DNA of 64,000 nucleotides, from assembly GCA_963169745.1 (NCBI GenBank), contig CAUJCU010000019.1, positions 62,001 to 126,000 on the forward strand, in the 5' to 3' direction. Shown one piece after another: positions 1 to 64,000 of the stretch. Position numbers and translations under genes: made by a program. Numbering within the stretch: position 1 is the first letter of the stretch; each line of letters starts with the position of its first letter. The notes beneath the pieces are model-generated. The model did no database searches and was not told where the DNA came from. It saw only the letters and a list, made by a program, of their open reading frames with translations. This stretch comes from Bacteroidota bacterium. Its GTDB lineage: Bacteria; Bacteroidota; Bacteroidia; UBA4408.

Positions 1-5
1 CCTTT

Positions 6-899
6 ATGTTAGAACCATTTTTTAGTGTTGTAATTCCGGCCTATAATAGGGCTCACATTTTGCCTCGCACTATTTCATCAGTGCAAAATCAAAGTTTTAC
101 CAACTGGGAGCTAATTATAATTGACGATGGTTCAACTGATCAAACAGCAAAATTAATGCAATCTTTTAGTAATGAAAAAATTCATTACTACTATCAAAAC
201 AATAGTGAGCGCAGTGCTGCCCGCAATCATGGTGTGTGTAGGTCAAAAGGTAAGTATGTGTGTTTTTTAGATAGCGATGATGAGTTTTTACCCTTTCATT
301 TACAAAAATTGTTTGACCTGATAAGTAAAGAAAATGAGCCTGTGGGGTTGTTTTATACCGATTGTTATGTTGTTTATGAAGATGGAACTTCAAAGCTGGA
401 GCAACAGGAACGAAATGCTGATGAGCCCTGGCACTTATTCTTTTTACGTAATTCAATAATACCAGCTCGGGTTTGTGTTCATCGTAAAATTTTTGATTCG
501 GTAAAATTTCGTGAGGATATAGTAATTGTAGAAGATACCGTTTTATGGACAAGTATTGCTATTTCTTTTCCGGTTTATTATTTGAAACAAGCTACTATTA
601 ACTACCATTGGCATGACGACAATAGTGTGAATATTGCCAAAAACTGTTTCCTGCCTCGTTTAAAAGGGTTGCAAAAAATGTTTCAGGACAAAGAAGTAAG
701 CCAACATATACCATTACCCATGAAAAGGAACCTCTTGTCAGGCTGCTATTATGGTATTGCCAGGCATTATGAACTTATGAGAAATTTTAAAAAAATGACC
801 TTTCATGCTTTGCTTTCCATTTTGTATTATCCTAAAAGCCCACAAAGTAGAGCTAAGCTTTACATGATTTACAATTACTTTAAAAAGGATAAGCCCTAA
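6..899 (+). CDS. GT2-family glycosyltransferase
   Basis: Predicted cytoplasmic or membrane-associated glycosyltransferase of the GT-A fold, family 2, transferring a sugar from a nucleotide-sugar donor. The N-terminus carries the family hallmark VVIPAYNR (residues 8-15), then IIDDGSTD (38-45) for nucleotide binding, and DSDD (89-92), which is the DxD metal-binding equivalent. An ED pair at 176-177 is the likely catalytic base region. At 297 residues it is a normal length for a single-domain GT2 enzyme with no membrane segment. Only five bases precede the start inside the window, so a longer N-terminus cannot be excluded, but the family normally begins this close to the VVIP motif. Acceptor and pathway are not deducible. 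Confidence 0.9.
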   Translation: MLEPFFSVVIPAYNRAHILPRTISSVQNQSFTNWELIIIDDGSTDQTAKLMQSFSNEKIHYYYQNNSERSAARNHGVCRSKGKYVCFLDSDDEFLPFHLQKLFDLISKENEPVGLFYTDCYVVYEDGTSKLEQQERNADEPWHLFFLRNSIIPARVCVHRKIFDSVKFREDIVIVEDTVLWTSIAISFPVYYLKQATINYHWHDDNSVNIAKNCFLPRLKGLQKMFQDKEVSQHIPLPMKRNLLSGCYYGIARHYELMRNFKKMTFHALLSILYYPKSPQSRAKLYMIYNYFKKDKP

Positions 900-1092
900 C
901 ATCAGAGCTCCTAAGGTTGTATTATCGGTAAAAAATAAATATAATACAATAAAACTTATTTATTGATGCGGGTTAAAATATATAGCTTGATAATTTAAAA
1001 AATAGAGCCCATATACCGCTTATTTTAGTAAAGAAATATTTTAGTAAACGGAGTATTATGTATATTTAATCTGTCCACTTAGTTTATTTTAT

Positions 1093-1100
1093 TACCTTTG
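1093..1100 (+). promoter_or_regulatory. Bacteroidota -7 promoter element of the DEAD-box helicase gene
   Basis: TACCTTTG matches the phylum consensus TAnnTTTG exactly and lies 21 bases before the helicase ATG. No clear TTTG -33 element is seen at the expected distance. Confidence 0.6.
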
Positions 1101-1121
1101 CCCCCTTAATTTAAAAATTTA

Positions 1122-2954
1122 ATGAATCATTTTGAAGAGCTTGGTCTTAATAGCAAAATTATTGAGGCTGTAAAAGCTTTAGGGTTTCAAACCCCAACTC
1201 CCATCCAGCAACAAGCTATACCACAATTACTAACAGAAAAAAGAGATTTGGTTGGTTTAGCACAAACCGGAACCGGGAAAACTGCCGCTTTTGGATTGCC
1301 TTTAATTCATTTTACAGATTTTTCAAAAAAGCATACTCAGGCTTTAATTATCTGTCCAACACGCGAATTATGCTTGCAAATAACACGAGACCTAAAGAGT
1401 TTTTCCTCTGCTTACAGCAATGCTCATGTTGTAGCAATATATGGGGGCGCAAGTATTGAAAACCAAATTAGAGAAATACAGCGCGGGGCACAAATAATTG
1501 TTGCTACTCCGGGACGTATGGTAGATATGATTGAACGGGGTAAAATTAAGCTATTTGAAGTAGCCACCGTTGTTTTAGATGAGGCTGATGAAATGTTAAA
1601 CATGGGTTTTAAAGAGGATTTAGACCATATCTTGTCTGAAACTCCTGAGGAAAAAAACACCTGGCTTTTTAGTGCTACAATGCCCAATGAAGTAGCCCGA
1701 ATTGCCAAGAATTATATGAATAATCCCATTGAAATTACTGTTGGCAAGCAAAATCAAAGTGCTGAGAATATTGAGCATCGTTACTATGTGGTACAAGCAA
1801 AAGATAAATACGCTGCTTTAAAACGAATAGCCGACTTTAACCCTGATATTTTTGGTATCGTATTTTGTCGCACCCGTATGGAAACGCAAGAAATTGCCGA
1901 ACATTTGATAAAAGATGGATATAATGCTGATGCACTGCATGGCGACTTATCACAACAACAGCGGGATAATGTAATGAAAAGATACCGTAACAGAGCTTTG
2001 CAAATGCTTGTGGCTACTGATGTGGCAGCTCGCGGAATTGATGTGAATGATGTTACCCACGTTATTAATTACAACCTGCCTGATGATCCTGAAGTATATA
2101 CACACCGTAGTGGCAGAACAGCTAGAGCCGGACGTTCAGGTGTTTCTATTGCATTGGTTAATTTAAAAGAACTTGGGCGCATTAAGGAAATTGAACGAAA
2201 AATAGGAAAACAATTTACCAAAGATAAATTACCGAACGGTGTTCAAGTATGCGAAAAACAACTTATACATTTGGTTGAAAAAATTCGTGATGCCGAAGTA
2301 CACGAGGCAGAAATAGAAAACTTTTTACCTCAAGTATATGAAATGCTCCATGACTTAAGTAAAGAAGAATTAATTAAACACATGATTTCAGAAGAGTTTA
2401 ACCGTTTTTGGAGTTATTACAAAAACGCGTCCGATTTGAATGTGGAAGATAGAAATCGTGATCGTAAATTTAATTCATCAACTGCAACTTCTGAAGTTAC
2501 CGGACGCTTCTTTATTAATATTGGTGAAATGGATGGCTTTGATAATGACACTTTTAGAACCTATGCAGCTGATATTTGTGGACTTAATCCTTTTGATTTT
2601 AAACGTATAAATATCAAAAATACATTTTCATTTTTTGAAGTAGATACCTCAAAGGCGAACATAGTTTTTGAGAGCTTTCAGTTTAAAAAGTTTCAGGGCC
2701 GTAAAATACGCATTGACCATAGTGATGGAAAACCTACAGGCGGAGGAGGAGGAGGGCGCTCAAGCTCATACAAGAATGACTCGGGTTATAGTGGAAGAAG
2801 AAGAGAAAAGGATAGCTCCCATTTTTCTTCCGAAAACAATCGAACAGGAAAAGGAAAGAGGTATTCCGAGTCCCAAGACTCTAAAAAATACAACACCAAA
2901 AATCAGGGCTCTTATGAACCAGAAAAAAAGAGCCGCAGAAGAAATACCAGGTAA
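1122..2954 (+). CDS. DEAD-box ATP-dependent RNA helicase with DbpA-type RNA-binding domain
   Basis: ATP-dependent RNA helicase of the DeaD/CshA group, acting on structured RNA in ribosome assembly, cold adaptation or mRNA turnover. All core motifs are present: Q motif (residues about 8-33), AQTGTGKT Walker A (47-54), PTREL (79-83), DEAD (153-156), SAT (184-186) and HRSGRTAR (328-335). After the two RecA-like domains there is a helical linker, then a DbpA-like RNA-binding domain at roughly 462-533. A basic Gly/Ser/Arg/Lys-rich tail runs to residue 610 and probably binds RNA non-specifically. The gene stands alone between its own -7 element and a strong hairpin terminator, so it is probably monocistronic. 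The family call is firm; the exact paralogue is not. Confidence 0.95.
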   Translation: MNHFEELGLNSKIIEAVKALGFQTPTPIQQQAIPQLLTEKRDLVGLAQTGTGKTAAFGLPLIHFTDFSKKHTQALIICPTRELCLQITRDLKSFSSAYSNAHVVAIYGGASIENQIREIQRGAQIIVATPGRMVDMIERGKIKLFEVATVVLDEADEMLNMGFKEDLDHILSETPEEKNTWLFSATMPNEVARIAKNYMNNPIEITVGKQNQSAENIEHRYYVVQAKDKYAALKRIADFNPDIFGIVFCRTRMETQEIAEHLIKDGYNADALHGDLSQQQRDNVMKRYRNRALQMLVATDVAARGIDVNDVTHVINYNLPDDPEVYTHRSGRTARAGRSGVSIALVNLKELGRIKEIERKIGKQFTKDKLPNGVQVCEKQLIHLVEKIRDAEVHEAEIENFLPQVYEMLHDLSKEELIKHMISEEFNRFWSYYKNASDLNVEDRNRDRKFNSSTATSEVTGRFFINIGEMDGFDNDTFRTYAADICGLNPFDFKRINIKNTFSFFEVDTSKANIVFESFQFKKFQGRKIRIDHSDGKPTGGGGGGRSSSYKNDSGYSGRRREKDSSHFSSENNRTGKGKRYSESQDSKKYNTKNQGSYEPEKKSRRRNTR

Positions 2955-3011
2955 TATTTTGATGTAGATTTTAAAGACTTTGTGACAAAGACATTTATGT
3001 TTATTATAGAG

Positions 3012-3047
3012 AACTCAGTTCAGGATAATTCGAACTGGGTTTTTTTT
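3012..3047 (+). terminator. Rho-independent terminator of the helicase gene
   Basis: A 10-bp stem (AACTCAGTTC with GAACTGGGTT, one G-T pair) around a 10-base loop is followed by seven or more T residues, 57 bases after the helicase stop codon. The remaining interval to 3348 is AT-rich and shows nothing else I can support. Confidence 0.85.
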
Positions 3048-3348
3048 ATAAGATAATATATAAATAATGTGTCTATTTCATTAAATGAATACATAATAAA
3101 TCCATTGCCCTTCTTTATTTCTCAAACAGGTGTAACCTTATTTCACCCTTGTGAGTGTATAGTTATTTTAGCAGAGTAAAAATTTATTTTACAATGAACT
3201 TAAAGTAAATGGTATTTTTAATGGAATATTTAATACTTGCAACTTTACGTTTTAAAAATAAAAATCCGTTTATTTAGTATTGAACTTCGGGTAGGAAATA
3301 GAGGTGTCATCAACCGCTATAGGCTCCTCAAAAGCAGAAATTATGGGC

Positions 3349-3381
3349 AAAAAAAACAGGTCGCCATTTTGTGACGACCTG
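3349..3381 (-). terminator. Rho-independent terminator of the T9SS gene
   Basis: Read on the minus strand, CAGGTCG pairs perfectly with CGACCTG across an 11-base loop and is followed by an eight-T tract. It lies 30 bases past the stop codon of the T9SS protein gene ending at 3411. Confidence 0.85.
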
Positions 3382-3410
3382 CCCGGAATGAGATTAATAA
3401 AAAAGAATAA

Positions 3411-4448
3411 TTAATGACTCACAATAAAATTACGACTTAATACTTTGTTTCCGTTGGTAATTCGGGTGTGGTAAGTGCCATTTTTGAGAGCAGAAATATC
3501 AATATCGTGCATTAGAGGATATGTGTTTTTTTGAGCGTTTTCATACTGATAAACAACCTGCCCCATAGTGTTGAAAATAGTGATATTTAAAGCACCTGCT
3601 TCAGGTGTTTCAAGTGCTATTTTAAGATTGTTTGTAGCAGGATTGGGATATACTGAAAAACCATCTATTAAATTAAAATCATTAATACCGCTAGGAACAG
3701 TAGTAGTGAAGCCTGATGAATAACCGGTTTGTGTAGTAACATTTCCCATAAAATCTATAGTAGAAACAGTTGTACTAATAGAGAGCAATTCCATTTGATA
3801 AAAAGGATGCAACCAAGAGTATATTTCGGAAGTTTCGGTTGTTGGGATAGTAAAACCTGCATATAAAGATGTTCCTACAGAGTTTCTTTGAATTTTTACA
3901 CGTAAAACATTGGTATATGTTCCCGATGGTGTTTTTAAAGTCCCTGAGCCATCAGCTGTTACAGTAACAAGATTGTGACTGTTTCCGGTTAAACCTTGGG
4001 CAGGTACATCAAATTCATACACCGAGCTGTCGCTAAAAGTATTTCCCATGGCAAAAGGAAATTGAAGATAGGTTTCAGGGTTACTGTATGTCAGTTTCAT
4101 ATCGGGTGTTTCAGAACCCAACACTTCAAATGAAGTGGCATTGGCTTTTAAATAGCTATAAGCCGTAGTTCCGGTATTGGTAGCTAATGTTGCTCCCGGA
4201 AAGTCTGCTACAAAGGTTGTTCCGGCCGGATCAACATAATTGGTAGTAGTGGTGGGCATGGAATCAGGTAGGTTGCTGAAATCCCAAGTAACACCGCTGC
4301 CAGATGCCCCCGGATTAACTTGCATGGTGTCGTTAACAGTAGATAAGCTGGTGCCTATCGATGGAATGATACTATTAGTTATAATTTGCCCTTTTGATAC
4401 GGCAATCATACATCCAAAGCTTAAAAAAGAGAGAGTAATTTTTTTCAT
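3411..4448 (-). CDS. Secreted protein with T9SS type A sorting domain
   Basis: Exported protein of 345 residues, predicted to pass the inner membrane by Sec and the outer membrane by the type IX secretion system. The start was placed at 4448, where MKKITLSFLSFGCMIAVSKG forms a normal signal peptide; an upstream in-frame ATG would add 15 polar residues ahead of it. The body is Thr/Ser/Gly-rich beta-sheet sequence without a recognisable enzymatic motif. The last roughly 75 residues form the classic sorting domain: YPNPATNNL, then a beta-rich stretch with FNTMGQVVY, then LKNGTYHTRI and a basic end. It has its own terminator and is probably monocistronic. Function of the passenger is unknown. Confidence 0.85.
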   Translation of the reverse strand: MKKITLSFLSFGCMIAVSKGQIITNSIIPSIGTSLSTVNDTMQVNPGASGSGVTWDFSNLPDSMPTTTTNYVDPAGTTFVADFPGATLATNTGTTAYSYLKANATSFEVLGSETPDMKLTYSNPETYLQFPFAMGNTFSDSSVYEFDVPAQGLTGNSHNLVTVTADGSGTLKTPSGTYTNVLRVKIQRNSVGTSLYAGFTIPTTETSEIYSWLHPFYQMELLSISTTVSTIDFMGNVTTQTGYSSGFTTTVPSGINDFNLIDGFSVYPNPATNNLKIALETPEAGALNITIFNTMGQVVYQYENAQKNTYPLMHDIDISALKNGTYHTRITNGNKVLSRNFIVSH

Positions 4449-4617
4449 GAAGTTCTGATTAAGGTTATAATTATTTTTTGCAAAAATGAGCATTTTTCAA
4501 GATAATAAAAACAAGACTTCTCGTTGTTTTCTATGGAATTTTAAAAACAATAGAACTTTCATCTGTTTGACACTTAAAAAACAATATTTTTAAACTATAA
4601 AGTGCTAAATTGAATTT

Positions 4618-5025
4618 TTATTCAGGCATACCATTAATTATCCACTTCTTAATTTGTTCAATATAGCATGGGTCAATTGGTGCCGAGCTCCCTTTGGGCA
4701 TATTGGATACGGTACCGTCCCATGTTATGGAACTCAGTATTTCAGATGATGCCGCTTTAACCTTTGTATAAGTACTTAAATCTTTTCCCATTGAAGTGCC
4801 GTTATGACAAAGATTTGCTGTTCCACAATAGGTTGATAGAATGGATTTTACGTTGTTTGTGTAACTGATTATTCCATTCGTGTCACAGGCATTTTTTTCG
4901 GCATCTAAGATGGTCATTATGTCTTTTTTAGGATGCAAGTCATCCATATTATCGTAATAGCAGGCACTTAAAACATTTAGCAAAACAAAAGCGATAATAG
5001 GGTGTTGGTATTTAAACTTTATCAT
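4618..5025 (-). CDS. Small lipoprotein with expanded haem-like motif (CX5CH)
   Basis: Predicted lipoprotein of 135 residues: the signal peptide ends in the lipobox LSAC (Cys22). The body resembles the small c-type cytochrome lipoproteins of Bacteroidota that open with YTNNVKSIL. However, the place of the haem motif holds C67-x5-C73-H74 instead of CXXCH. A later MP pair near residue 109 is where a distal Met ligand would sit, and the end (IKKWIINGMPE) matches the usual C-terminal helix of these proteins. It lies 11 bases downstream of a paralogue-like gene (5037-5414) and is probably co-transcribed. Haem attachment is an inference, since a five-residue spacer is not standard. Confidence 0.7.
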   Translation of the reverse strand: MIKFKYQHPIIAFVLLNVLSACYYDNMDDLHPKKDIMTILDAEKNACDTNGIISYTNNVKSILSTYCGTANLCHNGTSMGKDLSTYTKVKAASSEILSSITWDGTVSNMPKGSSAPIDPCYIEQIKKWIINGMPE

Positions 5026-5036
5026 CGTTATAGGGG

Positions 5037-5414
5037 TTAATTGTTTACTGCTCCTTGTTCAATCCACAACTCTATAATTTGTATTTGAGCATTATCTAAT
5101 TTATTATTTGGCGGAGGTGGCATTACTTTACTGGAATTATTTTCTTTCAAAACTTTAATAAGTGTGCTCCCTCTGGCATCACCTTTTATTATTTTACCAC
5201 TGTTTATTATATCAAAATACCCAACAAGAGAAAATTCTATGCTATTGCTAGCATGACATTCGGGTGCAGTGCAATTGCTAAGTATGATGGGTTGTACATG
5301 TTTTGAATAACTTATAATAGGCAGGTCGGGGTCTAATGCCTTATGTTTGCATGAACTCATAAGTAAAGCAAGGCCTGATATTAAAACGTATTTCAGAAAA
5401 CAATATTCTTTCAT
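5037..5414 (-). CDS. Small lipoprotein with expanded haem-like motif (CX4CH)
   Basis: Predicted 125-residue lipoprotein. The start at 5414 gives a compact signal peptide with lipobox MSSC (Cys22); a further in-frame start six codons upstream only lengthens the n-region. The sequence continues YSKHVQPIILSNC, then C48-x4-C53-H54, and later VMPPPP (Met near 97), before a final helix ending in WIEQGAVNN. This is the layout of a single-haem cytochrome c domain with one extra pair of residues between the cysteines. CX4CH haem attachment is known in some multihaem cytochromes. The gene sits directly upstream of 4618-5025, which has the same architecture, so the pair could be periplasmic electron carriers. 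Partner enzymes are not visible. Confidence 0.7.
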   Translation of the reverse strand: MKEYCFLKYVLISGLALLMSSCKHKALDPDLPIISYSKHVQPIILSNCTAPECHASNSIEFSLVGYFDIINSGKIIKGDARGSTLIKVLKENNSSKVMPPPPNNKLDNAQIQIIELWIEQGAVNN

Positions 5415-5569
5415 AAGAATTGAAAAGTACAATATTAGTAAAATTAGGTAAGTGCTTGACTTTTAGTATTTTTTCAAGGTTATAAAAAATGGCGTATTAC
5501 ATCAAAATACTACTATCTCGTAAACCACTGACCATTAAAATTACTAAAACATAGTAAACAAAGAAATCA

Positions 5570-8500
5570 TCAATCGCCACTATACATTTTAGCAATAAAT
5601 GATGACTTTTTACTTAGTGTTCCGATAGTAAACTGATAAGGAGCCGAATTTTTGTCATTTTTGTCTTTTTCAAGTTTTCGTTTTTCGGGTTTTAACTCCT
5701 TAATAGCCGAATTAAATTTCTCATCACTCGAAATAGCCATCATAGTGCCTGTTCCATAAGTAAAGAAATACCAATTGTTATTGTCATCTTCAAGATATAT
5801 GTTAATTAAATCACCACTTTTTTTCTGAACAATTTCTATGACTCCTTTGACGTATTTATTTAACTGATTTTTTTGAATAATTCCTATTCCTAAAGGCCCG
5901 TATGAAGTAAATGATTTGGTACGTGGATTCCATTTCATTTTAACATCGCTTAAAAACAAAGTATGTTCTAATTCATCTGGAATTTTTTTTAAAGCTCCAT
6001 AAAGGTTAACCTGAGCAATTAATTTATCGGCTTCTTTTTTGCCAATATATTGCATCAAGGCTCTTTCGTACTCGGCTCTCCCAAAAGGAACTGGCTGTAA
6101 AGATGTTGATGCTTCAAATTTCTCAGTCATAGTTTTAATAATATTATTATCAAAGAAAAAATCAATTGCCATTATGAGATCAAAGTGCACAGAATCGGTT
6201 ATCAAATTTTGCGTAATATTCCCAAAGGCGCTTACTTTAACCTGACCTAACTTAGAACCTAATTGAATTTTTCCTTCTGCATAGGATTCACATTTATCTA
6301 CAGCTAAGCTTACGAAATTACCGGTGGCCGTAAGATCTTTTATTTTCTCTTTACTAGCTACTTTGTACTCACGCGAAACTTTATCAAAATAAATAAAACC
6401 ACTAGAGGTAATTAACTCACCATCCATTATACTTTTTCTGTGACTTACAACAGAAGAATAAACATGTATGGAGTCGTTATTTAATAAAAATCCGGTTACA
6501 GTCATATTTCGTGCTTTCTTATCTAATACTGTTGTGTCATCAAGCGGAATATAAACATCCTTAGGGTTTACGTCACCTTTAAATTCAATCCATTTTATAG
6601 CCATATTAGTGCATGAATGATTTATTCGGAAACTACCATTATATGTGAGATATTCATTTGCAGCCTTTAAGTTAATCAGTCCTTTGTAACCAAAATTAGG
6701 GCTCAATTTAAAATTATTGGATTCTAAAATTGTGCCTTCGCCAGTTGTTTGCCCACTACCGTCTGTTGCTACACGATCAAAGTGAACTTTTTGTTCTGAA
6801 CCAGTTTCGTCAATATAGTTATAATCTGCAGTGCCGGCAAAACTTTTTTTACCGTAAATATCAATACTGGCATTAAACATTTTATGGAATTTTGTTACCG
6901 TGTTGGCTAATATTTGGGCCTTCTCTAAAGTTCTTATTTTAGCCTTCTTTTCAATAACTACTTCGCCACTGTCTGGAAATAAACGAGCATCAGCAACATA
7001 GATGTATTTTACTTCATGACACCAAATAATGTTGGTTTTTAAATCGTACTTCGCTTTTGGTGACAAAAAGCGTAACGAGTCTTGATCGGGGTGTAATGAA
7101 ATAAACTCTGCTCCGGTTAAGTCAAGATCTTCGTTTTGAGCACTTTGGCTGCCCTTAGCAGCTTTAGTATTAGAGCTTAATTCAAGGTTATCTTTCTCCA
7201 TATACCATTTAAACTGGTCCATATAACACAGATACTGGTTTACCGGGAACTTTACAAAAGCTCCACCACCATTTGATTTGAAATCGCCAACTTTTTCATC
7301 AAAATCAATGTGCGAGGCAAAATTTACAGTTTGTAATCCAATATCATTGGCAGCAGCTGATGCTATTCTTATGTCAGAAGTATCAGCATCAAATACACGT
7401 TCACTAAAACGCATGAATTTTGAGGTCAATTCGGCTTTATAGAATCTCATGGCACCTCCACCCGTCATACCTTTGGGGCTTAACGTAGTTTGTCCATATA
7501 GTTCTGATTTGCCATCATACATACTAAACGGATGATTGGGTTTGTTACTACTCGTCATAAAATCTTTATACGGCATCCAATGTATGTAAGCACTATCGGC
7601 TAAAGCTTGTGGATATTGTGTTTTTCCCGGTGTGGCTTTATTACTGAATTGTTCACAAGTAGTATTCATACTGTCCGGAAAGAAAATAAAATCTTTAGAT
7701 TTGGTGGTAGAAGTAAGATAATCTAACACCCCGTCACCCCTAAGGCCTCGGTTACTCATGAATATGTTTTTATTGTAGGTTCCTTTATCTCCATAAGCCG
7801 GATATCCACTACTAGGGGTTGTTGTTTTAAATCCGAGGGATAAATCTTCCTGTAGTTTAAGAGTTTCTCTAAATTTGGGGAATATCCCTCCCGATTCAAA
7901 GTCTCCATTAAAGGCTAATGCATCGTTTGTAAAATTATCTAAACTATCAATAGTAAAGGGGTCGAGTGAGAATCCCACTTTGTTTCGGGTATATACTCCT
8001 TTTTGAATCGTACTTTTGTCCCAATAAACATAAGAGTTTTTCTTCGAATTTAGGATGGGGTAATGGGGGTAGTCTTTTCGGCCCGATTTGTTCGAAGGGT
8101 CGTCAATAAGTAGTTCTCCATTAAGATTTTCAATCACTGATTTAACATAAGCATATTCAGGATCGCCATTTGGTAAAAAGCCCCCTGTGGCAACTTTTAT
8201 ACGTAACGAATCAACGTTTACAAGATCTAATTTAAACTTATTATACTCAAAAGCAAACTCTTTTCCAAAGAACTGGAACCGACCGGCATTAATAATTCCG
8301 GAGAAATTAAAGTCTCTGTTTTTCTTGATTGTAATAGTTTGCCCTAAAGGAAAAATATTTACTGATTGTGAATCACTCAAGAAAATTTGTCTAACACCCG
8401 AAATCTTAAGGTCAAAATTTAATAGATTTAACTTGGCATTTGTTTGGTTTTGTCCTAAGTTTGATTTAAACTCAATAACGTCATAATCCTTTTTTCCGGC

Positions 8501-10087
8501 CATATATTTTATATAGTCAAACAATCGCTCTTGAATAATTATTTTGTCATCGTCATATTCAAAATCAACAAATCCTTGATTGTTAAATGTTAGCATCATG
8601 GGTCTTACATACTCAGGTGAAATTCCCATAAATGCAGATATTTGATTGATACTGCCTTCGCGAGTTTTGTTTTTTTCGGAGTAGTTTTTCAGTTTTATTA
8701 AGGGATTTATATCATCTAGCCCTTGAAGTTTATAATATCTTTTTTCTCTAAAAAAACTTTTTGACTCAAAAGTAGCATTGCTTTCAGCGCTTCCTTTAAT
8801 CATTTCAAATGAAATGGAAGGTTGATCCATTTTCCAGTACAAAGCCTCAAAATCCATATCAAGTTGGTGGTAAGAATCAGAAAAGGGAGCACGGGCAATA
8901 CCATGATTATCGCGAATTAATGACAATTCCTTGTCTTTAAAAATTAACTTCATGGTTAAGCCGGGGTGATAAATGGAGTCATTTTCGTTGTAAATTGATA
9001 CTTCAGCATTATCTGATGAAATTCGGTCGGTGCGTATAATATAGCTTTTGGCAGAAACCAAGACAAATAGCTTCTTATTACGATAAAACTTTAAATAAGC
9101 CGGGTTGTTTCTATCTCCTGAACCAATTATCTTAGAACCTCTAACAAAAAAGCCGCCATCATAATCTACATCTTGAAAAATATTAGGCAATTGCAAACGT
9201 TTATTATAGGAGGAAAATTCTGGATAAGAAGCTCGGTTGTCAACAGCATTGGCCAAAACTTTATCTGTTAAGCGCCCTAAAAGCGGCTCTTTAAAATAAT
9301 TCTTGTTGTAGTAATTTACAGAGTCGGCTGTGTAACTTGAGGTTTTGCAAATTATCTTGTAGTTGTTTAAATCGGCATAACTTAAGTTTTCGTCTATACC
9401 TGCCCTGCGCCAGTCCACACGCCCATTTTTACCTACCCAAACTTGCTCAATGGGATAATAAGTACCACTGGTTTTCATTATTGTGGCACTATCGGCTTTG
9501 GCATAACAACTAATATCTGTTTTTGGAAAAATAACTTTGGGAACGGAGTCGAACACAAATTTATAATTGCTGCTGCTAGCGCGCCATTCGGTAGTTGATG
9601 AGCGGTAAAAGGAGTTGTTTTTAAATAAGCCATCGCTCATAGCACAATAGGCATAAAAGCCGGTCATGGTTTTATTGCCTAGGAGCTTATCAATACCTTG
9701 CTGCCAGGCTTCAAAACTCTCTTTTGGCTGGTTGCCGTTAACAAAATTCTTTACCGAACCTAAAAAGTTAACAAAGTCGGGGTATGGTTTGGAGCGCTTT
9801 TTGAGCATAATATTGCAGGTGTTTCGAACAAATTTCTTTTGTTCCATATTTATCTTATCGGTCCAAGCAATAGAAAATTCGTCCATAAAATACCGAGCTT
9901 CTTTTTTATCCCAGGTCTCAATGAGTTGCAGCATTTCATCCAAAATAGTTACATCATTTTCGGAGAAACTTTGAATTTTAGTTTGTGCCAAAATGCTTTT
10001 TGAACAAAAGCATAATAAAATTAGTATCCCAATACCACAACTTTTAAAATCTACTTTTAAAAATTGAAAAAGATTATTTTTGACCAT
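5570..10087 (-). CDS. Large secreted protein of unknown function (1505 aa)
   Basis: I do not recognise a named family. The protein starts with a charged n-region and hydrophobic stretch ending at ILAQ (about residue 35), consistent with Sec export. Residues 36-170 look helical and include a WDKKEARYFMDEF segment. The remainder is overwhelmingly beta-strand-like, with repeated short statements such as 'GELITSSGFIYFDK' and 'GTILESNNFKLSPNFGY', as in long beta-solenoid or beta-sandwich proteins. A stretch around residues 1000-1080 (AKYDLKTNIIW..., then KAKIRTLEKAQI) is faintly reminiscent of OstA/LptA-like strand repeats, but this is weak. There is no T9SS tail and no obvious beta-barrel C-terminal Phe. 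It is transcribed alone. Periplasmic or outer-membrane inner-leaflet location is an inference. Confidence 0.75.
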   Translation of the reverse strand: MVKNNLFQFLKVDFKSCGIGILILLCFCSKSILAQTKIQSFSENDVTILDEMLQLIETWDKKEARYFMDEFSIAWTDKINMEQKKFVRNTCNIMLKKRSKPYPDFVNFLGSVKNFVNGNQPKESFEAWQQGIDKLLGNKTMTGFYAYCAMSDGLFKNNSFYRSSTTEWRASSSNYKFVFDSVPKVIFPKTDISCYAKADSATIMKTSGTYYPIEQVWVGKNGRVDWRRAGIDENLSYADLNNYKIICKTSSYTADSVNYYNKNYFKEPLLGRLTDKVLANAVDNRASYPEFSSYNKRLQLPNIFQDVDYDGGFFVRGSKIIGSGDRNNPAYLKFYRNKKLFVLVSAKSYIIRTDRISSDNAEVSIYNENDSIYHPGLTMKLIFKDKELSLIRDNHGIARAPFSDSYHQLDMDFEALYWKMDQPSISFEMIKGSAESNATFESKSFFREKRYYKLQGLDDINPLIKLKNYSEKNKTREGSINQISAFMGISPEYVRPMMLTFNNQGFVDFEYDDDKIIIQERLFDYIKYMAGKKDYDVIEFKSNLGQNQTNAKLNLLNFDLKISGVRQIFLSDSQSVNIFPLGQTITIKKNRDFNFSGIINAGRFQFFGKEFAFEYNKFKLDLVNVDSLRIKVATGGFLPNGDPEYAYVKSVIENLNGELLIDDPSNKSGRKDYPHYPILNSKKNSYVYWDKSTIQKGVYTRNKVGFSLDPFTIDSLDNFTNDALAFNGDFESGGIFPKFRETLKLQEDLSLGFKTTTPSSGYPAYGDKGTYNKNIFMSNRGLRGDGVLDYLTSTTKSKDFIFFPDSMNTTCEQFSNKATPGKTQYPQALADSAYIHWMPYKDFMTSSNKPNHPFSMYDGKSELYGQTTLSPKGMTGGGAMRFYKAELTSKFMRFSERVFDADTSDIRIASAAANDIGLQTVNFASHIDFDEKVGDFKSNGGGAFVKFPVNQYLCYMDQFKWYMEKDNLELSSNTKAAKGSQSAQNEDLDLTGAEFISLHPDQDSLRFLSPKAKYDLKTNIIWCHEVKYIYVADARLFPDSGEVVIEKKAKIRTLEKAQILANTVTKFHKMFNASIDIYGKKSFAGTADYNYIDETGSEQKVHFDRVATDGSGQTTGEGTILESNNFKLSPNFGYKGLINLKAANEYLTYNGSFRINHSCTNMAIKWIEFKGDVNPKDVYIPLDDTTVLDKKARNMTVTGFLLNNDSIHVYSSVVSHRKSIMDGELITSSGFIYFDKVSREYKVASKEKIKDLTATGNFVSLAVDKCESYAEGKIQLGSKLGQVKVSAFGNITQNLITDSVHFDLIMAIDFFFDNNIIKTMTEKFEASTSLQPVPFGRAEYERALMQYIGKKEADKLIAQVNLYGALKKIPDELEHTLFLSDVKMKWNPRTKSFTSYGPLGIGIIQKNQLNKYVKGVIEIVQKKSGDLINIYLEDDNNNWYFFTYGTGTMMAISSDEKFNSAIKELKPEKRKLEKDKNDKNSAPYQFTIGTLSKKSSFIAKMYSGD

Positions 10088-10274
10088 AGTTTAAATGGAA
10101 TATAAATTCAAAATTCAATATTATGGATTTAAAGTTACTTATTCTCAATAAATTTTTTAATAGTTTTGAACCCCCATAATTTACTGCTTTGCTCTATTTT
10201 TAACAATCACAATGGTGGAGTTGCATACTTTGAGTTGACACAAAAGTTAATATTAACTGCGCTATCTTTAATAA

Positions 10275-10535
10275 ATGAAAAGAATAAAAAGTCTTTACAG
10301 TTTGGAGTATAAATTACAAGCTATAGAATTAACTAAACAAAGTAAGGAAACTCTAAGAAACGGGACTCGAGGCAGATATTTAGGCCAATCCAAAACAAAA
10401 GATTCGGTTATAAGTAAACCCAAAAATAAAAAAGAGGAAGAAAATATCAGTATAAAAAAGGAACTGTATGAAATAAAATTAGAGCGTGATACATTAAAAA
10501 AGGCACTTGACATCTTCGCCAAGAGCGACAGGTGA
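10275..10535 (+). pseudogene. IS3-type transposase OrfA remnant
   Basis: The 86-residue reading frame keeps the two ends of an IS3-family OrfA: an N-terminal start similar to YSLEYKLQAIEL, and the C-terminal leucine-zipper segment with KLERDTLKKALDIFAK. The helix-turn-helix that should lie between them is replaced by an unrelated basic stretch, so the DNA-binding region has been deleted or scrambled. Its stop overlaps the following OrfB-like frame by four bases, which is the usual IS3 arrangement allowing -1 frameshifting. I treat it as an inactive relic. No terminal inverted repeats could be assigned. Confidence 0.75.
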
Positions 10536-10732
10536 GATTTAGCTTTATCCTAAAACATAAAGACGAATTTCCTGTTGAGAAGATGTGTAAAGTATTAAAA
10601 GCGAGCACGAGTGACTTTTATACATGGATTCATAAAATACTGAGTAAACGAAAAAATAAGAAGAATTGTATTAACACAAGAAAAAAGAGTATTGAAAAGA
10701 AGAGAAAAACAACTCAAAAAATTTTAAAGTGA
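10532..10732 (+). pseudogene. IS3-type transposase OrfB N-terminal fragment
   Basis: Only the N-terminal HTH_21-like part of an IS3 OrfB is recognisable (FILKHKDEFPVEKMCKVLK, then ASTSDFYTW). After about 40 residues the sequence becomes a lysine-rich run without homology, and the integrase catalytic DDE domain is absent; a functional OrfB is near 280 residues. It begins with GTG overlapping the OrfA-like stop. This is a truncated, non-functional fragment. Confidence 0.75.
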
Positions 10733-10756
10733 GCTAATAAAATATCAATAAAGACT

Positions 10757-10843
10757 ATGAAAAAGGATAGCTTGATTTTATCATTTATTCTAATTGCCTC
10801 CATTAACGTGTTCGCACAAGGGGGTGGAATTCAAAAGAGCTAG
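10757..10843 (+). pseudogene. Orphan signal-peptide micro-ORF (remnant of a secreted protein gene)
   Basis: A 28-codon frame starts MKKDSLILSFILIASINVFA, a textbook Bacteroidota signal peptide with cleavage after FAQ, and then stops after QGGGIQKS. It begins 24 bases after the IS3 relic ends. The best reading is the 5' stub of an exported-protein gene truncated by rearrangement next to the insertion sequence. A genuine tiny secreted peptide of about 8 residues is less likely. Confidence 0.5.
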
Positions 10844-10950
10844 AATTTTCCAACCGCACATCAATCCCAATTTTTTTTAGTTCTAATTATCTTTGATTAA
10901 GATAGTACAATATCACATCATGCTTTCCAAGCCCGCTCACAAGTACCAAT

Positions 10951-11025
10951 CGTCATTGTGAGTTATCTTTCCAAAGTAAGCACCATACTTTTAACAACTT
11001 GCTTAGCCTTCGGCTCGAAATGACG
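10951..11025. repeat. REP-like imperfect inverted repeat
   Basis: CGTCATTGTGAG at the left and CTCGAAATGACG at the right pair at 10 of 12 positions across a 51-base interior. The arms resemble the widespread bacterial intergenic repeat with TCATTGCGAG/CTCGCAATGA ends. It sits between the IS relic and the 3' end of the T9SS gene at 11055. Confidence 0.5.
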
Positions 11026-11054
11026 TATGTACCCCTTTGGCATTTCGTTTTAAT

Positions 11055-12548
11055 TTACTCTACGACCATTTTTCCTAAGTAACGTTGCACGCCAAACTCC
11101 ATGCTAAGTGCATACATGCCACTGCTTAATTTACCTTGCAAGTTAATGTTTTTAATGTAGGTATATGGCGAAACATACTCTTTATAAACTTCTTTACCAT
11201 TAACATCATACACATGCAACATACCGCTAATTTCTTGCACAGGAAACTCTATGCTTATATTGCCTTGGCTGGGGTTAGGGGCAATTTTTAATTGTTGATT
11301 TTTAATTGTTATTTCTTCATTGCCAATGCCAAGCGTATCACAAATACTGCCATGCTCTTGCATTAGGTTTAGATTTACGTAGGTGGGCACTGTAGAATAA
11401 TACACAGTAGGGCATTGTATTTGGTTTTGCACAAAATTACAGGCTTGGCCTGGCATATCTGGGTTGTTAATGACACAAAGCATAACTCCACTAAAGTTTT
11501 GAACATAAATTTTGCCATCGGCAGCTAAGTAATGGAATGCCCAACTTGGGTGCCAACCTGTAGCAGGATCATGAAAGGTAGTATCTAAGGTAGCAATTAA
11601 GGTTTGTGTATTCATTACATCAGGGTCTTGTATATCAAATTGCCATAGTTTTTCATAATAACTAATGTATAAAAACCGACTGTTGGGGCTAAAAGATAAG
11701 CCACCAGCAGTTAAATTGATAATATATTTATAACGCATATTGCTTAAAAGACCAGTACATCTATCAAAATCGTAAATTCTTAGCTGATAATCACTATTAA
11801 AACCTGCCATAGTTTTTCCATCAGGTGAAAAAGCACCTTGACCACCAAATTGACTTATTGGCCCGCCTATGGATTGAATTTGTTTTAACTCTATGCCAGT
11901 AGGAGTAAGTAAAAAAGTAAAAAAGTCATTCAAATAATTTCTTTTTACCAATATCCACCAATCTCTTCCATTGGCATGGCGGTTTACCATCAATGCTGCA
12001 ATATTAAAAGTATCATGAGCCACCAATTGGTTTTTAAGCATTACCAATCCTTGGCCATTATTGCCACTTGGGTCAATTAAGGAGTAATAAATATTTTGAG
12101 CATGGTTTGAGGTGGTAACAACATGGTCCATGTGTATCATGGCCATTAAGTTACTTGAACCGGGGTAAGGTAATAAAACTGCACCAGAAGATACTGGGTA
12201 ACCAATCCATGCCCAGGTGTTATAGGTACCACCAGGACTTAATCCTGAGCCATTCATAAGCGTGTCATGATTTTTATTCGCCAAAGTATAGCCATTGGTA
12301 TAAACAAAATACTCATTATTGGGTGTACGCAATCCGCTAAAGGTTCCACGAATAAAAACCTGATTCCCAGAATCCTTATAATGTGTTTCTGAATTGTTGT
12401 CAAAAATAAAATGTGTCATGCCTCTATAAGCCCAAGTAGTGTCGTTGGGCCATGAGCCCCACATCCATTCATTGTTTTTCCATTGGGAAAAAACTGCTGT
12501 TGAGTTTAAACCTAAACCCAACAGCAGTAGTATAAACTTTAATTTCAT
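11055..12548 (-). CDS. Secreted WD40/propeller-like protein with T9SS sorting domain
   Basis: Exported protein of 497 residues. The signal peptide MKLKFILLLLGLGLNSTAVF ends at FSQ. The middle reads like the blades of a beta-propeller: GAFSPDGKTMAGFNSDYQLRIYD, GLSFSPNSRFLYISYYEKLWQFD and LAADGKIYVQNF are the kind of segments found in Bacteroidota lipoproteins and T9SS proteins annotated as WD40-like. The C-terminal 75 residues are a T9SS type A tail (IAPNPSQGNISIEF, VYDVNGKEV, SSGMYALSME). Its ATG overlaps the stop of the upstream 12545-17092 gene by four bases, so the two are translationally coupled and probably work together on the cell surface. Confidence 0.85.
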   Translation of the reverse strand: MKLKFILLLLGLGLNSTAVFSQWKNNEWMWGSWPNDTTWAYRGMTHFIFDNNSETHYKDSGNQVFIRGTFSGLRTPNNEYFVYTNGYTLANKNHDTLMNGSGLSPGGTYNTWAWIGYPVSSGAVLLPYPGSSNLMAMIHMDHVVTTSNHAQNIYYSLIDPSGNNGQGLVMLKNQLVAHDTFNIAALMVNRHANGRDWWILVKRNYLNDFFTFLLTPTGIELKQIQSIGGPISQFGGQGAFSPDGKTMAGFNSDYQLRIYDFDRCTGLLSNMRYKYIINLTAGGLSFSPNSRFLYISYYEKLWQFDIQDPDVMNTQTLIATLDTTFHDPATGWHPSWAFHYLAADGKIYVQNFSGVMLCVINNPDMPGQACNFVQNQIQCPTVYYSTVPTYVNLNLMQEHGSICDTLGIGNEEITIKNQQLKIAPNPSQGNISIEFPVQEISGMLHVYDVNGKEVYKEYVSPYTYIKNINLQGKLSSGMYALSMEFGVQRYLGKMVVE

Positions 12549-15500
12549 TTAATTACAGTAATTTTTGTACGTTCAGCTCTTTCGTTATTCATCAAAAAAA
12601 CATAGTAAACACCAGCTGGAACTTGGCTTAACTCAAGTTGGGCATTTCTGCTATTGCTATTGATATTTATACTTAACATAAGCCTGCCTTCCATATCGTA
12701 AACATGAACAATTGCAGTCGATTTAAGTTCGTTAAAGCTTAAATTTAGGCTATTTTGAGCAGGTACAGGAAATGCTTTGAAATAAGTTGCTTCTGTAACA
12801 TTGTTATTTATTTTTGGTGCAAAAGACGCTAAGCTCTCGCGGGCATAGCCTTCATTACTGCAAAAGGCACTGTCTTGATACAATACAGAATCAACCAATA
12901 AGGCATACATATCTCTGGCTTGAAATACGGCTGGGCCTGCGGCTAATGGGCATAAATGCGCAATATAGGCAATCATAGCAGAATCTTCGTAACTGATATA
13001 TTCATAGTCACTATCGCGCAAAGCAAAATAAATTTTATTTACCGTTTTAAGTACTTGCTCATTGGCATTGCGTGGTTCTATCTCGCTATTTAGGTTGTTG
13101 GCAATTGACAAATTAGCTTTGTGATACCCATTTAAAGTGTAACTCAAATCTTCGTTTGCTTGCTTTAATGACTCATATTGTGCCAAAACTGTTATTTTTT
13201 GCATGAGTATAAGGCTGTCATTAGCCAAAGAGTCGGTTAATTCACTATTCAGTGCCAAGTAATTCATTTCTAAAATTGACAATAGGCTGTCATTGGCGGT
13301 AATGGCATGTGAAAACAAATTTCTTTGTGCCTCAAAAGCATTATTGTTTCTACTAATTTCGTCAATATCACGGAGCACCTGTGCATCGGGCGAATAGTAA
13401 AAATATTGAAGCGAATCATCATCATTTAAAAGAATGCTATCGTTAGTTAATATTTTCACTAAAGTGTTTTGAGCCATCCAAAGTGTTTGGGCAGGATAAC
13501 CATTGGTAGTTAAACTACGGTTGGCAATGGAGCGGTAAAAATCTTTATTTCCAATGGAAGAAGCCATTCTGCCTGCACAATTTTGAATAAGGCAAGGCGC
13601 ATTGTAAGTCATTAACCCGTTAGGGTCAAACCAATTTGGTGGAAAAATAAGTTGTGGGTCAGGGTAATTGATAGCAGGCTGGTTGGGATTAACATAATAT
13701 ATGCTGGTTTGCACATTCGAAGTTGATGCGGTATTATATGCTTTAAAGGTATTGGTTCCTAACCATCTGTTTCCTTCTGTATCATCATTTAAAGGGTCGG
13801 CAGGTTGCGGGCCGGTTACACCAGAGTTATCATAGTATAAAGCTATATCATTGCTACCAAAATTATTAGCTCTAATGGTCGCATTATTGTTTACACCCGC
13901 TACTTGTAAACCTATTCTGGAAACACCTGTGGTATTGCAATTTATCATAGCCTCATCGCTTAATTCCAACAACAAATCAATGCCCAAATTAGGGGAGCCG
14001 TTAAAACCAGGCGCCCAGTTAACAGTATTTTGCGATAGTGTATTCTTTTCGCAAGCTAAACTGCTGATTCCATTTAGTGAATACCAAGTCATAAAAGGGT
14101 TAGTAATGGTCCTTCTCACGGTATTGCAATTTACCAAGGAGCCCTTCAATGAACTTGTTTGAATACCCGCATTATAACTATTTGCAATAGTTACAATATT
14201 GTTACTAATACGTGTATTACCAAAATTTCCGCTTGTAGCGGCAGTTACATTAATACCAAAGTAGCCCATTAAAAAATTCATATTTATTTGGTTATAGGCC
14301 ACCACAATATTATTAGCAAACTCAGCATTATTTATTTCAATACCATTGAGCCAAGCATTAATACGATTAGATTGTAAATTGTAACTGCACATGATGGAGT
14401 TTTGTGCGATAATTCCATTTGCCACATTGCTCATTCTAATGTTATTGGCAACAATTGAATTTCTGAAAGTTTTAATACCATATTTACACTTTTCGAATTC
14501 ATTACCAGAATAACCCGGAATCGGTTCAACACTTAAAGTTTTAGGCGTGCCTATACTTCTGGCATATATGCCTGAACCCTCGGGTTGTAAACCAATTAAT
14601 GTGCCCGCAGGAGAAGGGTTTAAATGTGTTAAATCCTTAAACCAAGAATTTACAACTTTTACATTTGAATTAAATATATTAATTCCACAATTAATATTTT
14701 CGAAACGATTGCTAATTGTTGCAGCTCCAAAGTTAGCAAGGGCTGCTGGCACTGCCCCAATTTGCACATAATTTACATTATGTACTTTTATTCCAGCCTC
14801 AGACCATGTAGGATGGAAAAACATATTGGTGTAAGCAGGTTTAAGTTGATTAATGCATCTGAATATGTTTGAATAATCCACTCCCGATATTTGACCTCCA
14901 TTTAAGCCACCCATGAAAATTCCATATAAATTATTTTCAAAGACATTTGTATTGATATTGTAAATTGATCCGTTTTGCAAATGGACCGCATTTTCGGCAT
15001 CGGCAAGGTAACACCCATTCAAAAATAAGTTATCATTATTTGTTATTCCTTTCCACATACTATTGCATGCAGTAAGCGAGCAGTTTTTCAATTCTAGATA
15101 TCCATTATTGATAATATTTGAGCCATCAAAACAGACAAAGTTTATAGGAGAAACATTGGGCCCAGTATTACTGATTTTTAAATTAGTAATATTATCAATG
15201 ATTAATGTACCAGCTAATACAAAATTAATATCATTTGGTGCTTGATAACTAGTAATTTGAAACGTAGCAGTTGAATTGACATTGGATATCTGCGTGATAT
15301 TATTTGGGTAAAAATTTAACAGATGATCTTTTAATTGTGAACTAGTCATTCCATCCAAAATAATTACTGTGTTGCTACTATAACCACAAGAAATTGTATT
15401 TATTTCAATATCGATTGATGAGCTGCAACCATTGGAATCAAGCCCCACAACTGTATAGGTTGTATTTTGCATTAGATTGGGTGTAATGTAGGTGTCGGCA

Positions 15501-17092
15501 GTACTTACAATATTATTTGTAATATCATACCAAGTGTAGGTTAATGCTCCGCTTGCATTTAGGGTGGTATTAGCTCCTGTAATAATATTAGTATTCCCAT
15601 TAATTGTAATTGATGGGCCACCTACAGTTATGTTTACATAAGATGGATCAGAAATTTGTGTAGTTCCATCTTCCATTTGAATTGAAACAGTTAACGAAAC
15701 AGTTGTATTGGAATTTCCAATAAATGTTGGATGATAAAGATGATTATCGTCAAAAAGATTTGCTGGTGACCATTCATAAGTACCATTTGGAAAAGGACAT
15801 GTATTGCCTCCTATTTCAGTACCAGGACAAACGGTAATGTTGGGATCTCCTGCATCAGCGAAAAATTCTTTAACAACAATGTTGTCAATCAAATAATATA
15901 CAGCACCTCCAAATTGACTACATAAAGGGAAAGATGTTGAACTAGGAAATTCAATTACGGGACTCAATCTTAAATTTCCAATAAATAAATATTCTTCACC
16001 TCCATAGGTTGATTGATAAATAGTATTAAAACGACTCCAATTTAGATTTGGGTCATGATCAAATCCTTCTATACTAAGTGTTACATTTGTGGTGTTATTA
16101 TAATTATTTTGTATAAAATTTGTATCATCTGTTAAATCAAAATCAATTTTACTCCCATAATAAAGTCTTCTTGGTTTTGCTATGTCAACTTCAAAAAAGT
16201 ATTTTCTTCCCTGAATTAGTGCAGTATTCAATTTTCCTTTCAGAATTTCAGAAGAATATGTTGACGAGCCTCCATTTGCGCCATTATCACCACATAGAAG
16301 AGCAGAGTATGATTCACTGTTATTATAAAAATTACTTCCTTGCGCAGGATATCCACATGATACAGGTGTATTGATAAGATTTGGATTAAGTCCATACGTA
16401 TTGCAAATATTTTGGGGTCCTATTTGGTAACATCCACCATTAAACCAAGGACTTATATAATCTGGTGAATGTAATGGTTCGATCCAGTTACAAACATAAT
16501 TCGAAAATATATCACCCAAATCTTGGAAATTAGTAAAGTTTAAAGTTGGTGGATTAAATTCTTCAAAACTTCCATTTAATAAAAGATTATTACATTCAGT
16601 ACTTGCTGTACAATTTGAACCTAAAAAAACAGAAATATTGTTTAACTTAATTTTTAAATTAAATCCATTTTGATAAGTAATGCTGTCCGAAATTTTGGCA
16701 ATACTAATAATCAATAAAACAGTATCTTCATAACTTATTTGTGTTACGCCTTTTATTTCTTCAATGCGCTTATAATTAATATTTTGTGAAATGATATCAG
16801 CATTAAAACAAGTATTACTTACCACCCTCCAATCGCTGATGTAATTATTAAATGCATTTGAATCAAGTTCAAAATTTAGACCTAGATTGTTTGAAAAATT
16901 TATCACTTGATAATAATTTATGGTGTCAGAATAAGTAATATTGTATGTTTGATTAAAATTACCATCAGACATATCAATTACATAAGGATTACTACAACTA
17001 TTGCCTGTTTGTGCCATTAAATAATTGCTTGAAATGCCACTATAAATAATTAATAAAAGTTGTAAACATCGCCATAGCAGTTTACATAGCAC
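12545..17092 (-). CDS. Giant secreted beta-helix protein with T9SS sorting domain
   Basis: A 1515-residue predicted cell-surface protein. Order of parts: hydrophobic signal segment ending at LMAQ (about residue 28); a beta-sandwich region (about 30-420); PKD/Ig-like segments (about 425-570, with VCPGTEIGGN and TYTWYDI); a long right-handed beta-helix of Asn/Gly-rich rungs (about 600-1150); a helical stretch rich in LNDDDSL and QRNLF (about 1200-1400); and a T9SS tail (FPVPAQNSLNLSF, VYDMEGRLM, VPAGVYYVFL). No in-frame ATG precedes the signal peptide. The first usable start is a GTG at 17092 on the edge of a strong palindrome. An ATG at 17135 is out of frame by one dinucleotide repeat unit, which suggests repeat-controlled expression (see findings). 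Followed by the overlapping 11055-12548 gene. Confidence 0.8.
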   Translation of the reverse strand: MLCKLLWRCLQLLLIIYSGISSNYLMAQTGNSCSNPYVIDMSDGNFNQTYNITYSDTINYYQVINFSNNLGLNFELDSNAFNNYISDWRVVSNTCFNADIISQNINYKRIEEIKGVTQISYEDTVLLIISIAKISDSITYQNGFNLKIKLNNISVFLGSNCTASTECNNLLLNGSFEEFNPPTLNFTNFQDLGDIFSNYVCNWIEPLHSPDYISPWFNGGCYQIGPQNICNTYGLNPNLINTPVSCGYPAQGSNFYNNSESYSALLCGDNGANGGSSTYSSEILKGKLNTALIQGRKYFFEVDIAKPRRLYYGSKIDFDLTDDTNFIQNNYNNTTNVTLSIEGFDHDPNLNWSRFNTIYQSTYGGEEYLFIGNLRLSPVIEFPSSTSFPLCSQFGGAVYYLIDNIVVKEFFADAGDPNITVCPGTEIGGNTCPFPNGTYEWSPANLFDDNHLYHPTFIGNSNTTVSLTVSIQMEDGTTQISDPSYVNITVGGPSITINGNTNIITGANTTLNASGALTYTWYDITNNIVSTADTYITPNLMQNTTYTVVGLDSNGCSSSIDIEINTISCGYSSNTVIILDGMTSSQLKDHLLNFYPNNITQISNVNSTATFQITSYQAPNDINFVLAGTLIIDNITNLKISNTGPNVSPINFVCFDGSNIINNGYLELKNCSLTACNSMWKGITNNDNLFLNGCYLADAENAVHLQNGSIYNINTNVFENNLYGIFMGGLNGGQISGVDYSNIFRCINQLKPAYTNMFFHPTWSEAGIKVHNVNYVQIGAVPAALANFGAATISNRFENINCGINIFNSNVKVVNSWFKDLTHLNPSPAGTLIGLQPEGSGIYARSIGTPKTLSVEPIPGYSGNEFEKCKYGIKTFRNSIVANNIRMSNVANGIIAQNSIMCSYNLQSNRINAWLNGIEINNAEFANNIVVAYNQINMNFLMGYFGINVTAATSGNFGNTRISNNIVTIANSYNAGIQTSSLKGSLVNCNTVRRTITNPFMTWYSLNGISSLACEKNTLSQNTVNWAPGFNGSPNLGIDLLLELSDEAMINCNTTGVSRIGLQVAGVNNNATIRANNFGSNDIALYYDNSGVTGPQPADPLNDDTEGNRWLGTNTFKAYNTASTSNVQTSIYYVNPNQPAINYPDPQLIFPPNWFDPNGLMTYNAPCLIQNCAGRMASSIGNKDFYRSIANRSLTTNGYPAQTLWMAQNTLVKILTNDSILLNDDDSLQYFYYSPDAQVLRDIDEISRNNNAFEAQRNLFSHAITANDSLLSILEMNYLALNSELTDSLANDSLILMQKITVLAQYESLKQANEDLSYTLNGYHKANLSIANNLNSEIEPRNANEQVLKTVNKIYFALRDSDYEYISYEDSAMIAYIAHLCPLAAGPAVFQARDMYALLVDSVLYQDSAFCSNEGYARESLASFAPKINNNVTEATYFKAFPVPAQNSLNLSFNELKSTAIVHVYDMEGRLMLSININSNSRNAQLELSQVPAGVYYVFLMNNERAERTKITVIK

Positions 17093-17139
17093 CCAATGCT
17101 CTCTCTCTCTCTATATATATATATAGAGAGAGCATTGGG
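17092..17139. repeat. Palindrome with (CT)7(AT)6(AG)4 dinucleotide tracts at a T9SS gene start
   Basis: The arms CCCAATG-CT... and ...AG-CATTGGG pair perfectly for at least 15 bp. The interior consists of seven CT, six AT and four AG units (plus strand), so the sequence can fold into one long hairpin. On the minus strand it contains an ATG (17135-17133) and the seven-unit AG tract immediately before the presumed GTG start (17092) of the 1515-residue surface protein. This is a candidate contingency locus or a structured leader. Confidence 0.75.
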
Positions 17140-18145
17140 CTTGAGAAGCTTTGTGTTTCGGGGCTTTTGCGTTGTTGTAGCCCTTTAAAGGTTAATGAAT
17201 TTGAACTCATAACTTAAAGTATTTAGTAAGGTAATATTTAGTAAATATATAACTTTATTTATAACAACCAACTTAGCAAGCTGTTAAGATTGTCCTATTA
17301 TTAATAATTAATAGACTATAAACCGAGTAAAATTAAACAATCATAACTAATTTGGACATGTTGTGAAACAATAAATGTTACATCCGTCACGTCAAAGATT
17401 ATTAACTAGATTTTAATTCTAATCTTGCTGCACTTATAGTCAATCAATATATGCCAGTTGTTTATGCCAAAATCATTGGTACAGATAAATCAGCGTTAGA
17501 TAACTTACATGAATAATTTTTGCAATCAAAAGAACTATCACAGTAAGGAACAGAAGCTAAAATTATTGCAATTAATAGATTTTACAGAAACCTAATTTCA
17601 TGCTTCTTGATAAACATGAAATTTATTGAACAAATGGAAAAAAAACAATTCATGTTCAACCAAGTATTAATATAGTTATAGATGCAGCAGGTATAAAAGA
17701 TTACATAATAGCAGAAAGAAAAAACAAATACGCCAATACAAGATAACATAGTCGTAATAGAACAAAATGGCATCCTCGCAATGTCAGACTAAAACAGATA
17801 ATATCAAATTTTACAAGTAGTTGTGAATACATACAATTGTAAAATTGGTAAAGAACCTTACACTTTAAAACTCATATAGAATATTGCAATTAAGATAGGG
17901 ATAGTCAGTACGCTAGCGCAACCTTTTTAATTAACGCTAATTTGCCCATGCAAATTGCAAGCAATTTTTATTTTTTTTCAGTACTAATTCCAATAAAACA
18001 AAAATAATTTTACATTTGTGATAAGAGGATTGGGTTTTTGAAGTTTACCCTCTAAGGTAATTAGAGTTACATAATAATTTCTCTTTTTTTTATACTTTTA
18101 AACAATTTAGGACGCTATTGGTAAAAAACTGTAATTGATTTTTTT
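17140..18145. other. Long intergenic region with possible degenerate gene
   Basis: About 1 kb without an intact reading frame. Between about 17451 and 17880 several coding-like pieces occur on the plus strand in shifting frames and interrupted by stops: MPVVYAKIIGTDKSALDNLH, then PSINIVIDAAGIKDYIIAER, then NIVVIEQNGILAMSD. These look like a decayed gene rather than random sequence, but I recognise no family. The rest is AT-rich sequence with no supported feature until the rpmH promoter. Confidence 0.35.
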
Positions 18146-18175
18146 TTTGTAATCAATAAAAATTTTTTACTTTTG
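18146..18175 (+). promoter_or_regulatory. Promoter of rpmH
   Basis: TTTG (18146-18149) and TACTTTTG (18168-18175) match the Bacteroidota -33 and -7 consensus (TTTG, TAnnTTTG) with an 18-base spacer. Transcription would start near 18182, about 20 bases before the rpmH ATG. Confidence 0.75.
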
Positions 18176-18201
18176 CACTCCAATTATAAAAATATCAGGC
18201 A

Positions 18202-18360
18202 ATGAAAAGAACATTTCAACCTTCACAAAGAAAGAGAAGAAACAAGCATGGCTTTCGTGAGAGAATGGCCTCTGCAAACGGCAGGCGCGTATTGGCTGCA
18301 CGTAGAGCTCGTGGTCGCAAAAAGTTAACGGTATCTGACGAAAAATTTCATAAGAGATAA
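18202..18360 (+). CDS. rpmH: 50S ribosomal protein L34
   Basis: A 52-residue, strongly basic protein beginning [20 protein letters not shown] and containing the L34 core [20 protein letters not shown]. It binds 23S rRNA in the large ribosomal subunit. The length and the conserved TFQPS...HGFR motif make the assignment firm. The gene has a near-consensus promoter upstream and a GC-stem terminator 28 bases downstream, so it is an independent transcription unit. In many bacteria rpmH is followed by rnpA close to the replication origin; here mscL follows instead and no rnpA or dnaA is visible, so this is not an origin region. Confidence 0.97.
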
Positions 18361-18387
18361 AATTTAATTATACAATTATTAATTATA

Positions 18388-18409
18388 GGGGGCATTTACC
18401 CCCTTTTTT
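18388..18409 (+). terminator. Rho-independent terminator of rpmH
   Basis: GGGGG and CCCCC pair across the six-base loop CATTTA, followed by six T residues, 28 bases after the L34 stop codon. Confidence 0.85.
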
Positions 18410-18431
18410 CATTAACATCAAAATAAATAAA

Positions 18432-18812
18432 ATGAGTATTGTAAAAGAGTTTAAAGATTTTGCCATGCGTGGTAATGTGCTTGATATGGCTATTGGGGTT
18501 ATTATTGGTGGCGCTTTTGGTAAAATTATAGGATCACTAATTGAGGATGTAATTACACCCCTTCTTCTTAAACCAGCCTTAGATGCAGCCCATCTTAGCA
18601 AGTTAGAAGAACTTACTTTATTTGGATCAGTGAAGTATGGTGTATTTCTATCATCAGTGATAAATTTCATAATCGTAGCTTTTGTGCTCTTTATGATAAT
18701 TAAAGGCGTTAATTCAACCAAACGTAAAGAAGAAGCTGCTCCTGCAGCTCCACCGGAGCCATCAAACCAAGAAAAGCTTTTAATGGAAATTAGAGATGCT
18801 TTAAAGAAGTAA
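18432..18812 (+). CDS. mscL: Large-conductance mechanosensitive channel
   Basis: Inner-membrane homopentameric channel that opens under membrane tension and releases solutes during osmotic downshock. The 126-residue protein starts with the conserved MSIVKEFKDFAMRGNVLDMA, including the amphipathic N-terminal helix and pore-lining TM1 (VIIGGAFGKIIGSLIEDVITP, in part). After a periplasmic loop comes TM2 (FLSSVINFIIVAFVLFMIIKG) and a cytoplasmic helical bundle ending NQEKLLMEIRDALKK. The length is usual for MscL. It begins 23 bases after the rpmH terminator and is presumably transcribed from a separate weak promoter or by read-through. The assignment is secure. Confidence 0.97.
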   Translation: MSIVKEFKDFAMRGNVLDMAIGVIIGGAFGKIIGSLIEDVITPLLLKPALDAAHLSKLEELTLFGSVKYGVFLSSVINFIIVAFVLFMIIKGVNSTKRKEEAAPAAPPEPSNQEKLLMEIRDALKK

Positions 18813-18858
18813 GTTATCTTGATTGAACAGCTTATTTATTTAAAAAGAACTTAAAAAG

Positions 18859-19758
18859 ATGAAGAAATTTCTAACGATTACATTTATTTCAATTTTTAGC
18901 ATTGCCCAAGCTCAAAACGACACCATTTGGAGAAATGGAGGCTTATTTAATTTTAACTTCAACCAGGCAAATTTTTATCAGTGGGCGGGTGGTAATAACA
19001 ACTCTGTAGCCATTAATGGACTAGTTTCGGTGTATTCCAAATACAAAAAAGGGAGCTGGAGTTGGGATAATAACGGTGATTTTGCACTTGGTGCAGTTAA
19101 ACAAGGTGAAGCCGGAGACCTTAGAAAATCGGACGATAAGATTGATATTAACACTAAACTGGGCTATGATATTGCCAAAAAGTTGTATATATCTATGTTA
19201 GGGAGTTTTAAAACCCAGTTTACGGAAGGTTTTGTTTATAATAAAGATGGGAGTAGAACAAGAATCTCTAACCTTATGGCACCGGCATACGCTATTGCTG
19301 CACTTGGTATAGATTATAAACCCAATGCCGATCTTTCTGTATTTTTATCACCCGTAACCAGCCGAACGGTAATTGTTCAAGATAAAGCATTGAACCAAAT
19401 AGGTGCCTTTGGAGTAAAGCCCGGAGAAACCTATTTAGCTGAATTTGGAGCCTATATGACCGCTAAGTATAAAACAAATTTAATGGAAAATGTGTTATTA
19501 GCTTTAAGGTTAGATTTGTTTTCCAACTATTTAGATCAACCAAAAAATGTGGATGTTAACTTAGAATTACTCTTGTCATTTAAAGTGAATAAGTTTTTAC
19601 AAGCCTCTATCAGTTCCAATTTAGTGTATGATGATAATACATTTGTACCTGTAAAAATGGACAACGGAGATTATCGTCAGGGGAAAGGAGTACAGTTGAA
19701 AAATGTTTTAGGAATTGGTTTGTCATATAAAATTCAAGGATATAAAACTAAGAAGTAA
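18859..19758 (+). CDS. DUF3078 outer-membrane-associated protein
   Basis: A 299-residue exported protein of the Bacteroidota-specific DUF3078 family, whose role is unknown. The signal peptide ends at AQAQ (about residue 19). The body shows the family features: WRNGGLFNFNFNQANFYQWAGGNNNSVAINGL near the N-terminus and alternating amphipathic strands of beta-barrel character through to the end (LGIGLSYKIQG). An outer-membrane beta-barrel or barrel-like location is the usual inference. It starts 46 bases after mscL on the same strand and ends at a bidirectional terminator, so it may be co-transcribed with mscL. Confidence 0.8.
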   Translation: MKKFLTITFISIFSIAQAQNDTIWRNGGLFNFNFNQANFYQWAGGNNNSVAINGLVSVYSKYKKGSWSWDNNGDFALGAVKQGEAGDLRKSDDKIDINTKLGYDIAKKLYISMLGSFKTQFTEGFVYNKDGSRTRISNLMAPAYAIAALGIDYKPNADLSVFLSPVTSRTVIVQDKALNQIGAFGVKPGETYLAEFGAYMTAKYKTNLMENVLLALRLDLFSNYLDQPKNVDVNLELLLSFKVNKFLQASISSNLVYDDNTFVPVKMDNGDYRQGKGVQLKNVLGIGLSYKIQGYKTKK

Positions 19759-19780
19759 AACAAGATTATAATTATTATAT

Positions 19781-19817
19781 AAAAAAAGGCTACTGAATGT
19801 ATCAGTAGCCTTTTTTT
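19781..19817. terminator. Bidirectional terminator
   Basis: AAAAAAAGGCTACTGA and TCAGTAGCCTTTTTTT form a perfect 16-bp stem with a five-base loop. A and T runs on the two sides let it serve both the DUF3078 gene (plus) and the convergent acyl-CoA synthetase gene (minus). Confidence 0.9.
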
Positions 19818-19881
19818 ATGAGATTCATTTTCTTGTTTAATAAGGTGTTGAAAAAGATAAAACTGTTTATCAAAACAAGAA

Positions 19882-21651
19882 CTACTCGTCAGGAAACATA
19901 TTATTTACAAGCACTTTGTTAGCCTCAATAATGACCTTACGTTTTAAACTTAATTTAGGAGTCATTTCTCCTTTTTCAATAGTCCATTCGTGTGGTAATA
20001 ATGTAATTTTTTTAATAGTTTCGTAAGGAGCTAAAGTTTCGTTTGTTTTAGTAACATATTTATCAATAAGGCTAATTACCTCAGGTTTGGTAATGAGTTC
20101 TTCGTTACTGCTATATACTATATTGTTTTTGACACACCAATCTTTTAAATTTGCAAATGAAGGAACAATTAGAGCAGCCGCATATTTATGATTTTCACCA
20201 ACCACAAGGGCTTGTTCAATAAAAGGTGATTCTTTAAGTTTATTCTCAATCATTATTGGAGCAATGTATTTGCCCCCTGATGTTTTAAATATTTCTTTTT
20301 TACGGTCAGTAATTTTTAAATATCTATTTTCAATAAACTCCCCAATATCACCGGTGTGAAACCAGCCATCAGCATCTATTACCTCGGCTGTGGCATCTGG
20401 GCGGTTAAAATATCCCAGCATCACATTAGGACCTTTAACCAAAATTTCGTTGTCATCGGCAATTTTTACAGTAACATCGTCAATAACTTCGCCTACAGTT
20501 CCAAACATAATACCTCGTGGCTTAAAACTGTTTACCGCAATAACAGGCGAAGTTTCAGTTAGGCCATAACCTTCTAATACGACTATTTGAGCTGCATTAA
20601 ACACTCGGGCAAGTCGCGGTTGAAGTGCTGCACCTCCTGAAACTGCTGCTTTTACATTACCTCCTAAAGCTTCGCGCCACTTAGAAAAAATGAGTTTGTT
20701 AGCTAGCTTTAATTGAAACTCATACCACCATCCATTGGCTCCGTTCAGTTCATATTTTAAACCTAATTTCAATGCCCAAAAAAACAAGGCTTTTTTAAGC
20801 CCAGTAAGTTCCTGTCCTTTAGCAACTATTTTATCATATACTTTTTCTAAAAGGCGGGGTACTGTTGCAAAAACCTCTGGCTTTACTTCTTTAAGATTAT
20901 CAGCAATGGTTTCTAAGCTTTCGGCATAATAAATACCGATTCCTAAATACATATACAAAGTGTTTAACATTCGTTCGTACACGTGATTTAAAGGTAAAAA
21001 GCTAAGTGCTTTCCATTCTTTTTGAAAAGGGGCAAGCCCCTGCGAAGCAAAGGAATTACTTAATAAATTGTTATGCGAAAGCATCACACCTTTGGGAGTA
21101 CCTGTAGTGCCCGAAGTATATAAGATAGTTAATAAATCATTGTTTTTAATCCCATCTTTAATGGCTTTAATCTTTTCGGGAACAGGATTTGCAATTCCGC
21201 TTTGATGCAGCTCTTTCCAATTGTTAACATCCGGAACAGGGTTGAAACTATAAATAAAGGCAACACTAGGGGCTTGTTGTGCAGCTTCTTTTACTTTTTC
21301 ATAGAGTTCGAAACTTGAAACAAAAACCAGTTTTACCTTAGCATCATTAAAAATAAAAATTAAATCATGTAAACTAATAGTAGGGTAAATGGGTACTGTA
21401 ATAGCACCACATTGTTGACAAGCGTAATCAGCAAAATTCCATTCGGGGCGATTATTTGCAATAATAGCCACTTTGTCATCTTTCATAATTCCCTTGTGGT
21501 ACAAGCCATAGGAGAGCGCATTAACATTTTTCACAAAATCGTTGGTGCTGTATTTTGTCCACACTCCGTTTTCTTTGGCTACCAAAGCATCGGGGCGCGA
21601 ATTATGCTGCTCGTAATAAGGCAAAATATCAAAAACACGTGTAATTGCCAT
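19882..21651 (-). CDS. Long-chain acyl-CoA synthetase (AMP-forming)
   Basis: ANL-superfamily adenylate-forming enzyme that activates fatty acids with ATP and CoA for degradation or lipid synthesis. The 589-residue length fits bacterial FadD-like proteins. Visible motifs are the phosphate-binding YTSGTTGTPKG (178-188), the A5 motif EGYGLTETSPV in the middle of the chain, GWFHTGDIGEF (A7) and ITDRKKEIFKTSGGKYIAP (A8, hinge and substrate loop). The C-terminal lid carries the conserved Lys region KGEMTPKLSLKRK. No membrane segment is apparent, so it is a cytoplasmic or peripheral membrane protein. It is convergent with the DUF3078 gene and divergent from the next gene. Chain-length specificity cannot be read from sequence. 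Confidence 0.93.
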   Translation of the reverse strand: MAITRVFDILPYYEQHNSRPDALVAKENGVWTKYSTNDFVKNVNALSYGLYHKGIMKDDKVAIIANNRPEWNFADYACQQCGAITVPIYPTISLHDLIFIFNDAKVKLVFVSSFELYEKVKEAAQQAPSVAFIYSFNPVPDVNNWKELHQSGIANPVPEKIKAIKDGIKNNDLLTILYTSGTTGTPKGVMLSHNNLLSNSFASQGLAPFQKEWKALSFLPLNHVYERMLNTLYMYLGIGIYYAESLETIADNLKEVKPEVFATVPRLLEKVYDKIVAKGQELTGLKKALFFWALKLGLKYELNGANGWWYEFQLKLANKLIFSKWREALGGNVKAAVSGGAALQPRLARVFNAAQIVVLEGYGLTETSPVIAVNSFKPRGIMFGTVGEVIDDVTVKIADDNEILVKGPNVMLGYFNRPDATAEVIDADGWFHTGDIGEFIENRYLKITDRKKEIFKTSGGKYIAPIMIENKLKESPFIEQALVVGENHKYAAALIVPSFANLKDWCVKNNIVYSSNEELITKPEVISLIDKYVTKTNETLAPYETIKKITLLPHEWTIEKGEMTPKLSLKRKVIIEANKVLVNNMFPDE

Positions 21652-21753
21652 AATTTATTTGTTTAAAATTGCATGTTTATTTTATTTGAAACTTAAGTCT
21701 CAAAATTTTTTTATAAACTTATTCAATTTTTTAGTATTTCACAAAAATAAAGC

Positions 21754-22761
21754 ATGTCACTAGTAAACAAAGTATGTTCTGATTTAAAAGTAGAATTCCC
21801 CATGATTATGGCTCCTATGTTTTTAGTGAGTAATGCGGCTATGATGGAAAGCGGAATGCGTAGCGGCATTATGGCTACTTTTCCGAGCTTGAACTTTCGT
21901 CATGAAGGGGAGCTTGATGCCATTTTAAATCAATTAAAAACAAGCAAAGAGAAAGAGAAGCTCAAAGGCAATTATGGCATTAATTTAATTGTTCAAAAAA
22001 CAAATATTTTATATCGTAAACATTTAGATATATGTGTGAGACATAAAGTTCCGTTTTATATTACCTCGTTGGGTAGCCCTAAAGAAGTGGTTGAACAGGC
22101 TCATGCCTATGGAGCTAAGGTGTATTGCGATGTAACGAATATAACTCACGCAAAAAAATGTGCCGCATTAGGTTGCGATGGTTTTATAGCCGTAGGACAA
22201 GGAGCAGGAGGTCATGCAGGACCACATCCCTTTCATATTCTTATTCCATCTTTGCAAAAGAATTTTCCGCATATTCCGATTATTGCTGCTGGTGGTATTG
22301 CATCTGGAACTTCTATGCTCGGAGCCATAGCGGTAGGGGCACATGGTTTCTCCATAGGGACTCGATTTATAGCCAGTAATGAAGCGCCTTGCGGACAAGA
22401 TTATAAGGCTGCTATTGTTCAATCGGGGATGGATGATATAGTTATGACCACTAGAATATCCGGAGTGCCATGCAGTATTATAAATACACCTTATGCTCAA
22501 AAAATTGGCTATGAACAAAATTTGTTTGAGAAACTACTCAGTAAAAATAAATCTTTAAAGAAATATTATAAAATGTTCACTCAAATAAAAGGAATGAAAA
22601 GTTTAGAAGATTCTGTACATCCTGGAAATTACAAAACTTTATGGTGTGCCGGAAAATCTGTAGAGATGATACATGAAATAGAAAGTTGCGAAACGATTAT
22701 AAATACACTCATAAATGAGTATTATGAAGCCAAACAAAAGTTACAAGAAACATGGATATAA
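21754..22761 (+). CDS. Nitronate monooxygenase / 2-nitropropane dioxygenase-like flavoenzyme
   Basis: FMN-dependent TIM-barrel enzyme of the NMO/FabK-like group, 335 residues. The N-terminus has the family signature FPMIMAPMFLVSNAAM, where MAPM contributes to the flavin site. The middle carries GQGAGGHAGPH, in which the His is the catalytic base position of class I nitronate monooxygenases. The phosphate-binding element AAGGIASGTSMLGAIAVGA then GFSIGTRFIAS follows. The C-terminal roughly 80 residues (Lys-rich, ending KLQETWI) are an extension. Whether the natural reaction is nitronate oxidation or an enoyl-ACP-type reduction is undetermined. It is divergent from the acyl-CoA synthetase gene, which could hint at lipid metabolism. 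Confidence 0.85.
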   Translation: MSLVNKVCSDLKVEFPMIMAPMFLVSNAAMMESGMRSGIMATFPSLNFRHEGELDAILNQLKTSKEKEKLKGNYGINLIVQKTNILYRKHLDICVRHKVPFYITSLGSPKEVVEQAHAYGAKVYCDVTNITHAKKCAALGCDGFIAVGQGAGGHAGPHPFHILIPSLQKNFPHIPIIAAGGIASGTSMLGAIAVGAHGFSIGTRFIASNEAPCGQDYKAAIVQSGMDDIVMTTRISGVPCSIINTPYAQKIGYEQNLFEKLLSKNKSLKKYYKMFTQIKGMKSLEDSVHPGNYKTLWCAGKSVEMIHEIESCETIINTLINEYYEAKQKLQETWI

Positions 22762-22811
22762 ATCTATGTTTATTCAAGAAAAGAAATTAAGAAATTTTTA
22801 GATTAAAAAAT

Positions 22812-23549
22812 TCAGTCGTGTTTTTCTCTTCGGTGTGCATTACTTCGGTAAGCCATATTGAGGGCTTCAACCAAAACAGAAAAACCGAGTGCAGTATATA
22901 CATATTTTTTATCAATATGTATATGTAAGGCCTCAAATACAAGTACCATTCCAATCAAAATTAAAAAGGCAAGCGCTAACATTTTTATTGTTGGATGATG
23001 ATTGATAAACTCACTTACCCAAGCAGAGGTAACAAGCATAAACACCATTGCAATAACAACTGCCAATATCATTAATAATACATTTGAAACTAATCCTACA
23101 GCCGTTAAAATAGAGTCAAAAGAAAAAACAATATCAATAAACACAATTTGCATAATAGCCGCTCTTAGTGTAAGAGAGCCATTAATTTTAACTTCTTCAG
23201 AGGCAATTCCGTATATTTTCTCATAAATTTCTTTACTGGTTTTGTATAGCAAAAATATACCTCCACCAAACAAAATAATATCACGACCCGTTACTCCAAA
23301 ATTTACAATATGAAAAAATGGTTCTTTTAAACTGATTATCCAAGTAATACTGAAAAGCAAAATGACCCTGAAAATTAAGGCTAACAATAAACCTATAGTT
23401 CTTGCCCTAGCTTGAAATTTTTTGGGAAGCTTAGTTGCAACTATAGCTATAAATATAATATTGTCTATGCCTAATACAACCTCTAAGACAGAAAGGGTTA
23501 ACAAACTTACAAGCCCATGCAGGGTAAAAATTTCGTGATAGTTTAACAT
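22812..23549 (-). CDS. TerC-family integral membrane protein
   Basis: Polytopic inner-membrane protein of 245 residues in the TerC/Alx/YkoY family, implicated in manganese export and metal homeostasis. Conserved acidic intramembrane motifs are present: EVVLGIDNIIFIAI near residues 22-35 and IDIVFSFDSILTAVG near 138-152, which are the repeated halves of the transporter core. Six or seven hydrophobic segments can be counted. Its convergent neighbour is the nitronate monooxygenase-like gene. A consensus -7 box lies 18 bases upstream of the ATG, supporting this start. The substrate is inferred from the family only. Confidence 0.9.
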   Translation of the reverse strand: MLNYHEIFTLHGLVSLLTLSVLEVVLGIDNIIFIAIVATKLPKKFQARARTIGLLLALIFRVILLFSITWIISLKEPFFHIVNFGVTGRDIILFGGGIFLLYKTSKEIYEKIYGIASEEVKINGSLTLRAAIMQIVFIDIVFSFDSILTAVGLVSNVLLMILAVVIAMVFMLVTSAWVSEFINHHPTIKMLALAFLILIGMVLVFEALHIHIDKKYVYTALGFSVLVEALNMAYRSNAHRREKHD

Positions 23550-23566
23550 TCTTAAAAATTGCTGCG

Positions 23567-23574
23567 CAAATGTA
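23567..23574 (-). promoter_or_regulatory. -7 promoter element of the TerC-family gene
   Basis: On the minus strand TACATTTG matches TAnnTTTG exactly, 18 bases before the ATG. No clear -33 TTTG is seen. Confidence 0.55.
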
Positions 23575-23722
23575 ATGAGATTATTTACACCCGTAGTTTA
23601 CTTTTTATTAAGTTTTGCTAAACTCTTAAAATTAGCTGAATGTGAAATATAGAAATATTCATATGGGATAGTTAAAAAAAACTGTATTGTATATTGAAAT
23701 ATATAAAGTATAAACTTAATTT

Positions 23723-23730
23723 TACCTTTC
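23723..23730 (+). promoter_or_regulatory. Probable -7 promoter element of the rel/spoT gene
   Basis: TACCTTTC differs from TAnnTTTG at the last base only and lies 18 bases before the ATG. Confidence 0.4.
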
Positions 23731-23748
23731 ATTAAGTATTATTGAATT

Positions 23749-25956
23749 ATGCCCGAATCAACCATTGACTTAGAACTGGAGAAAAAAGAAATATTAAAGC
23801 GTTACCGTTCCTTGTTAAAATCATGCAGGCGTATGATGGATAAGAACGACCGATTAATGATTCGAAAAGCTTTCGATCTCGCTCTACAATCGCATAGTGA
23901 TATGCGAAGAAAGAGCGGAGAACCCTATATTTATCATCCTATTGCTGTGGCACAAATTGCCGTTACTGAAATCGGTCTTGGTCCAACATCGGTAGTATGT
24001 GCTTTATTACACGATGTGGTTGAAGACACCGAAATTACACAAGAGGATATTCGGGTAATGTTTGGCGAAAAAGTAGCCAAAATAATTGATGGACTTACAA
24101 AAATATCGGGAGTTTTTGATCATACTTCTTCGCTACAGGCTGAGAATTTCAGAAAAATGCTGCTTACTTTAAGCGATGATGTTCGGGTAATTTTAATCAA
24201 ATTAGCCGATCGCTTGCATAATATGCGAACTCTGGATAGTATGAGACGTGATAAGCAGCTTAAAATAGCAAGCGAAACGTTGTATTTGTATGCCCCATTG
24301 GCCCATCGCTTGGGGCTAAATGCCATTAAGACTGAGATGGAAGACTTAGGGTTGAAATATACCGAACCTGAAATTTATGAAGAAATAAACAAAAAACTTT
24401 TAGAAACACAAAGAGAGCGCAATCGTTACATAAATAAATTCAGTTTGCCAATTATAAATGCCCTTACAGATGCGGGTTTGAAGTATGATATAAAAGGCCG
24501 TGCAAAATCAATAAAGTCTATTCGCGACAAAATGAAAAAGCAGGAAGTTCCGTTCGAAGAGATTTATGATATTTTTGCCATTCGACTTATTATTAAATGC
24601 CCTTTAGAGAAAGAAAAGGCAGAGTGTTGGAGGGCTTACTCCATTGTAACTGATTTTTATCATCCTAATCCTGATCGCCTACGCGACTGGGTATCCACAC
24701 CCAAAGCCAATGGTTACGAATCGCTGCATACAACAGTAATGGGACCCGAAGGTAAGTGGGTAGAAGTACAGATTAGAACGGAACGTATGAATGAGATTGC
24801 AGAAAAGGGTTATGCTGCTCACTGGAAATACAAATCGGCTACATCAGAAACAGCACTCGATGAATGGATACAGAAAATAAGAGAAATGCTTGAAAAACCG
24901 GAAACAAATGCACTTGATTTCTTGGATGACTTTAAACTGAATCTTTTTTCGGAAGAAATATTTGTTTTTACTCCAAGGGGCGAGTTAAAAACATTACCTG
25001 CCAATGCTACGGTACTAGATTTAGCCTACGAGATTCACACCCATGTTGGAAACAAGTGCATAGCTGCTAAAATAAATAATAAATTGGTGTCTTTAAGCCA
25101 TCACTTAAACAGCGGTGATCAGGTTGAGGTGTTAACCTCTAATAAACAAAAGCCTCACGAAGAGTGGCTTAATATGGTTGTAACAGCTAAAGCAAAATCT
25201 AAAATTAAGGAAGCACTTAAAGTTGAAAAACGCTTCAAATCTGATGAGGGGAAAGAAATGTTGTATAAACGTTTGCATCAATTGGGAGTAAGCACCAGCA
25301 AAGGTAATCTCGAAAAGATAAGAGCTTTTTTTGATGCCCCAACTTTTATTGATTTGTATTATCATGTAGCCATAGGAGTTATTCCGGTTAAAAGTATTAG
25401 AGACGCTATTAATAGTGATAATACTGTAAAAGTCAAATCTCATAGCCCTAAAACAGAACTTAAAACATTGGAACAGATAGTTTCGAAAGTTCGTGGCAAA
25501 TCTGATTTGTTGGTAATAGGAGAGGATGTTGATAAAATTAATTACAAAATATCTTCATGCTGCAACCCTATACCAGGAGATGATGTTTTTGGATTTGTTA
25601 CCTTAAATGAGGGTATTCAAATTCATAGAGTAAACTGCCCTAAAGCAACAGAGTTAATGAGCAACTTTGCTTATAGAGTGGTAAAAGCAAAATGGACTAA
25701 TCAAAAGCAAATTTCGTTCCTTGCCGGAATACGGGTAACAGGAACTGATGAAATGGGTATTGTTAACAATATTACTAAGATTATTTCTGATGAACTAAAT
25801 GTGAATATGCGTTCAATTAGTTTTGACACGAATGACGGTATATTTGAAGGTGCTATTATGGTGTTTGTAAACGATACCAATCATCTTACCGATTTAATGA
25901 AAAAATTAAAAAAGGTAGGTGGCGTTTTATCAGTAACTCGTGTAGATTCTAATTAA
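23749..25956 (+). CDS. Bifunctional (p)ppGpp synthetase/hydrolase (Rel/SpoT)
   Basis: Stringent-response enzyme that makes and degrades the alarmone (p)ppGpp, associated with ribosomes. The 735-residue length and domain order are those of long RSH proteins. The HD hydrolase domain has HDVVEDTE at 88-95, the metal-binding site, intact, so hydrolysis should be active. The synthetase domain follows (GRAKSIKSIRDKMKK, then DWVSTPKANGYESLHTTV). Next come the TGS domain (IFVFTPRGELKTLPANATVLD, in part), a helical region with the Cys-Cys-x-P zinc-finger-like SSCCNPIPGD, and a C-terminal ACT domain. The gene is alone on its strand with a near-consensus -7 box upstream. Confidence 0.95.
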   Translation: MPESTIDLELEKKEILKRYRSLLKSCRRMMDKNDRLMIRKAFDLALQSHSDMRRKSGEPYIYHPIAVAQIAVTEIGLGPTSVVCALLHDVVEDTEITQEDIRVMFGEKVAKIIDGLTKISGVFDHTSSLQAENFRKMLLTLSDDVRVILIKLADRLHNMRTLDSMRRDKQLKIASETLYLYAPLAHRLGLNAIKTEMEDLGLKYTEPEIYEEINKKLLETQRERNRYINKFSLPIINALTDAGLKYDIKGRAKSIKSIRDKMKKQEVPFEEIYDIFAIRLIIKCPLEKEKAECWRAYSIVTDFYHPNPDRLRDWVSTPKANGYESLHTTVMGPEGKWVEVQIRTERMNEIAEKGYAAHWKYKSATSETALDEWIQKIREMLEKPETNALDFLDDFKLNLFSEEIFVFTPRGELKTLPANATVLDLAYEIHTHVGNKCIAAKINNKLVSLSHHLNSGDQVEVLTSNKQKPHEEWLNMVVTAKAKSKIKEALKVEKRFKSDEGKEMLYKRLHQLGVSTSKGNLEKIRAFFDAPTFIDLYYHVAIGVIPVKSIRDAINSDNTVKVKSHSPKTELKTLEQIVSKVRGKSDLLVIGEDVDKINYKISSCCNPIPGDDVFGFVTLNEGIQIHRVNCPKATELMSNFAYRVVKAKWTNQKQISFLAGIRVTGTDEMGIVNNITKIISDELNVNMRSISFDTNDGIFEGAIMVFVNDTNHLTDLMKKLKKVGGVLSVTRVDSN

Positions 25957-26058
25957 AAGAAATCTAAATACTTCTTATAAAGAAACAAATTAAACTTTAC
26001 TATTTGTTTTGGCGGTTAAACAAAAAAAGAAAAGTAATGAGGAGGGATTTTTTAATAA

Positions 26059-26110
26059 AAAGCGGCAAATAAGAAGTACGGGAATACGATGCGCACTCTT
26101 ATTTGCCGCT
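26059..26110. terminator. Long-stem bidirectional terminator
   Basis: AAGCGGCAAATAAGA and TCTTATTTGCCGCTT form a perfect 15-bp stem with a 22-base loop between the convergent rel/spoT gene and the small Cys-rich gene. On the minus strand it lies 6 bases past the stop codon and is followed by a T-rich tract; on the plus strand the tail is poorer in T. Confidence 0.75.
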
Positions 26111-26116
26111 TACGTG

Positions 26117-26368
26117 TTATTTCTTGTCGGCTTGTTTTGTTTTAGTATCAGCTTTTTCGCCAGCTTTTTCACCGTGGCATGATTTCATCTCTTCTTTAGA
26201 GCATGATTTGGCTGATTTCTCTTTTTTACTGCAACAAGATTTTTTTTCATTGCTACATTCTTTCTTAGCGTTTTTTCCATCTTTACATTTTCCTTCATTG
26301 CATAAGTTAGCTGCAGAAACTGAAAATGCAAAAGATACTCCTGCTAATAACAAAAATAATTTTTTCAT
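26117..26368 (-). CDS. Small secreted Cys/Lys-rich protein
   Basis: An 83-residue protein with a clear signal peptide (MKKLFLLLAGVSFAFSVSAA) and a mature part of about 63 residues that is very rich in Lys and Glu. The mature part has seven Cys (single, single, single, a CC pair, then two more, the last followed by His). This resembles periplasmic metal-binding or metallothionein-like peptides found in Bacteroidota, but I know no named family. It has its own -7 promoter element, 26 bases before the ATG, and a long hairpin terminator, so it is an independent unit and probably expressed. Metal binding is an inference from the Cys content only. Confidence 0.75.
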   Translation of the reverse strand: MKKLFLLLAGVSFAFSVSAANLCNEGKCKDGKNAKKECSNEKKSCCSKKEKSAKSCSKEEMKSCHGEKAGEKADTKTKQADKK

Positions 26369-26393
26369 GGTAGTTATATTGGTTTATTATCTA

Positions 26394-26401
26394 CAAATAT
26401 A
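26394..26401 (-). promoter_or_regulatory. -7 promoter element of the small Cys-rich gene
   Basis: TATATTTG on the minus strand matches TAnnTTTG exactly, 26 bases upstream of the ATG at 26368. A TTGA sequence lies upstream at shorter than usual spacing. Confidence 0.5.
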
Positions 26402-26487
26402 ATAAATATACTTGTCAATTAAAAAATAAAAATGAAAAATTGTTAAGGATTGAAATCCCCTTTATTCAAATACAAAAGAGTATTTAT

Positions 26488-26495
26488 TATATTTG
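26488..26495 (+). promoter_or_regulatory. -7 promoter element of the DUF4199 gene
   Basis: TATATTTG on the plus strand matches TAnnTTTG, 21 bases before the ATG at 26516. Because an earlier in-frame ATG (26450) lies upstream of this box, the element argues for the 26516 start. Confidence 0.55.
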
Positions 26496-26515
26496 AACGA
26501 TTTTTACCAGTAATT

Positions 26516-27046
26516 ATGACAATTTCTAAAAATGCCATGAATTTTGGCGCCATTTTAGGCCTTTCATTATGTGCCGTTTCAGTTATTTTCCTGAGCATGG
26601 GCTATGAGAACAACAACTACCAACAATGGATTAGTTACTTTCTAACCATTGCTACTATATCATGGGGTACTCTTTTCTACCGTAATAAGTTTAACGATGG
26701 TTATATGAGTTATATTCAAGCTCTAAAAAGTTGCTTTCTAATTACTTTTTTCAGTTCCCTTATTTTAGCTTTTTTTATGTATATCTACTTAAATTTTATT
26801 GACCAGTCAATGATAGTTAAAGTACTTGAAAAGGCCGAAGAAGAGCTTATGAATAAGAACATGACCGATGATCAAATTGAAGAAGCCATGAAAATTACCC
26901 GAATGATGACAACACCTATTATGATGGCTTTTTTTACCATTTTAGTAAATACTTTTATGGGAGGTATTTTTGCTCTTATAACGGCAGCTTTCCTAAAAAA
27001 AGATAACCCGAATAATTTTAATCAATTTATCCAAGATAACCAATAA
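26516..27046 (+). CDS. DUF4199 membrane protein
   Basis: A 176-residue inner-membrane protein with four predicted transmembrane segments: around 10-30 (AILGLSLCAVSVIFLSM), 40-58, 72-95 (CFLITFFSSLILAFFMYIY) and 142-165. A charged helical stretch between the third and fourth (KAEEELMNKNMTDDQIEEAM) is typical of DUF4199, a Bacteroidota family of unknown role. An upstream ATG at 26450 would add 22 residues but lies before the -7 box, so the start at 26516 is preferred. A DUF4199 gene just before a GT2 polyprenyl-phosphate glycosyltransferase, here with a one-base gap, is an arrangement I recall as common in the phylum. Confidence 0.8.
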   Translation: MTISKNAMNFGAILGLSLCAVSVIFLSMGYENNNYQQWISYFLTIATISWGTLFYRNKFNDGYMSYIQALKSCFLITFFSSLILAFFMYIYLNFIDQSMIVKVLEKAEEELMNKNMTDDQIEEAMKITRMMTTPIMMAFFTILVNTFMGGIFALITAAFLKKDNPNNFNQFIQDNQ

Positions 27047-27047
27047 G

Positions 27048-28007
27048 GTGCAGCTATCTGTTGTTATTCCGTTATTGAACGAACAAGATTCACTAATTGA
27101 GCTTGCTGATTGGATAAAACGAGTATTGGAGCATAGCAACTACAGCTATGAAATTATTTTTATTGATGATGGAAGCACCGATAATTCATGGAAGGTAATT
27201 GCTGCATTGTGCCAACAAGACGAACGAATTAAAGGGATAAAATTTCAAAGAAACTATGGCAAAAGTGCTGCTTTGAATACTGGTTTTAATGCCGCCATAG
27301 GTGATGTGGTCATTACTATGGATGCTGATTTGCAAGACTCACCCGATGAGATTCCAGAATTATATGCTTTGATCGCCTCAGGCGAGTATGATTTAGTGAG
27401 TGGCTGGAAACAAAAAAGGCTCGATAATGCTTTAACGAAAAACTTACCTTCAAAACTTTATAACTGGGCCAATAGAAAAATATCAGGTATTCATTTACAC
27501 GATATGAACTGCGGTCTTAAAGCCTATAGGAGTGAAGTGGTAAAGCACATTGAAGTGTATGGCGAAATGCATCGTTATATTCCGGTTATTGCAAAATGGG
27601 CTGGTTATCGTAGAATTGGTGAGAAAAAAGTTAAGCATTATGAACGTAAATTTGGGACAAGTAAGTTTGGATTGGAACGTTTTGTAAACGGTTTTTTAGA
27701 TTTGCTTACCATTTCTTTTGTAAGTCGCTTTGGAAAACGACCAATGCATTTTTTTGGCTCTATTGGAATTGCGATGTTTTTTATAGGTGGCCTAGTATCT
27801 CTATGGCTCATTATTGAAAAAATTATGAAACTATACACACACGCTTATGTGCGTAATGTTACCGACCAACCTTTATATTATTTAGCCTTAACGGCTATGA
27901 TTATTGGTGCTCAATTGTTTCTTGCAGGCTTTTTAGGAGAGCTAATTATCCGTAATTCACCTCATAGAAATACCTATTTGATTGCAGAAGAAATTAATTT
28001 GCCTTAA
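27048..28007 (+). CDS. GT2 polyprenyl-phosphate glycosyltransferase (DPM1/GtrB-like)
   Basis: Transfers a sugar from a nucleotide donor to a polyprenyl-phosphate carrier at the inner membrane. The 319-residue protein starts directly with SVVIPLLNEQDSL, followed by FIDDGSTDNSW and MDADLQDSPDE, the DADLQ metal motif of the DPM1/GtrB/ArnC group. Two C-terminal transmembrane helices (about 232-255 and 272-295) are the usual membrane anchor. It begins with GTG one base after the DUF4199 stop codon and is clearly co-transcribed. The sugar is not predictable. Its 3' end overlaps the next reading frame by 26 bases. Confidence 0.92.
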   Translation: MQLSVVIPLLNEQDSLIELADWIKRVLEHSNYSYEIIFIDDGSTDNSWKVIAALCQQDERIKGIKFQRNYGKSAALNTGFNAAIGDVVITMDADLQDSPDEIPELYALIASGEYDLVSGWKQKRLDNALTKNLPSKLYNWANRKISGIHLHDMNCGLKAYRSEVVKHIEVYGEMHRYIPVIAKWAGYRRIGEKKVKHYERKFGTSKFGLERFVNGFLDLLTISFVSRFGKRPMHFFGSIGIAMFFIGGLVSLWLIIEKIMKLYTHAYVRNVTDQPLYYLALTAMIIGAQLFLAGFLGELIIRNSPHRNTYLIAEEINLP

Positions 28008-28695
28008 TTATACTTCAGTTGTTTTGCCACTTCCTAAAATCAATTCTTTTTTAGTAAAAAGGCTCGGTATTTCAAATCAGCAAGCAGAAAGTGAAATACG
28101 TGATGGCAAAGTAATGATAAATGGTGTTTCGGCTATTTTAAACCAAGTTCTTAAGCCTTATGATGAGGTCTTTTATAAGCACATTAATTTACATGATGAT
28201 TTTTTTTATTTTGCTTATAATAAACCCATAGGAGTTGAGAGCACTCAAAACAGAACAATTAAAAACAATTTAATAGAAGATACTGGAATCTCTGCTCATT
28301 TCTTTCCTGTTGGGCGTTTAGATAAAGCATCAGAAGGATTAATGATTTTAACTAACGATGGCAATTTATACCGCACTATTACTGATCAGAAAAATAAAGT
28401 CGAAAAAGTGTATGAAGTACGGGTAAACAAAAGCATTGATATTGTTTTTATTAATGCTATGCAAGAAGGAGTGATGATTATGAATAAAAAAACCTCAGCT
28501 TGTAAATTGCGCCCCATAGAGGAATGTGTTTTTGAAATAAAACTTTTTGAAGGAAGAAATAGGCAAATTAGAAGAATGTGTTATAAATTGGGATATGAAG
28601 TCTTGTCTCTTAAGAGAATTGCTATAGGCAAAATGCATATATCGAAAATGAATGGTACGGCACTTAAAAAAATTGAGCGAAAAGATATTGTATAA
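27982..28695 (+). CDS. 23S rRNA pseudouridine synthase, RluF/RsuA family
   Basis: Pseudouridine synthase of the RsuA/RluB/RluE/RluF family, 237 residues from the first ATG. An N-terminal S4 RNA-binding domain (INSFLVKRLGISNQQAE, then GKVMINGV) precedes the catalytic domain. The latter has GRLDKASEGLMILTNDG, where the Asp is the catalytic residue, and the RNA-contacting LFEGRNRQIRRMC. The short length and the YNKPIGVEST motif favour RluF (modifying near U2604 of 23S rRNA). The ATG at 27982 overlaps the previous gene by 26 bases; a TTG a few codons later would remove the overlap and still keep the S4 domain intact, so the true start is uncertain. Confidence 0.85.
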   Translation: MQKKLICLNYTSVVLPLPKINSFLVKRLGISNQQAESEIRDGKVMINGVSAILNQVLKPYDEVFYKHINLHDDFFYFAYNKPIGVESTQNRTIKNNLIEDTGISAHFFPVGRLDKASEGLMILTNDGNLYRTITDQKNKVEKVYEVRVNKSIDIVFINAMQEGVMIMNKKTSACKLRPIEECVFEIKLFEGRNRQIRRMCYKLGYEVLSLKRIAIGKMHISKMNGTALKKIERKDIV

Positions 28696-28758
28696 ACCTA
28701 CATAATAACTAATGCTTTTGAAGATTAAGGCTTTTCTACTGGAGTACTGGGTGATTGT

Positions 28759-29646
28759 TTAAAACAGTTCAGCAATCATACAGCGTACACTACCTCCTCC
28801 AATAGTTTCTATGTTAGCTACTTCGGTTTGCACAATATGGTGATAGTTACTGATTTGATTGCGTTGATCATCAGTTAGGGAATTGTAGGCACGAGCAGAC
28901 ATAATCATAAATGTTTCATTTTTCTTATTTTTCAAGCAAATCATATTGCCTGCAAAATTTTTTAATTGAGCGTAGCTGATATTAATAATTTTTTTTCGGC
29001 ATTTTAATAATGACATCTCTACTTTTTTTCGGTCTTGATTATTTATAACCTCAAAACACACAATAGCTATTTGAGGGCTTAAGGCCATAACCACATTGGT
29101 GTGATAAATAGCTTGTCCGTTCTCGTCATATGATTGAAAAGTAAGAACCTGTAATCCCGATTCTTTTTCAAACAGTTTCAAAGCTTGTATAGATGTTCTA
29201 GGAGAAAGAGACGCATAAGCTATTTTGTAATCATGATCGATAACTAAGCTTCCTGTGCCTTCTAAATAAAACTCATCATTTTCAAGATAACTTAAATCAA
29301 TTAATTTTTTTTCAGCTTGTAAAAATTGGCGTATGGCTTCATGGTTTCTTTCTGCACGCCTGTTAGTATGGCACATAGGATACAGAAAAGCAAGGCCATT
29401 GGGAAGCGTGCTAAACCAGTTATTTAGAAATAGTGCATCTGGTTTATGGGGTTCGGGGGTGTCATGTTGTACTATTACATCGATACCACATGCTCGCAAA
29501 GCTTTAACCGCTTGATCAAATTCGTGTTTTACTTTTCTTTTGTTTAGCCTATGATTTTCATTCTGAAAACTATTGGTAATTGCCGTTTGCGAATTAAAGC
29601 CAAATGTCTCAGGGCGCAACATCATAATTTTTTGAGCCGGCCACAT
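28759..29646 (-). CDS. CtlX-like citrulline/arginine hydrolase (amidinotransferase fold)
   Basis: A 295-residue member of the guanidino-group-modifying superfamily (arginine deiminase, DDAH), closest to the CtlX citrulline-utilisation hydrolases. Features are an early Asn/Phe-rich LRPETFGFNSQTA, the substrate-binding LFLNNWFST, the GTGSLV/DH element in the middle (EGTGSLVIDHDYKIAY) and the C-terminal catalytic-Cys motif GGGSVRCMIAELF. This cytoplasmic enzyme probably releases ammonia or urea from a guanidino or ureido compound. It is the last gene of a minus-strand run after maf, from which it is separated by a single base, so it is co-transcribed. The substrate is inferred from the family. 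Confidence 0.8.
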   Translation of the reverse strand: MWPAQKIMMLRPETFGFNSQTAITNSFQNENHRLNKRKVKHEFDQAVKALRACGIDVIVQHDTPEPHKPDALFLNNWFSTLPNGLAFLYPMCHTNRRAERNHEAIRQFLQAEKKLIDLSYLENDEFYLEGTGSLVIDHDYKIAYASLSPRTSIQALKLFEKESGLQVLTFQSYDENGQAIYHTNVVMALSPQIAIVCFEVINNQDRKKVEMSLLKCRKKIINISYAQLKNFAGNMICLKNKKNETFMIMSARAYNSLTDDQRNQISNYHHIVQTEVANIETIGGGSVRCMIAELF

Positions 29647-29647
29647 A

Positions 29648-30226
29648 TTAAAAAGTTTTTAAAGCATCATACAGTTCTTTTACGGGTAAGCCCATCACAT
29701 TAAAATAACTCCCATTTAAGTTTTCAATAGCTGTTAAACCTATCCAGTCTTGTGCACCATAAGCGCCTGCCTTATCATAGGGCTGAAAAGTAGTAATATA
29801 ATAACTTATTTCTTCGTGATTTAATTCTTTAAATTGCACTGTTGTTTTAACAAAGAAATCTACCTGTTTGTTATGATTGCTAATACATACAGCCGTATAA
29901 ACTTCATGCGTTTTACCAGATAATTCAGATAACATAGAATAAGCCTCAGTAAAATTAGCAGGTTTGTTAAGCGCATGGTTTTGCAACCAAACAATGGTGT
30001 CTGCTGTAATTAATAATTGCTTTTCATTAAGATTGGGAAGCAGGTGTTTTGCTTTTTGTTGAGATAGGTATAAGGGTATTTCATGAGCTTGTAAATGAGA
30101 CGGGAAAGATTCATCAATATCGGCTGTAAGAATGCTAAAGTTAAAACCTGCTTCTTTTAAAAGTGCTTTCCTGCGTGGCGAGGCAGAACCTAAAACTATA
30201 TGTTGGTGTTTTTGATGAGGGAGCAT
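29648..30226 (-). CDS. Maf-like nucleoside triphosphate pyrophosphatase
   Basis: House-cleaning pyrophosphatase that hydrolyses non-canonical or UTP/dTTP nucleotides to monophosphates, 192 residues. The N-terminal signature IVLGSASPRRKALLKEAGFNF is intact (SxSPRR is the phosphate-binding motif). It is followed by ADIDESFP, LITADTIVW (catalytic Asp) and the C-terminal YDKAGAYGAQDW and GSYFNVMGLPV motifs. Length and motif order are normal for Maf/YhdE proteins. It lies 3 bases after the UbiA-like gene and 1 base before the CtlX-like gene in the same operon. The assignment is firm; nucleotide preference is not. Confidence 0.93.
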   Translation of the reverse strand: MLPHQKHQHIVLGSASPRRKALLKEAGFNFSILTADIDESFPSHLQAHEIPLYLSQQKAKHLLPNLNEKQLLITADTIVWLQNHALNKPANFTEAYSMLSELSGKTHEVYTAVCISNHNKQVDFFVKTTVQFKELNHEEISYYITTFQPYDKAGAYGAQDWIGLTAIENLNGSYFNVMGLPVKELYDALKTF

Positions 30227-30229
30227 AAA

Positions 30230-31189
30230 TTAATACAATAACAAATAATGATAGACTGCACTATAGAGTATTCCAAACATTATAATGATTTTTAATATAC
30301 GGCTGGCCTTATGAAAATGCACAGGCTCAGTCGATTTTTTTACTTGATATAAAAAGATTAAAAAACCAATTTGAAAACAAACAAAGAAATATATAAAGGA
30401 AGCTATATCAAAGCTAAACAACTGGCGTACCTGAATAGCGGTTAAAAAGAGCATTTCAAGAGCTGTTAGAAAAAAAATAACCTTTTTTGTATTTGTTATA
30501 CCATACACTATGGGTAATGTTCTACACCCAAATTTCTCATCTCCGGCAATATCTTCCATGTCCTTTACAATTTCACGTATAAAAGTGGTGTAGAATGCAA
30601 ACCCGGCATAAAGTGAAACAAACATTACAATATGATTGAAATTGCTGTCACTTTCTATCAGCACCGTTCTGTATTTAGAAATTAGGGGTGGAATTTCGTA
30701 TAAAACCACAATAAAAGGTACCAATGCAGTTTGGAGTGCAACAATAAGATTGCCGATTAAAAACTGCTTTTTAAAGTCAGTAGAGTAAAACCAAAGCAAG
30801 CCAGTGCTGATAACATGAATGAGCCCAAGCTTTATAACTCCAACTTTATATCCAACATAAAAACCAAGAATTACACCAACAACATTGAGTATGCTGTGTA
30901 AGAGCATGGCTTTTCTGCGACTAATGCTGTGCCCCACCAAAACCTTATTGGGTTTATTAAAGGCATCTATACGGGTATCAAAATAATCGTTAATGATGTA
31001 TCCGGCAGCAGCAATCAATATTGTGGATAGGCACAATAAGAAAAAATGAAAATGGCTGAGTTGAAAAACAAATCCCAAATTCATATATTTGAGCATTACG
31101 TATATCAGAAAATACCTGATGCAGTACTGTGTTAAAGCAATAATTAAAAGATTTTTCCAGCGTATAAGTTTGAATAAATCCAATAGCAT
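30230..31189 (-). CDS. UbiA-superfamily prenyltransferase (geranylgeranylglycerol-phosphate geranylgeranyltransferase-like)
   Basis: Polytopic membrane prenyltransferase of 319 residues that couples a prenyl diphosphate to an acceptor. The two aspartate-rich motifs of the superfamily are present: NDYFDTRIDAFNKP near residues 67-80 and DMEDIAGDEKFGCRTLP near 210-226. Eight or nine hydrophobic helices can be counted. Bacteroidota homologues in the same gene order are usually annotated as geranylgeranylglycerol-phosphate geranylgeranyltransferase. The gene lies 26 bases after the KdsC-like phosphatase gene and 3 bases before maf. The actual acceptor is unknown. Confidence 0.85.
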   Translation of the reverse strand: MLLDLFKLIRWKNLLIIALTQYCIRYFLIYVMLKYMNLGFVFQLSHFHFFLLCLSTILIAAAGYIINDYFDTRIDAFNKPNKVLVGHSISRRKAMLLHSILNVVGVILGFYVGYKVGVIKLGLIHVISTGLLWFYSTDFKKQFLIGNLIVALQTALVPFIVVLYEIPPLISKYRTVLIESDSNFNHIVMFVSLYAGFAFYTTFIREIVKDMEDIAGDEKFGCRTLPIVYGITNTKKVIFFLTALEMLFLTAIQVRQLFSFDIASFIYFFVCFQIGFLIFLYQVKKSTEPVHFHKASRILKIIIMFGILYSAVYHYLLLY

Positions 31190-31215
31190 GATTTTATTTT
31201 TTTAAACAGTTTTTG

Positions 31216-31743
31216 CTACCAAGCATGGGCATCATGGTCTAACCAAAAGTTTTGCGCTTTAAGTACTTGTTCAATTATATCACGAACACAACCTTGTCCT
31301 CCTTTTATTTGAGATACATAAATACAAAGCGGTTTTATATCGTTGGCGGCATCAGCCGGACAGGTAGGAGCAGCAACGTGCCTTAGGCATTCATAATCTG
31401 GTATGTCATCGCCCATATATAATGTGTGTTGAGGCAAAATTTTATTTTCAAGAAGATATTGGGTTAATACCGGAAGTTTGTGTTCTACGCCCATAAAAAT
31501 ATCGGTAATACCTAACTTTTCAAGCCTTTTTACTACTGCCTCCGAGTTTCCACCACTAATAATTAAAATCCTGAATCCTTTTTTTATGGCTAGCTGCAAC
31601 GCATAGCCATCTTTAATATTAAAGGATCTTACTTGTTCGTCATTATTAAAACAAATTACAGAGCCATCAGAAAGTACGCCATCAACATCAAAAACAAAAA
31701 GTTTAATATGTGGTAGTAGGGTTTTAAAATTTGCCTGTGTCAT
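31216..31743 (-). CDS. KdsC-like HAD phosphatase (3-deoxy-D-manno-octulosonate 8-phosphate phosphatase)
   Basis: Type C0 HAD phosphatase of 175 residues without a cap domain, active as a tetramer in the family. Motif I FDVDGVLSDGSV (18-29) supplies the nucleophile and acid/base aspartates, GYALQLAIKKGFRILIISGGNS carries motif II, and MGDDIPDYECL is the motif IV metal-binding loop. Such enzymes free Kdo for lipid A core synthesis, although close paralogues act on sialic acid or heptose phosphates. Its ATG shares one base with the stop codon of the upstream DUF2520 gene, so the two are translationally coupled. Confidence 0.88.
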   Translation of the reverse strand: MTQANFKTLLPHIKLFVFDVDGVLSDGSVICFNNDEQVRSFNIKDGYALQLAIKKGFRILIISGGNSEAVVKRLEKLGITDIFMGVEHKLPVLTQYLLENKILPQHTLYMGDDIPDYECLRHVAAPTCPADAANDIKPLCIYVSQIKGGQGCVRDIIEQVLKAQNFWLDHDAHAW

Positions 31744-32522
31744 TAAGTTAATTTAGTATTATGGGTTTCAATATGTTGCGAAAGTATATTGTAAATCTGT
31801 AACAAATCAATTTGATCTTTTAAAAGATTCCGATGTTTGTCCATCGTAACATGGTCGTGCCTTTTGGCCGGACCAGTTTGTGCCAAAGCAGGTTTAATAT
31901 AATTTAGCTTGTTTGTGGTTTCTTTAATTAAGGGCATCAATATTTCAGGGTCGTAATTTTTTTGATTCATTAAATCAAAACCAATTTTTACACAATGATT
32001 AGTGAAGTTAGAAACAAAAACAGCAGCTAGATGGATATGTGATCTTTGATTGCTATCAGCCATAAGAACTGTGTTTCCAAGCTTTTGAGCCAATAATGAT
32101 AAAATTCTATCGTCTTCTCTTAAATAACTTTCAATAAGAATGGGAAAATCTTTTTGAGATAAGGTAACGTTTTTAGTAAAGGTTTGCAAAGGATAGAAAA
32201 CAGCATGATGATGATGTTGCTGCAACACATTTAAACCTACTGTGCCAGAGGTATGCACCACCAAACCATCAGTTCTCGGAATTTGATTAGCAATTTCCAT
32301 AATAGCACTATCTGAAACAGCAATAAAATATAAATCGGCCGTGGTTTGCATATCTTTAAAAAACGATATAGCTTGAGCTTGATAATTTACAGCAAAATTT
32401 TCAGCCTTTTTTAAGTCGGGGTGATAAACCTGAGTAATTCTGCAGTTACCATGCGTAAATTCCTGAGCAAAATACGAAGCTACATTACCACAACCAATCA
32501 TAACAATGTTTTTTATTTCCAT
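31743..32522 (-). CDS. Rossmann-like and DUF2520 domain protein
   Basis: A 259-residue dehydrogenase-like protein. The N-terminal Rossmann fold has IVMIGCGNVASYFAQEF (GxGNV dinucleotide loop), and after VVHTSGTVGLNVL a C-terminal helical DUF2520 domain follows, with the conserved NFTNHCVKIG and ALAQTGPAKRHD elements. Related folds are F420-dependent NADP reductases and 6-phosphogluconate-dehydrogenase-like enzymes; the substrate is unknown. It heads the run DUF2520 - kdsC-like - ubiA-like - maf - ctlX-like, and the close packing suggests co-transcription. The ccmF-like gene ends 40 bases upstream, so it may be in the same transcript. Confidence 0.85.
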   Translation of the reverse strand: MEIKNIVMIGCGNVASYFAQEFTHGNCRITQVYHPDLKKAENFAVNYQAQAISFFKDMQTTADLYFIAVSDSAIMEIANQIPRTDGLVVHTSGTVGLNVLQQHHHHAVFYPLQTFTKNVTLSQKDFPILIESYLREDDRILSLLAQKLGNTVLMADSNQRSHIHLAAVFVSNFTNHCVKIGFDLMNQKNYDPEILMPLIKETTNKLNYIKPALAQTGPAKRHDHVTMDKHRNLLKDQIDLLQIYNILSQHIETHNTKLT

Positions 32523-32562
32523 GCTTTAATCGGTATTAAGAGGGTAAATTTAGAATTTTGAA

Positions 32563-35004
32563 TTAATCAATATGATAGCGATTTTTTTTTAAGCGTTCTT
32601 TAATAGCCATAATGCTTCCAATAATCATTATGATACAGCCTATCCATAAAATATTAATATAAGGAAAAACAATAGCTTTAAGAATAATAAATTCTTGTTT
32701 ATCCGATTTCTTTTCGAATAAATCCACATCGATTTTCCCGGTGTCAGGATGAATCCCTTTGAAACGAAGTTTAACACCCATGGTTTCCACTTCAGCATCG
32801 GCCGGCATAACAGTATTGCCTTTGATAATATATACTGGTTTAGCAGTATGCACATTATTGTGTATGTCGATCAGTTTAAATGTTGCTCCAACAGCTATAT
32901 CCTGCGAACTAAAATAATATTTTACAGAATCTGTTTCTTTATAAATATTTTCTAATACAATTAAACTCTTACTTCCAAAAAGTGTATCACCAATAGCCAT
33001 AACAGCCGAGGCATATTTCTTAAACCCATCTTCATGTTCAGAATCATGCTCATGTTTCTTAGGTTCTTCCATTTCGGCATACGTAATATGTGTATATACA
33101 TCTTTGTTCCAATAATGTTTTGTATCGGGCTCAGCCATATTGCCCATGCGGGGGTTAGATTGCACAATAGGACTTAAAGTAAACATAAGCTTGTACGTAC
33201 CATCTTTTTTTCGCTTAAAATAATCAATATCAAAGTAATGATTAACCCCTTCAATTCTGCGTCCCTTATAAGCTAAAAAGTATTCACCCATCTTCAAGGT
33301 GTCATTTTTGGCCAACATTATATTTTCCATATTACTGAAATCATTTCCTAGTTTTGATATATCAATGCCTGATGTGTTTTGTGAAATAACACGACTTTTT
33401 CCTGTGGCTATTAATGCGCCTAGCAAAATCATAGAAAACCCAATATGTGCAACCGAAGCCCCTGCTTTACGGATATTGCCATTTAAGGCTTTGAAAATAT
33501 AGTCAATATTGGCTACAACTGAAAAGAAGGTGCTGAAAAACAAAGCTATAAAAAAGCTATTGTACAACTTTAACCCGAATATAGCAACAGCCGTTGCTAC
33601 TATAGATATAACAAAAGAAATCAGTAGTTTTTTAGCTGCTAATTTTAAGTCACTTTGCTTGTATTTAAGAAACTGTGTAATGGCTATTAAAAAAGCAACA
33701 ATTACTGCAAAAGGAAGTTGCCAAGAGTTAAAATGCTCAATAGGTTTAACCGGTGGAGCTAAATTACTTCCGAAAATTTTATTGATAACAGGAATTGAAG
33801 TAGTAAAAGTTATTTGAAAAGCAGAAACTAAAAGTACCAGGGCTCCTATAAACATCCAAAATTCACGAGAAGTGCTGTTGTCATCTACACTATTTCGGTT
33901 AATGGATTTATAATTAAAAGCCAATAATAATAGCGAAACGATGGTAAAAAACAGTAAATAGGCCAGCAACTGACCACTCATACCTAAATCGGTAAAAGCA
34001 TGAACAGAGGTGTTGCCTAAAACTCCCGATCGTGTTAAAAAAGTTGAATATAGAACAAGTATGAAAGAAAGAATAATGAGCAAGTAAGCGCTGAATAGCG
34101 ATTGCTTCCTGTTTTTATATATAAGCATAACATGAGCCCCCCCAACCATTACTAACCACGGAACAAGAGAAGCATTTTCAACCGGATCCCATGCCCAAAA
34201 GCCTCCAAAACTTAAGGACTCGTATGCCCAGGCGCCACCCAGTAAAATACCAGTACCAAATATCATGATACTGAAATAAGCCCAAGGAATGGTTGGTGTA
34301 ACCCATTTATCATGCTCTTTTTTCCATAGCCCTGCTATAGCATAAGCAAATGGTACTAATGTAGAGGCAAAGCCTAAAAATAACACCGGTGGATGAATAG
34401 TCATCCAATAATTTTGCAACAGTGGATTTAGCCCCCGACCATCTAAATTGATTAAATATTCAGGAACTTTTACAAAAGGCAGGTCCATAAAATCAGGGTG
34501 CTCTCGAAGTAAAATAAATGGATTACTCCCCAATCGGTAATCAAAAATATAAATTCCTAGTAGCATAGAGGCTATAAATGCCTGCACAGCACTAAATACA
34601 GTCATTACCGGAGCTTCAAAGCCACGTGCCGAGCGCATCAGTATGAAGCCAAGCACTACATGCCACACCATCCATAATAAAAAGCTGCCTTCTTGACCTT
34701 CCCAAAAGCACGATAGCATATACCGTAAAGGTAAGGAACGTGAGGAGTGTTGCCACACATATTGATACTCAAAGTAATGATTTAGTATCATATAAAACAG
34801 CGTCCCCATAATAGCAAAAACAGAGAAACCATGAGTTAAAAAGGCTATACGCCCTGTTTTTTTCCAAATAGGATCTAAGTTGTTTTCTCTCGAAGCAAAA
34901 AAATAGGCTATTGTTGAGAGAAGTGCTGCCGTAAATGAAAGGACTATAAAAAAATGACCAACCTTTCCGGGGATAAGGTGTTCACCGATGTATTGTATCT
35001 CCAT
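32563..35004 (-). CDS. ccmF: CcmF-like haem lyase subunit of cytochrome c maturation
   Basis: Polytopic inner-membrane protein of 813 residues that, with CcmE, delivers haem to apocytochrome c in the System I pathway. About 14-15 hydrophobic helices are visible. The Trp-rich haem-handling motif around WAYESLSFGGFWAWDPVEN is fully conserved, as are the earlier CFWEGQEGSFLLWMVWH and YWMTIHPPVLFLGF segments. A long periplasmic insertion with His-rich EEPKKHEHDSEHEDG lies before the last helix, as in Bacteroidota homologues. It is 8 bases downstream of ccmE in the operon ccmB-C-D-E-F. Confidence 0.9.
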   Translation of the reverse strand: MEIQYIGEHLIPGKVGHFFIVLSFTAALLSTIAYFFASRENNLDPIWKKTGRIAFLTHGFSVFAIMGTLFYMILNHYFEYQYVWQHSSRSLPLRYMLSCFWEGQEGSFLLWMVWHVVLGFILMRSARGFEAPVMTVFSAVQAFIASMLLGIYIFDYRLGSNPFILLREHPDFMDLPFVKVPEYLINLDGRGLNPLLQNYWMTIHPPVLFLGFASTLVPFAYAIAGLWKKEHDKWVTPTIPWAYFSIMIFGTGILLGGAWAYESLSFGGFWAWDPVENASLVPWLVMVGGAHVMLIYKNRKQSLFSAYLLIILSFILVLYSTFLTRSGVLGNTSVHAFTDLGMSGQLLAYLLFFTIVSLLLLAFNYKSINRNSVDDNSTSREFWMFIGALVLLVSAFQITFTTSIPVINKIFGSNLAPPVKPIEHFNSWQLPFAVIVAFLIAITQFLKYKQSDLKLAAKKLLISFVISIVATAVAIFGLKLYNSFFIALFFSTFFSVVANIDYIFKALNGNIRKAGASVAHIGFSMILLGALIATGKSRVISQNTSGIDISKLGNDFSNMENIMLAKNDTLKMGEYFLAYKGRRIEGVNHYFDIDYFKRKKDGTYKLMFTLSPIVQSNPRMGNMAEPDTKHYWNKDVYTHITYAEMEEPKKHEHDSEHEDGFKKYASAVMAIGDTLFGSKSLIVLENIYKETDSVKYYFSSQDIAVGATFKLIDIHNNVHTAKPVYIIKGNTVMPADAEVETMGVKLRFKGIHPDTGKIDVDLFEKKSDKQEFIILKAIVFPYINILWIGCIIMIIGSIMAIKERLKKNRYHID

Positions 35005-35012
35005 GAAAATAA

Positions 35013-35420
35013 TTAAAAAGCCGAAGTAGTAACTGTTTTAGAAGGATCGTTGGTGTTGTTGTATTTAGATGGGCATTTCATCAGTATTTTATCTGCTATA
35101 AAAACACCATTTTCTGCTTTTCCTGTAACTACAATTTGTTCACTCATTTCAAAGTCCTGTGGCTTGGCACCCTTGTAAAATATCTTAAGTTCTTTTTGTT
35201 CCGTATCTTTTAAATAAAAAACACATTTGTTAGCATCAACTTCGGGGTTGTATTCAATTCCTTTTTCTTTAACAAATTTACCAACTACATGGTATTCATC
35301 GCCTTGGTTAGCCATGGCAACACTAAAGGTTGCGTATGTGCTGCTGTCGGCTACTGTTCCCATAATAGCAGCAATTGAAACAGCAATTACAATGAGTATA
35401 ATGATATGAATTTTCTTCAT
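35013..35420 (-). CDS. ccmE: CcmE-type haem chaperone with Cys ligand (CXXXY variant)
   Basis: Membrane-anchored periplasmic haem chaperone of 135 residues. It has one N-terminal transmembrane helix, then an OB-fold beta-barrel (YHVVGKFVKEKGIEYN ... KIFYKGAKPQDF ... EQIVVTGKAENGVFIADKIL). Where the Escherichia coli protein has the haem-binding His in HxxxY, this one has C116 with Y120 in MKCPSKY, i.e. the CXXXY type known from Desulfovibrio and archaea. Haem should thus bind covalently to Cys116. The gene lies between ccmD and ccmF with 12- and 8-base gaps. The family assignment is firm and the variant residue is directly visible. Confidence 0.9.
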   Translation of the reverse strand: MKKIHIIILIVIAVSIAAIMGTVADSSTYATFSVAMANQGDEYHVVGKFVKEKGIEYNPEVDANKCVFYLKDTEQKELKIFYKGAKPQDFEMSEQIVVTGKAENGVFIADKILMKCPSKYNNTNDPSKTVTTSAF

Positions 35421-35432
35421 GATGTTATAAAA

Positions 35433-35654
35433 TTAATGAGATTTAGTATCAAATTCTTTCTTTAATTTGTTAAGTTTAATATCTAAATTGATTAGATAAG
35501 CCACTAATCCTATAAAAATAATACACAAAACGCCTACAACCACATATATTTTTCCGGAACTTCTGAGTCCTTGTGCCATATCTACATTTTGAGCAAAAAT
35601 ATAATTTGATGAAAACAGTAACTGAAAAAGGAGTAAGGTAAAATATTTTTTCAT
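35433..35654 (-). CDS. ccmD: CcmD-family small membrane protein
   Basis: A 73-residue protein with a signal-anchor-like start (MKKYFTLLLFQLLFSSNYIF), then a short periplasmic segment, one transmembrane helix (YVVVGVLCIIFIGLVAYLI) and a charged coiled tail (LDIKLNKLKKEFDTKSH). This is the Bacteroidota form of CcmD, which holds holo-CcmE in the CcmC complex. The start at 35654 is preferred: it leaves one base after the ccmC stop codon, whereas the upstream ATG at 35678 would overlap ccmC. Position between ccmC and ccmE supports the call. Confidence 0.75.
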   Translation of the reverse strand: MKKYFTLLLFQLLFSSNYIFAQNVDMAQGLRSSGKIYVVVGVLCIIFIGLVAYLINLDIKLNKLKKEFDTKSH

Positions 35655-35655
35655 A

Positions 35656-36321
35656 CTATAAATTTTGAATTTTTTCATAAAGTCGTTTATATTCTACTCG
35701 TAGCGTTAGTATCCACAAGGCAGTAAGAGTCCACCCAATTATAGCCGGGTAAAAGACTATTTTCATGGTGCCGTCTAAATCGTAACCTCCAAAACCCGGA
35801 TTACCGCCATTTCCGGGATGTAACGAATCGGTCATGCGAGGTAAAACACCAATAAACAGGAGCATCATAGTAAAGGCAAAAATATTGTAAATTGCGCTAA
35901 CACGAGCTTTTTTATCTTCATCAGGCAAAGCACTTCTTAAAATAAGATAAGCAAAGTAAAACAGCAAACTAATTGCCGAGCCATTTAATTTAGGGTCATT
36001 AACCCACCAAGCTCCCCAGGTGTTATTGGCCCATAAAGAACCGGTAGATACCCCAAGTAATCCTAAAACAATACCAACATTGATAGCTTCAGACGATATG
36101 ATATCGTGGTCATGATTATTGCTTCTTAGATATTTTATACCATACACTACCGATATAGCCAACATAGTTATCATGGCAAACCACATAGTAACGTGAAAAT
36201 ATAGATTTCTGATGGATTCATGCAAAATGGGTAAGGCTGGAACCGGGAGCAAAAAACCAGCAATAATGGCATATAAAACCAAAATAATTGCGGCAATTTT
36301 CCACCATTTTAAATGTGTCAT
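35656..36321 (-). CDS. ccmC: CcmC-like cytochrome c biogenesis protein
   Basis: Inner-membrane haem-handling protein of 221 residues that loads haem onto CcmE. It has six predicted transmembrane helices, and the Trp-rich periplasmic motif reads WGAWWVNDPKLNGSA, with Asn where many homologues have a third Trp (WGxWWVWD). The start at 36321 (MTHLKWWKIAA) is chosen because it sits directly at the first helix. A longer frame to 36396 would overlap ccmB by 50 bases. It lies 25 bases after ccmB and 1 base before ccmD. Confidence 0.85.
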   Translation of the reverse strand: MTHLKWWKIAAIILVLYAIIAGFLLPVPALPILHESIRNLYFHVTMWFAMITMLAISVVYGIKYLRSNNHDHDIISSEAINVGIVLGLLGVSTGSLWANNTWGAWWVNDPKLNGSAISLLFYFAYLILRSALPDEDKKARVSAIYNIFAFTMMLLFIGVLPRMTDSLHPGNGGNPGFGGYDLDGTMKIVFYPAIIGWTLTALWILTLRVEYKRLYEKIQNL

Positions 36322-36346
36322 CTTAATATAAAATACTTCTTGTTCT

Positions 36347-36994
36347 TTAGTCTTGCCAAAGGTAAGGAAATAATATATAAGACAAGCCGATAACAATAAT
36401 ATTAATCAATATTAACACCCATAAGTAAGGATAGCATACCGAATTGTCAATGCCATCTACGGCAAGTTTAGAAACTTTTATGAGCGTAATTAAAAAAGGA
36501 ATAAGCATAGGGAAGCTCAAAATAGCCATCATACTGAAGTTTCCTTGTGTTTTTGAAGCAATTGCAGAAACCATAGTTAGAATACTTGAGAAGCCAATAC
36601 TACCGGCCAACAATACAAGTAAAAACATATATAAATTTTGCACTAAATAATTGATAAAAGCAGCGTAAAAAATAAAACAAAGAAGACTGATAAATACCAT
36701 TAAAACAGCATTGTAAATTATTTTTGATAAAATAACTTGTTGGGGCTTAAATAGCGTATAATGATACAGTTGCCGCCCTTGACTGTCTTGTATAAAGCTT
36801 TTTGATATGGCATTGATAGAGGCAAATAATAAGATAATCCAAAAAAGTGCATTCCAGGTAGCGGGGTGAATAATATTTTTAAACGAAAGATAGGACGTAT
36901 AAACAGTAGCTATTACATATAAAAAAATACCCCCAAGTGCGTATTTGTTGCGAAGTTCCAGCTTGATTTCCTTATATATCAAAAAAAGCAACAT
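36347..36994 (-). CDS. ccmB: CcmB-like haem exporter/ABC transporter permease
   Basis: A 215-residue membrane protein with six hydrophobic helices. It starts LLFLIYKEIKLELRNKYALGG and contains FASINAISKSFIQDSQGRQLYHYTLFKP, which matches the CcmB cytoplasmic loop that contacts the CcmA ATPase. In System I, CcmAB uses ATP to release haem-loaded CcmE from CcmCD. No ccmA is present in the window. It is the first gene of the ccmB-C-D-E-F run and starts only 18 bases after the terminator hairpin behind the tRNA-His gene on the same strand, so its own promoter is not apparent. Confidence 0.85.
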   Translation of the reverse strand: MLLFLIYKEIKLELRNKYALGGIFLYVIATVYTSYLSFKNIIHPATWNALFWIILLFASINAISKSFIQDSQGRQLYHYTLFKPQQVILSKIIYNAVLMVFISLLCFIFYAAFINYLVQNLYMFLLVLLAGSIGFSSILTMVSAIASKTQGNFSMMAILSFPMLIPFLITLIKVSKLAVDGIDNSVCYPYLWVLILINIIVIGLSYILFPYLWQD

Positions 36995-37012
36995 GTATTT
37001 TATTTTTTTTAC

Positions 37013-37042
37013 AAAAAAGGCTTCCTGCAGGAAGCCTTTTTT
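37013..37042. terminator. Palindromic terminator behind tRNA-His
   Basis: A perfect 30-base palindrome with the half-site AAAAAAGGCTTCCTG and its complement, ending in T residues on both strands. On the minus strand it follows the tRNA-His gene by 7 bases and precedes the ccmB ATG by 18 bases. Confidence 0.85.
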
Positions 37043-37049
37043 GCTTTAG

Positions 37050-37124
37050 GGTAAGTAATGGGGCTCGAACCCACGACCCTCAGAATCACAATCTGATGCT
37101 CTAACCAACTGAGCTATACCTACC
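37050..37124 (-). tRNA. tRNA-His (anticodon GTG)
   Basis: The minus-strand sequence folds into a full cloverleaf. The acceptor stem has eight pairs, including the extra G-1:C73 pair that is diagnostic of histidine tRNAs. The D-arm has GCTCAGTTGGTTAGAGC, the anticodon stem is TCAGA/TCTGA around TTGTGAT, giving anticodon GTG, and the T-arm has GTTCGAGC. No CCA is encoded after C73. A terminator palindrome follows directly. Confidence 0.95.
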
Positions 37125-37187
37125 ATGTGCACAAATCAAATATACTGATTTGTTAAATTAGGAGTGCAAAGATAACTATTTTTGAAT

Positions 37188-38456
37188 TTAGTCAAATTTA
37201 TTTTTGAAAATACCCCATCTAATACTCCAATTTTTCCACAACATGAAAGTAAAAATTATCATAAATGGCTCAGCATAAAACCGCCATCTCGCACCCATAA
37301 AAAATATTAAAGTAAGGGCCATAGACCCTATAAAAGGTGTCATTAAAATGACCATCTCAGCAGTCCATTTTTTTTGAAATTGTATCAACGATTGAATTAA
37401 AAAGTATAAGAATGATAAATAGACAACTAAGTTTATTGGATTTAGGATATGATGGTAGGGTAAAAACTCAAAATTACGAGGTAAAAAATAAAGAGCTATT
37501 TTACGCACAGCTAGTTTTAGTTCACTTAATGGATTTTCTTTTATCCATTCTATAGCAACGGCTTTACGAGCTTTGCTTTCCTGATATTGATTTAATGTGC
37601 CAATATGTGGTATTTTTTTATGACTATATTGGTATAATGCTGATTGAGGCAACAGCCAATCGCCCATCCATGAACCCTTAGCAAAAGGATTGTGCCCTTG
37701 CAACAGTTCAAAACCGGTTTGAGTGCTTAGTATGTAATGCCCATATATTTGTTTGTTTTTAGCTAAACTAGGAAAATGCGAAACAGTTGCAATTAAAACA
37801 ATTCCTGTATAAATTATAACCTTTAAATAGTGTCTTCGAATCAGTAAAATACTAATTACAAAAAGCAGTAGAGGTGCAAAAATGGCAACTGTTTGCAAGC
37901 GTATTAAACTGCAAAGTGTTATCCCTATTACACAAATTAACCACTCAACAGGGGTAAGTGAAGTTTTCAACGATTTAATAACTAAATAAATAATAATAAT
38001 AAGTAGTGATAAAACCATCTGCTCATACCAAAATAAGGTTCCAATATAATATAATACAGATGGGAAAATAACATACATCAGGGTACAGTACCAAGATGTT
38101 TTTTCATTTAGAAAGAAAAGTGATAATTGAAAAAAATACCAAACAGAAAGAGCCAGCAATATCCCCGAAAGTATGTTGCAAAATGACACCCAGGTCCGCT
38201 TGTGAATATGATTTTTAAGAACAATGTTTTCGTAAACAAAAATGGAAAAACTGGAATGAAAAGCGGTAGGGAAATAGCCGTTTCTTTCGGGGTCAAAATA
38301 GGTATAGCCTCGTCCCTGAAAGTGATTCATAGCTACTTCAAAATTACTTTCCTCGTCAATATTCATAATTAGGTTGGGGTTGTGATAAAATAATAACACA
38401 ATTCTCAGTAGCCCAAATAATAAGCTGGTATAAATAACTTTTTTATTGAAATTCAT
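37188..38456 (-). CDS. Polytopic glycosyltransferase-like membrane protein (GT-C/GT39-like)
   Basis: A 422-residue inner-membrane protein with about 10-11 transmembrane helices. The first extracytoplasmic loop has NIDEESNFEVAMNHFQGRGY, an acidic DEE motif after TM1 that resembles the catalytic loop of ArnT/GT39-type lipid-linked sugar transferases. A second loop carries HNPFAKGSWMGDW. This fits transfer of a sugar from a polyprenyl-phosphate carrier on the periplasmic side, for lipid A, glycan or protein modification. It lies upstream of the tRNA-His gene, 63 bases apart on the same strand. The acceptor is unknown; the fold call is moderately sure. Confidence 0.7.
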   Translation of the reverse strand: MNFNKKVIYTSLLFGLLRIVLLFYHNPNLIMNIDEESNFEVAMNHFQGRGYTYFDPERNGYFPTAFHSSFSIFVYENIVLKNHIHKRTWVSFCNILSGILLALSVWYFFQLSLFFLNEKTSWYCTLMYVIFPSVLYYIGTLFWYEQMVLSLLIIIIYLVIKSLKTSLTPVEWLICVIGITLCSLIRLQTVAIFAPLLLFVISILLIRRHYLKVIIYTGIVLIATVSHFPSLAKNKQIYGHYILSTQTGFELLQGHNPFAKGSWMGDWLLPQSALYQYSHKKIPHIGTLNQYQESKARKAVAIEWIKENPLSELKLAVRKIALYFLPRNFEFLPYHHILNPINLVVYLSFLYFLIQSLIQFQKKWTAEMVILMTPFIGSMALTLIFFMGARWRFYAEPFMIIFTFMLWKNWSIRWGIFKNKFD

Positions 38457-38585
38457 ATTGTAGTGATATGCTGCTTTTTACATAAAACTTAAGAAACAGA
38501 AAATGTTATTATTTATTAGTACATAAATATCATTGTTTTTTAATTATTCAAAAAGAAAAGCAGTTTAGCTTTTTATAAAAATACT

Positions 38586-39716
38586 CTAATATTGATTTTT
38601 TTCAATTAAATCAGAAAGTTTTTTGGCATTAATATCGTTCGAAAATTGTTTACTTAATATGCCTTTTCGCTTTTCAATCAAATCATTTGTAAATGCCTGC
38701 TCACGTATGGCTTCAATAGCCTGAGTCATTTCTGTAGCGCTATCTTTAACAATACAGAGTTCTTCTAATCCTGTATTGGAAACCATGGGAGTGTTTACAA
38801 TACAATGCCTTCCTAAAAACAAAGCCGCTAATAGTTTTAATTTAATACCGGTAGCCTGAAATGTGGGCAATATGTTTATGTGTGCCTGGCTAATTAATTC
38901 TTTTATTTCTTGGGTACTTATATTGCCTTTGAGCTCAATATGTTGATGCTTTTGAACTGCCCGAGTAAGCTCTTCTGATGGGTTACTGCCCGCAACAATC
39001 AATGGGAAATTAGTTTTAGAAAACACTTCATTAACTAAAAACAAAGTCCCAAGATTGTTTTCAGCAACGGCTAAATTACCATGATAAAGAGCGTAGTGCC
39101 CCACACCTAATGCAATGGTAACTTCGTTATAAGGATGAAAAGCAGTAACAACATGTACAGAATGATTATTAAGCTTTAAATGATTGGAGTCGTTAGCCGA
39201 AATGGCAGCAATTGTATCGGCATAGCGCAATACTTTTTCATAGTTCATTAACCTGCTACATTCCCAATAAAAATAGAGCTTGTTTAGTAATTTTTTTTCG
39301 CTCTTGGCCAAACTATGGTAATAATCATGCTCAATATTGTGCGTTCTTACAATTTTGTTACGATATTTTAAGTTTTTATGGTGTAAATAATAACAGGAAT
39401 GTAAACCTTCAAATAAAATTGGAAAATTATCAGCCTCAAGATGCTCTAAAAGTTTAGCGTTTTTACGTGTTAGAACAATAAAAGGTATGGGGCTGAACAT
39501 TTTAAATAGGCCCATATTTCTTTTATAATAATATACTTTTTGACAATACTTTTCAAGCTCACTTTGTTTTCCCCTTCCATAATCAAAACAGTGAAGTGTT
39601 ATTTCAAAGCCCATTTTATGGAGTGATTTTAATTTGTAAAAAACATCAATTGCTCCTCCATAGTTTGGCGGATAAGGTACATCAAATGAAATTACATGTA
39701 GTTTTTTTTGAGACAC
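38586..39716 (-). CDS. GT4-like glycosyltransferase
   Basis: Predicted retaining glycosyltransferase of the GT-B fold, 376 residues. The N-terminal domain starts LHVISFDVPYPPNYGGAIDV, the acceptor-domain glycine loop, and the C-terminal domain contains YHGNLAVAEN, LIVAGSNPSEEL and the donor-binding INILPTFQATGIKLKLLAA segment, where the usual glutamate of the EX7E motif is not obvious. The GTG start at 39716 is chosen because a consensus -7 box lies at 39742-39735, overlapping the earlier TTG at 39737. That TTG would lie upstream of transcription start. It is divergent from another GT4 gene. The sugar is unknown. Confidence 0.85.
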   Translation of the reverse strand: MSQKKLHVISFDVPYPPNYGGAIDVFYKLKSLHKMGFEITLHCFDYGRGKQSELEKYCQKVYYYKRNMGLFKMFSPIPFIVLTRKNAKLLEHLEADNFPILFEGLHSCYYLHHKNLKYRNKIVRTHNIEHDYYHSLAKSEKKLLNKLYFYWECSRLMNYEKVLRYADTIAAISANDSNHLKLNNHSVHVVTAFHPYNEVTIALGVGHYALYHGNLAVAENNLGTLFLVNEVFSKTNFPLIVAGSNPSEELTRAVQKHQHIELKGNISTQEIKELISQAHINILPTFQATGIKLKLLAALFLGRHCIVNTPMVSNTGLEELCIVKDSATEMTQAIEAIREQAFTNDLIEKRKGILSKQFSNDINAKKLSDLIEKNQY

Positions 39717-39734
39717 AAACTTTGAAAATGAACA

Positions 39735-39742
39735 CAAAAGTA
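39735..39742 (-). promoter_or_regulatory. -7 promoter element deciding the GT4-like gene start
   Basis: TACTTTTG on the minus strand matches TAnnTTTG exactly. The expected transcription start, near 39728, lies downstream of the TTG codon at 39737, so translation should begin at the GTG at 39716. Confidence 0.6.
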
Positions 39743-39820
39743 ATATCTCTTACCTATATTGAAAATTAATTGCAAAATAATGGTCATATTAAGCCCAAAT
39801 ACTTATACTTGCAATTTAAG

Positions 39821-40948
39821 ATGAATATTTTACACGTTATACCCTCATTGAAAAAAGGAGGAGCCGAACGAATTACTATAGATATTTGTAACGCCTTAAG
39901 TGCTCAAGGGCATAGGGTTATGCTAGTGAGTTTAAACGCTGAAAACGCATACGACTTCATAGACTATCATTTTGAATTCAAACAAATTACTTCTCAGGTA
40001 ATTCCTTCATTAAGCGGAAAAACCCTTGTTGATACGGAGGCCTACGAACAAATTTTAGATGATTTTAAGCCCGATGTGATACATTCTCATTTGTTTATTG
40101 CCGAAATGCTTACCCGTTACAAAACTCGAAAGGGGATTAAGTATTTCTCCCATTTGCATGATAATATGCCGCAGTTTAACGCTTTAAGCATAACAAACAT
40201 AAACAAACTAAAACTGACTAATTTTTATGAAAAGCAACTCATTATGAAGCGCTATAACTTATGTAACAATAGGTTCATAGCTATTTCAAAAGATGCTTAT
40301 AATTTCTTCTACGAAAATTTAAACGGGAAACTCCGAGAGCAAATTTTTTTACTTCATAATGCTATTGATTATGCTCGTTTTTATCGAGGAAAGAGAGTTT
40401 TTAAATACGATTTGGATAAACCCTTTCGCATGGTAAGCGTAGGTAGTCTTGTTGATAAAAAAAATCAACAATTTTTAGTCGATATTGCACTTGCTCTTAG
40501 CCCACTTCTGCCTCATCTGATAATCGATATACTCGGTGACGGGCCAAATTATAATTTGATAAGCGAAAAAATAAAGAAACATAATTTGCAGCATTGTGTA
40601 TTCTTACATGGCAATGTAAACAATGTGGAAACTTTTTTACATAATGCCCATTTATACATTCACCCAGCCACATACGAACCCTTTGGCTTGGTACTTTTGG
40701 AAGCTATGGCTGCCGGTTTGCCTTGTGTTTGCCTCGATGGACGTGGCAATAGAGATATTATTGAACCGGAAAAAAATGGATATATTTTTGAAGAGCAAAA
40801 TGCAGAACTATTTGCTCAAACCATATTTCATTTGTTAACGCACCCGCAACAACACGCAGAAATGAGTGATTATGCCTCAAAATATGCAGCAAATTTTGAT
40901 ATTCATAATTACACCAAGCGCTTAATAGCCCTTTATGAGCAAAACTAG
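39821..40948 (+). CDS. GT4-family glycosyltransferase
   Basis: Retaining GT-B glycosyltransferase of 375 residues. The start at 39821 gives the standard N-terminus MNILHVIPSLKKGGAERITI, with the GGAE acceptor loop; an upstream ATG would add 17 residues of no family similarity. The C-terminal donor domain has VSVGSLVDKKNQQFLVDIA, DILGDGPNYNLI and HPATYEPFGLVLLEAMAAGLP, which includes the EX7E motif (E-PFGLVLLE). A near-consensus -7 sequence TATACTTG lies about 15 bases upstream. It is divergent from the 38586-39716 transferase gene, and the two may act in the same glycan pathway. Confidence 0.93.
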   Translation: MNILHVIPSLKKGGAERITIDICNALSAQGHRVMLVSLNAENAYDFIDYHFEFKQITSQVIPSLSGKTLVDTEAYEQILDDFKPDVIHSHLFIAEMLTRYKTRKGIKYFSHLHDNMPQFNALSITNINKLKLTNFYEKQLIMKRYNLCNNRFIAISKDAYNFFYENLNGKLREQIFLLHNAIDYARFYRGKRVFKYDLDKPFRMVSVGSLVDKKNQQFLVDIALALSPLLPHLIIDILGDGPNYNLISEKIKKHNLQHCVFLHGNVNNVETFLHNAHLYIHPATYEPFGLVLLEAMAAGLPCVCLDGRGNRDIIEPEKNGYIFEEQNAELFAQTIFHLLTHPQQHAEMSDYASKYAANFDIHNYTKRLIALYEQN

Positions 40949-41143
40949 TTAAAAATTCAGGTGTAAAGCTAATATCTTAATAGTGAAAGTTTTTATACCT
41001 ATATCGTCATTAAAATTTCAATATATTTTTTCTAAATAGAACAATTCACTGGTGCAATGTTCAAAGTGGAATTGATAATACATTTTACTCATCTATCAAA
41101 TTCTACATTTATCCTTCATCTCACATCATCTTATGAATTATGT

Positions 41144-41151
41144 TACTTTTG
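41144..41151 (+). promoter_or_regulatory. -7 promoter element of the S1/P1-type hydrolase gene
   Basis: TACTTTTG matches TAnnTTTG exactly, 20 bases before the ATG at 41171. Confidence 0.6.
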
Positions 41152-41170
41152 TGATTCATTTTAACTAAGA

Positions 41171-42157
41171 ATGAAGATAAAAATTACGCTCCTTTTAACG
41201 GCTTTGCTTTTGCTTTGTTTTAACAGAGAAACAACATACTCTTGGGGGTTTTACGGACATAAACGCATTAACCGTATGGCCGTGTTAACCTTACCAGAAC
41301 CCATGATTGGCTTTTATAAAAAACATATTGACTATATTACCGAACATGCAGTAGATCCTGACAAAAGGCGTTATGCTGTGGCTGCCGAAGGAGCCCGACA
41401 CTATATTGATATAGATCATTACGGAGAGAACCCTTTTGAGACAGTGCCTAAAAGGTGGAAAGATGCTGTAAACAAATTCACGGAAGACACTTTACAAGCT
41501 TATGGTATTGTTCCTTGGCATGTAGAGAAAATGTTTGGACGTTTAGTTGAAGCTTTTAAAAAAGAAAATTTAGACTTGATTTTGCACTATTCAGCCGATT
41601 TGGGGCATTATATTGCCGATGCTCACGTTCCCTTGCATACCACTAAGAACTACAACGGACAATTGACCAATCAATATGGAATACATGGATTTTGGGAATC
41701 TCGAATTCCTGAGTTAAAGGCTGACGACTATGACTATTTCGTTGGGAAAGCAGCATTTATTGATAAAGTTTTGGATAAAGCTTGGGAAACTGTTAAAACC
41801 AGCCATAGCGAAGTGGATTCTGTATTAAGTTTTGAAGCTCAGTTAACCCACGAGTTTCCTCCCGACCGAAAATACAGTTATGAAAACAGGGGTAATGTAT
41901 TAACAAAAGTATATTCGTTAGAGTTCACAAACCGGTATAACGATATGCTCAACGGTATGGTAGAAAGAAGAATGAGACAGGCCATTATTTCAGTTGGATC
42001 GCTGTGGTTTACTGCCTGGGTTAATGCCGGACAACCCAATCTTAACAGGTTGGACAGTCAAGAGCTTTCTGATTCTCTGAAAAAAGCTCAACTTCAAGAA
42101 GAACTCCTTTGGAAGACCGGAAAAATTCAAGGTGATGGAAAAGGTCATGACGATTAA
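41171..42157 (+). CDS. Secreted zinc-dependent hydrolase (S1/P1 nuclease / phospholipase C fold)
   Basis: Exported trinuclear-zinc enzyme of 328 residues. The signal peptide ends at TYS, leaving Trp25 as the mature N-terminus, and in this family that Trp amino group and carbonyl bind zinc. The other ligands are in place: H30 (WGFYGHKRIN), D82/H83 region (HYIDIDHYG, 77-85), and H139, D143, H146, D150 and H156 in the HYSADLGHYIADAHVPLH block, followed by GIHGFWESR. Substrate could be nucleic acid 3'-ends or phospholipids; the sequence does not decide between them. Periplasmic or secreted. It has its own promoter element and no close partner gene. Confidence 0.85.
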   Translation: MKIKITLLLTALLLLCFNRETTYSWGFYGHKRINRMAVLTLPEPMIGFYKKHIDYITEHAVDPDKRRYAVAAEGARHYIDIDHYGENPFETVPKRWKDAVNKFTEDTLQAYGIVPWHVEKMFGRLVEAFKKENLDLILHYSADLGHYIADAHVPLHTTKNYNGQLTNQYGIHGFWESRIPELKADDYDYFVGKAAFIDKVLDKAWETVKTSHSEVDSVLSFEAQLTHEFPPDRKYSYENRGNVLTKVYSLEFTNRYNDMLNGMVERRMRQAIISVGSLWFTAWVNAGQPNLNRLDSQELSDSLKKAQLQEELLWKTGKIQGDGKGHDD

Positions 42158-42592
42158 TTAGTTTTTAAATGGATTATTTATTTTGTTCTTCTTAAAGGGT
42201 TAATGAAATAAAATAGCTTCCAAATCCTAAAAATAACAATAAACTCGTGTTTAAAACACATTACAATATAATACTTACTCGTGCAAATTTTTGAACTGAA
42301 TATCCGAAAGCCACTGTTTAAAAAGAAATTACAATTTTCTTCTTCTAAACTAAAAAGCAAATCTGTATTCATAAAAGCTTTCCAGTTTTTAAAAGTGCGA
42401 GCCCTTTTGATTATCTTATCTAAGAGAAAGAAAGGACTTTTCATATACATGAAAACGGATTCTAATGTATTTCAACTTCTCTTAAACAACTGTAAATACT
42501 TACAGCAAAAAAACTAAACAAATTTGATATTCAAATTAAAGCATAATAACTTAACTTAATAAAAGTAAAATAGCATTCCCATATATTAAAGT
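42158..42592. other. Intergenic region without supported gene
   Basis: AT-rich interval between the zinc hydrolase and nhaA genes. Short open frames exist on both strands (42281-42517 plus, 42178-42450 minus) and overlap each other, but neither has a family resemblance, a signal peptide or a promoter element. I see nothing convincing here. Confidence 0.5.
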
Positions 42593-43786
42593 ATGTACAA
42601 AAATCAGAATGAAAAGCATAGGGTTCAACTAAGTAAATATTTTAAAGAGTTTATTGCCTCGCAACACATTACCGGAGTGTTGCTGTTATGTTGCACAGCT
42701 ATTAGTATCATTATTAGTAATACTGATATAGCTAGCGTATATATTAATTTTTGGCATTATGATGTAAGTATATGGAAATCGGTAAAAATTACCCCTGAAT
42801 TTATAATTAATGATGGCTTAATGAGTATTTTCTTTTTGTTGGTTGGCATAGAAATACGAAGAGAAATTACCAATGGCGAATTAAGTACGCGACAAAAAGC
42901 TATACTCCCTTTATTTGCTGCTTTGGGTGGTATGCTGGTGCCTGCATGTATTTATTTTTTGTTTAACAATAATACTATATCACACCATGGATGGGGCATT
43001 CCAATGGCTACAGATATTGCATTTGCTATTGGTATTATCACCTTAGTTGGAAAAAAAGTTCCTCCCGCATTAAAGGTTTTTTTAGCCGCATTGGCAATTG
43101 TTGATGATTTAGGCGCTATAGTTGTTATCGGGTTATTTTACAGCAGTGGTATTAAATTTCTTTTTGCCTTATTCAGTATAGCTATTATTCTTTTATTATT
43201 CATACTCAATAAACTTAAAGTTAATTTATGGGCACTGTATCTTAGTATGGGTGTAGCTTTATGGTTTACCATTCATAATATGGGTATTCACGCCACATTA
43301 TCAGGTGTTATTCTTGCTTTTTTCCTTCCCTCTTTTCAGTCTAAAAACCAAATTTCATTAGTAAATAGGGTAGAGCGCGCTTTGCATACCCCCGTAAATT
43401 TTGTAATAATACCCCTATTTGCATTAGCAAACACTTGTGTTGTTTTTGGGTGGGATAAATTTAATGGAGCTTTTAATCCTATGATGTTGGGTATAGCTTT
43501 AGGTTTATTTTTAGGAAAACCGGTAGGTATTTTTCTGTTTAGCTATATTGCTGTTAAATTGAAATGGGCTAAACTTCCTGATAAGGTTAATTGGACCTTG
43601 CTTATAGGTGCTGGTTTATTAGGAGGCATTGGTTTTACAATGTCAATTTTTATTACTATGCTGGCATTTAATATGCCCGAAATGGTTAATGCTGCTAAGA
43701 TGACTATTGTTGTTTCATCATTTATGGCCGGGATAAGCGGTTTCATTTGGTTAAAACATTTTTTGAATAAGAGAAGCTATGAATAA
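42593..43786 (+). CDS. nhaA: Na+/H+ antiporter NhaA
   Basis: Inner-membrane electrogenic antiporter exchanging sodium for protons, important for pH and sodium tolerance. The 397-residue protein has about 12 hydrophobic helices and the defining motifs: IFFLLVGIEIRREITNGELS (TM2 and following loop), MATDIAFAIGIITLVG with the TM4 Asp equivalent of E. coli D133, and LAALAIVDDLGAI carrying the ion-binding aspartate pair (D163/D164 equivalents). The C-terminal GLLGGIGFTMSIFITMLAF is also typical. The stop codon overlaps the lipid-kinase gene by 8 bases, so they are co-transcribed. Confidence 0.97.
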   Translation: MYKNQNEKHRVQLSKYFKEFIASQHITGVLLLCCTAISIIISNTDIASVYINFWHYDVSIWKSVKITPEFIINDGLMSIFFLLVGIEIRREITNGELSTRQKAILPLFAALGGMLVPACIYFLFNNNTISHHGWGIPMATDIAFAIGIITLVGKKVPPALKVFLAALAIVDDLGAIVVIGLFYSSGIKFLFALFSIAIILLLFILNKLKVNLWALYLSMGVALWFTIHNMGIHATLSGVILAFFLPSFQSKNQISLVNRVERALHTPVNFVIIPLFALANTCVVFGWDKFNGAFNPMMLGIALGLFLGKPVGIFLFSYIAVKLKWAKLPDKVNWTLLIGAGLLGGIGFTMSIFITMLAFNMPEMVNAAKMTIVVSSFMAGISGFIWLKHFLNKRSYE

Positions 43787-44666
43787 TGCAACATATCTAT
43801 TTATTATTAACCCAAAAGCCGGAACTAAAAATTATAACAATATAGAAGAGCTTATTGAATGCGCTTCAAAAAAGTACACCAAGTCGTGGCAAATCATATA
43901 TACCCAATACCCCAATCATGCTTTTGAAATTGTCTCTAATGCTGATGAAAAAACTTGCAAAGCAATTGTTGCAGTAGGCGGTGATGGAACCGTTAATGAG
44001 ATAGCTCGAGCACTTATTCATAAAAAAATAAGTTTGGCAGTTGTGCCTACAGGCTCAGGAAATGGATTGGCCCGCAGTCTTAAAATTCCTTTACTCATAA
44101 ATGATGCCCTAGATTTAGTTTTTGTTGGAGAAACTTATGCAATAGATGTATTGCAGTTAAATGAATTTTATTCTTTTAATGTGGCAGGTACAGGGTTTGA
44201 TTCGGTTGTGGCTCATAGCTTTCAATTTCAAAAAAAAAGAGGTTTTTGGGGCTATTTTAGAGAAGTTTTAAAACAATTTAAAAAGTACAAACCGGCACAG
44301 GCAGAAATTATTTTGTCATCATCAGAAACAAGAACATACACCTTGTTTCTATTAGCACTAGCTAATAGCAGCCAGTTTGGTAACAATGCCTATATTGCAC
44401 CAAGGGCATCTTTGAATGATGGAAAAATAGATTTAGTTATACTTCCTCCATTGTCGTGGTATAAAATACCTTATTATGCGTATTTGTTGTTTGCCAAAAA
44501 AATTGATCGCATTCAAAAACTAACTTATTTGCAAATAAATTCATGTCAAATAAATTGCAATTCTGATATTTGGCATATTGATGGTGAGCCGGTCGTTATA
44601 TCTTCACCAGTAATTATTAATGTCTTACCTTTGGCTTTAAAAATTATAGTTCCCAAAAGCTTGTAA
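43779..44666 (+). CDS. Diacylglycerol kinase-family lipid kinase (YegS-like)
   Basis: Soluble lipid kinase of 295 residues with the DAGK catalytic domain. Nucleotide-binding motifs are AVGGDGTVNEIARAL (about 66-80) and VVPTGSGNGLARSLKIP (about 90-106); the C-terminal beta-sandwich holds NDGKIDLVILPP and HIDGEPV, both conserved in the YegS/DgkB group. It phosphorylates diacylglycerol or a related lipid using ATP. It overlaps nhaA by 8 bases and is followed after one base by the SUI1-like gene, so the three form an operon. The exact lipid is not known. Confidence 0.9.
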   Translation: MNNATYLFIINPKAGTKNYNNIEELIECASKKYTKSWQIIYTQYPNHAFEIVSNADEKTCKAIVAVGGDGTVNEIARALIHKKISLAVVPTGSGNGLARSLKIPLLINDALDLVFVGETYAIDVLQLNEFYSFNVAGTGFDSVVAHSFQFQKKRGFWGYFREVLKQFKKYKPAQAEIILSSSETRTYTLFLLALANSSQFGNNAYIAPRASLNDGKIDLVILPPLSWYKIPYYAYLLFAKKIDRIQKLTYLQINSCQINCNSDIWHIDGEPVVISSPVIINVLPLALKIIVPKSL

Positions 44667-44667
44667 A

Positions 44668-45006
44668 ATGAAGGCTAAAAATAAAAAAGCAGATAATATA
44701 GTGTACAGTACCAACCCCGAGTTTAATTATAGTTATCAAAATGAGGACACTCAACTAACTTTAGATCCCGAAAAGCAAAATCTACGCATTCAGTTAGATA
44801 AAAGAAACAGGGCTGGAAAAAGCGTAACTCTAATTACCGGGTTTATTGGGTCTTTTGAAGACCTTGAGGCATTAGGTAAAAAATTAAAATCCAAATGTGG
44901 GGTAGGGGGAAGTGTAAAAGATAATGAAATTTTGTTGCAGGGCGATTTTAGAGAGAAGGCTGCTGATTTGTTGAAAAAAGAATTTTATAAAGTAAAGGTT
45001 ATATAA
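44668..45006 (+). CDS. SUI1/eIF1-like translation factor (YciH family)
   Basis: A 112-residue protein with the SUI1 fold. Its C-terminal part, RNRAGKSVTLITGF, then LKSKCGVGGSVKDNEILLQGD, is the diagnostic beta-strand and loop region (GVGGSVKD) that contacts the ribosomal P site in eIF1. The N-terminal 35 residues are polar and probably disordered. Bacterial YciH proteins are thought to influence start-codon fidelity, but their physiological role is poorly known. It is the last gene of the nhaA - lipid kinase - SUI1 run and ends 5 bases before the convergent acpH-like gene. Confidence 0.9.
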   Translation: MKAKNKKADNIVYSTNPEFNYSYQNEDTQLTLDPEKQNLRIQLDKRNRAGKSVTLITGFIGSFEDLEALGKKLKSKCGVGGSVKDNEILLQGDFREKAADLLKKEFYKVKVI

Positions 45007-45011
45007 GTAAG

Positions 45012-45587
45012 CTATTTCCACTTCTCAAAATACAAAATAGCATCATTAAAAAAGTAAGAAAAATCCTTATGAAACTCAGCGTAATAAAGTTCAAGCTCTT
45101 CTCCGGCATGTTCTATTCCTGATTCAAATTTTGTACGCTGTGACATACCTCCCAAAGTTCGTTTAATACCTTCTATTTTGCTATAGTTTAATAGCCAGTT
45201 ATATTTTATCATATAAGGTAGCATATATTGCGATTTAGGGGGCAATAAATCAAAATTTGCTTGCATTAAACGATAAACTTCAGAGGAAAACAAAGAAAGT
45301 GTTTGAGCATGATATTGACTCCAATTAACGGCTAAAAAATGATCATAAAATACATCAGTAAGTACAGCAGCATACTTTTTATAGCGCGTTTGCAATCTTT
45401 TACGCCCTTCTCGTGTGGCAGCATGGGTATCGGTAAAACTATCAATTTCTCGATGCATCAAAATACCTTTTGCAATGCCTTCAGGATATAATTTAAAGGC
45501 CTTTCCTTTAACTGCATCAGCAATAAAATTGCCAACCATCAAATCGGTATCGTGTTGTGCCAAATATTGATGCCCCAAAAAATTCAT
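45012..45587 (-). CDS. Acyl carrier protein phosphodiesterase (AcpH-like)
   Basis: A 191-residue HD-like hydrolase that removes the 4'-phosphopantetheine group from holo-ACP. The family signature is intact: MNFLGHQYLAQ, GNFIADAVKGKAF, MHREIDSFTDTH and DVFYDHFLAVNW, in which the His/Asp residues bind the metal. The length is typical. It is convergent with the SUI1-like gene, with 5 bases between stop codons and no terminator visible, so the two transcripts probably overlap at their 3' ends. It is 48 bases downstream of the small cytochrome c gene. Confidence 0.9.
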   Translation of the reverse strand: MNFLGHQYLAQHDTDLMVGNFIADAVKGKAFKLYPEGIAKGILMHREIDSFTDTHAATREGRKRLQTRYKKYAAVLTDVFYDHFLAVNWSQYHAQTLSLFSSEVYRLMQANFDLLPPKSQYMLPYMIKYNWLLNYSKIEGIKRTLGGMSQRTKFESGIEHAGEELELYYAEFHKDFSYFFNDAILYFEKWK

Positions 45588-45635
45588 TGTAAAGCATTTG
45601 CCTTTTATTTAAAGACTAAAAAAAAATATGAAATA

Positions 45636-45998
45636 TTACTTTTTTGTGTTCCCCATGGTAATAACATAACGCAAAATATCTTGCTGAGACTTTTCATCGA
45701 GAATCATTGATTTTTTATTCACTTTGCGTACCATTATCGGAACAATTTTGTTCCATTCTTGTTCATTTTTAGAACGCGGCTTGTATAATTTATGACAACC
45801 TTTACAGTTCGTTTCATACAATATTTTTCCTCGATTTAAATCTTCTAACGATGTATTCGGATATTTTGCTTGCGCCCTATCAACATCAACTTGTGTGGGG
45901 GCTGCTAACTTTGTAGCTAAACAACTCGTTAAGCCTAATAATGCGATTACAATAATTAAATTCTTTGTTTTTTTTCTGGAGAAAATTGATAATTTCAT
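45636..45998 (-). CDS. Small c-type cytochrome lipoprotein
   Basis: A 120-residue predicted lipoprotein: positively charged n-region, hydrophobic stretch, lipobox LTSC with Cys26. The body has a standard haem motif C65-KG-C68-H69 in YETNCKGCHKLYKP, and a downstream helix with IVPIMVRKV that could supply the distal Met. This is a single-haem periplasmic electron carrier; its partner is unknown. It would need the Ccm machinery encoded at 32.5-37 kb for haem attachment. A consensus -7 box lies 38 bases upstream. It is followed by the acpH-like gene. Confidence 0.85.
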   Translation of the reverse strand: MKLSIFSRKKTKNLIIVIALLGLTSCLATKLAAPTQVDVDRAQAKYPNTSLEDLNRGKILYETNCKGCHKLYKPRSKNEQEWNKIVPIMVRKVNKKSMILDEKSQQDILRYVITMGNTKK

Positions 45999-46036
45999 AA
46001 AGCTGCCTGATCGTTAAGATTTGAAAATTAAGATTT

Positions 46037-46044
46037 CAAATATA
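46037..46044 (-). promoter_or_regulatory. -7 promoter element of the small cytochrome c gene
   Basis: TATATTTG on the minus strand matches TAnnTTTG exactly, 38 bases before the ATG at 45998. Confidence 0.55.
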
Positions 46045-46116
46045 CTCAAAGTTATTTGATAGTTAACCATTAATTAAGCAGCTAAATAGCTTTATATTTA
46101 CAAAATATTATAAGCC

Positions 46117-46189
46117 CCGTAAAAGCGAAGCTATGCTTCGTTTTCTTTTAATTGAGCAAGTTTTACTTGCTCAATATGAAACTAGAGTT
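46117..46189 (+). repeat. Dispersed repeat module A, copy 1
   Basis: Begins CCGTAAAAGCGAAGC and contains two perfect hairpins: CGAAGC/GCTTCG with a three-base loop, and TTGAGCAAG/CTTGCTCAA around TTTTA. Related copies lie at 48439 and 50516, with a truncated copy at 47800. It marks the left edge of the accessory block. Confidence 0.8.
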
Positions 46190-46617
46190 ACTTCTTTTGG
46201 GAGGACACAAAAGATACTATTATTTGTGCTAACATTAACAAATAAAAAGTACAAACAATCAATTCAATTTCTAAATTTCGGAAATTGCTAAGGTAAAACA
46301 GTAATACAAAGCAAACAATTTAGGATATACCGACTGCATTTGACAAAAATTATTCATTGTGTTTATAAGCAACTAAAAACAAGAAAAATCAGTTTGTAAA
46401 TCTTCACGTTTTAAAAACACAAGAAAGAGATATAAACAATAGATTGCAGACATACAAGTTTCTAACAAGATAAACAGATAACGAAATTCTTGAAACAGTT
46501 TGGCGTAAATGGGCGATAGAAATGATTTCAAATGTTTTGAATGGAAAAATATAGTCTATAAAAAAACAGTAAAAGCAGCCCATTTTTCGGTATTAGGTCT
46601 AATTATACGGTGAAAAA
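46190..46617. other. Intergenic region before the Fic gene
   Basis: About 430 bases with no intact reading frame. Some stretches look faintly coding but are broken by many stops, and I can assign nothing. It ends at the palindrome upstream of the Fic gene. Confidence 0.4.
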
Positions 46618-46655
46618 ATAAATTATTCACCGCAAATTTGCGGTGAATAATTTAT
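46618..46655. promoter_or_regulatory. 38-bp perfect palindrome, probable operator of the Fic gene
   Basis: Nineteen-base arms (core CGCAAATTTGCG, flanks ATAAATTATTCAC and its complement) with no mismatch and no spacer. It contains a TTTG (46637-46640) and its last base is the first base of the -7 box, so a bound dimer would block RNA polymerase. The Fic protein's own C-terminal winged-helix-like domain is an obvious candidate ligand. Confidence 0.75.
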
Positions 46656-46662
46656 ACATTTG
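46655..46662 (+). promoter_or_regulatory. -7 promoter element of the Fic gene
   Basis: TACATTTG matches TAnnTTTG exactly, 21 bases before the ATG at 46684. The TTTG within the palindrome is 14 bases upstream, a little closer than usual for a -33 element. Confidence 0.6.
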
Positions 46663-46683
46663 CCGCATCATAGTTTTTGTGTA

Positions 46684-47790
46684 ATGGCAAAATACATTTA
46701 CGAACATAAAAATTGGACGAACTTTTTGTGGCAAGACAAAGTCATAAATGCTGTATTTGGCGAAGTAAAACTAATGCAGGGCAAAATCATTGGACAAATG
46801 AATGCTTTGGGTCTTTCTGCCAAAGAAGAAGCCACACTTACGGCTCTTACCTTAGACGTTGTAAAATCAAGCGAAATTGAAGGCGAATTGCTCAACTACG
46901 ACCAAGTGCGTTCTTCCATTGCAAGGCGTTTGGGGATTAACACCGCAGGACTTGTTCCAAGCAGTCGCCACATTGAAGGCGTGGTAGAAATGATGCTCGA
47001 TGCGACTCAACGCTACACTTTTCCTTTAAGTGAAAAACGGTTGTTTGGTTGGCATGCAGCACTTTTTCCCACAGGGCACAGCGGACCTTATGAAATAGAA
47101 GTTGGTAAATACCGTACAGGTAAAATGCAGATAGTTTCGGGTGCAATAGGCAAAGAGAAAATACACTATGAAGCAGTAAAGCCAAAGTTAGTAAAGGCCG
47201 AAATGGACAAGTTTCTGGATTGGTTCAATAATGACAATCAACTTGACCCTGTAATAAAAGCCGCTATTGCTCACTTTTGGTTTATTATTATTCACCCATT
47301 TGATGACGGAAACGGACGAATTGGACGGGCTATAACCGATATGTTGCTTGCCCGTGCCGAAAGTAGTGGCGAACGTTTTTACAGTATGTCAAGCCAAATT
47401 TTGGTAGAACGCAAACGCTACTACGAAGTATTACAAAAAGTGCAACACAGCACAGGCGACATTACAGAATGGCTTGAATGGTTTTTACATTGTCTGAAAA
47501 AAGCAATGCTTGCCACCGAAAACACTACGCAACGCATTTTACGCAAAGCCGAATTTTGGAAACTGTACGAAAACACAACAATCAATGAACGCCAACGCAT
47601 CATTCTGAATATGTTGTTTGACGGATTTGACGGAAAACTACAATCATCAAAATTGGCAAAAATTACCAAAGTTTCAACAGACACGGCATTGCGTGACATA
47701 AAGGACTTAATAGAGAAAGGCATCTTACAAGAAACAGGAGAAGGCGGTCGAAATACTAATTATGAACTTGCGGACTTTACACTCAACTAA
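46684..47790 (+). CDS. Class II Fic-domain protein (DUF4172-Fic-HTH)
   Basis: Predicted AMP- or nucleotide-transferring Fic protein of 368 residues. The N-terminal DUF4172-like domain holds the inhibitory helix motif SSEIEGE (62-68), matching [S/T]xxxE[G/N], which classes it as a class II Fic protein held off by its own Glu. The catalytic loop HPFDDGNGR (204-212) is complete, so the enzyme should be competent. A C-terminal winged-helix-like region (KLAKITKVSTDTALRDIKDLIEKG) follows. The start at 46684 is set by the -7 box. Base composition looks richer in G+C than the neighbours. Flanked by A and A/B repeats, with no partner toxin or antitoxin gene. Confidence 0.93.
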   Translation: MAKYIYEHKNWTNFLWQDKVINAVFGEVKLMQGKIIGQMNALGLSAKEEATLTALTLDVVKSSEIEGELLNYDQVRSSIARRLGINTAGLVPSSRHIEGVVEMMLDATQRYTFPLSEKRLFGWHAALFPTGHSGPYEIEVGKYRTGKMQIVSGAIGKEKIHYEAVKPKLVKAEMDKFLDWFNNDNQLDPVIKAAIAHFWFIIIHPFDDGNGRIGRAITDMLLARAESSGERFYSMSSQILVERKRYYEVLQKVQHSTGDITEWLEWFLHCLKKAMLATENTTQRILRKAEFWKLYENTTINERQRIILNMLFDGFDGKLQSSKLAKITKVSTDTALRDIKDLIEKGILQETGEGGRNTNYELADFTLN

Positions 47791-47799
47791 AAAAAATAT

Positions 47800-47816
47800 C
47801 GTAAAAGCGAAGCTGT
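47800..47816 (+). repeat. Dispersed repeat module A, truncated copy 2
   Basis: Only the first 17 bases of module A (CGTAAAAGCGAAGCTGT) remain, fused directly to module B, 10 bases after the Fic stop codon. Confidence 0.65.
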
Positions 47817-48012
47817 GCTATGAAGCCAAGCGCTAACTATAATAAAAAACACGAATCACAGCTTCGTGTTTACTGAGTGCCTTACATCAACTCGGAAAAA
47901 AGTGTGAAAAGAATGCAAAAGCAAACCACTTAATTTATACTGAATAATGAAAAATTTGGGATTGTATCTAATTGATATACTGGAGTTGTTTTTTTTACAA
48001 CAGTCAGAATTT
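47817..48012 (+). repeat. Dispersed repeat module B, copy 1
   Basis: From GCTATGAAGCC to CAGTCAGAATTT, closely similar over nearly its whole length to 50593-50800. It contains a hairpin AACACGAATC/GCTTCGTGTT (one mismatch) with a three-base loop, and shared blocks GTGAAAAGAATGCAAAAGC and CTAATTGATATAC. Confidence 0.8.
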
Positions 48013-48082
48013 AAAAAACGCAAGGCGATAGAAAATAAATCGACAGAATTCCCGTTCTAATCAATAATAAAAGCTGAAGAAT

Positions 48083-48412
48083 ATGAAAAGTGTAAAATTT
48101 AAAAGTGCTATATTGGGACTTGTTGTTACTGCTGCCTTGACAAATTGTACGACTACACGAGTTGCAACTTTAGTCAAGTCAGAAAATGAAACAATTGAGT
48201 TATACACGACAAAATTACCAGATAGAAATTATGTAGAAATTGGCTACATACAAACAGATGGTGGTATTTTTCATACTCCACAAAAATTGCTTGACGGACT
48301 GAAAAAGAAAGCATATGAATTGCAAGCTGATGCAGTAACTAATATTAAGTATGACTTTCAGGCTTGGTATCCCTTTGTTTCAGGGACAGCAATAAAATAT
48401 AAGGACAAATAA
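48083..48412 (+). CDS. Small lipoprotein, YbjQ-like fold suspected
   Basis: A 109-residue predicted lipoprotein with a hydrophobic leader and lipobox LTNC (Cys22). The mature part reads as a single alpha/beta unit: YVEIGYIQTDGG, then the helix KLLDGLKKKAYELQADAV, then NIKYDFQAWYPFVSGTAIKY. The stretch AYELQADAVTNIKYD resembles the central helix-strand of YbjQ/RcsF-like heavy-metal-binding folds, but that is a pattern resemblance only. It sits between repeat module B (ending 48012) and module A copy 3 (from 48439), so it looks like a cassette. No promoter element is seen. Confidence 0.65.
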   Translation: MKSVKFKSAILGLVVTAALTNCTTTRVATLVKSENETIELYTTKLPDRNYVEIGYIQTDGGIFHTPQKLLDGLKKKAYELQADAVTNIKYDFQAWYPFVSGTAIKYKDK

Positions 48413-48438
48413 TTCTGGCACACAATTTACAAAAAATA

Positions 48439-48510
48439 CCGTAAAAGCGTAGCTGCGCTTCGTTTTCTTTTAATTGAACAAGTTTTACTTGATCAATATG
48501 AAGCTGGAGT
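48439..48510 (+). repeat. Dispersed repeat module A, copy 3
   Basis: Begins CCGTAAAAGCG and holds the same two hairpins as copy 1 with a few changes (TTGAACAAG/CTTGATCAA, one mismatch, around TTTTA). It starts 26 bases after the small lipoprotein stop codon. Confidence 0.8.
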
Positions 48511-48796
48511 CACGAAGAAATGCAGCAGCATAAGACAAACAAACCAAATGTTTGGCATTGCTTATTTGGGCACATTCCAATTTTGCAAACGTAATCTGCC
48601 AAGGCAAGAAAAAGTGCAAAGTATCAAAATTTCCTACACATTTATCACATCTAAAAAACAAGTTAAAAGATGAATATAAGCCTCCTTAGATTATACATAA
48701 AGATAAATTATTTTGCTTTTTAAACTGCTTTTTCGTTTCTTTACTCATTCATTTAATGAAACACCATCAATTAAACTTTTAACTTAAAAGTAAAAG
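48511..48796. other. Intergenic region before the broken T9SS gene
   Basis: Mostly AT-rich sequence; I see no promoter element, RNA or intact reading frame here. Confidence 0.4.
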
Positions 48797-50381
48797 ATGA
48801 AAGTATAATTACTCATCGGATTTATGACATTGGCTTGCTGGGCAACAGCACAACCTTGCAGCCCGTCAACAAGCCAATCTTTTTTAGACACGAACAACGT
48901 AAGAGCGCTCGTTTTGGGTGGTGGTGATATGTGGTTGGATCCAACAGCGGCTTTGAGAGGTTATGAGGTTCCAAAAGGGTCCGGTCACCATGCTCTGTTG
49001 GTCGGAAGTATTTGGCTGGGAGGCATTGATGCAGGAGGAAACATACATATAGCAGCACAAACGTACAGACAAACTGGCAATGATTATTGGCCTGGACCAA
49101 TTGATACAAACGGAACAACCAAAAGCGCAGACTGCGACTTGTATGACAGACACTGGAAGGTTTCTAAAACTCAAATCCAAGCACACATTGCAAATCCTGC
49201 AAATCCACCTCTTGCCATTACTGAATGGCCCGCAAAAGGAAACACCATTGGTTCGCAGGTTATAAACCGTAATATGGCGCCATTTGTTGATATAAACAAC
49301 AATGGAATTTATGAACCTTTGAATGGTGATTATCCCAAAATAAACGGAGACCAGGCTATATGGTGGATTTGTAATGATGTTGGAAATCTGCATACTGAAA
49401 CCGGTGCAAGGGCTTTAGGCGTTGAGGTTCAGGTAATGGCTTACTCTTTTGCCACAAATGATGTGTTGAATAATACCACGTTTTATGACTATAACATCAC
49501 CAATAAAAGCGATACTTTGTATCACAATTTTTATATCGGATTATGGTGTGACGATGATTTGGGTGGTTATGGTGACGATTATATTGGTTTTTGACTCAAT
49601 TCGTAACGCGGCTATTTATTATAACGCTGATGACGATGATACAATGTAAGGCAGCAACATTCCCGTTGTTGCACAAGCGGGAATTAGAGTACCTAAAGAA
49701 AATAATGTCGATGTAAATATGAAGTATAGCGGTTACTATAAGAATGATGCTACAGCACAAGGTAACCCTATTAGCAGTACACATTTTTACAATTACCTGA
49801 CGGGCTTATGGAAAGATAGTACCCAATGGAGTTTTAGTTATGTATTTCCGGGTTCTCCTTGCGATAGTCCCCAACTAAGTATGGTGTATCCTGTTCAGTT
49901 ACCTTTCCAAGACTATAGAGCTATCCAATCCTTTGGGGCAATGACACTTGCGCCTAATGAATGTAAGGACATGACAATCGCTGTTATAACAACTTTCAAC
50001 AGTGTATATCCCAATCCATGCTTTGATAACATTCAGATATCTATTGATTCGGTAAAATTATTGCACAATAGCTTGACTACCTCTGTTTTGAGCTGTCATA
50101 ACAACACATTAGGTGTGGTAAATATTGAATCGGATAAAAGTTTGCGTTTGTTTCCAAACCCCATTAATGGAGAACTGATTATTGAAAGCATAGAAGTGAA
50201 AATGAAATTACTTGTAATTCAAAACCTGTTAGGTGAAACCATTTTGCAACAGCCCATAATGCAAAAAACAAACAAATTAAACCTTGATGTTTCGCAATTG
50301 CCAAGTGGTATTTACTTTATCCGTGCAGAGTTGGTGGATGGGAAGATTGTTAGTGGGAAGGTGGTGAAAATTAAGCCATAA
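48797..50381 (+). pseudogene. Broken T9SS-secreted protein gene
   Basis: Reads as one secreted protein interrupted by at least three lesions. The start MKV is followed by TAA (48806-48808) inside the signal peptide, whose remainder (LLIGFMTLACWATAQ) is still recognisable in the same frame. A five-T run (49588-49592) shifts the frame, ending the first long frame at TGA 49592-49594, and the protein continues in the next frame as DSIRNAAIYYNADDDD. TAA (49647-49649) then interrupts it, after which the coding resumes with GSNIPVVAQAGIRVP to the T9SS tail (LFPNPINGELIIES ... LPSGIYFIRAEL). The two long open parts are 48824-49594 and 49719-50381. The passenger looks like a metal- or calcium-binding surface protein (DINNNGIYEPLNGDYP) with unknown activity. 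Confidence 0.8.
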
Positions 50382-50515
50382 AAAGAAGAGAATTACAGGG
50401 TAAGCTGCTGGTATTGGAATAATGTATTTTAGACTTTGTGTTCTCAACAACAGAAATGATATTAGTAATTTTTTACATTTATTGAGTAACAGACAAGCTT
50501 CAAAACATAAAGCCA

Positions 50516-50584
50516 CCGTAAAACGAAGCTGTCCATCGATTTTCTTTACTTGAGCAAGTTTTACTTGCGAATTTTGAAACTAAA
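50516..50584 (+). repeat. Dispersed repeat module A, copy 4
   Basis: Starts CCGTAAAACGAAGC and carries TTGAGCAAG-TTTTA-CTTGCGAA; it is more diverged than copies 1 and 3. It lies 135 bases after the T9SS pseudogene stop and just before module B copy 2. Confidence 0.75.
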
Positions 50585-50592
50585 CTTGCTGC

Positions 50593-50800
50593 GCTATGAA
50601 GCCAAGTGCTAACTATAATAAAAAACACGAAGCACGGCTTCGTGTTTACATAGTGCCATACATCAACCCGGAAAAAGAAAATTGGGAATTGTGAAAAGAA
50701 TGCAAAAGCAAACCACTAAATTTAGACGGACTAATGAATAAGTGAAGATTGTAACTAATTGATATACAGGAGCTATTGTTTTTTAAGACAGTCAGAATTT
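50593..50800 (+). repeat. Dispersed repeat module B, copy 2
   Basis: Similar to 47817-48012 over nearly its whole length, with a perfect hairpin AACACGAAGC/GCTTCGTGTT around ACG. Shared blocks include GTGAAAAGAATGCAAAAGC and the end CAGTCAGAATTT. Beyond it, to 51105, the sequence is AT-rich with no gene or signal I can support. Confidence 0.8.
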
Positions 50801-51105
50801 TTAACATTGTTATTTTTTGAAACAAAATAAATGTTAAATAAGTAGAAAGAATATGGATAGAATAAAAATAAAAAGGAATCCCAATTTGTTTTTGAATAGC
50901 AAGAAGATTTCAAGATTGTGCACTGCAATTTAGAGTAAAATATATGACAAACAGATTTAAATCAAATAAGAGCAATATTTATAAAAAACTATAGATAAAT
51001 GGCAAAGAATCTATGATGAATCAAAAGTTTTGGAGCGATTATTTAATTAGTTTTGCATTCCAAATTAAATACCCTAGATACTGAAATTATTAAAACTATT
51101 ATACG

Positions 51106-54100
51106 ATGAATTTAAAACTACAAGTTAATCCCAGCAGATTCTTTTTTCTGGCGATTTTTACCTTTTTTCTGTTTGCAACCACAACCTCACGAGCCGATTG
51201 TACAGTTAGTTCAAATGTAAACGCTACTTCATTAACTGGATGTTCAGGAATTATGACAATTACGGCAACGGTAACTGTTAACTCAAATGTTTCTTTTAAT
51301 GCGGGGCTAACAAAAATTATTATTAATTCAGGTGGGAATATTCGTTTTACGGCTAATAGCACTTTGACTTTACCGGCTGGCTGTGTTATTGAAATTAATG
51401 GTACAGGTGATATCTCAGCAAGCAGTTGTAACAATTTTCGTAGAATAAGAATAGGGGCCACCACTATTGCATCATGCAATGGGTGGGGATTCCCATACAC
51501 TTTTGCACAACTGGTGGCAAACGGAGGGTATTATGGGGCTCCTAGTTTTACGGCATCATCAAATAATCCTACTTGCACAAATAGTGTACTAAATTTAACT
51601 GCCACCCGAAACAATGTGAACGGAGGCCCTAGTGGCGTGGCCGCCTTTACCTATAGTTGGACAGGCCCGGGAGGCTGGACAAGCAGTGTTCAAAACCCAA
51701 CTAGAAACCCAGCCGTAGCCGGAACTTATACTGTTACCGTTACTGATGTGGGTGGAGAAACAACGACCTCTAATGTTGTCATAGCAGCCTTAAATACACC
51801 TCCTGCAGCCCCTAGTGCTACTGGAGATGATTCTCGATGTGGCCCCGGCACTTTAACCGTCTTAGCAATACCGGCAATGAATACTACCGTTGACTGGTAT
51901 GCTAGTGCTTCAGGAGGGACTGTGTTGCCTGGTGGTTCAGGAACACTTTCCTATACTACTCCAATCATTTTTTCAACCACCACTTATTATGCTGAATCTA
52001 GAAGCACTATTACAGGGTGTGTGTCTTCCTCAAGAAGATCAGCAGTTGCAACAATAATTAACAATCCTACAGCTCCTACAAGCCCTGTAGGGGCTACTCG
52101 CTGTAATGCCGGATCATTAAGTATCTCAGCTACAGCACCGGGAGGTGCTACCATTGATTGGTATGCTAATTCCTCCGGAGGAACAGTTCTACCTGGCGGT
52201 TCAGGAACACTTACTTACACCACCCCAGTAATTGGTTCAACCACTACTTACTATGCCCAGTCAAGAACCACTGTAGGTGGATGTATATCACCAACAAGAA
52301 CTCCTGTTACAGCTACCATCAGTAGTATTCCTGCTGCTCCGGTTATTACGGCTGATTATTGTGTTCTAGGAAACGGAAGTGTTCGTTTAACTTCTAGTTA
52401 CTCGAGCGGAAATACTTGGACTACAGGTGAAACCACTCAAATAATTGATGTAAATTTAGCCGGTAGCTACTCTGTAACGTATAATAGTGGTGACCCTGGG
52501 TGTTCTTCAATTAGCTCCGTAACTGTTGGAAATGAATTGACTGTAAATGGAAATTTTGAACTGTGGAATGGAAATTTTAATTCTGCTTACACTTATCATG
52601 ACAGCAGTGTGGTGGGGCCATCGGCTCTATGGGCTGAAGGACTATATACTGTAGCAGCAAATGCACACAATTACCACTCTAATTTTTGGGGAAAATCAAG
52701 AACGAATCCTGGAACAGGTAAATTTTTAATGGTTAACGGCAGTGGCTCTACTCCGGTAGTGTGGGAGCAGAATGTAAATGTTGTAGCCGGAACAACTTAT
52801 TATTTCTCTGCTTATGGTCTAAGTTTAAATACAGTAGTACCTTATGCTCAACTTCAGTTTAACATTGACGGAACACAACTTGGTTCTGTGGGTGTTTTAG
52901 GAGCAGGTACACCTGCTGAGAATGGTCCTTTTAATTGGGTTCGATTTTTTGGTGAATATACTGCTCCGTCAACCGGAACAATTACTTTATCTATTCGGGA
53001 TATCGAAAGCGCCTTGGGAGGAAATGACTTTGGCTTGGACGATATATCGTTTTCAACACTTTCACCTTCTGTCGTAAATGTTGACCCAACCGTTAATAAT
53101 GGAGCAGGGGTGTGTATAGGAGATGTTATTAATCTAAAATCCAATAGGACTGGAGGAATGAGTCCTTTCACTTTTTCATGGACTGGTCCATCGGGTTATA
53201 CATCAGCTCTGAGCAATCCTGTTATTGCTTCGGCAGCAGCCTCTAACGCTGGTGTTTATACGGTATCTGTAACTGATGCTCATGGCTGTACCTCGGCTGG
53301 AAGCTATACAGTGGTAATCAATCCTACTTCGGCCGTTACTTCTACTATTTCTAATTCGGGTCCTATCTGTTTAGGTACTACTATAAATTTAACTTCTACC
53401 CCGGCAGCCGGAACAACTGCTACATTGATTCATGAAACTTTTGATGGTTTAACCAATTTATGGACAACTACGAATACTTCTACCGGGGGTACTCCGGCTG
53501 CAGCAGCTTGGACTCTACGTTCTAGCTCTTATTCTAATGGTGCTGCTACTTTTGTTTCAGATGATGCGACTCAATTTTACTTATCGGATAGTTATTCTCA
53601 AGCCGGAACTACTACCAATACTATTTTACAGTCACCTGTACTAAATTCCAATGGTTATACAACTCTAACCCTAAGTTTAAAGCATTATTTCAGATACGCT
53701 GGAGTTTCTGGAGAATCAGCCAGGGTGCAGGTATCAACAAATGGTAGTACATGGACCACTGTTGCTACTTATACCTCTAATCAGGGGGCTCCAAATAGTT
53801 TTGCTACTGCTTCTATTAACCTAAATGCCTATATTAATCAAGCTACTTTATACCTTCGTTTTAGGTATGATGCAAATGCAGCAGCAAGGTATTGGGCTAT
53901 AAATACAGTTTCTATTACAGGAGGAACTACAGCTACCAATAGTTGGACCTCCAACCCTCCTGGGTTTTCGTCTGCTTTGGCTAATCCAAGCGGTGTTTTG
54001 CCTACTGAATCAACTTGCTATACAGCAACAGTAACCAGTTCAATTGGTTGTTCTGCTTCTGCTACACCTGTATGTGTAGTTGTTACTGATCCCACTGTTA

Positions 54101-57100
54101 CATCAACAACTCCGGCAACAACTTGCGGGCCTGCTTCTGTTACTCTGGGTGCTTCTGTTGCAGGAGGTGGTACAGTTGATTGGTATGCTACGCCAACCGG
54201 AGGCACTCCACTGCCAGGCGGTACAGCAACTTTAACATATACTACTCCATTTATCAGTAATACAACTACCTATTATGCACAGGGAAGAACTACCAGCCCT
54301 ATTGTATGTAATGCTGCCTCAAGAGTACCTGTTGTAGCAACTGTTAATCCGGTTCCTGCACCAACAGCAAGTATATCGGCTCCTTCAATTTGCGCAGGCC
54401 AAACTATAGATCTTTCTTCTTCAAGCGGAGTTTCTTATCCTGCTACTATTTTAAATGAGACCTTTAATGCAGGTTTAGGGTCTTGGACTGCCATCAACAC
54501 TTCAACCGGTGGAACACCTGCTAATGCTGCTTGGACAAACAGAGCTAATAATTATACGACACCTGATGGGACTACCATTTCACCAGGAAGTGCCTTTATG
54601 TTATCTGACAGCAGAGCTCAGGGAGCAGGGACAACCACTACGCAAACGACCTTGATTTCTCCTTCTTTTAGTACCATAGGGTATTCGGACGTGTCTTTAA
54701 GTTTGGATCACTATTTCAGATTCCAAGGAGTAACAGGCGAGTCCATAAATATTGAAGTTTCTAAAGATGGTTCAACATGGGTTACAGAGCAAACTTACAC
54801 CTCGAACCAAGGAGTATCTAACAATTTTACAACACCAACCATTTCTCTAAACGCTTATATTAATGAAAGCTCCGTTCAGGTTCGTTTTAGATATAATACA
54901 GGAGGACGTGCCAGATATTGGGCTATTAATTCAGTAACGATAACAGGAACAGCTATTACTCATTCTTATAGTTGGACTTCAACCCCCCCAGGTTATTCTT
55001 CCGCTTCACAAAATCCTACGGGAATTTCTCCTGCACTCGGAAGTACTTCTTATACCGTTACCGTAACCAATAGTTTGGGGTGTTCAGCTAATGCTACACC
55101 TGTTTCGGTTACCGTAAATGCTGTTGTTACACCATCGATTTCTATTAATATTAACTCTGGTTCTAACCCGGCATGTAGTGGAACTTCTGTTACTTTTGAG
55201 GCTACACCTACCAATGGGGGCGGTTCACCGGCTTTTCAATGGATAAAAAATGGAGGTAACATTTTGGGAGCTAACTCTTCTACATATACCGCAACAGCAG
55301 GTGTTGATTTTGTAAGTGGTGATTTGATTCGTTGTGTTTTAACCAGTAATGCAACTTGTGCCAGCCCTGTTGTGGCTACCAGTTCAGCAATCACTATGAC
55401 TGTTAACCCATCTGTTACACCAACTATTTCAATCAGTATTTCGCAAAATTCTATTTGCACCGGCTTTGAATTTACAGCTAACATTACAAATGGTGGCGGC
55501 AGTCCTTTATATCAGTGGAAGAAAAACGGAAACAATGTAGGGTCAAATAGTAATACCTACACATCAAGTGCTTTAGTTAATGGCGATATCATAACAGCCG
55601 AATTAACTTCAAGTGCAACATGCCCTACTGTCAATCCTGCAACCTCAAATGCAATTACTGTAAGTCTTACACCACAAGTTACAACATGGACAGGAGCGGG
55701 TAGTAACGATTGGAATTTACCGACCAACTGGAGCAATGCTGTTCCTAATAAAAACAAGAAAGCAATAATTCCTACCGGAACATTAAATTCGCCTCTTATT
55801 ACAGCCTCAGCTGAGGTATATGACTTGCAAATAGACGCAGGTGCAGTTTTAGATATTTTATCAAATAACACCCTTGACGTTTACGGATCTTTTGAAAACA
55901 ATGGAACTTTTAATGCAGCAAGTAGCCTTGTTTCGTTTAAGTCATGTTCAGGCTTAAATACGAATGTGCATAATATAACATCAAGCAATAGTACTACTAC
56001 TACTTTCTACGATATTACTTTAGATGATGCACAAGGAGCAACCCTAACCTCTGATGTTAATCTAATTGGGGCACTTACGCTTACAAATGGAACTTTTACT
56101 AACTCGAGCAACACATTCACAATTAAGTCAAATTCAACTTCAACCGGACGTATTGCGCCCGTTCAACCTACGGCTAATTATAGTGGAAACATTAAAATGG
56201 AACGCTTTGCTCCCGGAGGTGTAACAGGTTGGGCTTTGATTGGAAATAGTATTCAAAGTGCAACTTTAGCAGACTGGATTGATAATTTTCCGATGACCGG
56301 TTTTACAGGAGCTTATCAGGGGCCTTCAATGAACGGATTTGTATCAGTTTATACTTATGATGAAACACCTCCAGGAGTTATAGATGCCCCTGGCGCTTAT
56401 GTGCCTGCAACCAATGTTACCAATCCTATTAGTTTAGGAAAAGGTTTTTGGGTGTATCTAGGTGCGTATGGTGTAGGAGGTAGTAATACTTTAACCACAC
56501 CTGATATTACATTTGAAGTAGAAGGGCAGCCGCATATTGGAAACTTTAACTTTAATCCAAGTTTTACAAATAGTGCAAACTCTGCAGATGGTTTTAACTT
56601 AATAGCTAATCCATACCCAAGCACTATTGATTGGTACGCTACAGCTTGGACAAAAACCAATATGAATGATGCTATATATGTATTTCAGGCTGATAATGGT
56701 CAGTACGCTACTTTTATTAATGGTATTTCGGTTAACGGAGGCTCTAGATATATTGCATCTTCTCAGGCATTCTATGTTCAGGCTAATGCAGCCAACCCGG
56801 TACTGACTGCAACCGAAGATATAAAATCAAACACGAATCCTGTTTTCTTTAAAGAGAAAGAAAAAGCAAATATACTTCGACTCAAAGTTAGCGGATTTGA
56901 TATGAATGACGAAACAGTAATTCACCTGAATAGTAATGCAACGGAACTTTTTGATGGGTCTTATGATGCTGTGAAGTTTTACAGTCCTTCACCTGAATTA
57001 CCGTCTATTGCTTCTATTGCAGATGGGAAAAACCTTACCGTTAACAGCTTACCATTCCAAGGAAAAACAATTCATATTCCTGTTCGGGTTACGGTTGGAA

Positions 57101-58017
57101 AACCTGGTTACTATAGCTTATCTTGGACCGGTGGAGCTAATTTCCCACAAGGTACTTGCATTGTAATTGAAGATCTTGATAATGGAAATAAAACAAACAT
57201 AAGTACTTCTCTTACTTATGAATTCAAAGCCAAAGTGGGCTTCAGAAGCCCAAGATTTATGATTCACATCAGTACCCCTTTACCAAAATCAGTAGTATCT
57301 ACTTCATGTTCCAATAATCATGATGGAAGCATTACGGTTCAAAATGGCTCAGGTTCTACTTGTAAAGTTCAATTATGGAAAGGTCAGGATTTAATTCAGC
57401 AGGCAGAGTTTGATGGTACAGTATATACATTTGACAACTTGAGTATAGGTTCTTATACACTAACCTATCCGGAGATTACGGATTGTGGAGTTATATCTGA
57501 CCCTATTACTATTCAGGCAGAAACAAAAGTAAATGCATCTTTTGTACCTTCTGCATCAAAAGCAGCAATTAATGAGCCTATATCCTTTAAGTCAGAAATG
57601 ATTAAAGGAGCTCAGGTTGAATGGGATTTTGGCGATGGAAATACGGCTACAAACGATGCTGTTGTGTCGCATCAGTATGCGCAGGAAGGTGTTTATGAAG
57701 TTACTCTGAAACAAACAAAAGGTACATGTTCAGAACAACAGACTTTAACAGTAAATATCACAAATACAACAATCAGCAGTGAGTTAATGGATGTTCAAGT
57801 TCAAAATGGAGTTTACTATGCCGTATTTAATTTTAATGAAAATACGCAAGTTGTTATTCATATTATAAATGCCTTAGGGCAACAAATAGGCAACTCACAA
57901 GAGTTTGAAGGGAAAAATGGAAAAATTAAATTGAATTTAGACCAAGCTGCAGAGGGGGTTTATTTAATTAGCTTACAAAGTAAAGATCGCAAAACAACCA
58001 AGCGAATTGTAAAATAG
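51106..58017 (+). CDS. Giant T9SS-secreted adhesin-like protein
   Basis: A 2303-residue predicted surface protein. The signal peptide ends near ATTTSRA (about residue 30). Then, in order: a beta-rich start; an Ig/PKD-like part (about 140-225); two tandem Ig_7-type repeats (about 231-318 and 320-405, each with VDWYA/IDWYA and TTTYYA); a jelly-roll part (about 480-650); a MAM-like jelly-roll (about 770-943) and its second copy (about 1110-1282), both with ETF, YTSNQG and ARYWAIN; a third Ig_7 repeat between them (about 995-1080); two shorter Ig-like repeats (about 1342-1521); a large region with the W-S/DWN motif; a PKD domain (about 2144-2222, WDFGDGNTAT); and a T9SS tail (to 2303). It is followed by a strong terminator and seems to be monocistronic. 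Confidence 0.9.
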   Translation: MNLKLQVNPSRFFFLAIFTFFLFATTTSRADCTVSSNVNATSLTGCSGIMTITATVTVNSNVSFNAGLTKIIINSGGNIRFTANSTLTLPAGCVIEINGTGDISASSCNNFRRIRIGATTIASCNGWGFPYTFAQLVANGGYYGAPSFTASSNNPTCTNSVLNLTATRNNVNGGPSGVAAFTYSWTGPGGWTSSVQNPTRNPAVAGTYTVTVTDVGGETTTSNVVIAALNTPPAAPSATGDDSRCGPGTLTVLAIPAMNTTVDWYASASGGTVLPGGSGTLSYTTPIIFSTTTYYAESRSTITGCVSSSRRSAVATIINNPTAPTSPVGATRCNAGSLSISATAPGGATIDWYANSSGGTVLPGGSGTLTYTTPVIGSTTTYYAQSRTTVGGCISPTRTPVTATISSIPAAPVITADYCVLGNGSVRLTSSYSSGNTWTTGETTQIIDVNLAGSYSVTYNSGDPGCSSISSVTVGNELTVNGNFELWNGNFNSAYTYHDSSVVGPSALWAEGLYTVAANAHNYHSNFWGKSRTNPGTGKFLMVNGSGSTPVVWEQNVNVVAGTTYYFSAYGLSLNTVVPYAQLQFNIDGTQLGSVGVLGAGTPAENGPFNWVRFFGEYTAPSTGTITLSIRDIESALGGNDFGLDDISFSTLSPSVVNVDPTVNNGAGVCIGDVINLKSNRTGGMSPFTFSWTGPSGYTSALSNPVIASAAASNAGVYTVSVTDAHGCTSAGSYTVVINPTSAVTSTISNSGPICLGTTINLTSTPAAGTTATLIHETFDGLTNLWTTTNTSTGGTPAAAAWTLRSSSYSNGAATFVSDDATQFYLSDSYSQAGTTTNTILQSPVLNSNGYTTLTLSLKHYFRYAGVSGESARVQVSTNGSTWTTVATYTSNQGAPNSFATASINLNAYINQATLYLRFRYDANAAARYWAINTVSITGGTTATNSWTSNPPGFSSALANPSGVLPTESTCYTATVTSSIGCSASATPVCVVVTDPTVTSTTPATTCGPASVTLGASVAGGGTVDWYATPTGGTPLPGGTATLTYTTPFISNTTTYYAQGRTTSPIVCNAASRVPVVATVNPVPAPTASISAPSICAGQTIDLSSSSGVSYPATILNETFNAGLGSWTAINTSTGGTPANAAWTNRANNYTTPDGTTISPGSAFMLSDSRAQGAGTTTTQTTLISPSFSTIGYSDVSLSLDHYFRFQGVTGESINIEVSKDGSTWVTEQTYTSNQGVSNNFTTPTISLNAYINESSVQVRFRYNTGGRARYWAINSVTITGTAITHSYSWTSTPPGYSSASQNPTGISPALGSTSYTVTVTNSLGCSANATPVSVTVNAVVTPSISININSGSNPACSGTSVTFEATPTNGGGSPAFQWIKNGGNILGANSSTYTATAGVDFVSGDLIRCVLTSNATCASPVVATSSAITMTVNPSVTPTISISISQNSICTGFEFTANITNGGGSPLYQWKKNGNNVGSNSNTYTSSALVNGDIITAELTSSATCPTVNPATSNAITVSLTPQVTTWTGAGSNDWNLPTNWSNAVPNKNKKAIIPTGTLNSPLITASAEVYDLQIDAGAVLDILSNNTLDVYGSFENNGTFNAASSLVSFKSCSGLNTNVHNITSSNSTTTTFYDITLDDAQGATLTSDVNLIGALTLTNGTFTNSSNTFTIKSNSTSTGRIAPVQPTANYSGNIKMERFAPGGVTGWALIGNSIQSATLADWIDNFPMTGFTGAYQGPSMNGFVSVYTYDETPPGVIDAPGAYVPATNVTNPISLGKGFWVYLGAYGVGGSNTLTTPDITFEVEGQPHIGNFNFNPSFTNSANSADGFNLIANPYPSTIDWYATAWTKTNMNDAIYVFQADNGQYATFINGISVNGGSRYIASSQAFYVQANAANPVLTATEDIKSNTNPVFFKEKEKANILRLKVSGFDMNDETVIHLNSNATELFDGSYDAVKFYSPSPELPSIASIADGKNLTVNSLPFQGKTIHIPVRVTVGKPGYYSLSWTGGANFPQGTCIVIEDLDNGNKTNISTSLTYEFKAKVGFRSPRFMIHISTPLPKSVVSTSCSNNHDGSITVQNGSGSTCKVQLWKGQDLIQQAEFDGTVYTFDNLSIGSYTLTYPEITDCGVISDPITIQAETKVNASFVPSASKAAINEPISFKSEMIKGAQVEWDFGDGNTATNDAVVSHQYAQEGVYEVTLKQTKGTCSEQQTLTVNITNTTISSELMDVQVQNGVYYAVFNFNENTQVVIHIINALGQQIGNSQEFEGKNGKIKLNLDQAAEGVYLISLQSKDRKTTKRIVK

Positions 58018-58038
58018 AAATTACTTGTATTCTTTCTT

Positions 58039-58074
58039 AAAGCGGGCAGAAGTACACCACTGCCCGCTTTTTTT
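58039..58074 (+). terminator. Rho-independent terminator of the giant adhesin gene
   Basis: AAAGCGGGCAG and CTGCCCGCTTT form a perfect 11-bp stem with a 10-base loop, followed by a run of T, starting 22 bases after the stop codon. Confidence 0.9.
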
Positions 58075-58189
58075 GTGTAGTATGGGTACTAATTCAAAAG
58101 AAAATAGTTTAATACAATATTTTTAAATGCAAACAGTAAAATATTATGAATGAATTTGAAGTAATAGGTTTTTTGTTGAAGATTACTTA

Positions 58190-58197
58190 TACTTTTA
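58190..58197 (+). promoter_or_regulatory. Probable -7 promoter element of the module-lipoprotein gene
   Basis: TACTTTTA differs from TAnnTTTG at the last base only and lies 26 bases before the ATG at 58224. A TTTG is present 14 bases further upstream. Confidence 0.35.
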
Positions 58198-58223
58198 CAC
58201 GCTAATTATTCTACTTTTCATAG

Positions 58224-60152
58224 ATGAGATATTTCAACAAATGGCTTATTGAATTCATAGTTTTTCTTGCTTTTTTTATTTCTTCTTGTAATTCTAATCA
58301 GCAGCCATCAAAGCCTGAAAAACCATCGGTAAAGCCTTTACAAGAATATGCTATATTATTTCATGAAAATCTTGATTTTGAAAATTTGAATACAGTTGAT
58401 AAAGCTCCTCCAATTGCTAATTCAAATTCAAAGTTTTTTTATGTAAAACCGGATGTAGAGTTTATTAATGGCTTCAGTAAACCATTAGGCGAAATAAAAA
58501 ATTTTAAAAATATTGATAGTATTAAAATATCCTTCTCATTATTTACTCAAGAAAAATTGCAAAACCTTAAATTGGTTTGGGTTATTGAAGGTCCAGAAAA
58601 CAAAACAGAGCAGTGGTCGGGAAGTTTGTTGGAATCAAAACAATTAAAAGATTGGGACTCTTTTTATTTTACTTTTCCATTTGATGTGAAGTGGCGTAAA
58701 TCAAAAAATACATTAAAAATCTATATTTGGAATGAAGGAAAAAATGAATTTTGGTTAGATAATTTTTCTTATACTTTATTGGGCTTAAAACCCTTAAGTA
58801 CAGTTATAGATACATCTGTAGGTAATTTATTTTATGATTTTGAAACACCAAAAGATTTAATCAATATTGACTGTATCAAAAAAGGAAAAGCATATTCTGG
58901 AATGAGGTGCTGCGATTTAAGTGGAGGTGAGGAATACGGGGTAATGATTAAGCGGAAATTTGGTGATTTGGGATTTCCCATAATTAAAAAAGTAGCTGCC
59001 TCGGTTTGGTTGTACCCCTTGCAGGAAGGTTATGATCTTATGATTACCATAACAATTAAAAGTGCAAAGACAGGTAAAAACATAGATTGGTTTGGGAAAA
59101 GCACCAATAATAATTTTGCTTTAAAAACCTGGACACATTTTAATATAGATGTGAATTTACCTATTGATAAAATAGAACCGGAAGATGAAATAGAAATTGG
59201 AATATGGAATAGAGGAAAGAAAGGTATTTTGGTTGACGATTTTCAAATTGTTTTTGGAACTGATCCTGAGCCTCGAAGTATTGGTGTTTCAGCAAGTAAT
59301 TATTTAACTTTTGAGCCTTTATGGCTTAAAAAGGAAACTATTGATGTAGAGGTATTAAACACATACAAACCCTTTGATGCAGTACTTGGGGGATTATTCT
59401 ATAAAAACAAGGAGAATTTAGAATCCATTTTACATATTTCAGATAAAAATGCCCGCTTGATAAGCTATAATAAATCGTTAAATGCTTTTGTTTCAGTTTG
59501 GGAAACTTCTGATCAATCTCATTTTTTATTAGATACAGCTTATCGCTTTTTAGCTACAGATTTTGACCACAATGGCATAACAGAAATATTGGCTATACAT
59601 AAAATGAACGGAACTTGTCAATTTTATATTTTTAATAACAACCACTGGGAGTTAAAAGAAAAATTACAGTCATTTTTTCCGGCCGATTGGTTAAAACAGT
59701 TTGTTTATATCAGTCCTTTAAAATCGCTTGCTGCCGGTTTTGCTCTCTTTTTACCTGAAAAATCAGAGTTGTTACAATATAAAAACAACTTATGGGTAAA
59801 AAGCAAATTAGATAACACCAACCGCTTTATTCATGCCAAAGACATACTGATGGATTGGAATCAAGGATACGCTTTAAAGTGGAACAATGAATGGCGTTTT
59901 GAACTTCGTCAGATAAAGCTGAATCCTCTTGAAAATACGCTGCAACCAATTGAATTTAAAGGGTTTTTAGGGCAAGCTAACCCCAAATATTATGAATTTA
60001 CAAAAATGCTAAGTGGCTTCTTTGTTCAAAATAAAAATAGAAGTCTAATCGTATTTTCATATAATTGTGCGGATAGTGAATATTTGGGAGATAATTGTAA
60101 TCAGATTGAAAATAATTCTCAGATGCCTAACGCAATTAGCCTTTATCAATAA
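58224..60152 (+). CDS. Lipoprotein with two copies of a beta-rich 'IWN' module
   Basis: A 642-residue lipoprotein (lipobox ISSC, Cys22). Two copies of one beta-sandwich-like module follow: the first (about 45-190) opens NLDFENLN and closes IYIWNEGKNEFWLDNFSYTL; the second (about 200-350) opens FYDFETPKDL and closes IGIWNRGKKGILVDDFQIVF. Both have the core IWN-x-GK and an (L/V)D(N/D)F ending. The remainder (about 370-642) is propeller-like, with DFDHNGITEIL resembling an FG-GAP/VCBS calcium loop. I do not know a named family for the module. It leads a run with the GH16-like gene (15 bases downstream) and a membrane protein. Surface or periplasmic glycan binding is only a suggestion. Confidence 0.75.
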   Translation: MRYFNKWLIEFIVFLAFFISSCNSNQQPSKPEKPSVKPLQEYAILFHENLDFENLNTVDKAPPIANSNSKFFYVKPDVEFINGFSKPLGEIKNFKNIDSIKISFSLFTQEKLQNLKLVWVIEGPENKTEQWSGSLLESKQLKDWDSFYFTFPFDVKWRKSKNTLKIYIWNEGKNEFWLDNFSYTLLGLKPLSTVIDTSVGNLFYDFETPKDLINIDCIKKGKAYSGMRCCDLSGGEEYGVMIKRKFGDLGFPIIKKVAASVWLYPLQEGYDLMITITIKSAKTGKNIDWFGKSTNNNFALKTWTHFNIDVNLPIDKIEPEDEIEIGIWNRGKKGILVDDFQIVFGTDPEPRSIGVSASNYLTFEPLWLKKETIDVEVLNTYKPFDAVLGGLFYKNKENLESILHISDKNARLISYNKSLNAFVSVWETSDQSHFLLDTAYRFLATDFDHNGITEILAIHKMNGTCQFYIFNNNHWELKEKLQSFFPADWLKQFVYISPLKSLAAGFALFLPEKSELLQYKNNLWVKSKLDNTNRFIHAKDILMDWNQGYALKWNNEWRFELRQIKLNPLENTLQPIEFKGFLGQANPKYYEFTKMLSGFFVQNKNRSLIVFSYNCADSEYLGDNCNQIENNSQMPNAISLYQ

Positions 60153-60167
60153 ATTATAGGTATAAAA

Positions 60168-62105
60168 ATGAAGTCTCTAAAAAAGATATTTGTTTATAGT
60201 GTTCTCTCTTTACCCATTTTTATTGTGTTATTTACCTCGTGCCAACCGGGAAATAAAAATAAAACCGGACAAAATAAAGCATTTGAGATACATTCGTTTT
60301 CTGCAATAACTAATTATTTACCTCAGCAGCAGGGAGTAAAATCGATTTACTTAGATTATACGGATGCCCTTGATGGTTTTGTGATACCTTCGCTAACCCA
60401 GGTTGATGGTGGTAATTTTGCCTTTTCTTTTAAACTTCAAAATAATACCAACACCAATCAAGAACTGTACTATAAAATATTTTATCAAAACGAAAGCTAT
60501 AAGTTTCAGGAGTATGACAGTATAACAAGGAGCCAACACCCGCTTGCTGCCGAGAACTTTTATGGAAGTTGGAATGATACAGAAATAACGTTTAAAAAAA
60601 TTACATTACCGGCATCAACAAAAGAACTTCAAATAAACGATGTTTTTAATATTGTTGGAAATCCAAGAAACGAAAGTAAGTATTTTGATAATGATAAAAA
60701 CTGTAGATGGAAAAGAAACCCGAGAGTGGGTAAATACTCTTTTTTACTTGTTGTATGCACTAAAAATGATTGGGAGCATTTACCGTTAGCGGTTAAAAAT
60801 ATTTCGCTCAAGCAAGACAGTACCTTTGTAAACCCATTTTATTATTTTAAGCACACGAAGCCGGGTATAAATACCGAAACTCATTGTGTAGTGGACTCAT
60901 TAGGCCTTATGGTAATTGCTAAGCCCAATTTAGGAACAGGTATTTATGTTAATGCAAGTTCGTTTAATGGAGCTAGTTATGACAAATCTTACTTTTGTAA
61001 TACCTGCGGAGATGATTCCAATTTATTTCGTAATGCACCACTACAGCAATTTATTAATTATGTAGATGCTTCTACAAAGTTTAATAACATTCCGGTATTG
61101 GCAGACATATTAAAAGACAATTACTCGCTTACAGAATATAATTGGAACAAAAGTTTTACTGCTCAAGAGGAGCTTGTGCCAACATTAATTCAAACAACCA
61201 AAAAGCCATGCCAAACCGTATTTTCTGACCCTCAAAATTCAAAAGTAATTATCAAGAATCCAGCAACCAAGTATGGTGAGTGGAAAAAAGAGAGTGTTGG
61301 GGTTATAACCCGTCATGGGCTAACTTATGGCAAATATCGTGTTAAAGTAAAACTTACGGAGTTGTTGAATAAAGAAGGGGTATGGAATGGATTGACCAAT
61401 GCTATTTGGCTTATTACACAAGGGGGCGGAGAGTGGAATTACCGTAGAATATGCCATAGCAATAAGCCCTACATGTCCACTTATTGGGGAGGTGTGCATG
61501 ATAAGAGAGTGCCGGCTGTTGATTATTCGGAAATAGATTTTGAGATTATAAAAACGCCACCTTATTGTCCTGACAATATATTTTCTCCGGTGTATAAGGT
61601 TTCATCAGCTAATAATAAGAATGTAAACAATTGGAACACAACTATGCCTTTTGAGATAAAAGAAAGCAAAGGGAAACTTACTGTAGCATGTACAAACTGG
61701 GATATGGCTTGTATGGAGCCTGAAAATTTTACTACCGGTTGCAACAGCATTTCTTATGGTGGGCAATCCTTTTATACTTTTAGGTGGGATTCTGCTTATC
61801 GGGCTCTTACCGAGCGAAGTGAAGAATTTGATGACAAGCTTTTTGGTGGGCCGTGGTATTATTTTGAAATAGACTGGCGTCCTAAAGAAATAATATGGCG
61901 TATTGGAGACTCACCTCAAAACATGCGGATAGTGGGTTATATGAATGATAAAGTAACTAATGTGCCCAATAATCAAATGCTCTTAATTATTACACAAGAG
62001 TATCATAATACGGTTTGGTGGCCGGGAGCTCCATTTGCACAAAATAATTTACCTTTCCCTTTAAACGACATTCCTGGCGAGATATATGAAATTCAAATTG
62101 AGTAA
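60168..62105 (+). CDS. Lipoprotein with GH16-type catalytic motif
   Basis: A 645-residue lipoprotein (lipobox FTSC, about residue 25). Residues about 40-230 form a beta-rich N-terminal part of its own (NLDYTD-like opening, then KYSFLLVVCTKNDWE); residues about 380-645 show a GH16-type fold. The catalytic signature is E455-I-D457-F-E459 in the segment YSEIDFEI, preceded by GLTYGKYRVKVKLTE and AIWLITQGGGEWNYR, and followed by WYYFEIDWRPKEIIWRIGD. GH16 enzymes cleave beta-glucans, agarans and related polysaccharides, or transglycosylate them. Position 15 bases after the module lipoprotein and 48 bases before the membrane protein gene suggests one operon. The substrate is unknown; the glycan could be self-made. 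Confidence 0.85.
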   Translation: MKSLKKIFVYSVLSLPIFIVLFTSCQPGNKNKTGQNKAFEIHSFSAITNYLPQQQGVKSIYLDYTDALDGFVIPSLTQVDGGNFAFSFKLQNNTNTNQELYYKIFYQNESYKFQEYDSITRSQHPLAAENFYGSWNDTEITFKKITLPASTKELQINDVFNIVGNPRNESKYFDNDKNCRWKRNPRVGKYSFLLVVCTKNDWEHLPLAVKNISLKQDSTFVNPFYYFKHTKPGINTETHCVVDSLGLMVIAKPNLGTGIYVNASSFNGASYDKSYFCNTCGDDSNLFRNAPLQQFINYVDASTKFNNIPVLADILKDNYSLTEYNWNKSFTAQEELVPTLIQTTKKPCQTVFSDPQNSKVIIKNPATKYGEWKKESVGVITRHGLTYGKYRVKVKLTELLNKEGVWNGLTNAIWLITQGGGEWNYRRICHSNKPYMSTYWGGVHDKRVPAVDYSEIDFEIIKTPPYCPDNIFSPVYKVSSANNKNVNNWNTTMPFEIKESKGKLTVACTNWDMACMEPENFTTGCNSISYGGQSFYTFRWDSAYRALTERSEEFDDKLFGGPWYYFEIDWRPKEIIWRIGDSPQNMRIVGYMNDKVTNVPNNQMLLIITQEYHNTVWWPGAPFAQNNLPFPLNDIPGEIYEIQIE

Positions 62106-62153
62106 GAATTAAATTTAGAGCTCAAGTAATTTCATTATTCGTATTATTGTAGT

Positions 62154-64000
62154 ATGTTTAAAAATTGGAACCTTCAAGATGTTGTTGAATCCCAGTATAG
62201 TTATGTTGATATTGTCATAGCTGTACTTACGGCTTTATTGTTGCTGCCTTACTTGTTTGTAGCACAATACAATGTTCCTTCTGTTGACGATTATTCTTAT
62301 GCCCTTAAAGCTCTTGATTTTGGGTATTGGGGAGGACAAGCAGAAGCCTATAAACAATGGAACGGACGCTATTTTGCAAGTTTTATTTTATGTTTAAATA
62401 TCATATCAGGAAAAGGATTGTTTTTTTACAAACTTTTGCCGGTGGTGCTTATTTTTATGAGTATTCATGCTATTTATAAAATCTTATCGGAGTTTAGCCA
62501 TGATATATCTAAATTAAGTTTGACGGTACTGAGTACTTTTATCGTACTCACTTACCTCAATTTTATGCCAAGTATTGCACAGGGCATTTATTGGGAGCCC
62601 GGAGCCATAACCTACCATTTGGGAAACATTGTGTTTACCTATTTTTTAGGAAATTTGATTCAATGCTTTACCAAGAGTAACGCGCTAAGTTTAAAATTAA
62701 AACTTATACCGCTAACGATACTTGCCTGTGGATTAAATGAGAGTATAATGATTGCAGTTGTTTTAGTTACAGCTACAGCTTTGTTAATGGCTTATAAATA
62801 CCATAAACCATTACAGTTATACATTACTAGTTTATTGATTTTAGCTATACTGTGTACAGTTATTATGGCTGTTGCTCCAGGAAATCATATTCGGGACATA
62901 GGCTTTTTAGATCCTCAAAAAAAGAATTTTACATATACTATAACCGCTTCATTTTCTACACTATTTAGCTATCTAAAACAATGGTTGCTTACTCCGAGTA
63001 TGCTGCTTTTTAGTTTGTCAACAGCAGTCATTTTTGTGAAAATTCAAGCTCCCAATCAAATTAAAGATAACCGTAGCTTTATAAAATTTCTGATTGTCTT
63101 TGTTGCTGGTTTTTGTATAGTGGCAGCTACTTTGGCTCCCGGATTTTGGAGTACAGGATATATTGCTCCTGATAGAACAATCAATTCTGTGTATTGGGTT
63201 TTTTTATTATGGTGGTTTGTTTCTATGTATTTCTTTTCTGTGCTTATGGTGGGCTACATTCAAAATGTATATATAAGTCAGCATCTTACTTTAGGCCTGT
63301 TGCTTGCTATTTGTGCGTTCTATTATGGGCAATCCTACAATTACAATAGGGCAATAGGCGATATTGTAACCGGACGGGCCTATATTTACCATACCGAGTT
63401 TAAAAACCGCCTTCATCTGATTGAAGATTCCAAAAAAAATTCAATTTGTGAACTCCCGGAGTATTCTGTTATACCCGGAACCATATTTTTTGAAGATTTA
63501 AAATTTGATTCGGAAGATTGGTTTAATAAAGAGTTTGCACGTTTCTATGGCTTACAGGCGGTGCAACTGGTAAAACAAAAGACTTCTGATATGAGTTCGA
63601 TTTGTGTTAACTTTGATGAAAAAGAAACTAAAGGCTTACGTATGCCTGTTAATTTGAGTTCTGATTTTTCTGTTTCAGCACCAAACAGCAATTTTATACA
63701 AGGTGATAACAATTATGGAGCAACCTACGAAACTTCAATTGGACAAATAGACCCTAGCGGTTTAAAGCTCAAACGTATAATTATGACTACTAAATTGTTA
63801 AGTGTATTGCCCGAAGTGAACTGCGTTATGGTTGTTTCTATTGATGATGCTCAAGGTAAAAATGTGATGTGGTTGGGCAAGGATATAGTAAACCCCAACA
63901 CATTGGTAAATCAATGGGGTGACTTTGTTTTTGAATGTACGATAAACGAAAGTATGGCATTAAAGCCTGATAATAAACTATCTGTTTATATTTGGAACAG
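62154..64000 (+). CDS. Polytopic membrane protein with C-terminal 'IWN' module (partial)
   Basis: Open to the window edge, at least 615 residues. It begins with a short cytoplasmic stretch, then about 10 transmembrane segments to residue about 400 (LTALLLLPYLFVAQYN ... PSVDDYSYALKAL in the first loop, YWEPGAITYHLGNI later). The acidic VDDY loop and this layout resemble DUF6056-type, GT-C-like membrane proteins. From residue about 495 the C-terminus repeats the module seen in the 58224-60152 lipoprotein: CVNFDEKETKGLRM, then KLSVYIWN at the window end. No stop codon was seen, so the gene continues beyond the window. It follows the GH16-like gene by 48 bases. A function in glycan assembly or export is an inference. 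Confidence 0.8.
   Translation, partial: MFKNWNLQDVVESQYSYVDIVIAVLTALLLLPYLFVAQYNVPSVDDYSYALKALDFGYWGGQAEAYKQWNGRYFASFILCLNIISGKGLFFYKLLPVVLIFMSIHAIYKILSEFSHDISKLSLTVLSTFIVLTYLNFMPSIAQGIYWEPGAITYHLGNIVFTYFLGNLIQCFTKSNALSLKLKLIPLTILACGLNESIMIAVVLVTATALLMAYKYHKPLQLYITSLLILAILCTVIMAVAPGNHIRDIGFLDPQKKNFTYTITASFSTLFSYLKQWLLTPSMLLFSLSTAVIFVKIQAPNQIKDNRSFIKFLIVFVAGFCIVAATLAPGFWSTGYIAPDRTINSVYWVFLLWWFVSMYFFSVLMVGYIQNVYISQHLTLGLLLAICAFYYGQSYNYNRAIGDIVTGRAYIYHTEFKNRLHLIEDSKKNSICELPEYSVIPGTIFFEDLKFDSEDWFNKEFARFYGLQAVQLVKQKTSDMSSICVNFDEKETKGLRMPVNLSSDFSVSAPNSNFIQGDNNYGATYETSIGQIDPSGLKLKRIIMTTKLLSVLPEVNCVMVVSIDDAQGKNVMWLGKDIVNPNTLVNQWGDFVFECTINESMALKPDNKLSVYIWN

Follow-up and report, generated by a model that had tools for sequence, protein, structure and literature searches.

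The gene for a giant secreted T9SS surface protein of an uncultured Bacteroidia bacterium (genome of 2.99 Mb, about 3.0 Mb) carries, exactly between a conserved start and the signal peptide, a unique palindrome that includes the only long AG tract of the genome. A slipped-strand contingency switch, sequenced out of frame, is the best explanation of this arrangement, and we give it roughly an even chance of being correct. The weight of the case lies in the conserved start, in the rarity and position of the tract, and in the 1515 open codons behind it. Frame arithmetic alone is weak, because one or two units correct any out-of-frame dinucleotide tract. Coordinates are positions in the window, the whole stretch of 64,000 nucleotides that was analysed, and the features of the locus are collected in Table 1.

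Table 1. Features of the two-gene locus, in window positions
Feature	Position	Strand	Basis or remark
Predicted promoter: TTG (17271-17269), 19 nt, TATATTTA (17249-17242)	17242-17271	minus	near Bacteroidetes -33/-7 consensus
Probable true start (ATG 17210) with the conserved leader of 25 codons, MSSNSLTFKGLQQRKSPETQSFSSP	17136-17210	minus	ATG and leader have homologs in the C2 paralog and the G003 ortholog
Palindrome CCCAATGC(TC)...GCATTGGG containing dinucleotide tracts; 48 nt	17092-17139	minus	unique among 395 genomes
(AG)7 tract; sole tract whose unit count can open the frame (5, 8, 11)	17099-17112	minus	frame test
42-codon ORF encoded by the present 7-unit allele	17082-17210	minus	stop TAA 17084-17082
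Gene 1: 1515-aa T9SS protein; signal peptide, Ig_7 domain, C-terminal sorting domain	12545-17092	minus	ORF and profiles
Terminator-like 16-pair hairpin then T6, within gene 2 signal-peptide codons	12493-12528	minus	hairpin search
Gene 2: 497-aa T9SS protein; start overlaps gene 1 stop	11055-12548	minus	ORF and profiles

The palindrome and the start of gene 1

On the minus strand an ATG (17135-17133) is followed by (CT)4 (17132-17125), (AT)6 (17124-17113), (AG)7 (17112-17099) and CATTGGG, which ends at 17092, exactly as given in the preliminary description of this DNA; TCAAGCCCA precedes the ATG and CATTGGGTGCTATGTAA follows the AG tract. The palindrome consists of two 24-nt arms, 88% complementary and separated by a spacer of 0 nt. 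Its RNA fold has an energy of -28.5 kcal/mol, and z was -5.07 for the RNA fold of the 141 nt, and -6.15 for the DNA fold of the 61 nt, around it. Shuffled windows held no near match to the layout of palindrome and tracts, and a loose CT-AT-AG palindrome pattern was found in 0 of 394 other Bacteroidia genomes. Apart from (AG)7 the genome has no AG tract of 6 units or more, and the remnants of gene 1 in two genomes of the same genus, G003 and G002, both lack the tract. A (CT)9 tract, apparently intergenic, occurs in a genome of the same family (G007, L110 512-529). A second palindrome of the window (46618-46655), perfect and with 19-bp arms (ATAAATTATTCACCGCAAA/TTTGCGGTGAATAATTTAT), resides directly upstream of a gene for a Fic-domain-like product (HPFxxGNGR motif), and is perhaps an operator serving autoregulation.

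Searching the genome with the DNA upstream of gene 1 retrieved one strong second place, on contig C2, 79% identical from 17271 to 17138, where identity stops at the edge of the palindrome. The C2 copy belongs to a gene for a 1527-aa T9SS protein (MIPNSLNIKGLQKRKSREAQ...), of which it holds the putative promoter and the first codons; the frame of this gene is uninterrupted through the signal peptide. The ortholog in G003 starts with MSSNSLQFKGLQR, and its DNA is 86% identical over 85 nt. Paralog, ortholog and window share the N-terminus MxxNSLxxKGLQ, and in all three loci an in-frame stop is found one codon before the ATG. Gene 1 probably starts at this conserved ATG 17210, and not at ATG 17135 as previously proposed; the frame of the latter extends upstream to ATG 17210, which had been missed. 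The predicted promoter, identified with a published Bacteroidetes consensus (PMC7366714), has aligned promoter-like elements in the C2 paralog, and its -7 element resembles one in G003.

Start contexts were scored with a position matrix built on 30 other genes of the window. ATG 17210 and the G003 ATG each scored above 73% of the 30 genes, and the C2 ATG above all of them. Scores below all 30 genes were obtained for ATG 17135, which is made by the palindrome arm and was discarded as a start, for GTG 17092, and for a TTG found at the aligned place of the C2 paralog. In Flavobacterium johnsoniae initiation is aided by certain upstream bases, adenine at -3 included, and by low structure (PMC6847099). 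In a predicted fold of 276 nt the mean unpaired fraction is 0.40 around ATG 17210, which is itself paired, against 0.23 around GTG 17092. The N-terminus of the 1515-aa annotation, which begins at GTG 17092, is probably wrong, and the true start of genes of this kind gets missed when the tract is out of frame.

The leader is not a family common to many genes: in this genome it is found only in the C2 paralog. A search with the leader DNA pattern matched solely the G003 record (a Bacteroidia MAG, JALRAS010000125), and a protein scan of the genome contig collection detected no wider homologs. Identity between window and paralog is 82.5% for the leader DNA, 65.6% for the promoter stretch and 27-29% for the proteins. 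In the 20 codons after the start, differences are spread over the three codon positions (4, 4 and 3), and 8 codons differ non-synonymously and 2 synonymously, with no synonymous excess. Conservation of the leader appears DNA-like or recent, because DNA identity far exceeds protein identity and differences are even over codon positions.

Reading frame and the candidate switch

By varying the number of AG units in silico, the frame into the 1515-aa protein was open with 5, 8 or 11 units and met a stop with 4, 6, 7, 9 or 10, and no alteration in the number of CT or AT units opened it. From ATG 17135, the 7 units present allow 17 codons and then a stop (...ERERALGAM*). The preliminary description had stated this, along with the open frames at 5 or 8 units, and both statements were reproduced; it was right too that GTG 17092 is the only ATG, GTG or TTG start before the signal peptide in the present frame. 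Read from ATG 17210, the frame spans 42 codons at 7 units, 52 at 6 and 54 at 9, and products of 1553, 1555 and 1557 aa are encoded at 5, 8 and 11 units, respectively. The 7-unit stop lies 8 nt beyond the first base of GTG 17092, the 6- or 9-unit stop 40 nt beyond GTG 17092.

The palindrome replaces a coding stretch of nearly equal length in the C2 paralog, which has neither palindrome nor tandem repeat there. At 8 units the stretch from the start through the signal peptide has 67 residues, against 68 in the paralog, and the mature junction (...MAQ/TGNSC), counted from the ATG, is at most one residue off that of the paralog (...YSQ/VGSSC). Judged by the paralog, the sequenced allele is one AG unit away from the homologous arrangement.

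From the sequence we infer promoter, use of ATG 17210, slippage and phenotype as follows. The transcript would start about 28 nt before ATG 17210, and initiation at this codon would produce the 25-residue leader common to the paralog, joined to the signal peptide by the (AG)n tract. When n is 5, 8 or 11, ATG 17210, the signal peptide and the complete T9SS protein would share a single frame (1555 aa at n = 8). The sequenced allele (n = 7) would allow 42 codons before a stop, an off or low state; alleles with n = 6 or 9 would stop 40 nt beyond the GTG, an off state. Replication slippage on the AG tract, perhaps aided by the palindrome, would shift cells between states.

Repeat contingency loci are recognized by a pure short-unit repeat in or just before a coding sequence, whose unit count sets the frame of an otherwise intact gene, by a product facing the surface or the environment, and also by tract lengths that vary among clones or strains and by reversible switching far faster than ordinary mutation. 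A repair background permissive for dinucleotide slippage is a supporting trait, and no strict requirement. Here (AG)7 lies between start and signal peptide, its unit count sets the frame of gene 1 in silico, and the product carries a T9SS C-terminal sorting domain (TIGR04183 and PF18962, both above cut-off). Homologs strengthen the contingency layout of the preliminary description: they place a conserved coding start ahead of the tract, and the conserved signal peptide is one AG unit out of register with it. The start at 17135, however, has to be abandoned. The genome has mutS1 and mutL, whose activity would slow dinucleotide slippage, and this counts against a switch.

Alternative explanations

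The absence of any switch is possible, though we consider it doubtful. The shift may be a one-off frameshift in a gene under loss, or a one-unit AG miscall in a palindrome hard to sequence, in which case the gene would simply be in frame from ATG 17210. The strength of the palindrome and the presence of mismatch repair genes agree with such a reading, and the out-of-frame allele is known from one genome only. Gene 1 is eroded in the neighbour genomes G003 and G002. In the G003 ortholog (L107 1507-2109) the leader ATG continues in frame into the last ~190 residues of the giant protein, so that about 1300 codons are gone, and the start and the sorting domain are retained; in G002 just a C-terminal piece is left. 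Since these orthologs lack most of gene 1, the gene may be dispensable. Yet 1515 codons, ending in a sorting domain, stay open past the shift. The frame is thus either used or recently lost, and decay would have to be very recent. Moreover, the shift sits in the only long AG tract of the genome, where a contingency tract is expected.

The preliminary description had offered a structured leader hiding the start as an alternative to phase variation, and this survives, as a conceivable option, in the form of coupled translation. Ribosomes translating the 42-codon ORF from ATG 17210 would open up the hairpin, terminate at TAA 17084-17082 and then start anew at GTG 17092; the hairpin would block independent starts, the signal peptide would be short, and the 7-unit allele would be the normal expressed state. 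The stop falls only 8 nt beyond the GTG, which lies at the edge of the stem, with low openness and a poor context, as coupling would have it; the residues encoded from the GTG form a plausible signal peptide, and the aligned position in the C2 paralog is taken by an in-frame TTG. The contexts of both codons, though, are worse than those of every gene tested, and C2 needs no overlapping ORF, since its long frame is open. On the whole we hold coupled translation to be unlikely.

Re-initiation at the GTG is conceivable at 7 units and unlikely at 6 or 9, because the stop lies 8 nt beyond the GTG in one case and 40 nt in the other. Slippage and coupling could be combined in a three-state switch, which seems to us rather improbable: a long leader-bearing pre-protein would be made at 5, 8 or 11 units, a short one at 4, 7 or 10 by hairpin-gated re-initiation at GTG 17092, and none at 6 or 9. 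If true, a T9SS slipped-strand switch in Bacteroidota would use both reading frame and RNA structure.

Last, the near-perfect palindrome folds strongly as DNA and RNA and might be a structural element (terminator, regulator site, cruciform or mobile repeat) with an incidental effect on the frame, but this is very improbable, as the next bases are TGCTATG, with no T run and no terminator call, the palindrome is found only once, in this genome as in the set of 395, and hence is not a repeat family, no Rfam family matched, and the paralog carries an equally long coding stretch with no palindrome there.

Known systems and the two-gene module

Phase variation in Bacteroidota is known mainly as DNA inversion. 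Text searches of the open-access literature turned up no report of slipped-strand switching for a T9SS protein, which is weak evidence of absence. Should the switch prove real, the locus would offer a single, clear example that is easy to assay. The nearest known parallels are sabA and oipA of Helicobacter pylori, outer membrane protein genes with CT repeats. Clones of one strain carry 6, 7 or 8 CT units in sabA (PMC2715451), a range that includes the seven units found here, and oipA has CT repeats in the signal-peptide region (PMC10564699). In these genes, as in gene 1, a dinucleotide tract of ~6-9 units resides in the 5' coding or signal-peptide region, and the count leads to a full-length product or an early stop. 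Protein family and phylum are different, and the tract here is placed in a palindrome, between leader and signal peptide; Pfam detected in the gene 1 protein only Por_Secre_tail, Ig_7 and a weak DUF3244 match, and no homology to Helicobacter Hop porins. To our knowledge H. pylori lacks a mutS1/mutL mismatch-repair system, whereas these genes are present here; and sabA varies among clones, whereas the tract is known here from the sequence of one genome.

In the contingency loci of Haemophilus influenzae and Neisseria the repeat number switches the frame, with several states per locus; tracts are mostly tetranucleotide or homopolymeric and loci are many, as opposed to the single AG tract of the genome studied here. 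In Bacteroides, of the same phylum, invertible promoters give random switching of surface loci, and a recombinase inverts a segment between separated inverted repeats. The palindrome arms are directly adjacent (0 nt apart) and enclose nothing that could be inverted, and an invertible promoter was discarded. Autotransporters may have extended signal peptides (ESPR), in which a conserved additional segment at the N-terminus precedes a signal peptide of the usual kind. The leader may resemble them in this respect; it is present in just three loci and is conserved at the DNA level.

The module made by genes 1 and 2 is found also in C2, and whole or in part in G003, G002 and G007. The preliminary description had the two genes controlled together, which is uncertain: the terminator-like hairpin at their junction may partly separate the expression of gene 2 from that of gene 1. 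Hairpins unrelated in sequence occupy this junction in other modules, with stems of 14 bp in G003, 16-17 bp in C2 and 14 bp, plus a T run, in one G007 module; the remaining related modules examined have none. Besides the window hairpin, coordinates are L026 12640-12679, L107 1459-1491 (G003) and L100 3408-3445; in the window and G003 the hairpin is inside the gene 2 signal-peptide codons. Such hairpins are not a general trait of T9SS gene starts, as only three of 366 genes had a stem scoring at least 12 near the start, and two of the three belong to these modules.

Short ORFs which by eye resemble IS3-type transposase remnants lie at 10275-10732, right beside the point where the T9SS operon ends. 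A serine recombinase fragment missing the N-terminal catalytic part (L026 6499-7524), a short way upstream of the C2 paralogous module, runs into a tRNA-Ala gene, and is possibly the remnant of a genomic island.

What the first reader, a model, noticed from the sequence alone, without database searches (positions are those of the whole stretch)
46117..50800. Cassette-like array: three same-strand genes each followed by related hairpin repeats
Seen directly: four copies of repeat module A (46117, truncated 47800, 48439, 50516) and two of module B (47817, 50593) alternate with the Fic gene, a small lipoprotein gene and a T9SS gene, all on the plus strand, with the repeat beginning 10, 26 and 135 bases after each stop codon. 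Modules A and B each form perfect short-loop hairpins. One-gene units with 3' palindromic repeats recall integron cassettes and their attC sites, but the expected core sites (RYYYAAC/GTTRRRY) are not clear and no integrase gene is in the window. Either this is a diverged cassette system, or an undescribed repeat family (REP/MITE-like) that collects genes. The A/B mosaic suggests recombination between copies.
Basis: partly seen in the sequence, partly recalled or inferred. Interest (0 to 1): 0.72.

Follow-up and report, generated by a model that had tools for sequence, protein, structure and literature searches.

The report
REPIN repeats of a distant RAYT transposase
The hairpin repeats between these genes are not gene cassettes but small fossils of a transposase unit located elsewhere in the same bacterial genome, and many copies still carry the beginning or the end of that transposase gene, which hints at where such repeats come from.

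Summary
The repeats are real. Modules A and B are inverted members of one REP family (5'-GTAAA tag, short-loop hairpin, second hairpin). On one strand they form A…B pairs, that is, REPINs. A covariance model finds about 62 copies in this genome, at 15 intergenic sites, several beside core genes. One of the largest clusters surrounds a RAYT transposase gene (REP_Tyr_transpos, above the NCBIfam cut-off) on another contig. A same-genus genome without a detectable RAYT has no repeats. Of 42 A…B pairs in three genomes, 40 match the RAYT gene's leader and/or its last codons, including the window copy at 50518-50649. REPINs here are best read as internally deleted RAYT units; the same anatomy appears independently in another family of the class. 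"Module C" is the 3' end of an IS110-family transposase gene. The integron reading fails: no integron integrase, no attC core boxes, no sign of gene exchange. The Fic gene occurs without repeats in a relative, and the "T9SS gene" is broken. REP/RAYT systems of Bacteroidota (TnpAREP subclass 2.6, RAYT group 5) are known; the transposase relics inside REPINs, and a CGC…GTG hairpin foot shared by many RAYT loci of the phylum, look new but rest on sequence evidence only.

The parts
46119..46172 (+). REP A, solo copy (tag GTAAA, first and second hairpin); its B partner is missing
   Evidence: profile and covariance-model hit, E = 2.8e-10
46187..46256 (+). short repeat also present at window 10218-10288 and in L038; tentatively a left-end relic of an IS3-type element
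   Evidence: 74-83% identity over about 70 bases; an OrfA-like frame starts just after the 10218 copy; family not confirmed by a search
46684..47790 (+). Fic/DOC-family protein gene (DUF4172 + Fic), intact; bystander
   Evidence: Pfam PF13776 and PF02661; 87% identical protein in G002, a genome without the repeats
47801..47873 (+). REPIN collapsed by internal deletion: stub of A joined to B
47876..48012 (+). module C, first copy: 3' end of an IS110-family transposase gene and right end
   Evidence: 79% identity over 108 bases to the IS110 copy in L113; NF033542 match of that copy
48083..48412 (+). small lipoprotein-like gene, 109 aa; bystander
   Evidence: ORF; no relatives in 30 genomes
48441..48491 (+). 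REP A, solo copy
   Evidence: covariance-model hit, E = 2.5e-8
48824..50381 (+). T9SS-type secreted protein gene, broken (frameshift and in-frame stop); bystander
   Evidence: two ORFs; Por_Secre_tail PF18962 in the second; frames inspected
50518..50649 (+). REPIN: A (50518-50568), last codons of the RAYT gene (50568-50597), inverted B (50600-50649)
   Evidence: RAYT tail 93% over 30 bases
50652..50802 (+). module C, second copy: 3' end of an IS110-family transposase gene and right end
   Evidence: 82% identity over 130 bases to the IS110 copy in L113

Best explanation
The repeats are REPs and REPINs, small non-autonomous mobile elements served by a RAYT (a single-stranded-DNA HUH/Y1 transposase). 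The RAYT gene lies at G000:C2:485627-486154 inside a dense REP cluster. The basic unit is REP A - RAYT gene - inverted REP B, with outer ends GTAAA…TTTAC. REPINs arose by loss of the middle of that unit: A, a stretch of RAYT leader and/or the last RAYT codons, then B. Shown here: the pairing and orientation of A and B, the RAYT gene, RAYT relics inside REPINs, intergenic location, co-occurrence of RAYT and repeats in the genus, and an IS110 3' relic fused to both B copies of the window. Inferred: that the RAYT recognises the tagged hairpin in single-stranded DNA and moved the REPINs in trans, and that the deletions came before the spread. The window stretch then decayed: partners lost, IS110 relics, a broken T9SS gene. 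The genes between the repeats are bystanders.
For: A and B are inverted relatives. About 62 copies, all intergenic. RAYT inside a cluster and above the NCBIfam cut-off (91.1 against 80 bits); its family profile finds E. coli TnpArep 4er8 at 2e-7. G002, without RAYT, has 0 repeats; G001, with an 88% identical RAYT, has 37. RAYT leader in 23 and RAYT tail in 26 of 42 A…B pairs, at least one in 40; 84-102 nt tail relics at E to 1e-24. Independent case in G035: two shortened copies, upstream REP joined to the last ~25 RAYT codons and downstream REP. RAYT loci of the phylum: 47 of 52 have an inverted pair in the flanks.
Against: No filled/empty site pair was seen, so movement is inferred. The tag is GTAA, not the GT[AG]G of canonical REPs. 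The copies are clustered rather than dispersed, so part of the copy number may come from local tandem duplication. In G000 itself the base unit is not clean (a truncated A lies before the RAYT and an A follows it); the clean A-RAYT-B unit is seen in G001. Many tail relics are only about 20-30 nt, and the p values are from mononucleotide shuffles with four comparisons per pair.
Confidence: 0.85

Rival explanations
1. A diverged integron-like cassette array in which the repeats are attC-like recombination sites that move the Fic, lipoprotein and T9SS genes.
For: One-gene intervals with palindromic repeats 10-136 bases after the stop codons.
Against: No integron integrase; no attC core boxes; dense arrays without any gene inside; copies beside core genes; Fic without repeats in G002; one of the 'cassette' genes is broken.
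Confidence: 0.02
2. RAYT gene captured between pre-existing REPs: the REPs came first, a RAYT gene landed between two of them, and copies carrying bits of its ends spread later by duplication or gene conversion. REPINs would then not be deletion products of a RAYT unit.
For: REPs can be amplified without a gene; some cores in G001 (about 120 nt) continue after the leader into sequence unrelated to the RAYT.
Against: Relics of both ends, in the right order, in nine pairs (one of them the intact G001 unit); the same anatomy arose with a different REP sequence in G035.
Confidence: 0.12
3. Host-selected RNA elements: the hairpins act as terminators or mRNA-stabilising 3' ends and were kept for that, with no role for a transposase.
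For: Hairpins follow stop codons at 10, 28 and 136 bases; all sites are intergenic.
Against: Patchy within the genus (0 in G002), long tandem arrays, RAYT relics inside. Rfam gave only two matches, both far below the families' gathering scores. A secondary role is not excluded.
Confidence: 0.05
4. The A-B-C composites are non-autonomous IS110 elements that carry a REPIN in place of their transposase gene and were spread by an IS110 enzyme; the RAYT is irrelevant to these copies.
For: L037 has IS110 left-end sequence, REPIN and IS110 3' end in order; both window composites and one in L039 share the same B/IS110 junction.
Against: Explains only four of about 40 A…B pairs; no IS110 left end is detectable before the window composites.
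Confidence: 0.1

Closest known systems
TnpAREP subclass 2.6 / RAYT group 5 REPtrons of Bacteroidetes (PMC6006769)
   Same: RAYT of 175 aa with NHVH, YIHNNP, a long HuH-Y spacing (84) and an SS tail motif; flanked by hairpins without the GT[AG]G tag, with copies elsewhere in the genome
   Different: W motif is WR/WK instead of WQ; the repeats carry a GTAA tag and two hairpins, and many A…B pairs contain pieces of the RAYT gene, which I did not find described in the text read
REPINs of Pseudomonas fluorescens and E. coli (PMC3116915)
   Same: Two inverted REPs as the mobile unit, a single RAYT, tandem arrays at some sites; [quoted passage not shown]
   Different: Those are discussed without coding relics; here the RAYT leader and last codons remain inside. 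Fewer copies (about 62 REPs)
TIRtrons / TIRYT (PMC3733652)
   Same: Tyrosine transposase gene flanked by inverted repeats that also form a moderately abundant family, in dimers and clusters
   Different: Their conserved GGGGWSAS motif was not looked for here; repeats here are REP-like double hairpins with a GTAA tag
IS110-family insertion sequences (bridge/seekRNA-guided; PMC11208160, PMC11187229, PMC1525189)
   Same: The repeat after each window B is the 3' end of an IS110-family transposase gene
   Different: Known IS110 members insert into REPs (PMC1525189); in L037 a REPIN sits between IS110 remnants instead
Integron attC cassettes
   Same: Short genes with palindromic repeats downstream; both attC and REPs are read as folded single strands by their enzymes (general knowledge)
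   Different: No integrase, no core boxes, no cassette exchange

Membership tests
REP/RAYT system (REPtron), TnpAREP subclass 2.6 | RAYT gene with HuH and Y motifs in the genome | tested here: met
   NF047646 91.1 bits against cut-off 80; NHVH and YIHNNP invariant positions in the family alignment
REP/RAYT system (REPtron), TnpAREP subclass 2.6 | RAYT gene flanked by the same repeats that occur elsewhere in the genome | tested here: met
REP/RAYT system (REPtron), TnpAREP subclass 2.6 | Subclass motifs: NH[LIV]H, WQ, YIH[QN]NP, HuH-Y median 82, SS tail | tested here: inconclusive
   All but WQ (here WR/WK) agree; HuH-Y 84. No tree with reference sequences of the subclass was built
Canonical REP | 5' GT[AG]G tag at the hairpin foot | tested here: not met
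   Tag is GTAA(A) in nearly all copies; subclass 2.6 is reported to lack GT[AG]G as well (PMC6006769)
REPIN | Two inverted REPs as a unit, present in many copies | tested here: met
   42 A…B pairs in three genomes, tags outermost
REPIN | Mobility dependent on the RAYT | not testable with these tools
   Only co-occurrence in the genus
Integron cassette array | Integron integrase (TIGR02249) | tested here: not met
   Best of four tyrosine recombinases 175 bits, cut-off 265
Integron cassette array | attC core boxes RYYYAAC…GTTRRRY around each repeat | tested here: not met
   0 pairs in the region, about 1% of repeats with a box; no attC covariance model was available
Integron cassette array | Exchange of the genes between repeats among strains | not tested
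   No second genome of the species was at hand; Fic occurs without repeats in G002
IS110 family (module C) | IS110-type transposase frame ending in the repeat | tested here: inconclusive
   The broken gene in L113 matches NF033542 at E = 7e-31 but below the curated cut-off (107.6 against 140); the window copies are 3' relics of it

The most novel reading that the evidence does not exclude
In these Bacteroidota the A-RAYT-B unit is, or recently was, a complete transposon and the REPINs are its deletion derivatives. That would be a direct fossil record of how REPINs arise, a step so far proposed for an ancestral IS200-like element (PMC3116915). RAYT loci across the phylum would share hairpins with an oriented CGC…GTG stem foot as the recognition signature of this RAYT class.
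Probability: 0.4. Interest if true: 0.6.

Novelty: new variant of a known kind. Interest (0 to 1): 0.43.

Why it matters
The origin of REPs and REPINs, common repeats of bacterial genomes, is usually inferred, because their cores carry no trace of a parent. Here many cores still contain the start or end of the RAYT gene, in two genomes of different families with different REP sequences. That makes internal deletion of a RAYT unit a concrete, testable origin. It also suggests a sequence definition for the REPs of a RAYT class whose repeats were described only as 'atypical'.

Tried and rejected
Integron/attC: rejected. Structured RNA: Rfam gave only two sub-threshold matches. Module C as a promoter or leader shared by paralogous genes: considered because it sits upstream of genes in several places, dropped when an IS110 transposase frame was found to end in it. 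IS110 left end upstream of the window composites: not detectable above shuffles. A second Y1_Tnp at C17:86643-86980 is broken and has no A/B repeat in the list near it. Two failed calls were my own errors in coordinates or structure length, and one script failed on a wrong start motif and was rerun. The RAYT structure was not predicted, since sequence evidence sufficed.

Full report
Observation. A: 46119-46172, 48441-48491, 50518-50568 and a stub at 47801. B: 47824-47873 and 50600-50649. The window is G000:C19:62001-126000 of a 3.0 Mb genome in 24 contigs. The RAYT relatives found in named genomes are nearly all Bacteroidota.

One repeat family, not two. A profile built from A finds B on the opposite strand (E about 1e-8). 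Written 5' to 3' from the tag, A is GTAAAAGCGAAGC-TGT-GCTTCGCTTT… and B is GTAAACGCGAAGC-TGT-GCTTCGTGTTT…, each followed by a second small hairpin. Across 35 copies the first hairpin pairs in 93.7% of cells against 34-53% when slid, and one pair exchanges A-T for C-G in 16 copies; those 16 largely follow the A/B split, so they are not 16 independent events. A and B alternate on one strand with tags outermost, which is the REPIN arrangement.

Copy number and location. A covariance model finds 63 hits, about 62 distinct, in this genome, all in the clusters already mapped. The scan scored at most 150 candidates, so this is close to but possibly below the true number. All 15 sites examined are intergenic, apart from one overlapping 92-codon ORF that is probably spurious. 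Neighbours recognised by eye from their N-terminal sequence include PNPase, leucyl-tRNA synthetase and an RpoD-type sigma factor; these names were not confirmed by a family search. Tandem arrays without any gene inside occur at C2:474125-475304 and C9:48371-49182.

The RAYT. A Y1 transposase gene lies inside the cluster at C2:485627-486154. It exceeds the NCBIfam cut-off for REP-associated tyrosine transposase, and its family profile finds the E. coli TnpArep structure. Length, HuH-Y distance, YIHNNP and the SS tail motif fit TnpAREP subclass 2.6 / RAYT group 5, reported from Bacteroidetes with 'atypical' flanking structures lacking GT[AG]G (PMC6006769); the W motif differs (WR/WK). Congeners: G001 has an 88% identical RAYT and 37 REP hits; G003 has a broken 63% relative and 8; G002 has no RAYT match and 0. 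Of nine more distant genomes searched, several with other RAYTs, only two had a single weak hit each (G004, G007), as expected if each RAYT has its own repeats.

RAYT relics inside REPINs. In G001 the clean unit is A - leader - RAYT - B. In 42 A…B pairs from G000, G001 and G003 the core matches the RAYT leader in 23, the RAYT 3' codons in 26, both in 9; 40 have at least one, including the intact G001 unit itself. The test used mononucleotide shuffles at p <= 0.01 with four comparisons per pair, so one or two matches may be chance. The longest tail relics are 84-102 nt at 79-83% identity (E to 1e-24). The window REPIN 50518-50649 has 30 nt of tail at 93%. In G035, another family of the class with different REP sequences, two shortened copies lie about 0.6 and 1.2 kb beyond the RAYT; each is the upstream REP joined to the last ~25 codons and the downstream REP, 84-97% identical. 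Internal deletion explains both cases. Capture of a RAYT gene between REPs, followed by spreading of its ends, remains possible.

Phylum-wide pattern. Of 52 RAYT loci from named genomes, 47 have an inverted pair in the flanks scoring above the 99% shuffled level (mononucleotide shuffles, so low-complexity matches such as that of L205 can pass). In 32 of 52 the hairpin foot reads CGC-stem-loop-stem-GTG in the REP orientation; the shuffled mean is 0.1 and the opposite orientation gives 8. A common tag is GCTNNCGC. Type B here keeps CGC…GTG behind a GTAAA tag. I noticed this pattern in the same loci on which I counted it, so it needs an independent set.

IS110 relics. The sequence after each window B is the 3' end of an IS110-family transposase gene. 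Two window copies and one in L039 share the same junction. L037 has IS110 left-end sequence, REPIN and IS110 3' end in order. How the composite spread is open.

Cassette hypothesis. No integron integrase, no attC boxes. Fic has an 87% identical homolog in repeat-free G002, where the core proteins compared are mostly 49-62% identical (one reaches 82%), which suggests transfer of Fic by other means. The lipoprotein has no relatives in 30 genomes. The T9SS gene is broken.

Conclusion. A known kind of system, with the first interpretation wrong on integrons and right on REP-like repeats, and an unusually legible origin. Mobility itself is inferred, not shown.

Noticed in passing
window 46620-46653: Perfect 34-base palindrome AAATTATTCACCGCAAATTTGCGGTGAATAATTT about 30 bases upstream of the Fic start; the DNA match to the Fic locus of G002 begins just before it (46603), so it may be the gene's operator.
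   Followed up: no
L037:7273-7669 (G000:C10:194272-194668): IS110 left-end sequence, then a REPIN, then an IS110 transposase 3' end: an IS110 remnant whose transposase gene is replaced by a REPIN.
   Followed up: partly
L148-L226, flanks of RAYT genes in named Bacteroidota genomes: Flanking hairpins share an oriented CGC…GTG stem foot (G·T pair) in 32 of 52 loci, usually after a GCTNNCGC tag.
   Followed up: partly
L259:1519-2037, 2662-2908 and 3210-3476 (genome G035): A RAYT gene followed by two internally deleted copies of its own unit, in a genome of another family.
   Followed up: yes
window 48824-50381: T9SS-sorted secreted protein gene broken by a frameshift and an in-frame stop.
   Followed up: partly
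window 10218-10288, window 46187-46256, L038:7285-7353: A 70-base repeat at three places; the first copy precedes an OrfA-like frame of IS3 type, so the others may be relics of the same element.
   Followed up: no
G000:C17:86643-86980 (L112): A second, broken Y1 transposase gene, followed about 280 bases later by another copy of the IS110 right-end sequence.
   Followed up: no
window 46684-47790: The Fic protein is 87% identical to one in congener G002, above most core proteins compared between the two genomes, which suggests recent horizontal transfer unrelated to the repeats.
   Followed up: partly

Follow-up and report, generated by a model that had tools for sequence, protein, structure and literature searches.

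What joins a lipoprotein, a GH16-like enzyme and a polytopic membrane protein that are encoded side by side in a Bacteroidota bacterium? The three genes, here called A, B and C, lie at the end of the window, a stretch of 64,000 nucleotides that forms part of a 162,802-base contig in a 2.99 Mb genome. The presence of one module in both A and C, together with the adjacency of A and B, suggests that the three proteins build, hold and cut a single surface glycan.

Locus organization

The genes and the element that precedes them are as follows.

58039-58070, + strand: terminator-like hairpin (11-bp stem followed by a U-rich tail) that separates A from the T9SS-type gene 5' of it
58224-60152, + strand: gene A, a 642-aa lipoprotein with two CBM22-like modules and an FG-GAP-like C-terminal part
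60168-62105, + strand: gene B, a 645-aa lipoprotein, a divergent GH16 enzyme
62154-64000 (cut by the window end), + strand: gene C, a 631-aa polytopic membrane protein, complete at L002:8155-10050

A preliminary description of this DNA had read the three genes as one transcript, based on intergenic gaps of 15 bases (A/B) and 48 bases (B/C). Both gaps are as given there, and a single operon is plausible. The product of the gene upstream of A is 2303 aa long and contains Ig_7, PKD and T9SS sorting domains, and the hairpin between that gene and A is strong (-18.5 kcal/mol, z -3.06) and is followed by a U run; its 10-nt loop exceeds the limit of the consensus terminator scan, which explains its absence from that scan. 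Downstream of C, the next gene lies on the opposite strand and its translation reads as accC. The hairpin 5' of A and the opposite-strand accC 3' of C suggest a transcript containing A, B and C only. No convincing Bacteroidetes-type promoter was seen by eye. The preliminary description advised a look beyond 64 kb for polysaccharide synthesis or export genes, and none was recognized when the translations there were read (without a family scan); these open reading frames appear to encode accC/accB, fabH, plsX and other housekeeping genes.

A shared CBM22-like module

The module occurs at three places in the locus.

58344-58793, + strand: module 1 of A, residues 41-190
58821-59267, + strand: module 2 of A, residues 200-348, the best module match of the genome
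63606-64000 (cut by the window end), + strand: C-terminal CBM22-like module of C, residues 485-630

The repeated domain of about 150 residues, first noticed in the sequence as two copies in A and a third ending C, is real. Local pairwise scores are 67 for the two copies in A, 88 for module 1 of A against C and 109 for module 2 against C, with shuffled means near 30 (sd about 5); none of 1000 shuffles scores as high, and profiles likewise assign the three copies to one homologous family. The complete 631-aa C protein, read from the contig, ends in ...KLSVYIWNRGKGLIYSDDLCLRFE and carries the expected closing IWNxGK motif and DD strand. The acidic opening strand and the DD closing strand of the module resemble the ends of CBM4/9/16/22-type domains, which often hold structural calcium.

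No Pfam family covers the module. A profile of 26 copies searched against all PDB chain sequences has 4xup as its top match (E 9.8e-6), and with 87 copies the top three matches are all CBM22: 4xup (1.2e-10), 4xun (4.5e-5) and 4xuo (6e-4). Weaker matches to the 87-copy profile include an SGNH esterase (0.06) and S-layer endoglucanase modules (about 0.2). The 4xup entry is the CBM22 pair of Xyn10C from Paenibacillus barcinonensis, and its best stretch spans positions 8-149 of the 151 in the profile. By profile, the Xyn10C modules are the nearest solved relatives over the whole module and are arranged in tandem as in A, whereas the similarity is remote and the proteins that host the present module are not xylanases. 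PF02018, the general carbohydrate-binding model of Pfam, matches one of 26 single modules at E 0.1 and two of 24 A proteins (best 6e-4), and the module is for this reason named CBM22-like rather than CBM22. The preliminary description had called it undescribed; this holds in that it stands outside Pfam, but the remote CBM22 relatives found among PDB sequences mean that it is not wholly undescribed, and a wholly new module was rejected. Its sharing between A and C and its distant kinship to CBM22 are well supported by alignment and profile, and it is taken here as a putative new branch near CBM4/9/16/22.

Among 295 genomes from the class, 166 contain a match to the module profile. Copies are found in three settings: small stand-alone lipoprotein-like proteins, the N-terminal part of A proteins (one or two copies), and the extreme C terminus of polytopic proteins.

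Gene B represents a divergent GH16 branch

Two features of B were assigned.

61146-62102, + strand: GH16-like domain, residues 327-645, from the PF00722 profile
61530-61544, + strand: catalytic motif EIDFE (ExDxE type), residues 455-459

The GH16-like motif originally noted in B is confirmed as YSEIDFE at residues 453-459, and PF00722 also matches B relatives. Thirteen relatives can be aligned from end to end, and E455, D457 and E459 are among the many residues that do not vary; 99 of 101 relatives carry the motif Y(S/T)E(I/V)D(F/I)E. Among the full-length proteins, PF00722 matches 6 of 13 (best 1.6e-6), and one full-length relative scores just above the cut-off (23.3 versus 22 bits); among C-terminal domains of B relatives, it matches 17 of 21 at E <= 0.1 (best 1.7e-7). 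The B protein of the window itself matches with E 0.011, below the cut-off. GH16 enzymes carry the motif in either an ExDxE or an ExDxxE form, and B has the former (PMC6827312). Motif and family profile together place B in GH16, and since no close solved GH16 was found (no match to PDB sequences below E 0.9), it represents a divergent branch.

The A–B pair is conserved

The preliminary description expected A, B and C to be kept together in related genomes. A neighborhood survey took the best 80 of 265 B relatives and covered 79 named contig loci, which are nearly all from uncultured Bacteroidota and are phylogenetically non-independent. The trio is kept only in close relatives, and the C fusion was found only in the genus of the window. 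The trio as a conserved unit was rejected; what is widely kept is A with B. In 71 of the 73 loci whose sequence reaches far enough 5' of B, the strand of B also encodes a module protein no more than 2.5 kb upstream. Where the position immediately before B holds a same-strand gene (72 Bacteroidota loci), that gene encodes an A-type module protein in 68, mostly with gaps of -3 to +13 nt. More distant relatives of B often lack an A gene and are instead encoded beside MBOAT/AlgX or other genes. Judged by gene order, A and B form a conserved pair.

The proteins upstream of B fall into a single family by BLAST clustering (72 loci). Their common plan comprises one or two modules, FG-GAP-like repeats in 9 of 24 members (FG-GAP_3, best 2.2e-5) and a WRFDLK...NPKYYE-type end. 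FG-GAP_3 itself does not match the A protein of the window, whose corresponding region was assigned from the family alignment.

59274-60149, + strand: C-terminal part of A, an FG-GAP-like stretch followed by the conserved WRFDLK...NPKYYE-type end

Single-protein searches with A or B return nothing in Pfam, NCBIfam or PDB sequences, and alignments were required.

Genes for glycan synthesis and acetylation are frequent around the pair. Across the 79 loci, neighbors include MBOAT (24), AlgX-like (30; either of the two in 41), GT2 (28), PMT_2-type (14) and module-bearing GT-C-like genes (18), with at least one of these classes in 64. As a rough yardstick only, the four MBOAT genes in the 3 Mb genome of the window correspond to a chance of about 2% per 16 kb. 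The annotations point to AlgX, MBOAT, GT2 and GT-C-like genes as common companions of A–B.

Cell location

In the window, the N termini of A and B carry lipobox-type signals (FISSC and LFTSC, respectively). By rule-of-thumb counts, 85 of 105 B proteins have a lipobox, and only 3 of these 85 show at least two acidic residues between positions +2 and +6, unlike the Bacteroidetes surface-export signal, which is acidic at these positions (PMC5080379). By the same rough criteria, A proteins possess an N-terminal hydrophobic segment in 108 of 115 cases and a lipobox in only 5 of 115, with an AxA-like site near the hydrophobic segment in about half. A hydrophobic N terminus lacking a lipobox suggests a membrane anchor in most A proteins, to which the A protein of the window is an exception, and the AxA-like sites make cleavage of some members possible. 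The earlier label of lipoprotein therefore fits the A protein of the window but not the A family at large. Overall, the N termini point to a periplasmic location for both A and B.

Gene C and the DUF6056 family

The membrane part of C contains two assigned features.

62217-63575, + strand: DUF6056 (PF19528), residues 22-474, E 2e-18, over the cut-off
62286-62291, + strand: Asp-Asp pair (residues 45-46) that follows the first hydrophobic segment, a candidate GT-C catalytic acid

The profile match firmly assigns C to DUF6056, a family named in no paper among the open-access literature searched. The initial suggestion that C is transferase-like gains support in that profile comparison links DUF6056, indirectly, to GT-C-type glycosyltransferases. 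C fits the GT-C pattern (7–13 transmembrane helices with an acid after the first): a simple count from hydropathy gives seven hydrophobic segments, and VDD occupies residues 44-46; the Asp-Asp is common to the G002 orthologue. The CBM22-like domain lies at the extreme C terminus, presumably on the periplasmic side.

DUF6056 proteins over the cut-off in the class sample are mostly 440–550 aa long, and fusion of DUF6056 to the module occurs only in the genus of the window among the loci examined. A constant association of the two was rejected, as among these loci only the G002 orthologue has the module. The module also caps at least five groups of GT-C-like membrane proteins unrelated to one another by BLAST. 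In ten module-bearing membrane proteins searched for PMT_2, four pass the Pfam cut-off, three fall below it and three have no match. Comparisons of DUF6056 with module-bearing or PMT_2-linked groups by hhalign give uneven probabilities of 2–91%, and the direct comparison with the PMT_2-positive group gives 0.3% (MBOAT control <1.5%). On these comparisons, C is a probable rather than a proven GT-C-type enzyme.

Module phylogeny

The relationship of their modules bears on the first proposal, that A and C hold the same ligand. A careful tree places the C module inside the A-family modules (support 99/89 and 100/94, with bootstrap values not fully settled). In a quickly built tree, seven other GT-C modules join the first modules of A, at lower support. 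An origin shared by the C module and most other GT-C modules is disfavored by the tree, yet an AU test does not reject it (p 0.35). The sample is also biased, as many loci were chosen by B. Tree placement suggests, rather than demonstrates, that the module has been exchanged between A and GT-C proteins. It lends some support to a common ligand for A and C, but the AU result leaves the alternative standing; that the two proteins hold the same ligand is a reading we infer.

A putative glycan-processing set and its alternatives

A mechanism consistent with these features can be outlined. C would act as a polyprenyl-phosphate-sugar-dependent glycosyltransferase of the GT-C type, with its CBM22-like domain binding the acceptor glycan from the periplasmic face of the membrane. 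A, lipid-held at a membrane or, in most relatives, apparently attached by its hydrophobic N terminus, may hold the same glycan through its one or two CBM22-like domains and bring it to B. B, in turn, would be a periplasm-facing lipoprotein with GH16 endo-glycanase or transglycosylase activity that may trim or transfer the chain during its synthesis or modification. That A, B and C form such a small periplasmic glycan-processing set has about an even chance of being correct. Somewhat more tentative is the broader possibility of an undescribed, Bacteroidota-wide periplasmic A–B pair whose own CBM22-like family has passed between A and nearby membrane glycosyltransferases, which would let synthesis and trimming recognize one and the same chain. 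Several observations weigh against the processing set: module-bearing GT-C-like genes are near B in only a minority of loci (18/79), the C-type fusion is genus-restricted, the operon here has no recognized synthesis cluster beside it, the link between DUF6056 and PMT is indirect, just four of the ten module-bearing membrane proteins pass the PMT_2 cut-off, and the AU test does not reject the other grouping of the C module.

The same parts could instead belong to a surface system in which A and B bind and digest foreign polysaccharides as food, with C an unrelated neighbor. CBM22 and GH16 domains are typical of polysaccharide-degrading enzymes, and a secreted protein of the T9SS type is encoded upstream of A. 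However, the lipoprotein N termini lack the acidic surface-export signal (PMC5080379), the selected flanking genes scanned include no SusC/SusD-like gene, synthesis and acetylation genes are often neighbors, and membrane protein C bears the same module, all of which make a digestive role quite unlikely. The module might also be a structural or protein-docking β-sandwich that unites A, B and membrane enzymes and binds no sugar. Near-invariance of just one Trp and one Asp across 87 copies would suit docking, as would the small stand-alone module proteins and the very different membrane proteins that bear it; its top structural relatives by profile are nevertheless carbohydrate-binding modules and its partners are glycan enzymes, leaving a purely structural role with a rather low probability. 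A variant of the processing set has B acting mainly as a transglycosylase that joins the finished chain to an acceptor presented by A. The GH16_20 subfamily holds transglycosylases. B shares the ExDxE motif form, and the ExDxE branch includes the xyloglucan-active GH16_20 (PMC6827312), but it also holds hydrolases that sequence cannot separate here, and this more specific role for B seems improbable.

Relation to known systems

The processing set has partial counterparts in described systems. ExoK is a GH16 enzyme, and we know of no CBM-bearing A partner of ExoK/ExsH and of no GT-C protein with the same module in that system. ExoK and ExsH are Sinorhizobium meliloti glycanases that cut the exopolysaccharide of their own cell, the type of role proposed for B (PMC4916376). 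In alginate synthesis, AlgL is a periplasmic polysaccharide-degrading enzyme that works with the synthesis machine (PMC5099689). Many A–B pairs, too, have acetylation genes of the MBOAT and AlgX types around them, whereas AlgL is an alginate lyase, B is a GH16 enzyme and no alginate synthase was identified here.

For C, the arabinosyltransferase EmbC offers a possible parallel, being a polytopic GT-C enzyme whose C-terminal carbohydrate-binding sandwich lies outside the cytoplasm and recognizes the acceptor; in C the corresponding side of the membrane is predicted. EmbC belongs to another membrane family, its CBM is placed nearer to CBM6/36 by structure, and the passages cited describe no neighboring lipoprotein with the same module (PMC3044687). 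GT136 ORF12 of Citrobacter youngae O1 similarly combines a GT-C core of 11 transmembrane helices with a C-terminal β-rich domain described as a CBM and with periplasmic sugar addition to a glycan, as proposed for C. It differs in being part of a pentofuranose three-component system, for which the cited passages describe no GH16 or A-type partner (PMC11127046).

GT-C enzymes with a C-terminal CBM (EmbC, GT136 ORF12) and glycanases acting on their own exopolysaccharide were already known. Judged against Pfam, NCBIfam, PDB sequences and the open-access literature that was searched, what appears to be new is the A family, its pairing with B, the CBM22-like branch and the presence of that branch on membrane enzymes whose genes lie close by. 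Bacteroidota make many of their surface and matrix polysaccharides by uncharted pathways, and a conserved holder-and-cutter pair sharing a domain with several GT-C-like transferases would, if real, provide a sequence handle on them. It would also yield a testable rule, that enzymes with this CBM22-like domain may act on one chain, and would give DUF6056 a probable function.

Further matches to the CBM22-like module

The window's genome encodes a second GT-C-like protein bearing the CBM22-like module (L167:6695-8668, which corresponds to about 56.7-58.7 kb of G000:C2), and this protein also has a PMT_2 match over the cut-off. Another copy of the module lies in the same genome at G000:C9:14958-15332. 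At L211:9925-12366, the C-terminus of a membrane-family member weakly matches the module (E 4e-6); the relative of this protein on L222 carries a sulfatase domain (PF00884).

Upstream neighbors of A in relatives

At about 20 Bacteroidales loci, the gene directly upstream of A, which carries one or two copies of the module, encodes a large FlgD_ig protein, which is itself often preceded by an AlgX-like gene. One lineage has a small single-module protein just upstream of A; it is often lipoprotein-like and resembles a split-off third module copy.

L210:1756-6177, FlgD_ig protein of ~1473 aa with a weak T9SS sorting domain (similar loci include L222 and L211)
L133-L138, L174, L175, L179, L183, L186-L188, and L190, single-module protein of 173-189 aa

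Insertion in relatives of B

Some B proteins, which form a divergent GH16-like family, contain an insertion of roughly 60 residues at about positions 170-240 of A2, the model of B relatives (for example, G047:C38:213247-213711). Other proteins, about 430-1000 aa long and in some cases close to B, repeatedly show weak matches to this insertion.

Other genes in the window

Elsewhere in the window lie a 1505-aa protein with no Pfam match at E 1e-4, two adjacent T9SS-sorted proteins, a Fic-domain protein, and two glycosyltransferase genes that are distant from the A-B-C operon.

5573-10087 (-), 1505-aa protein
11058-17092 (-), two adjacent T9SS-sorted proteins of 497 and 1515 aa
27048-28004 (+), GT2 glycosyltransferase
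39770-40945 (+), GT4 glycosyltransferase
46660-47787 (+), Fic-domain protein with DUF4172
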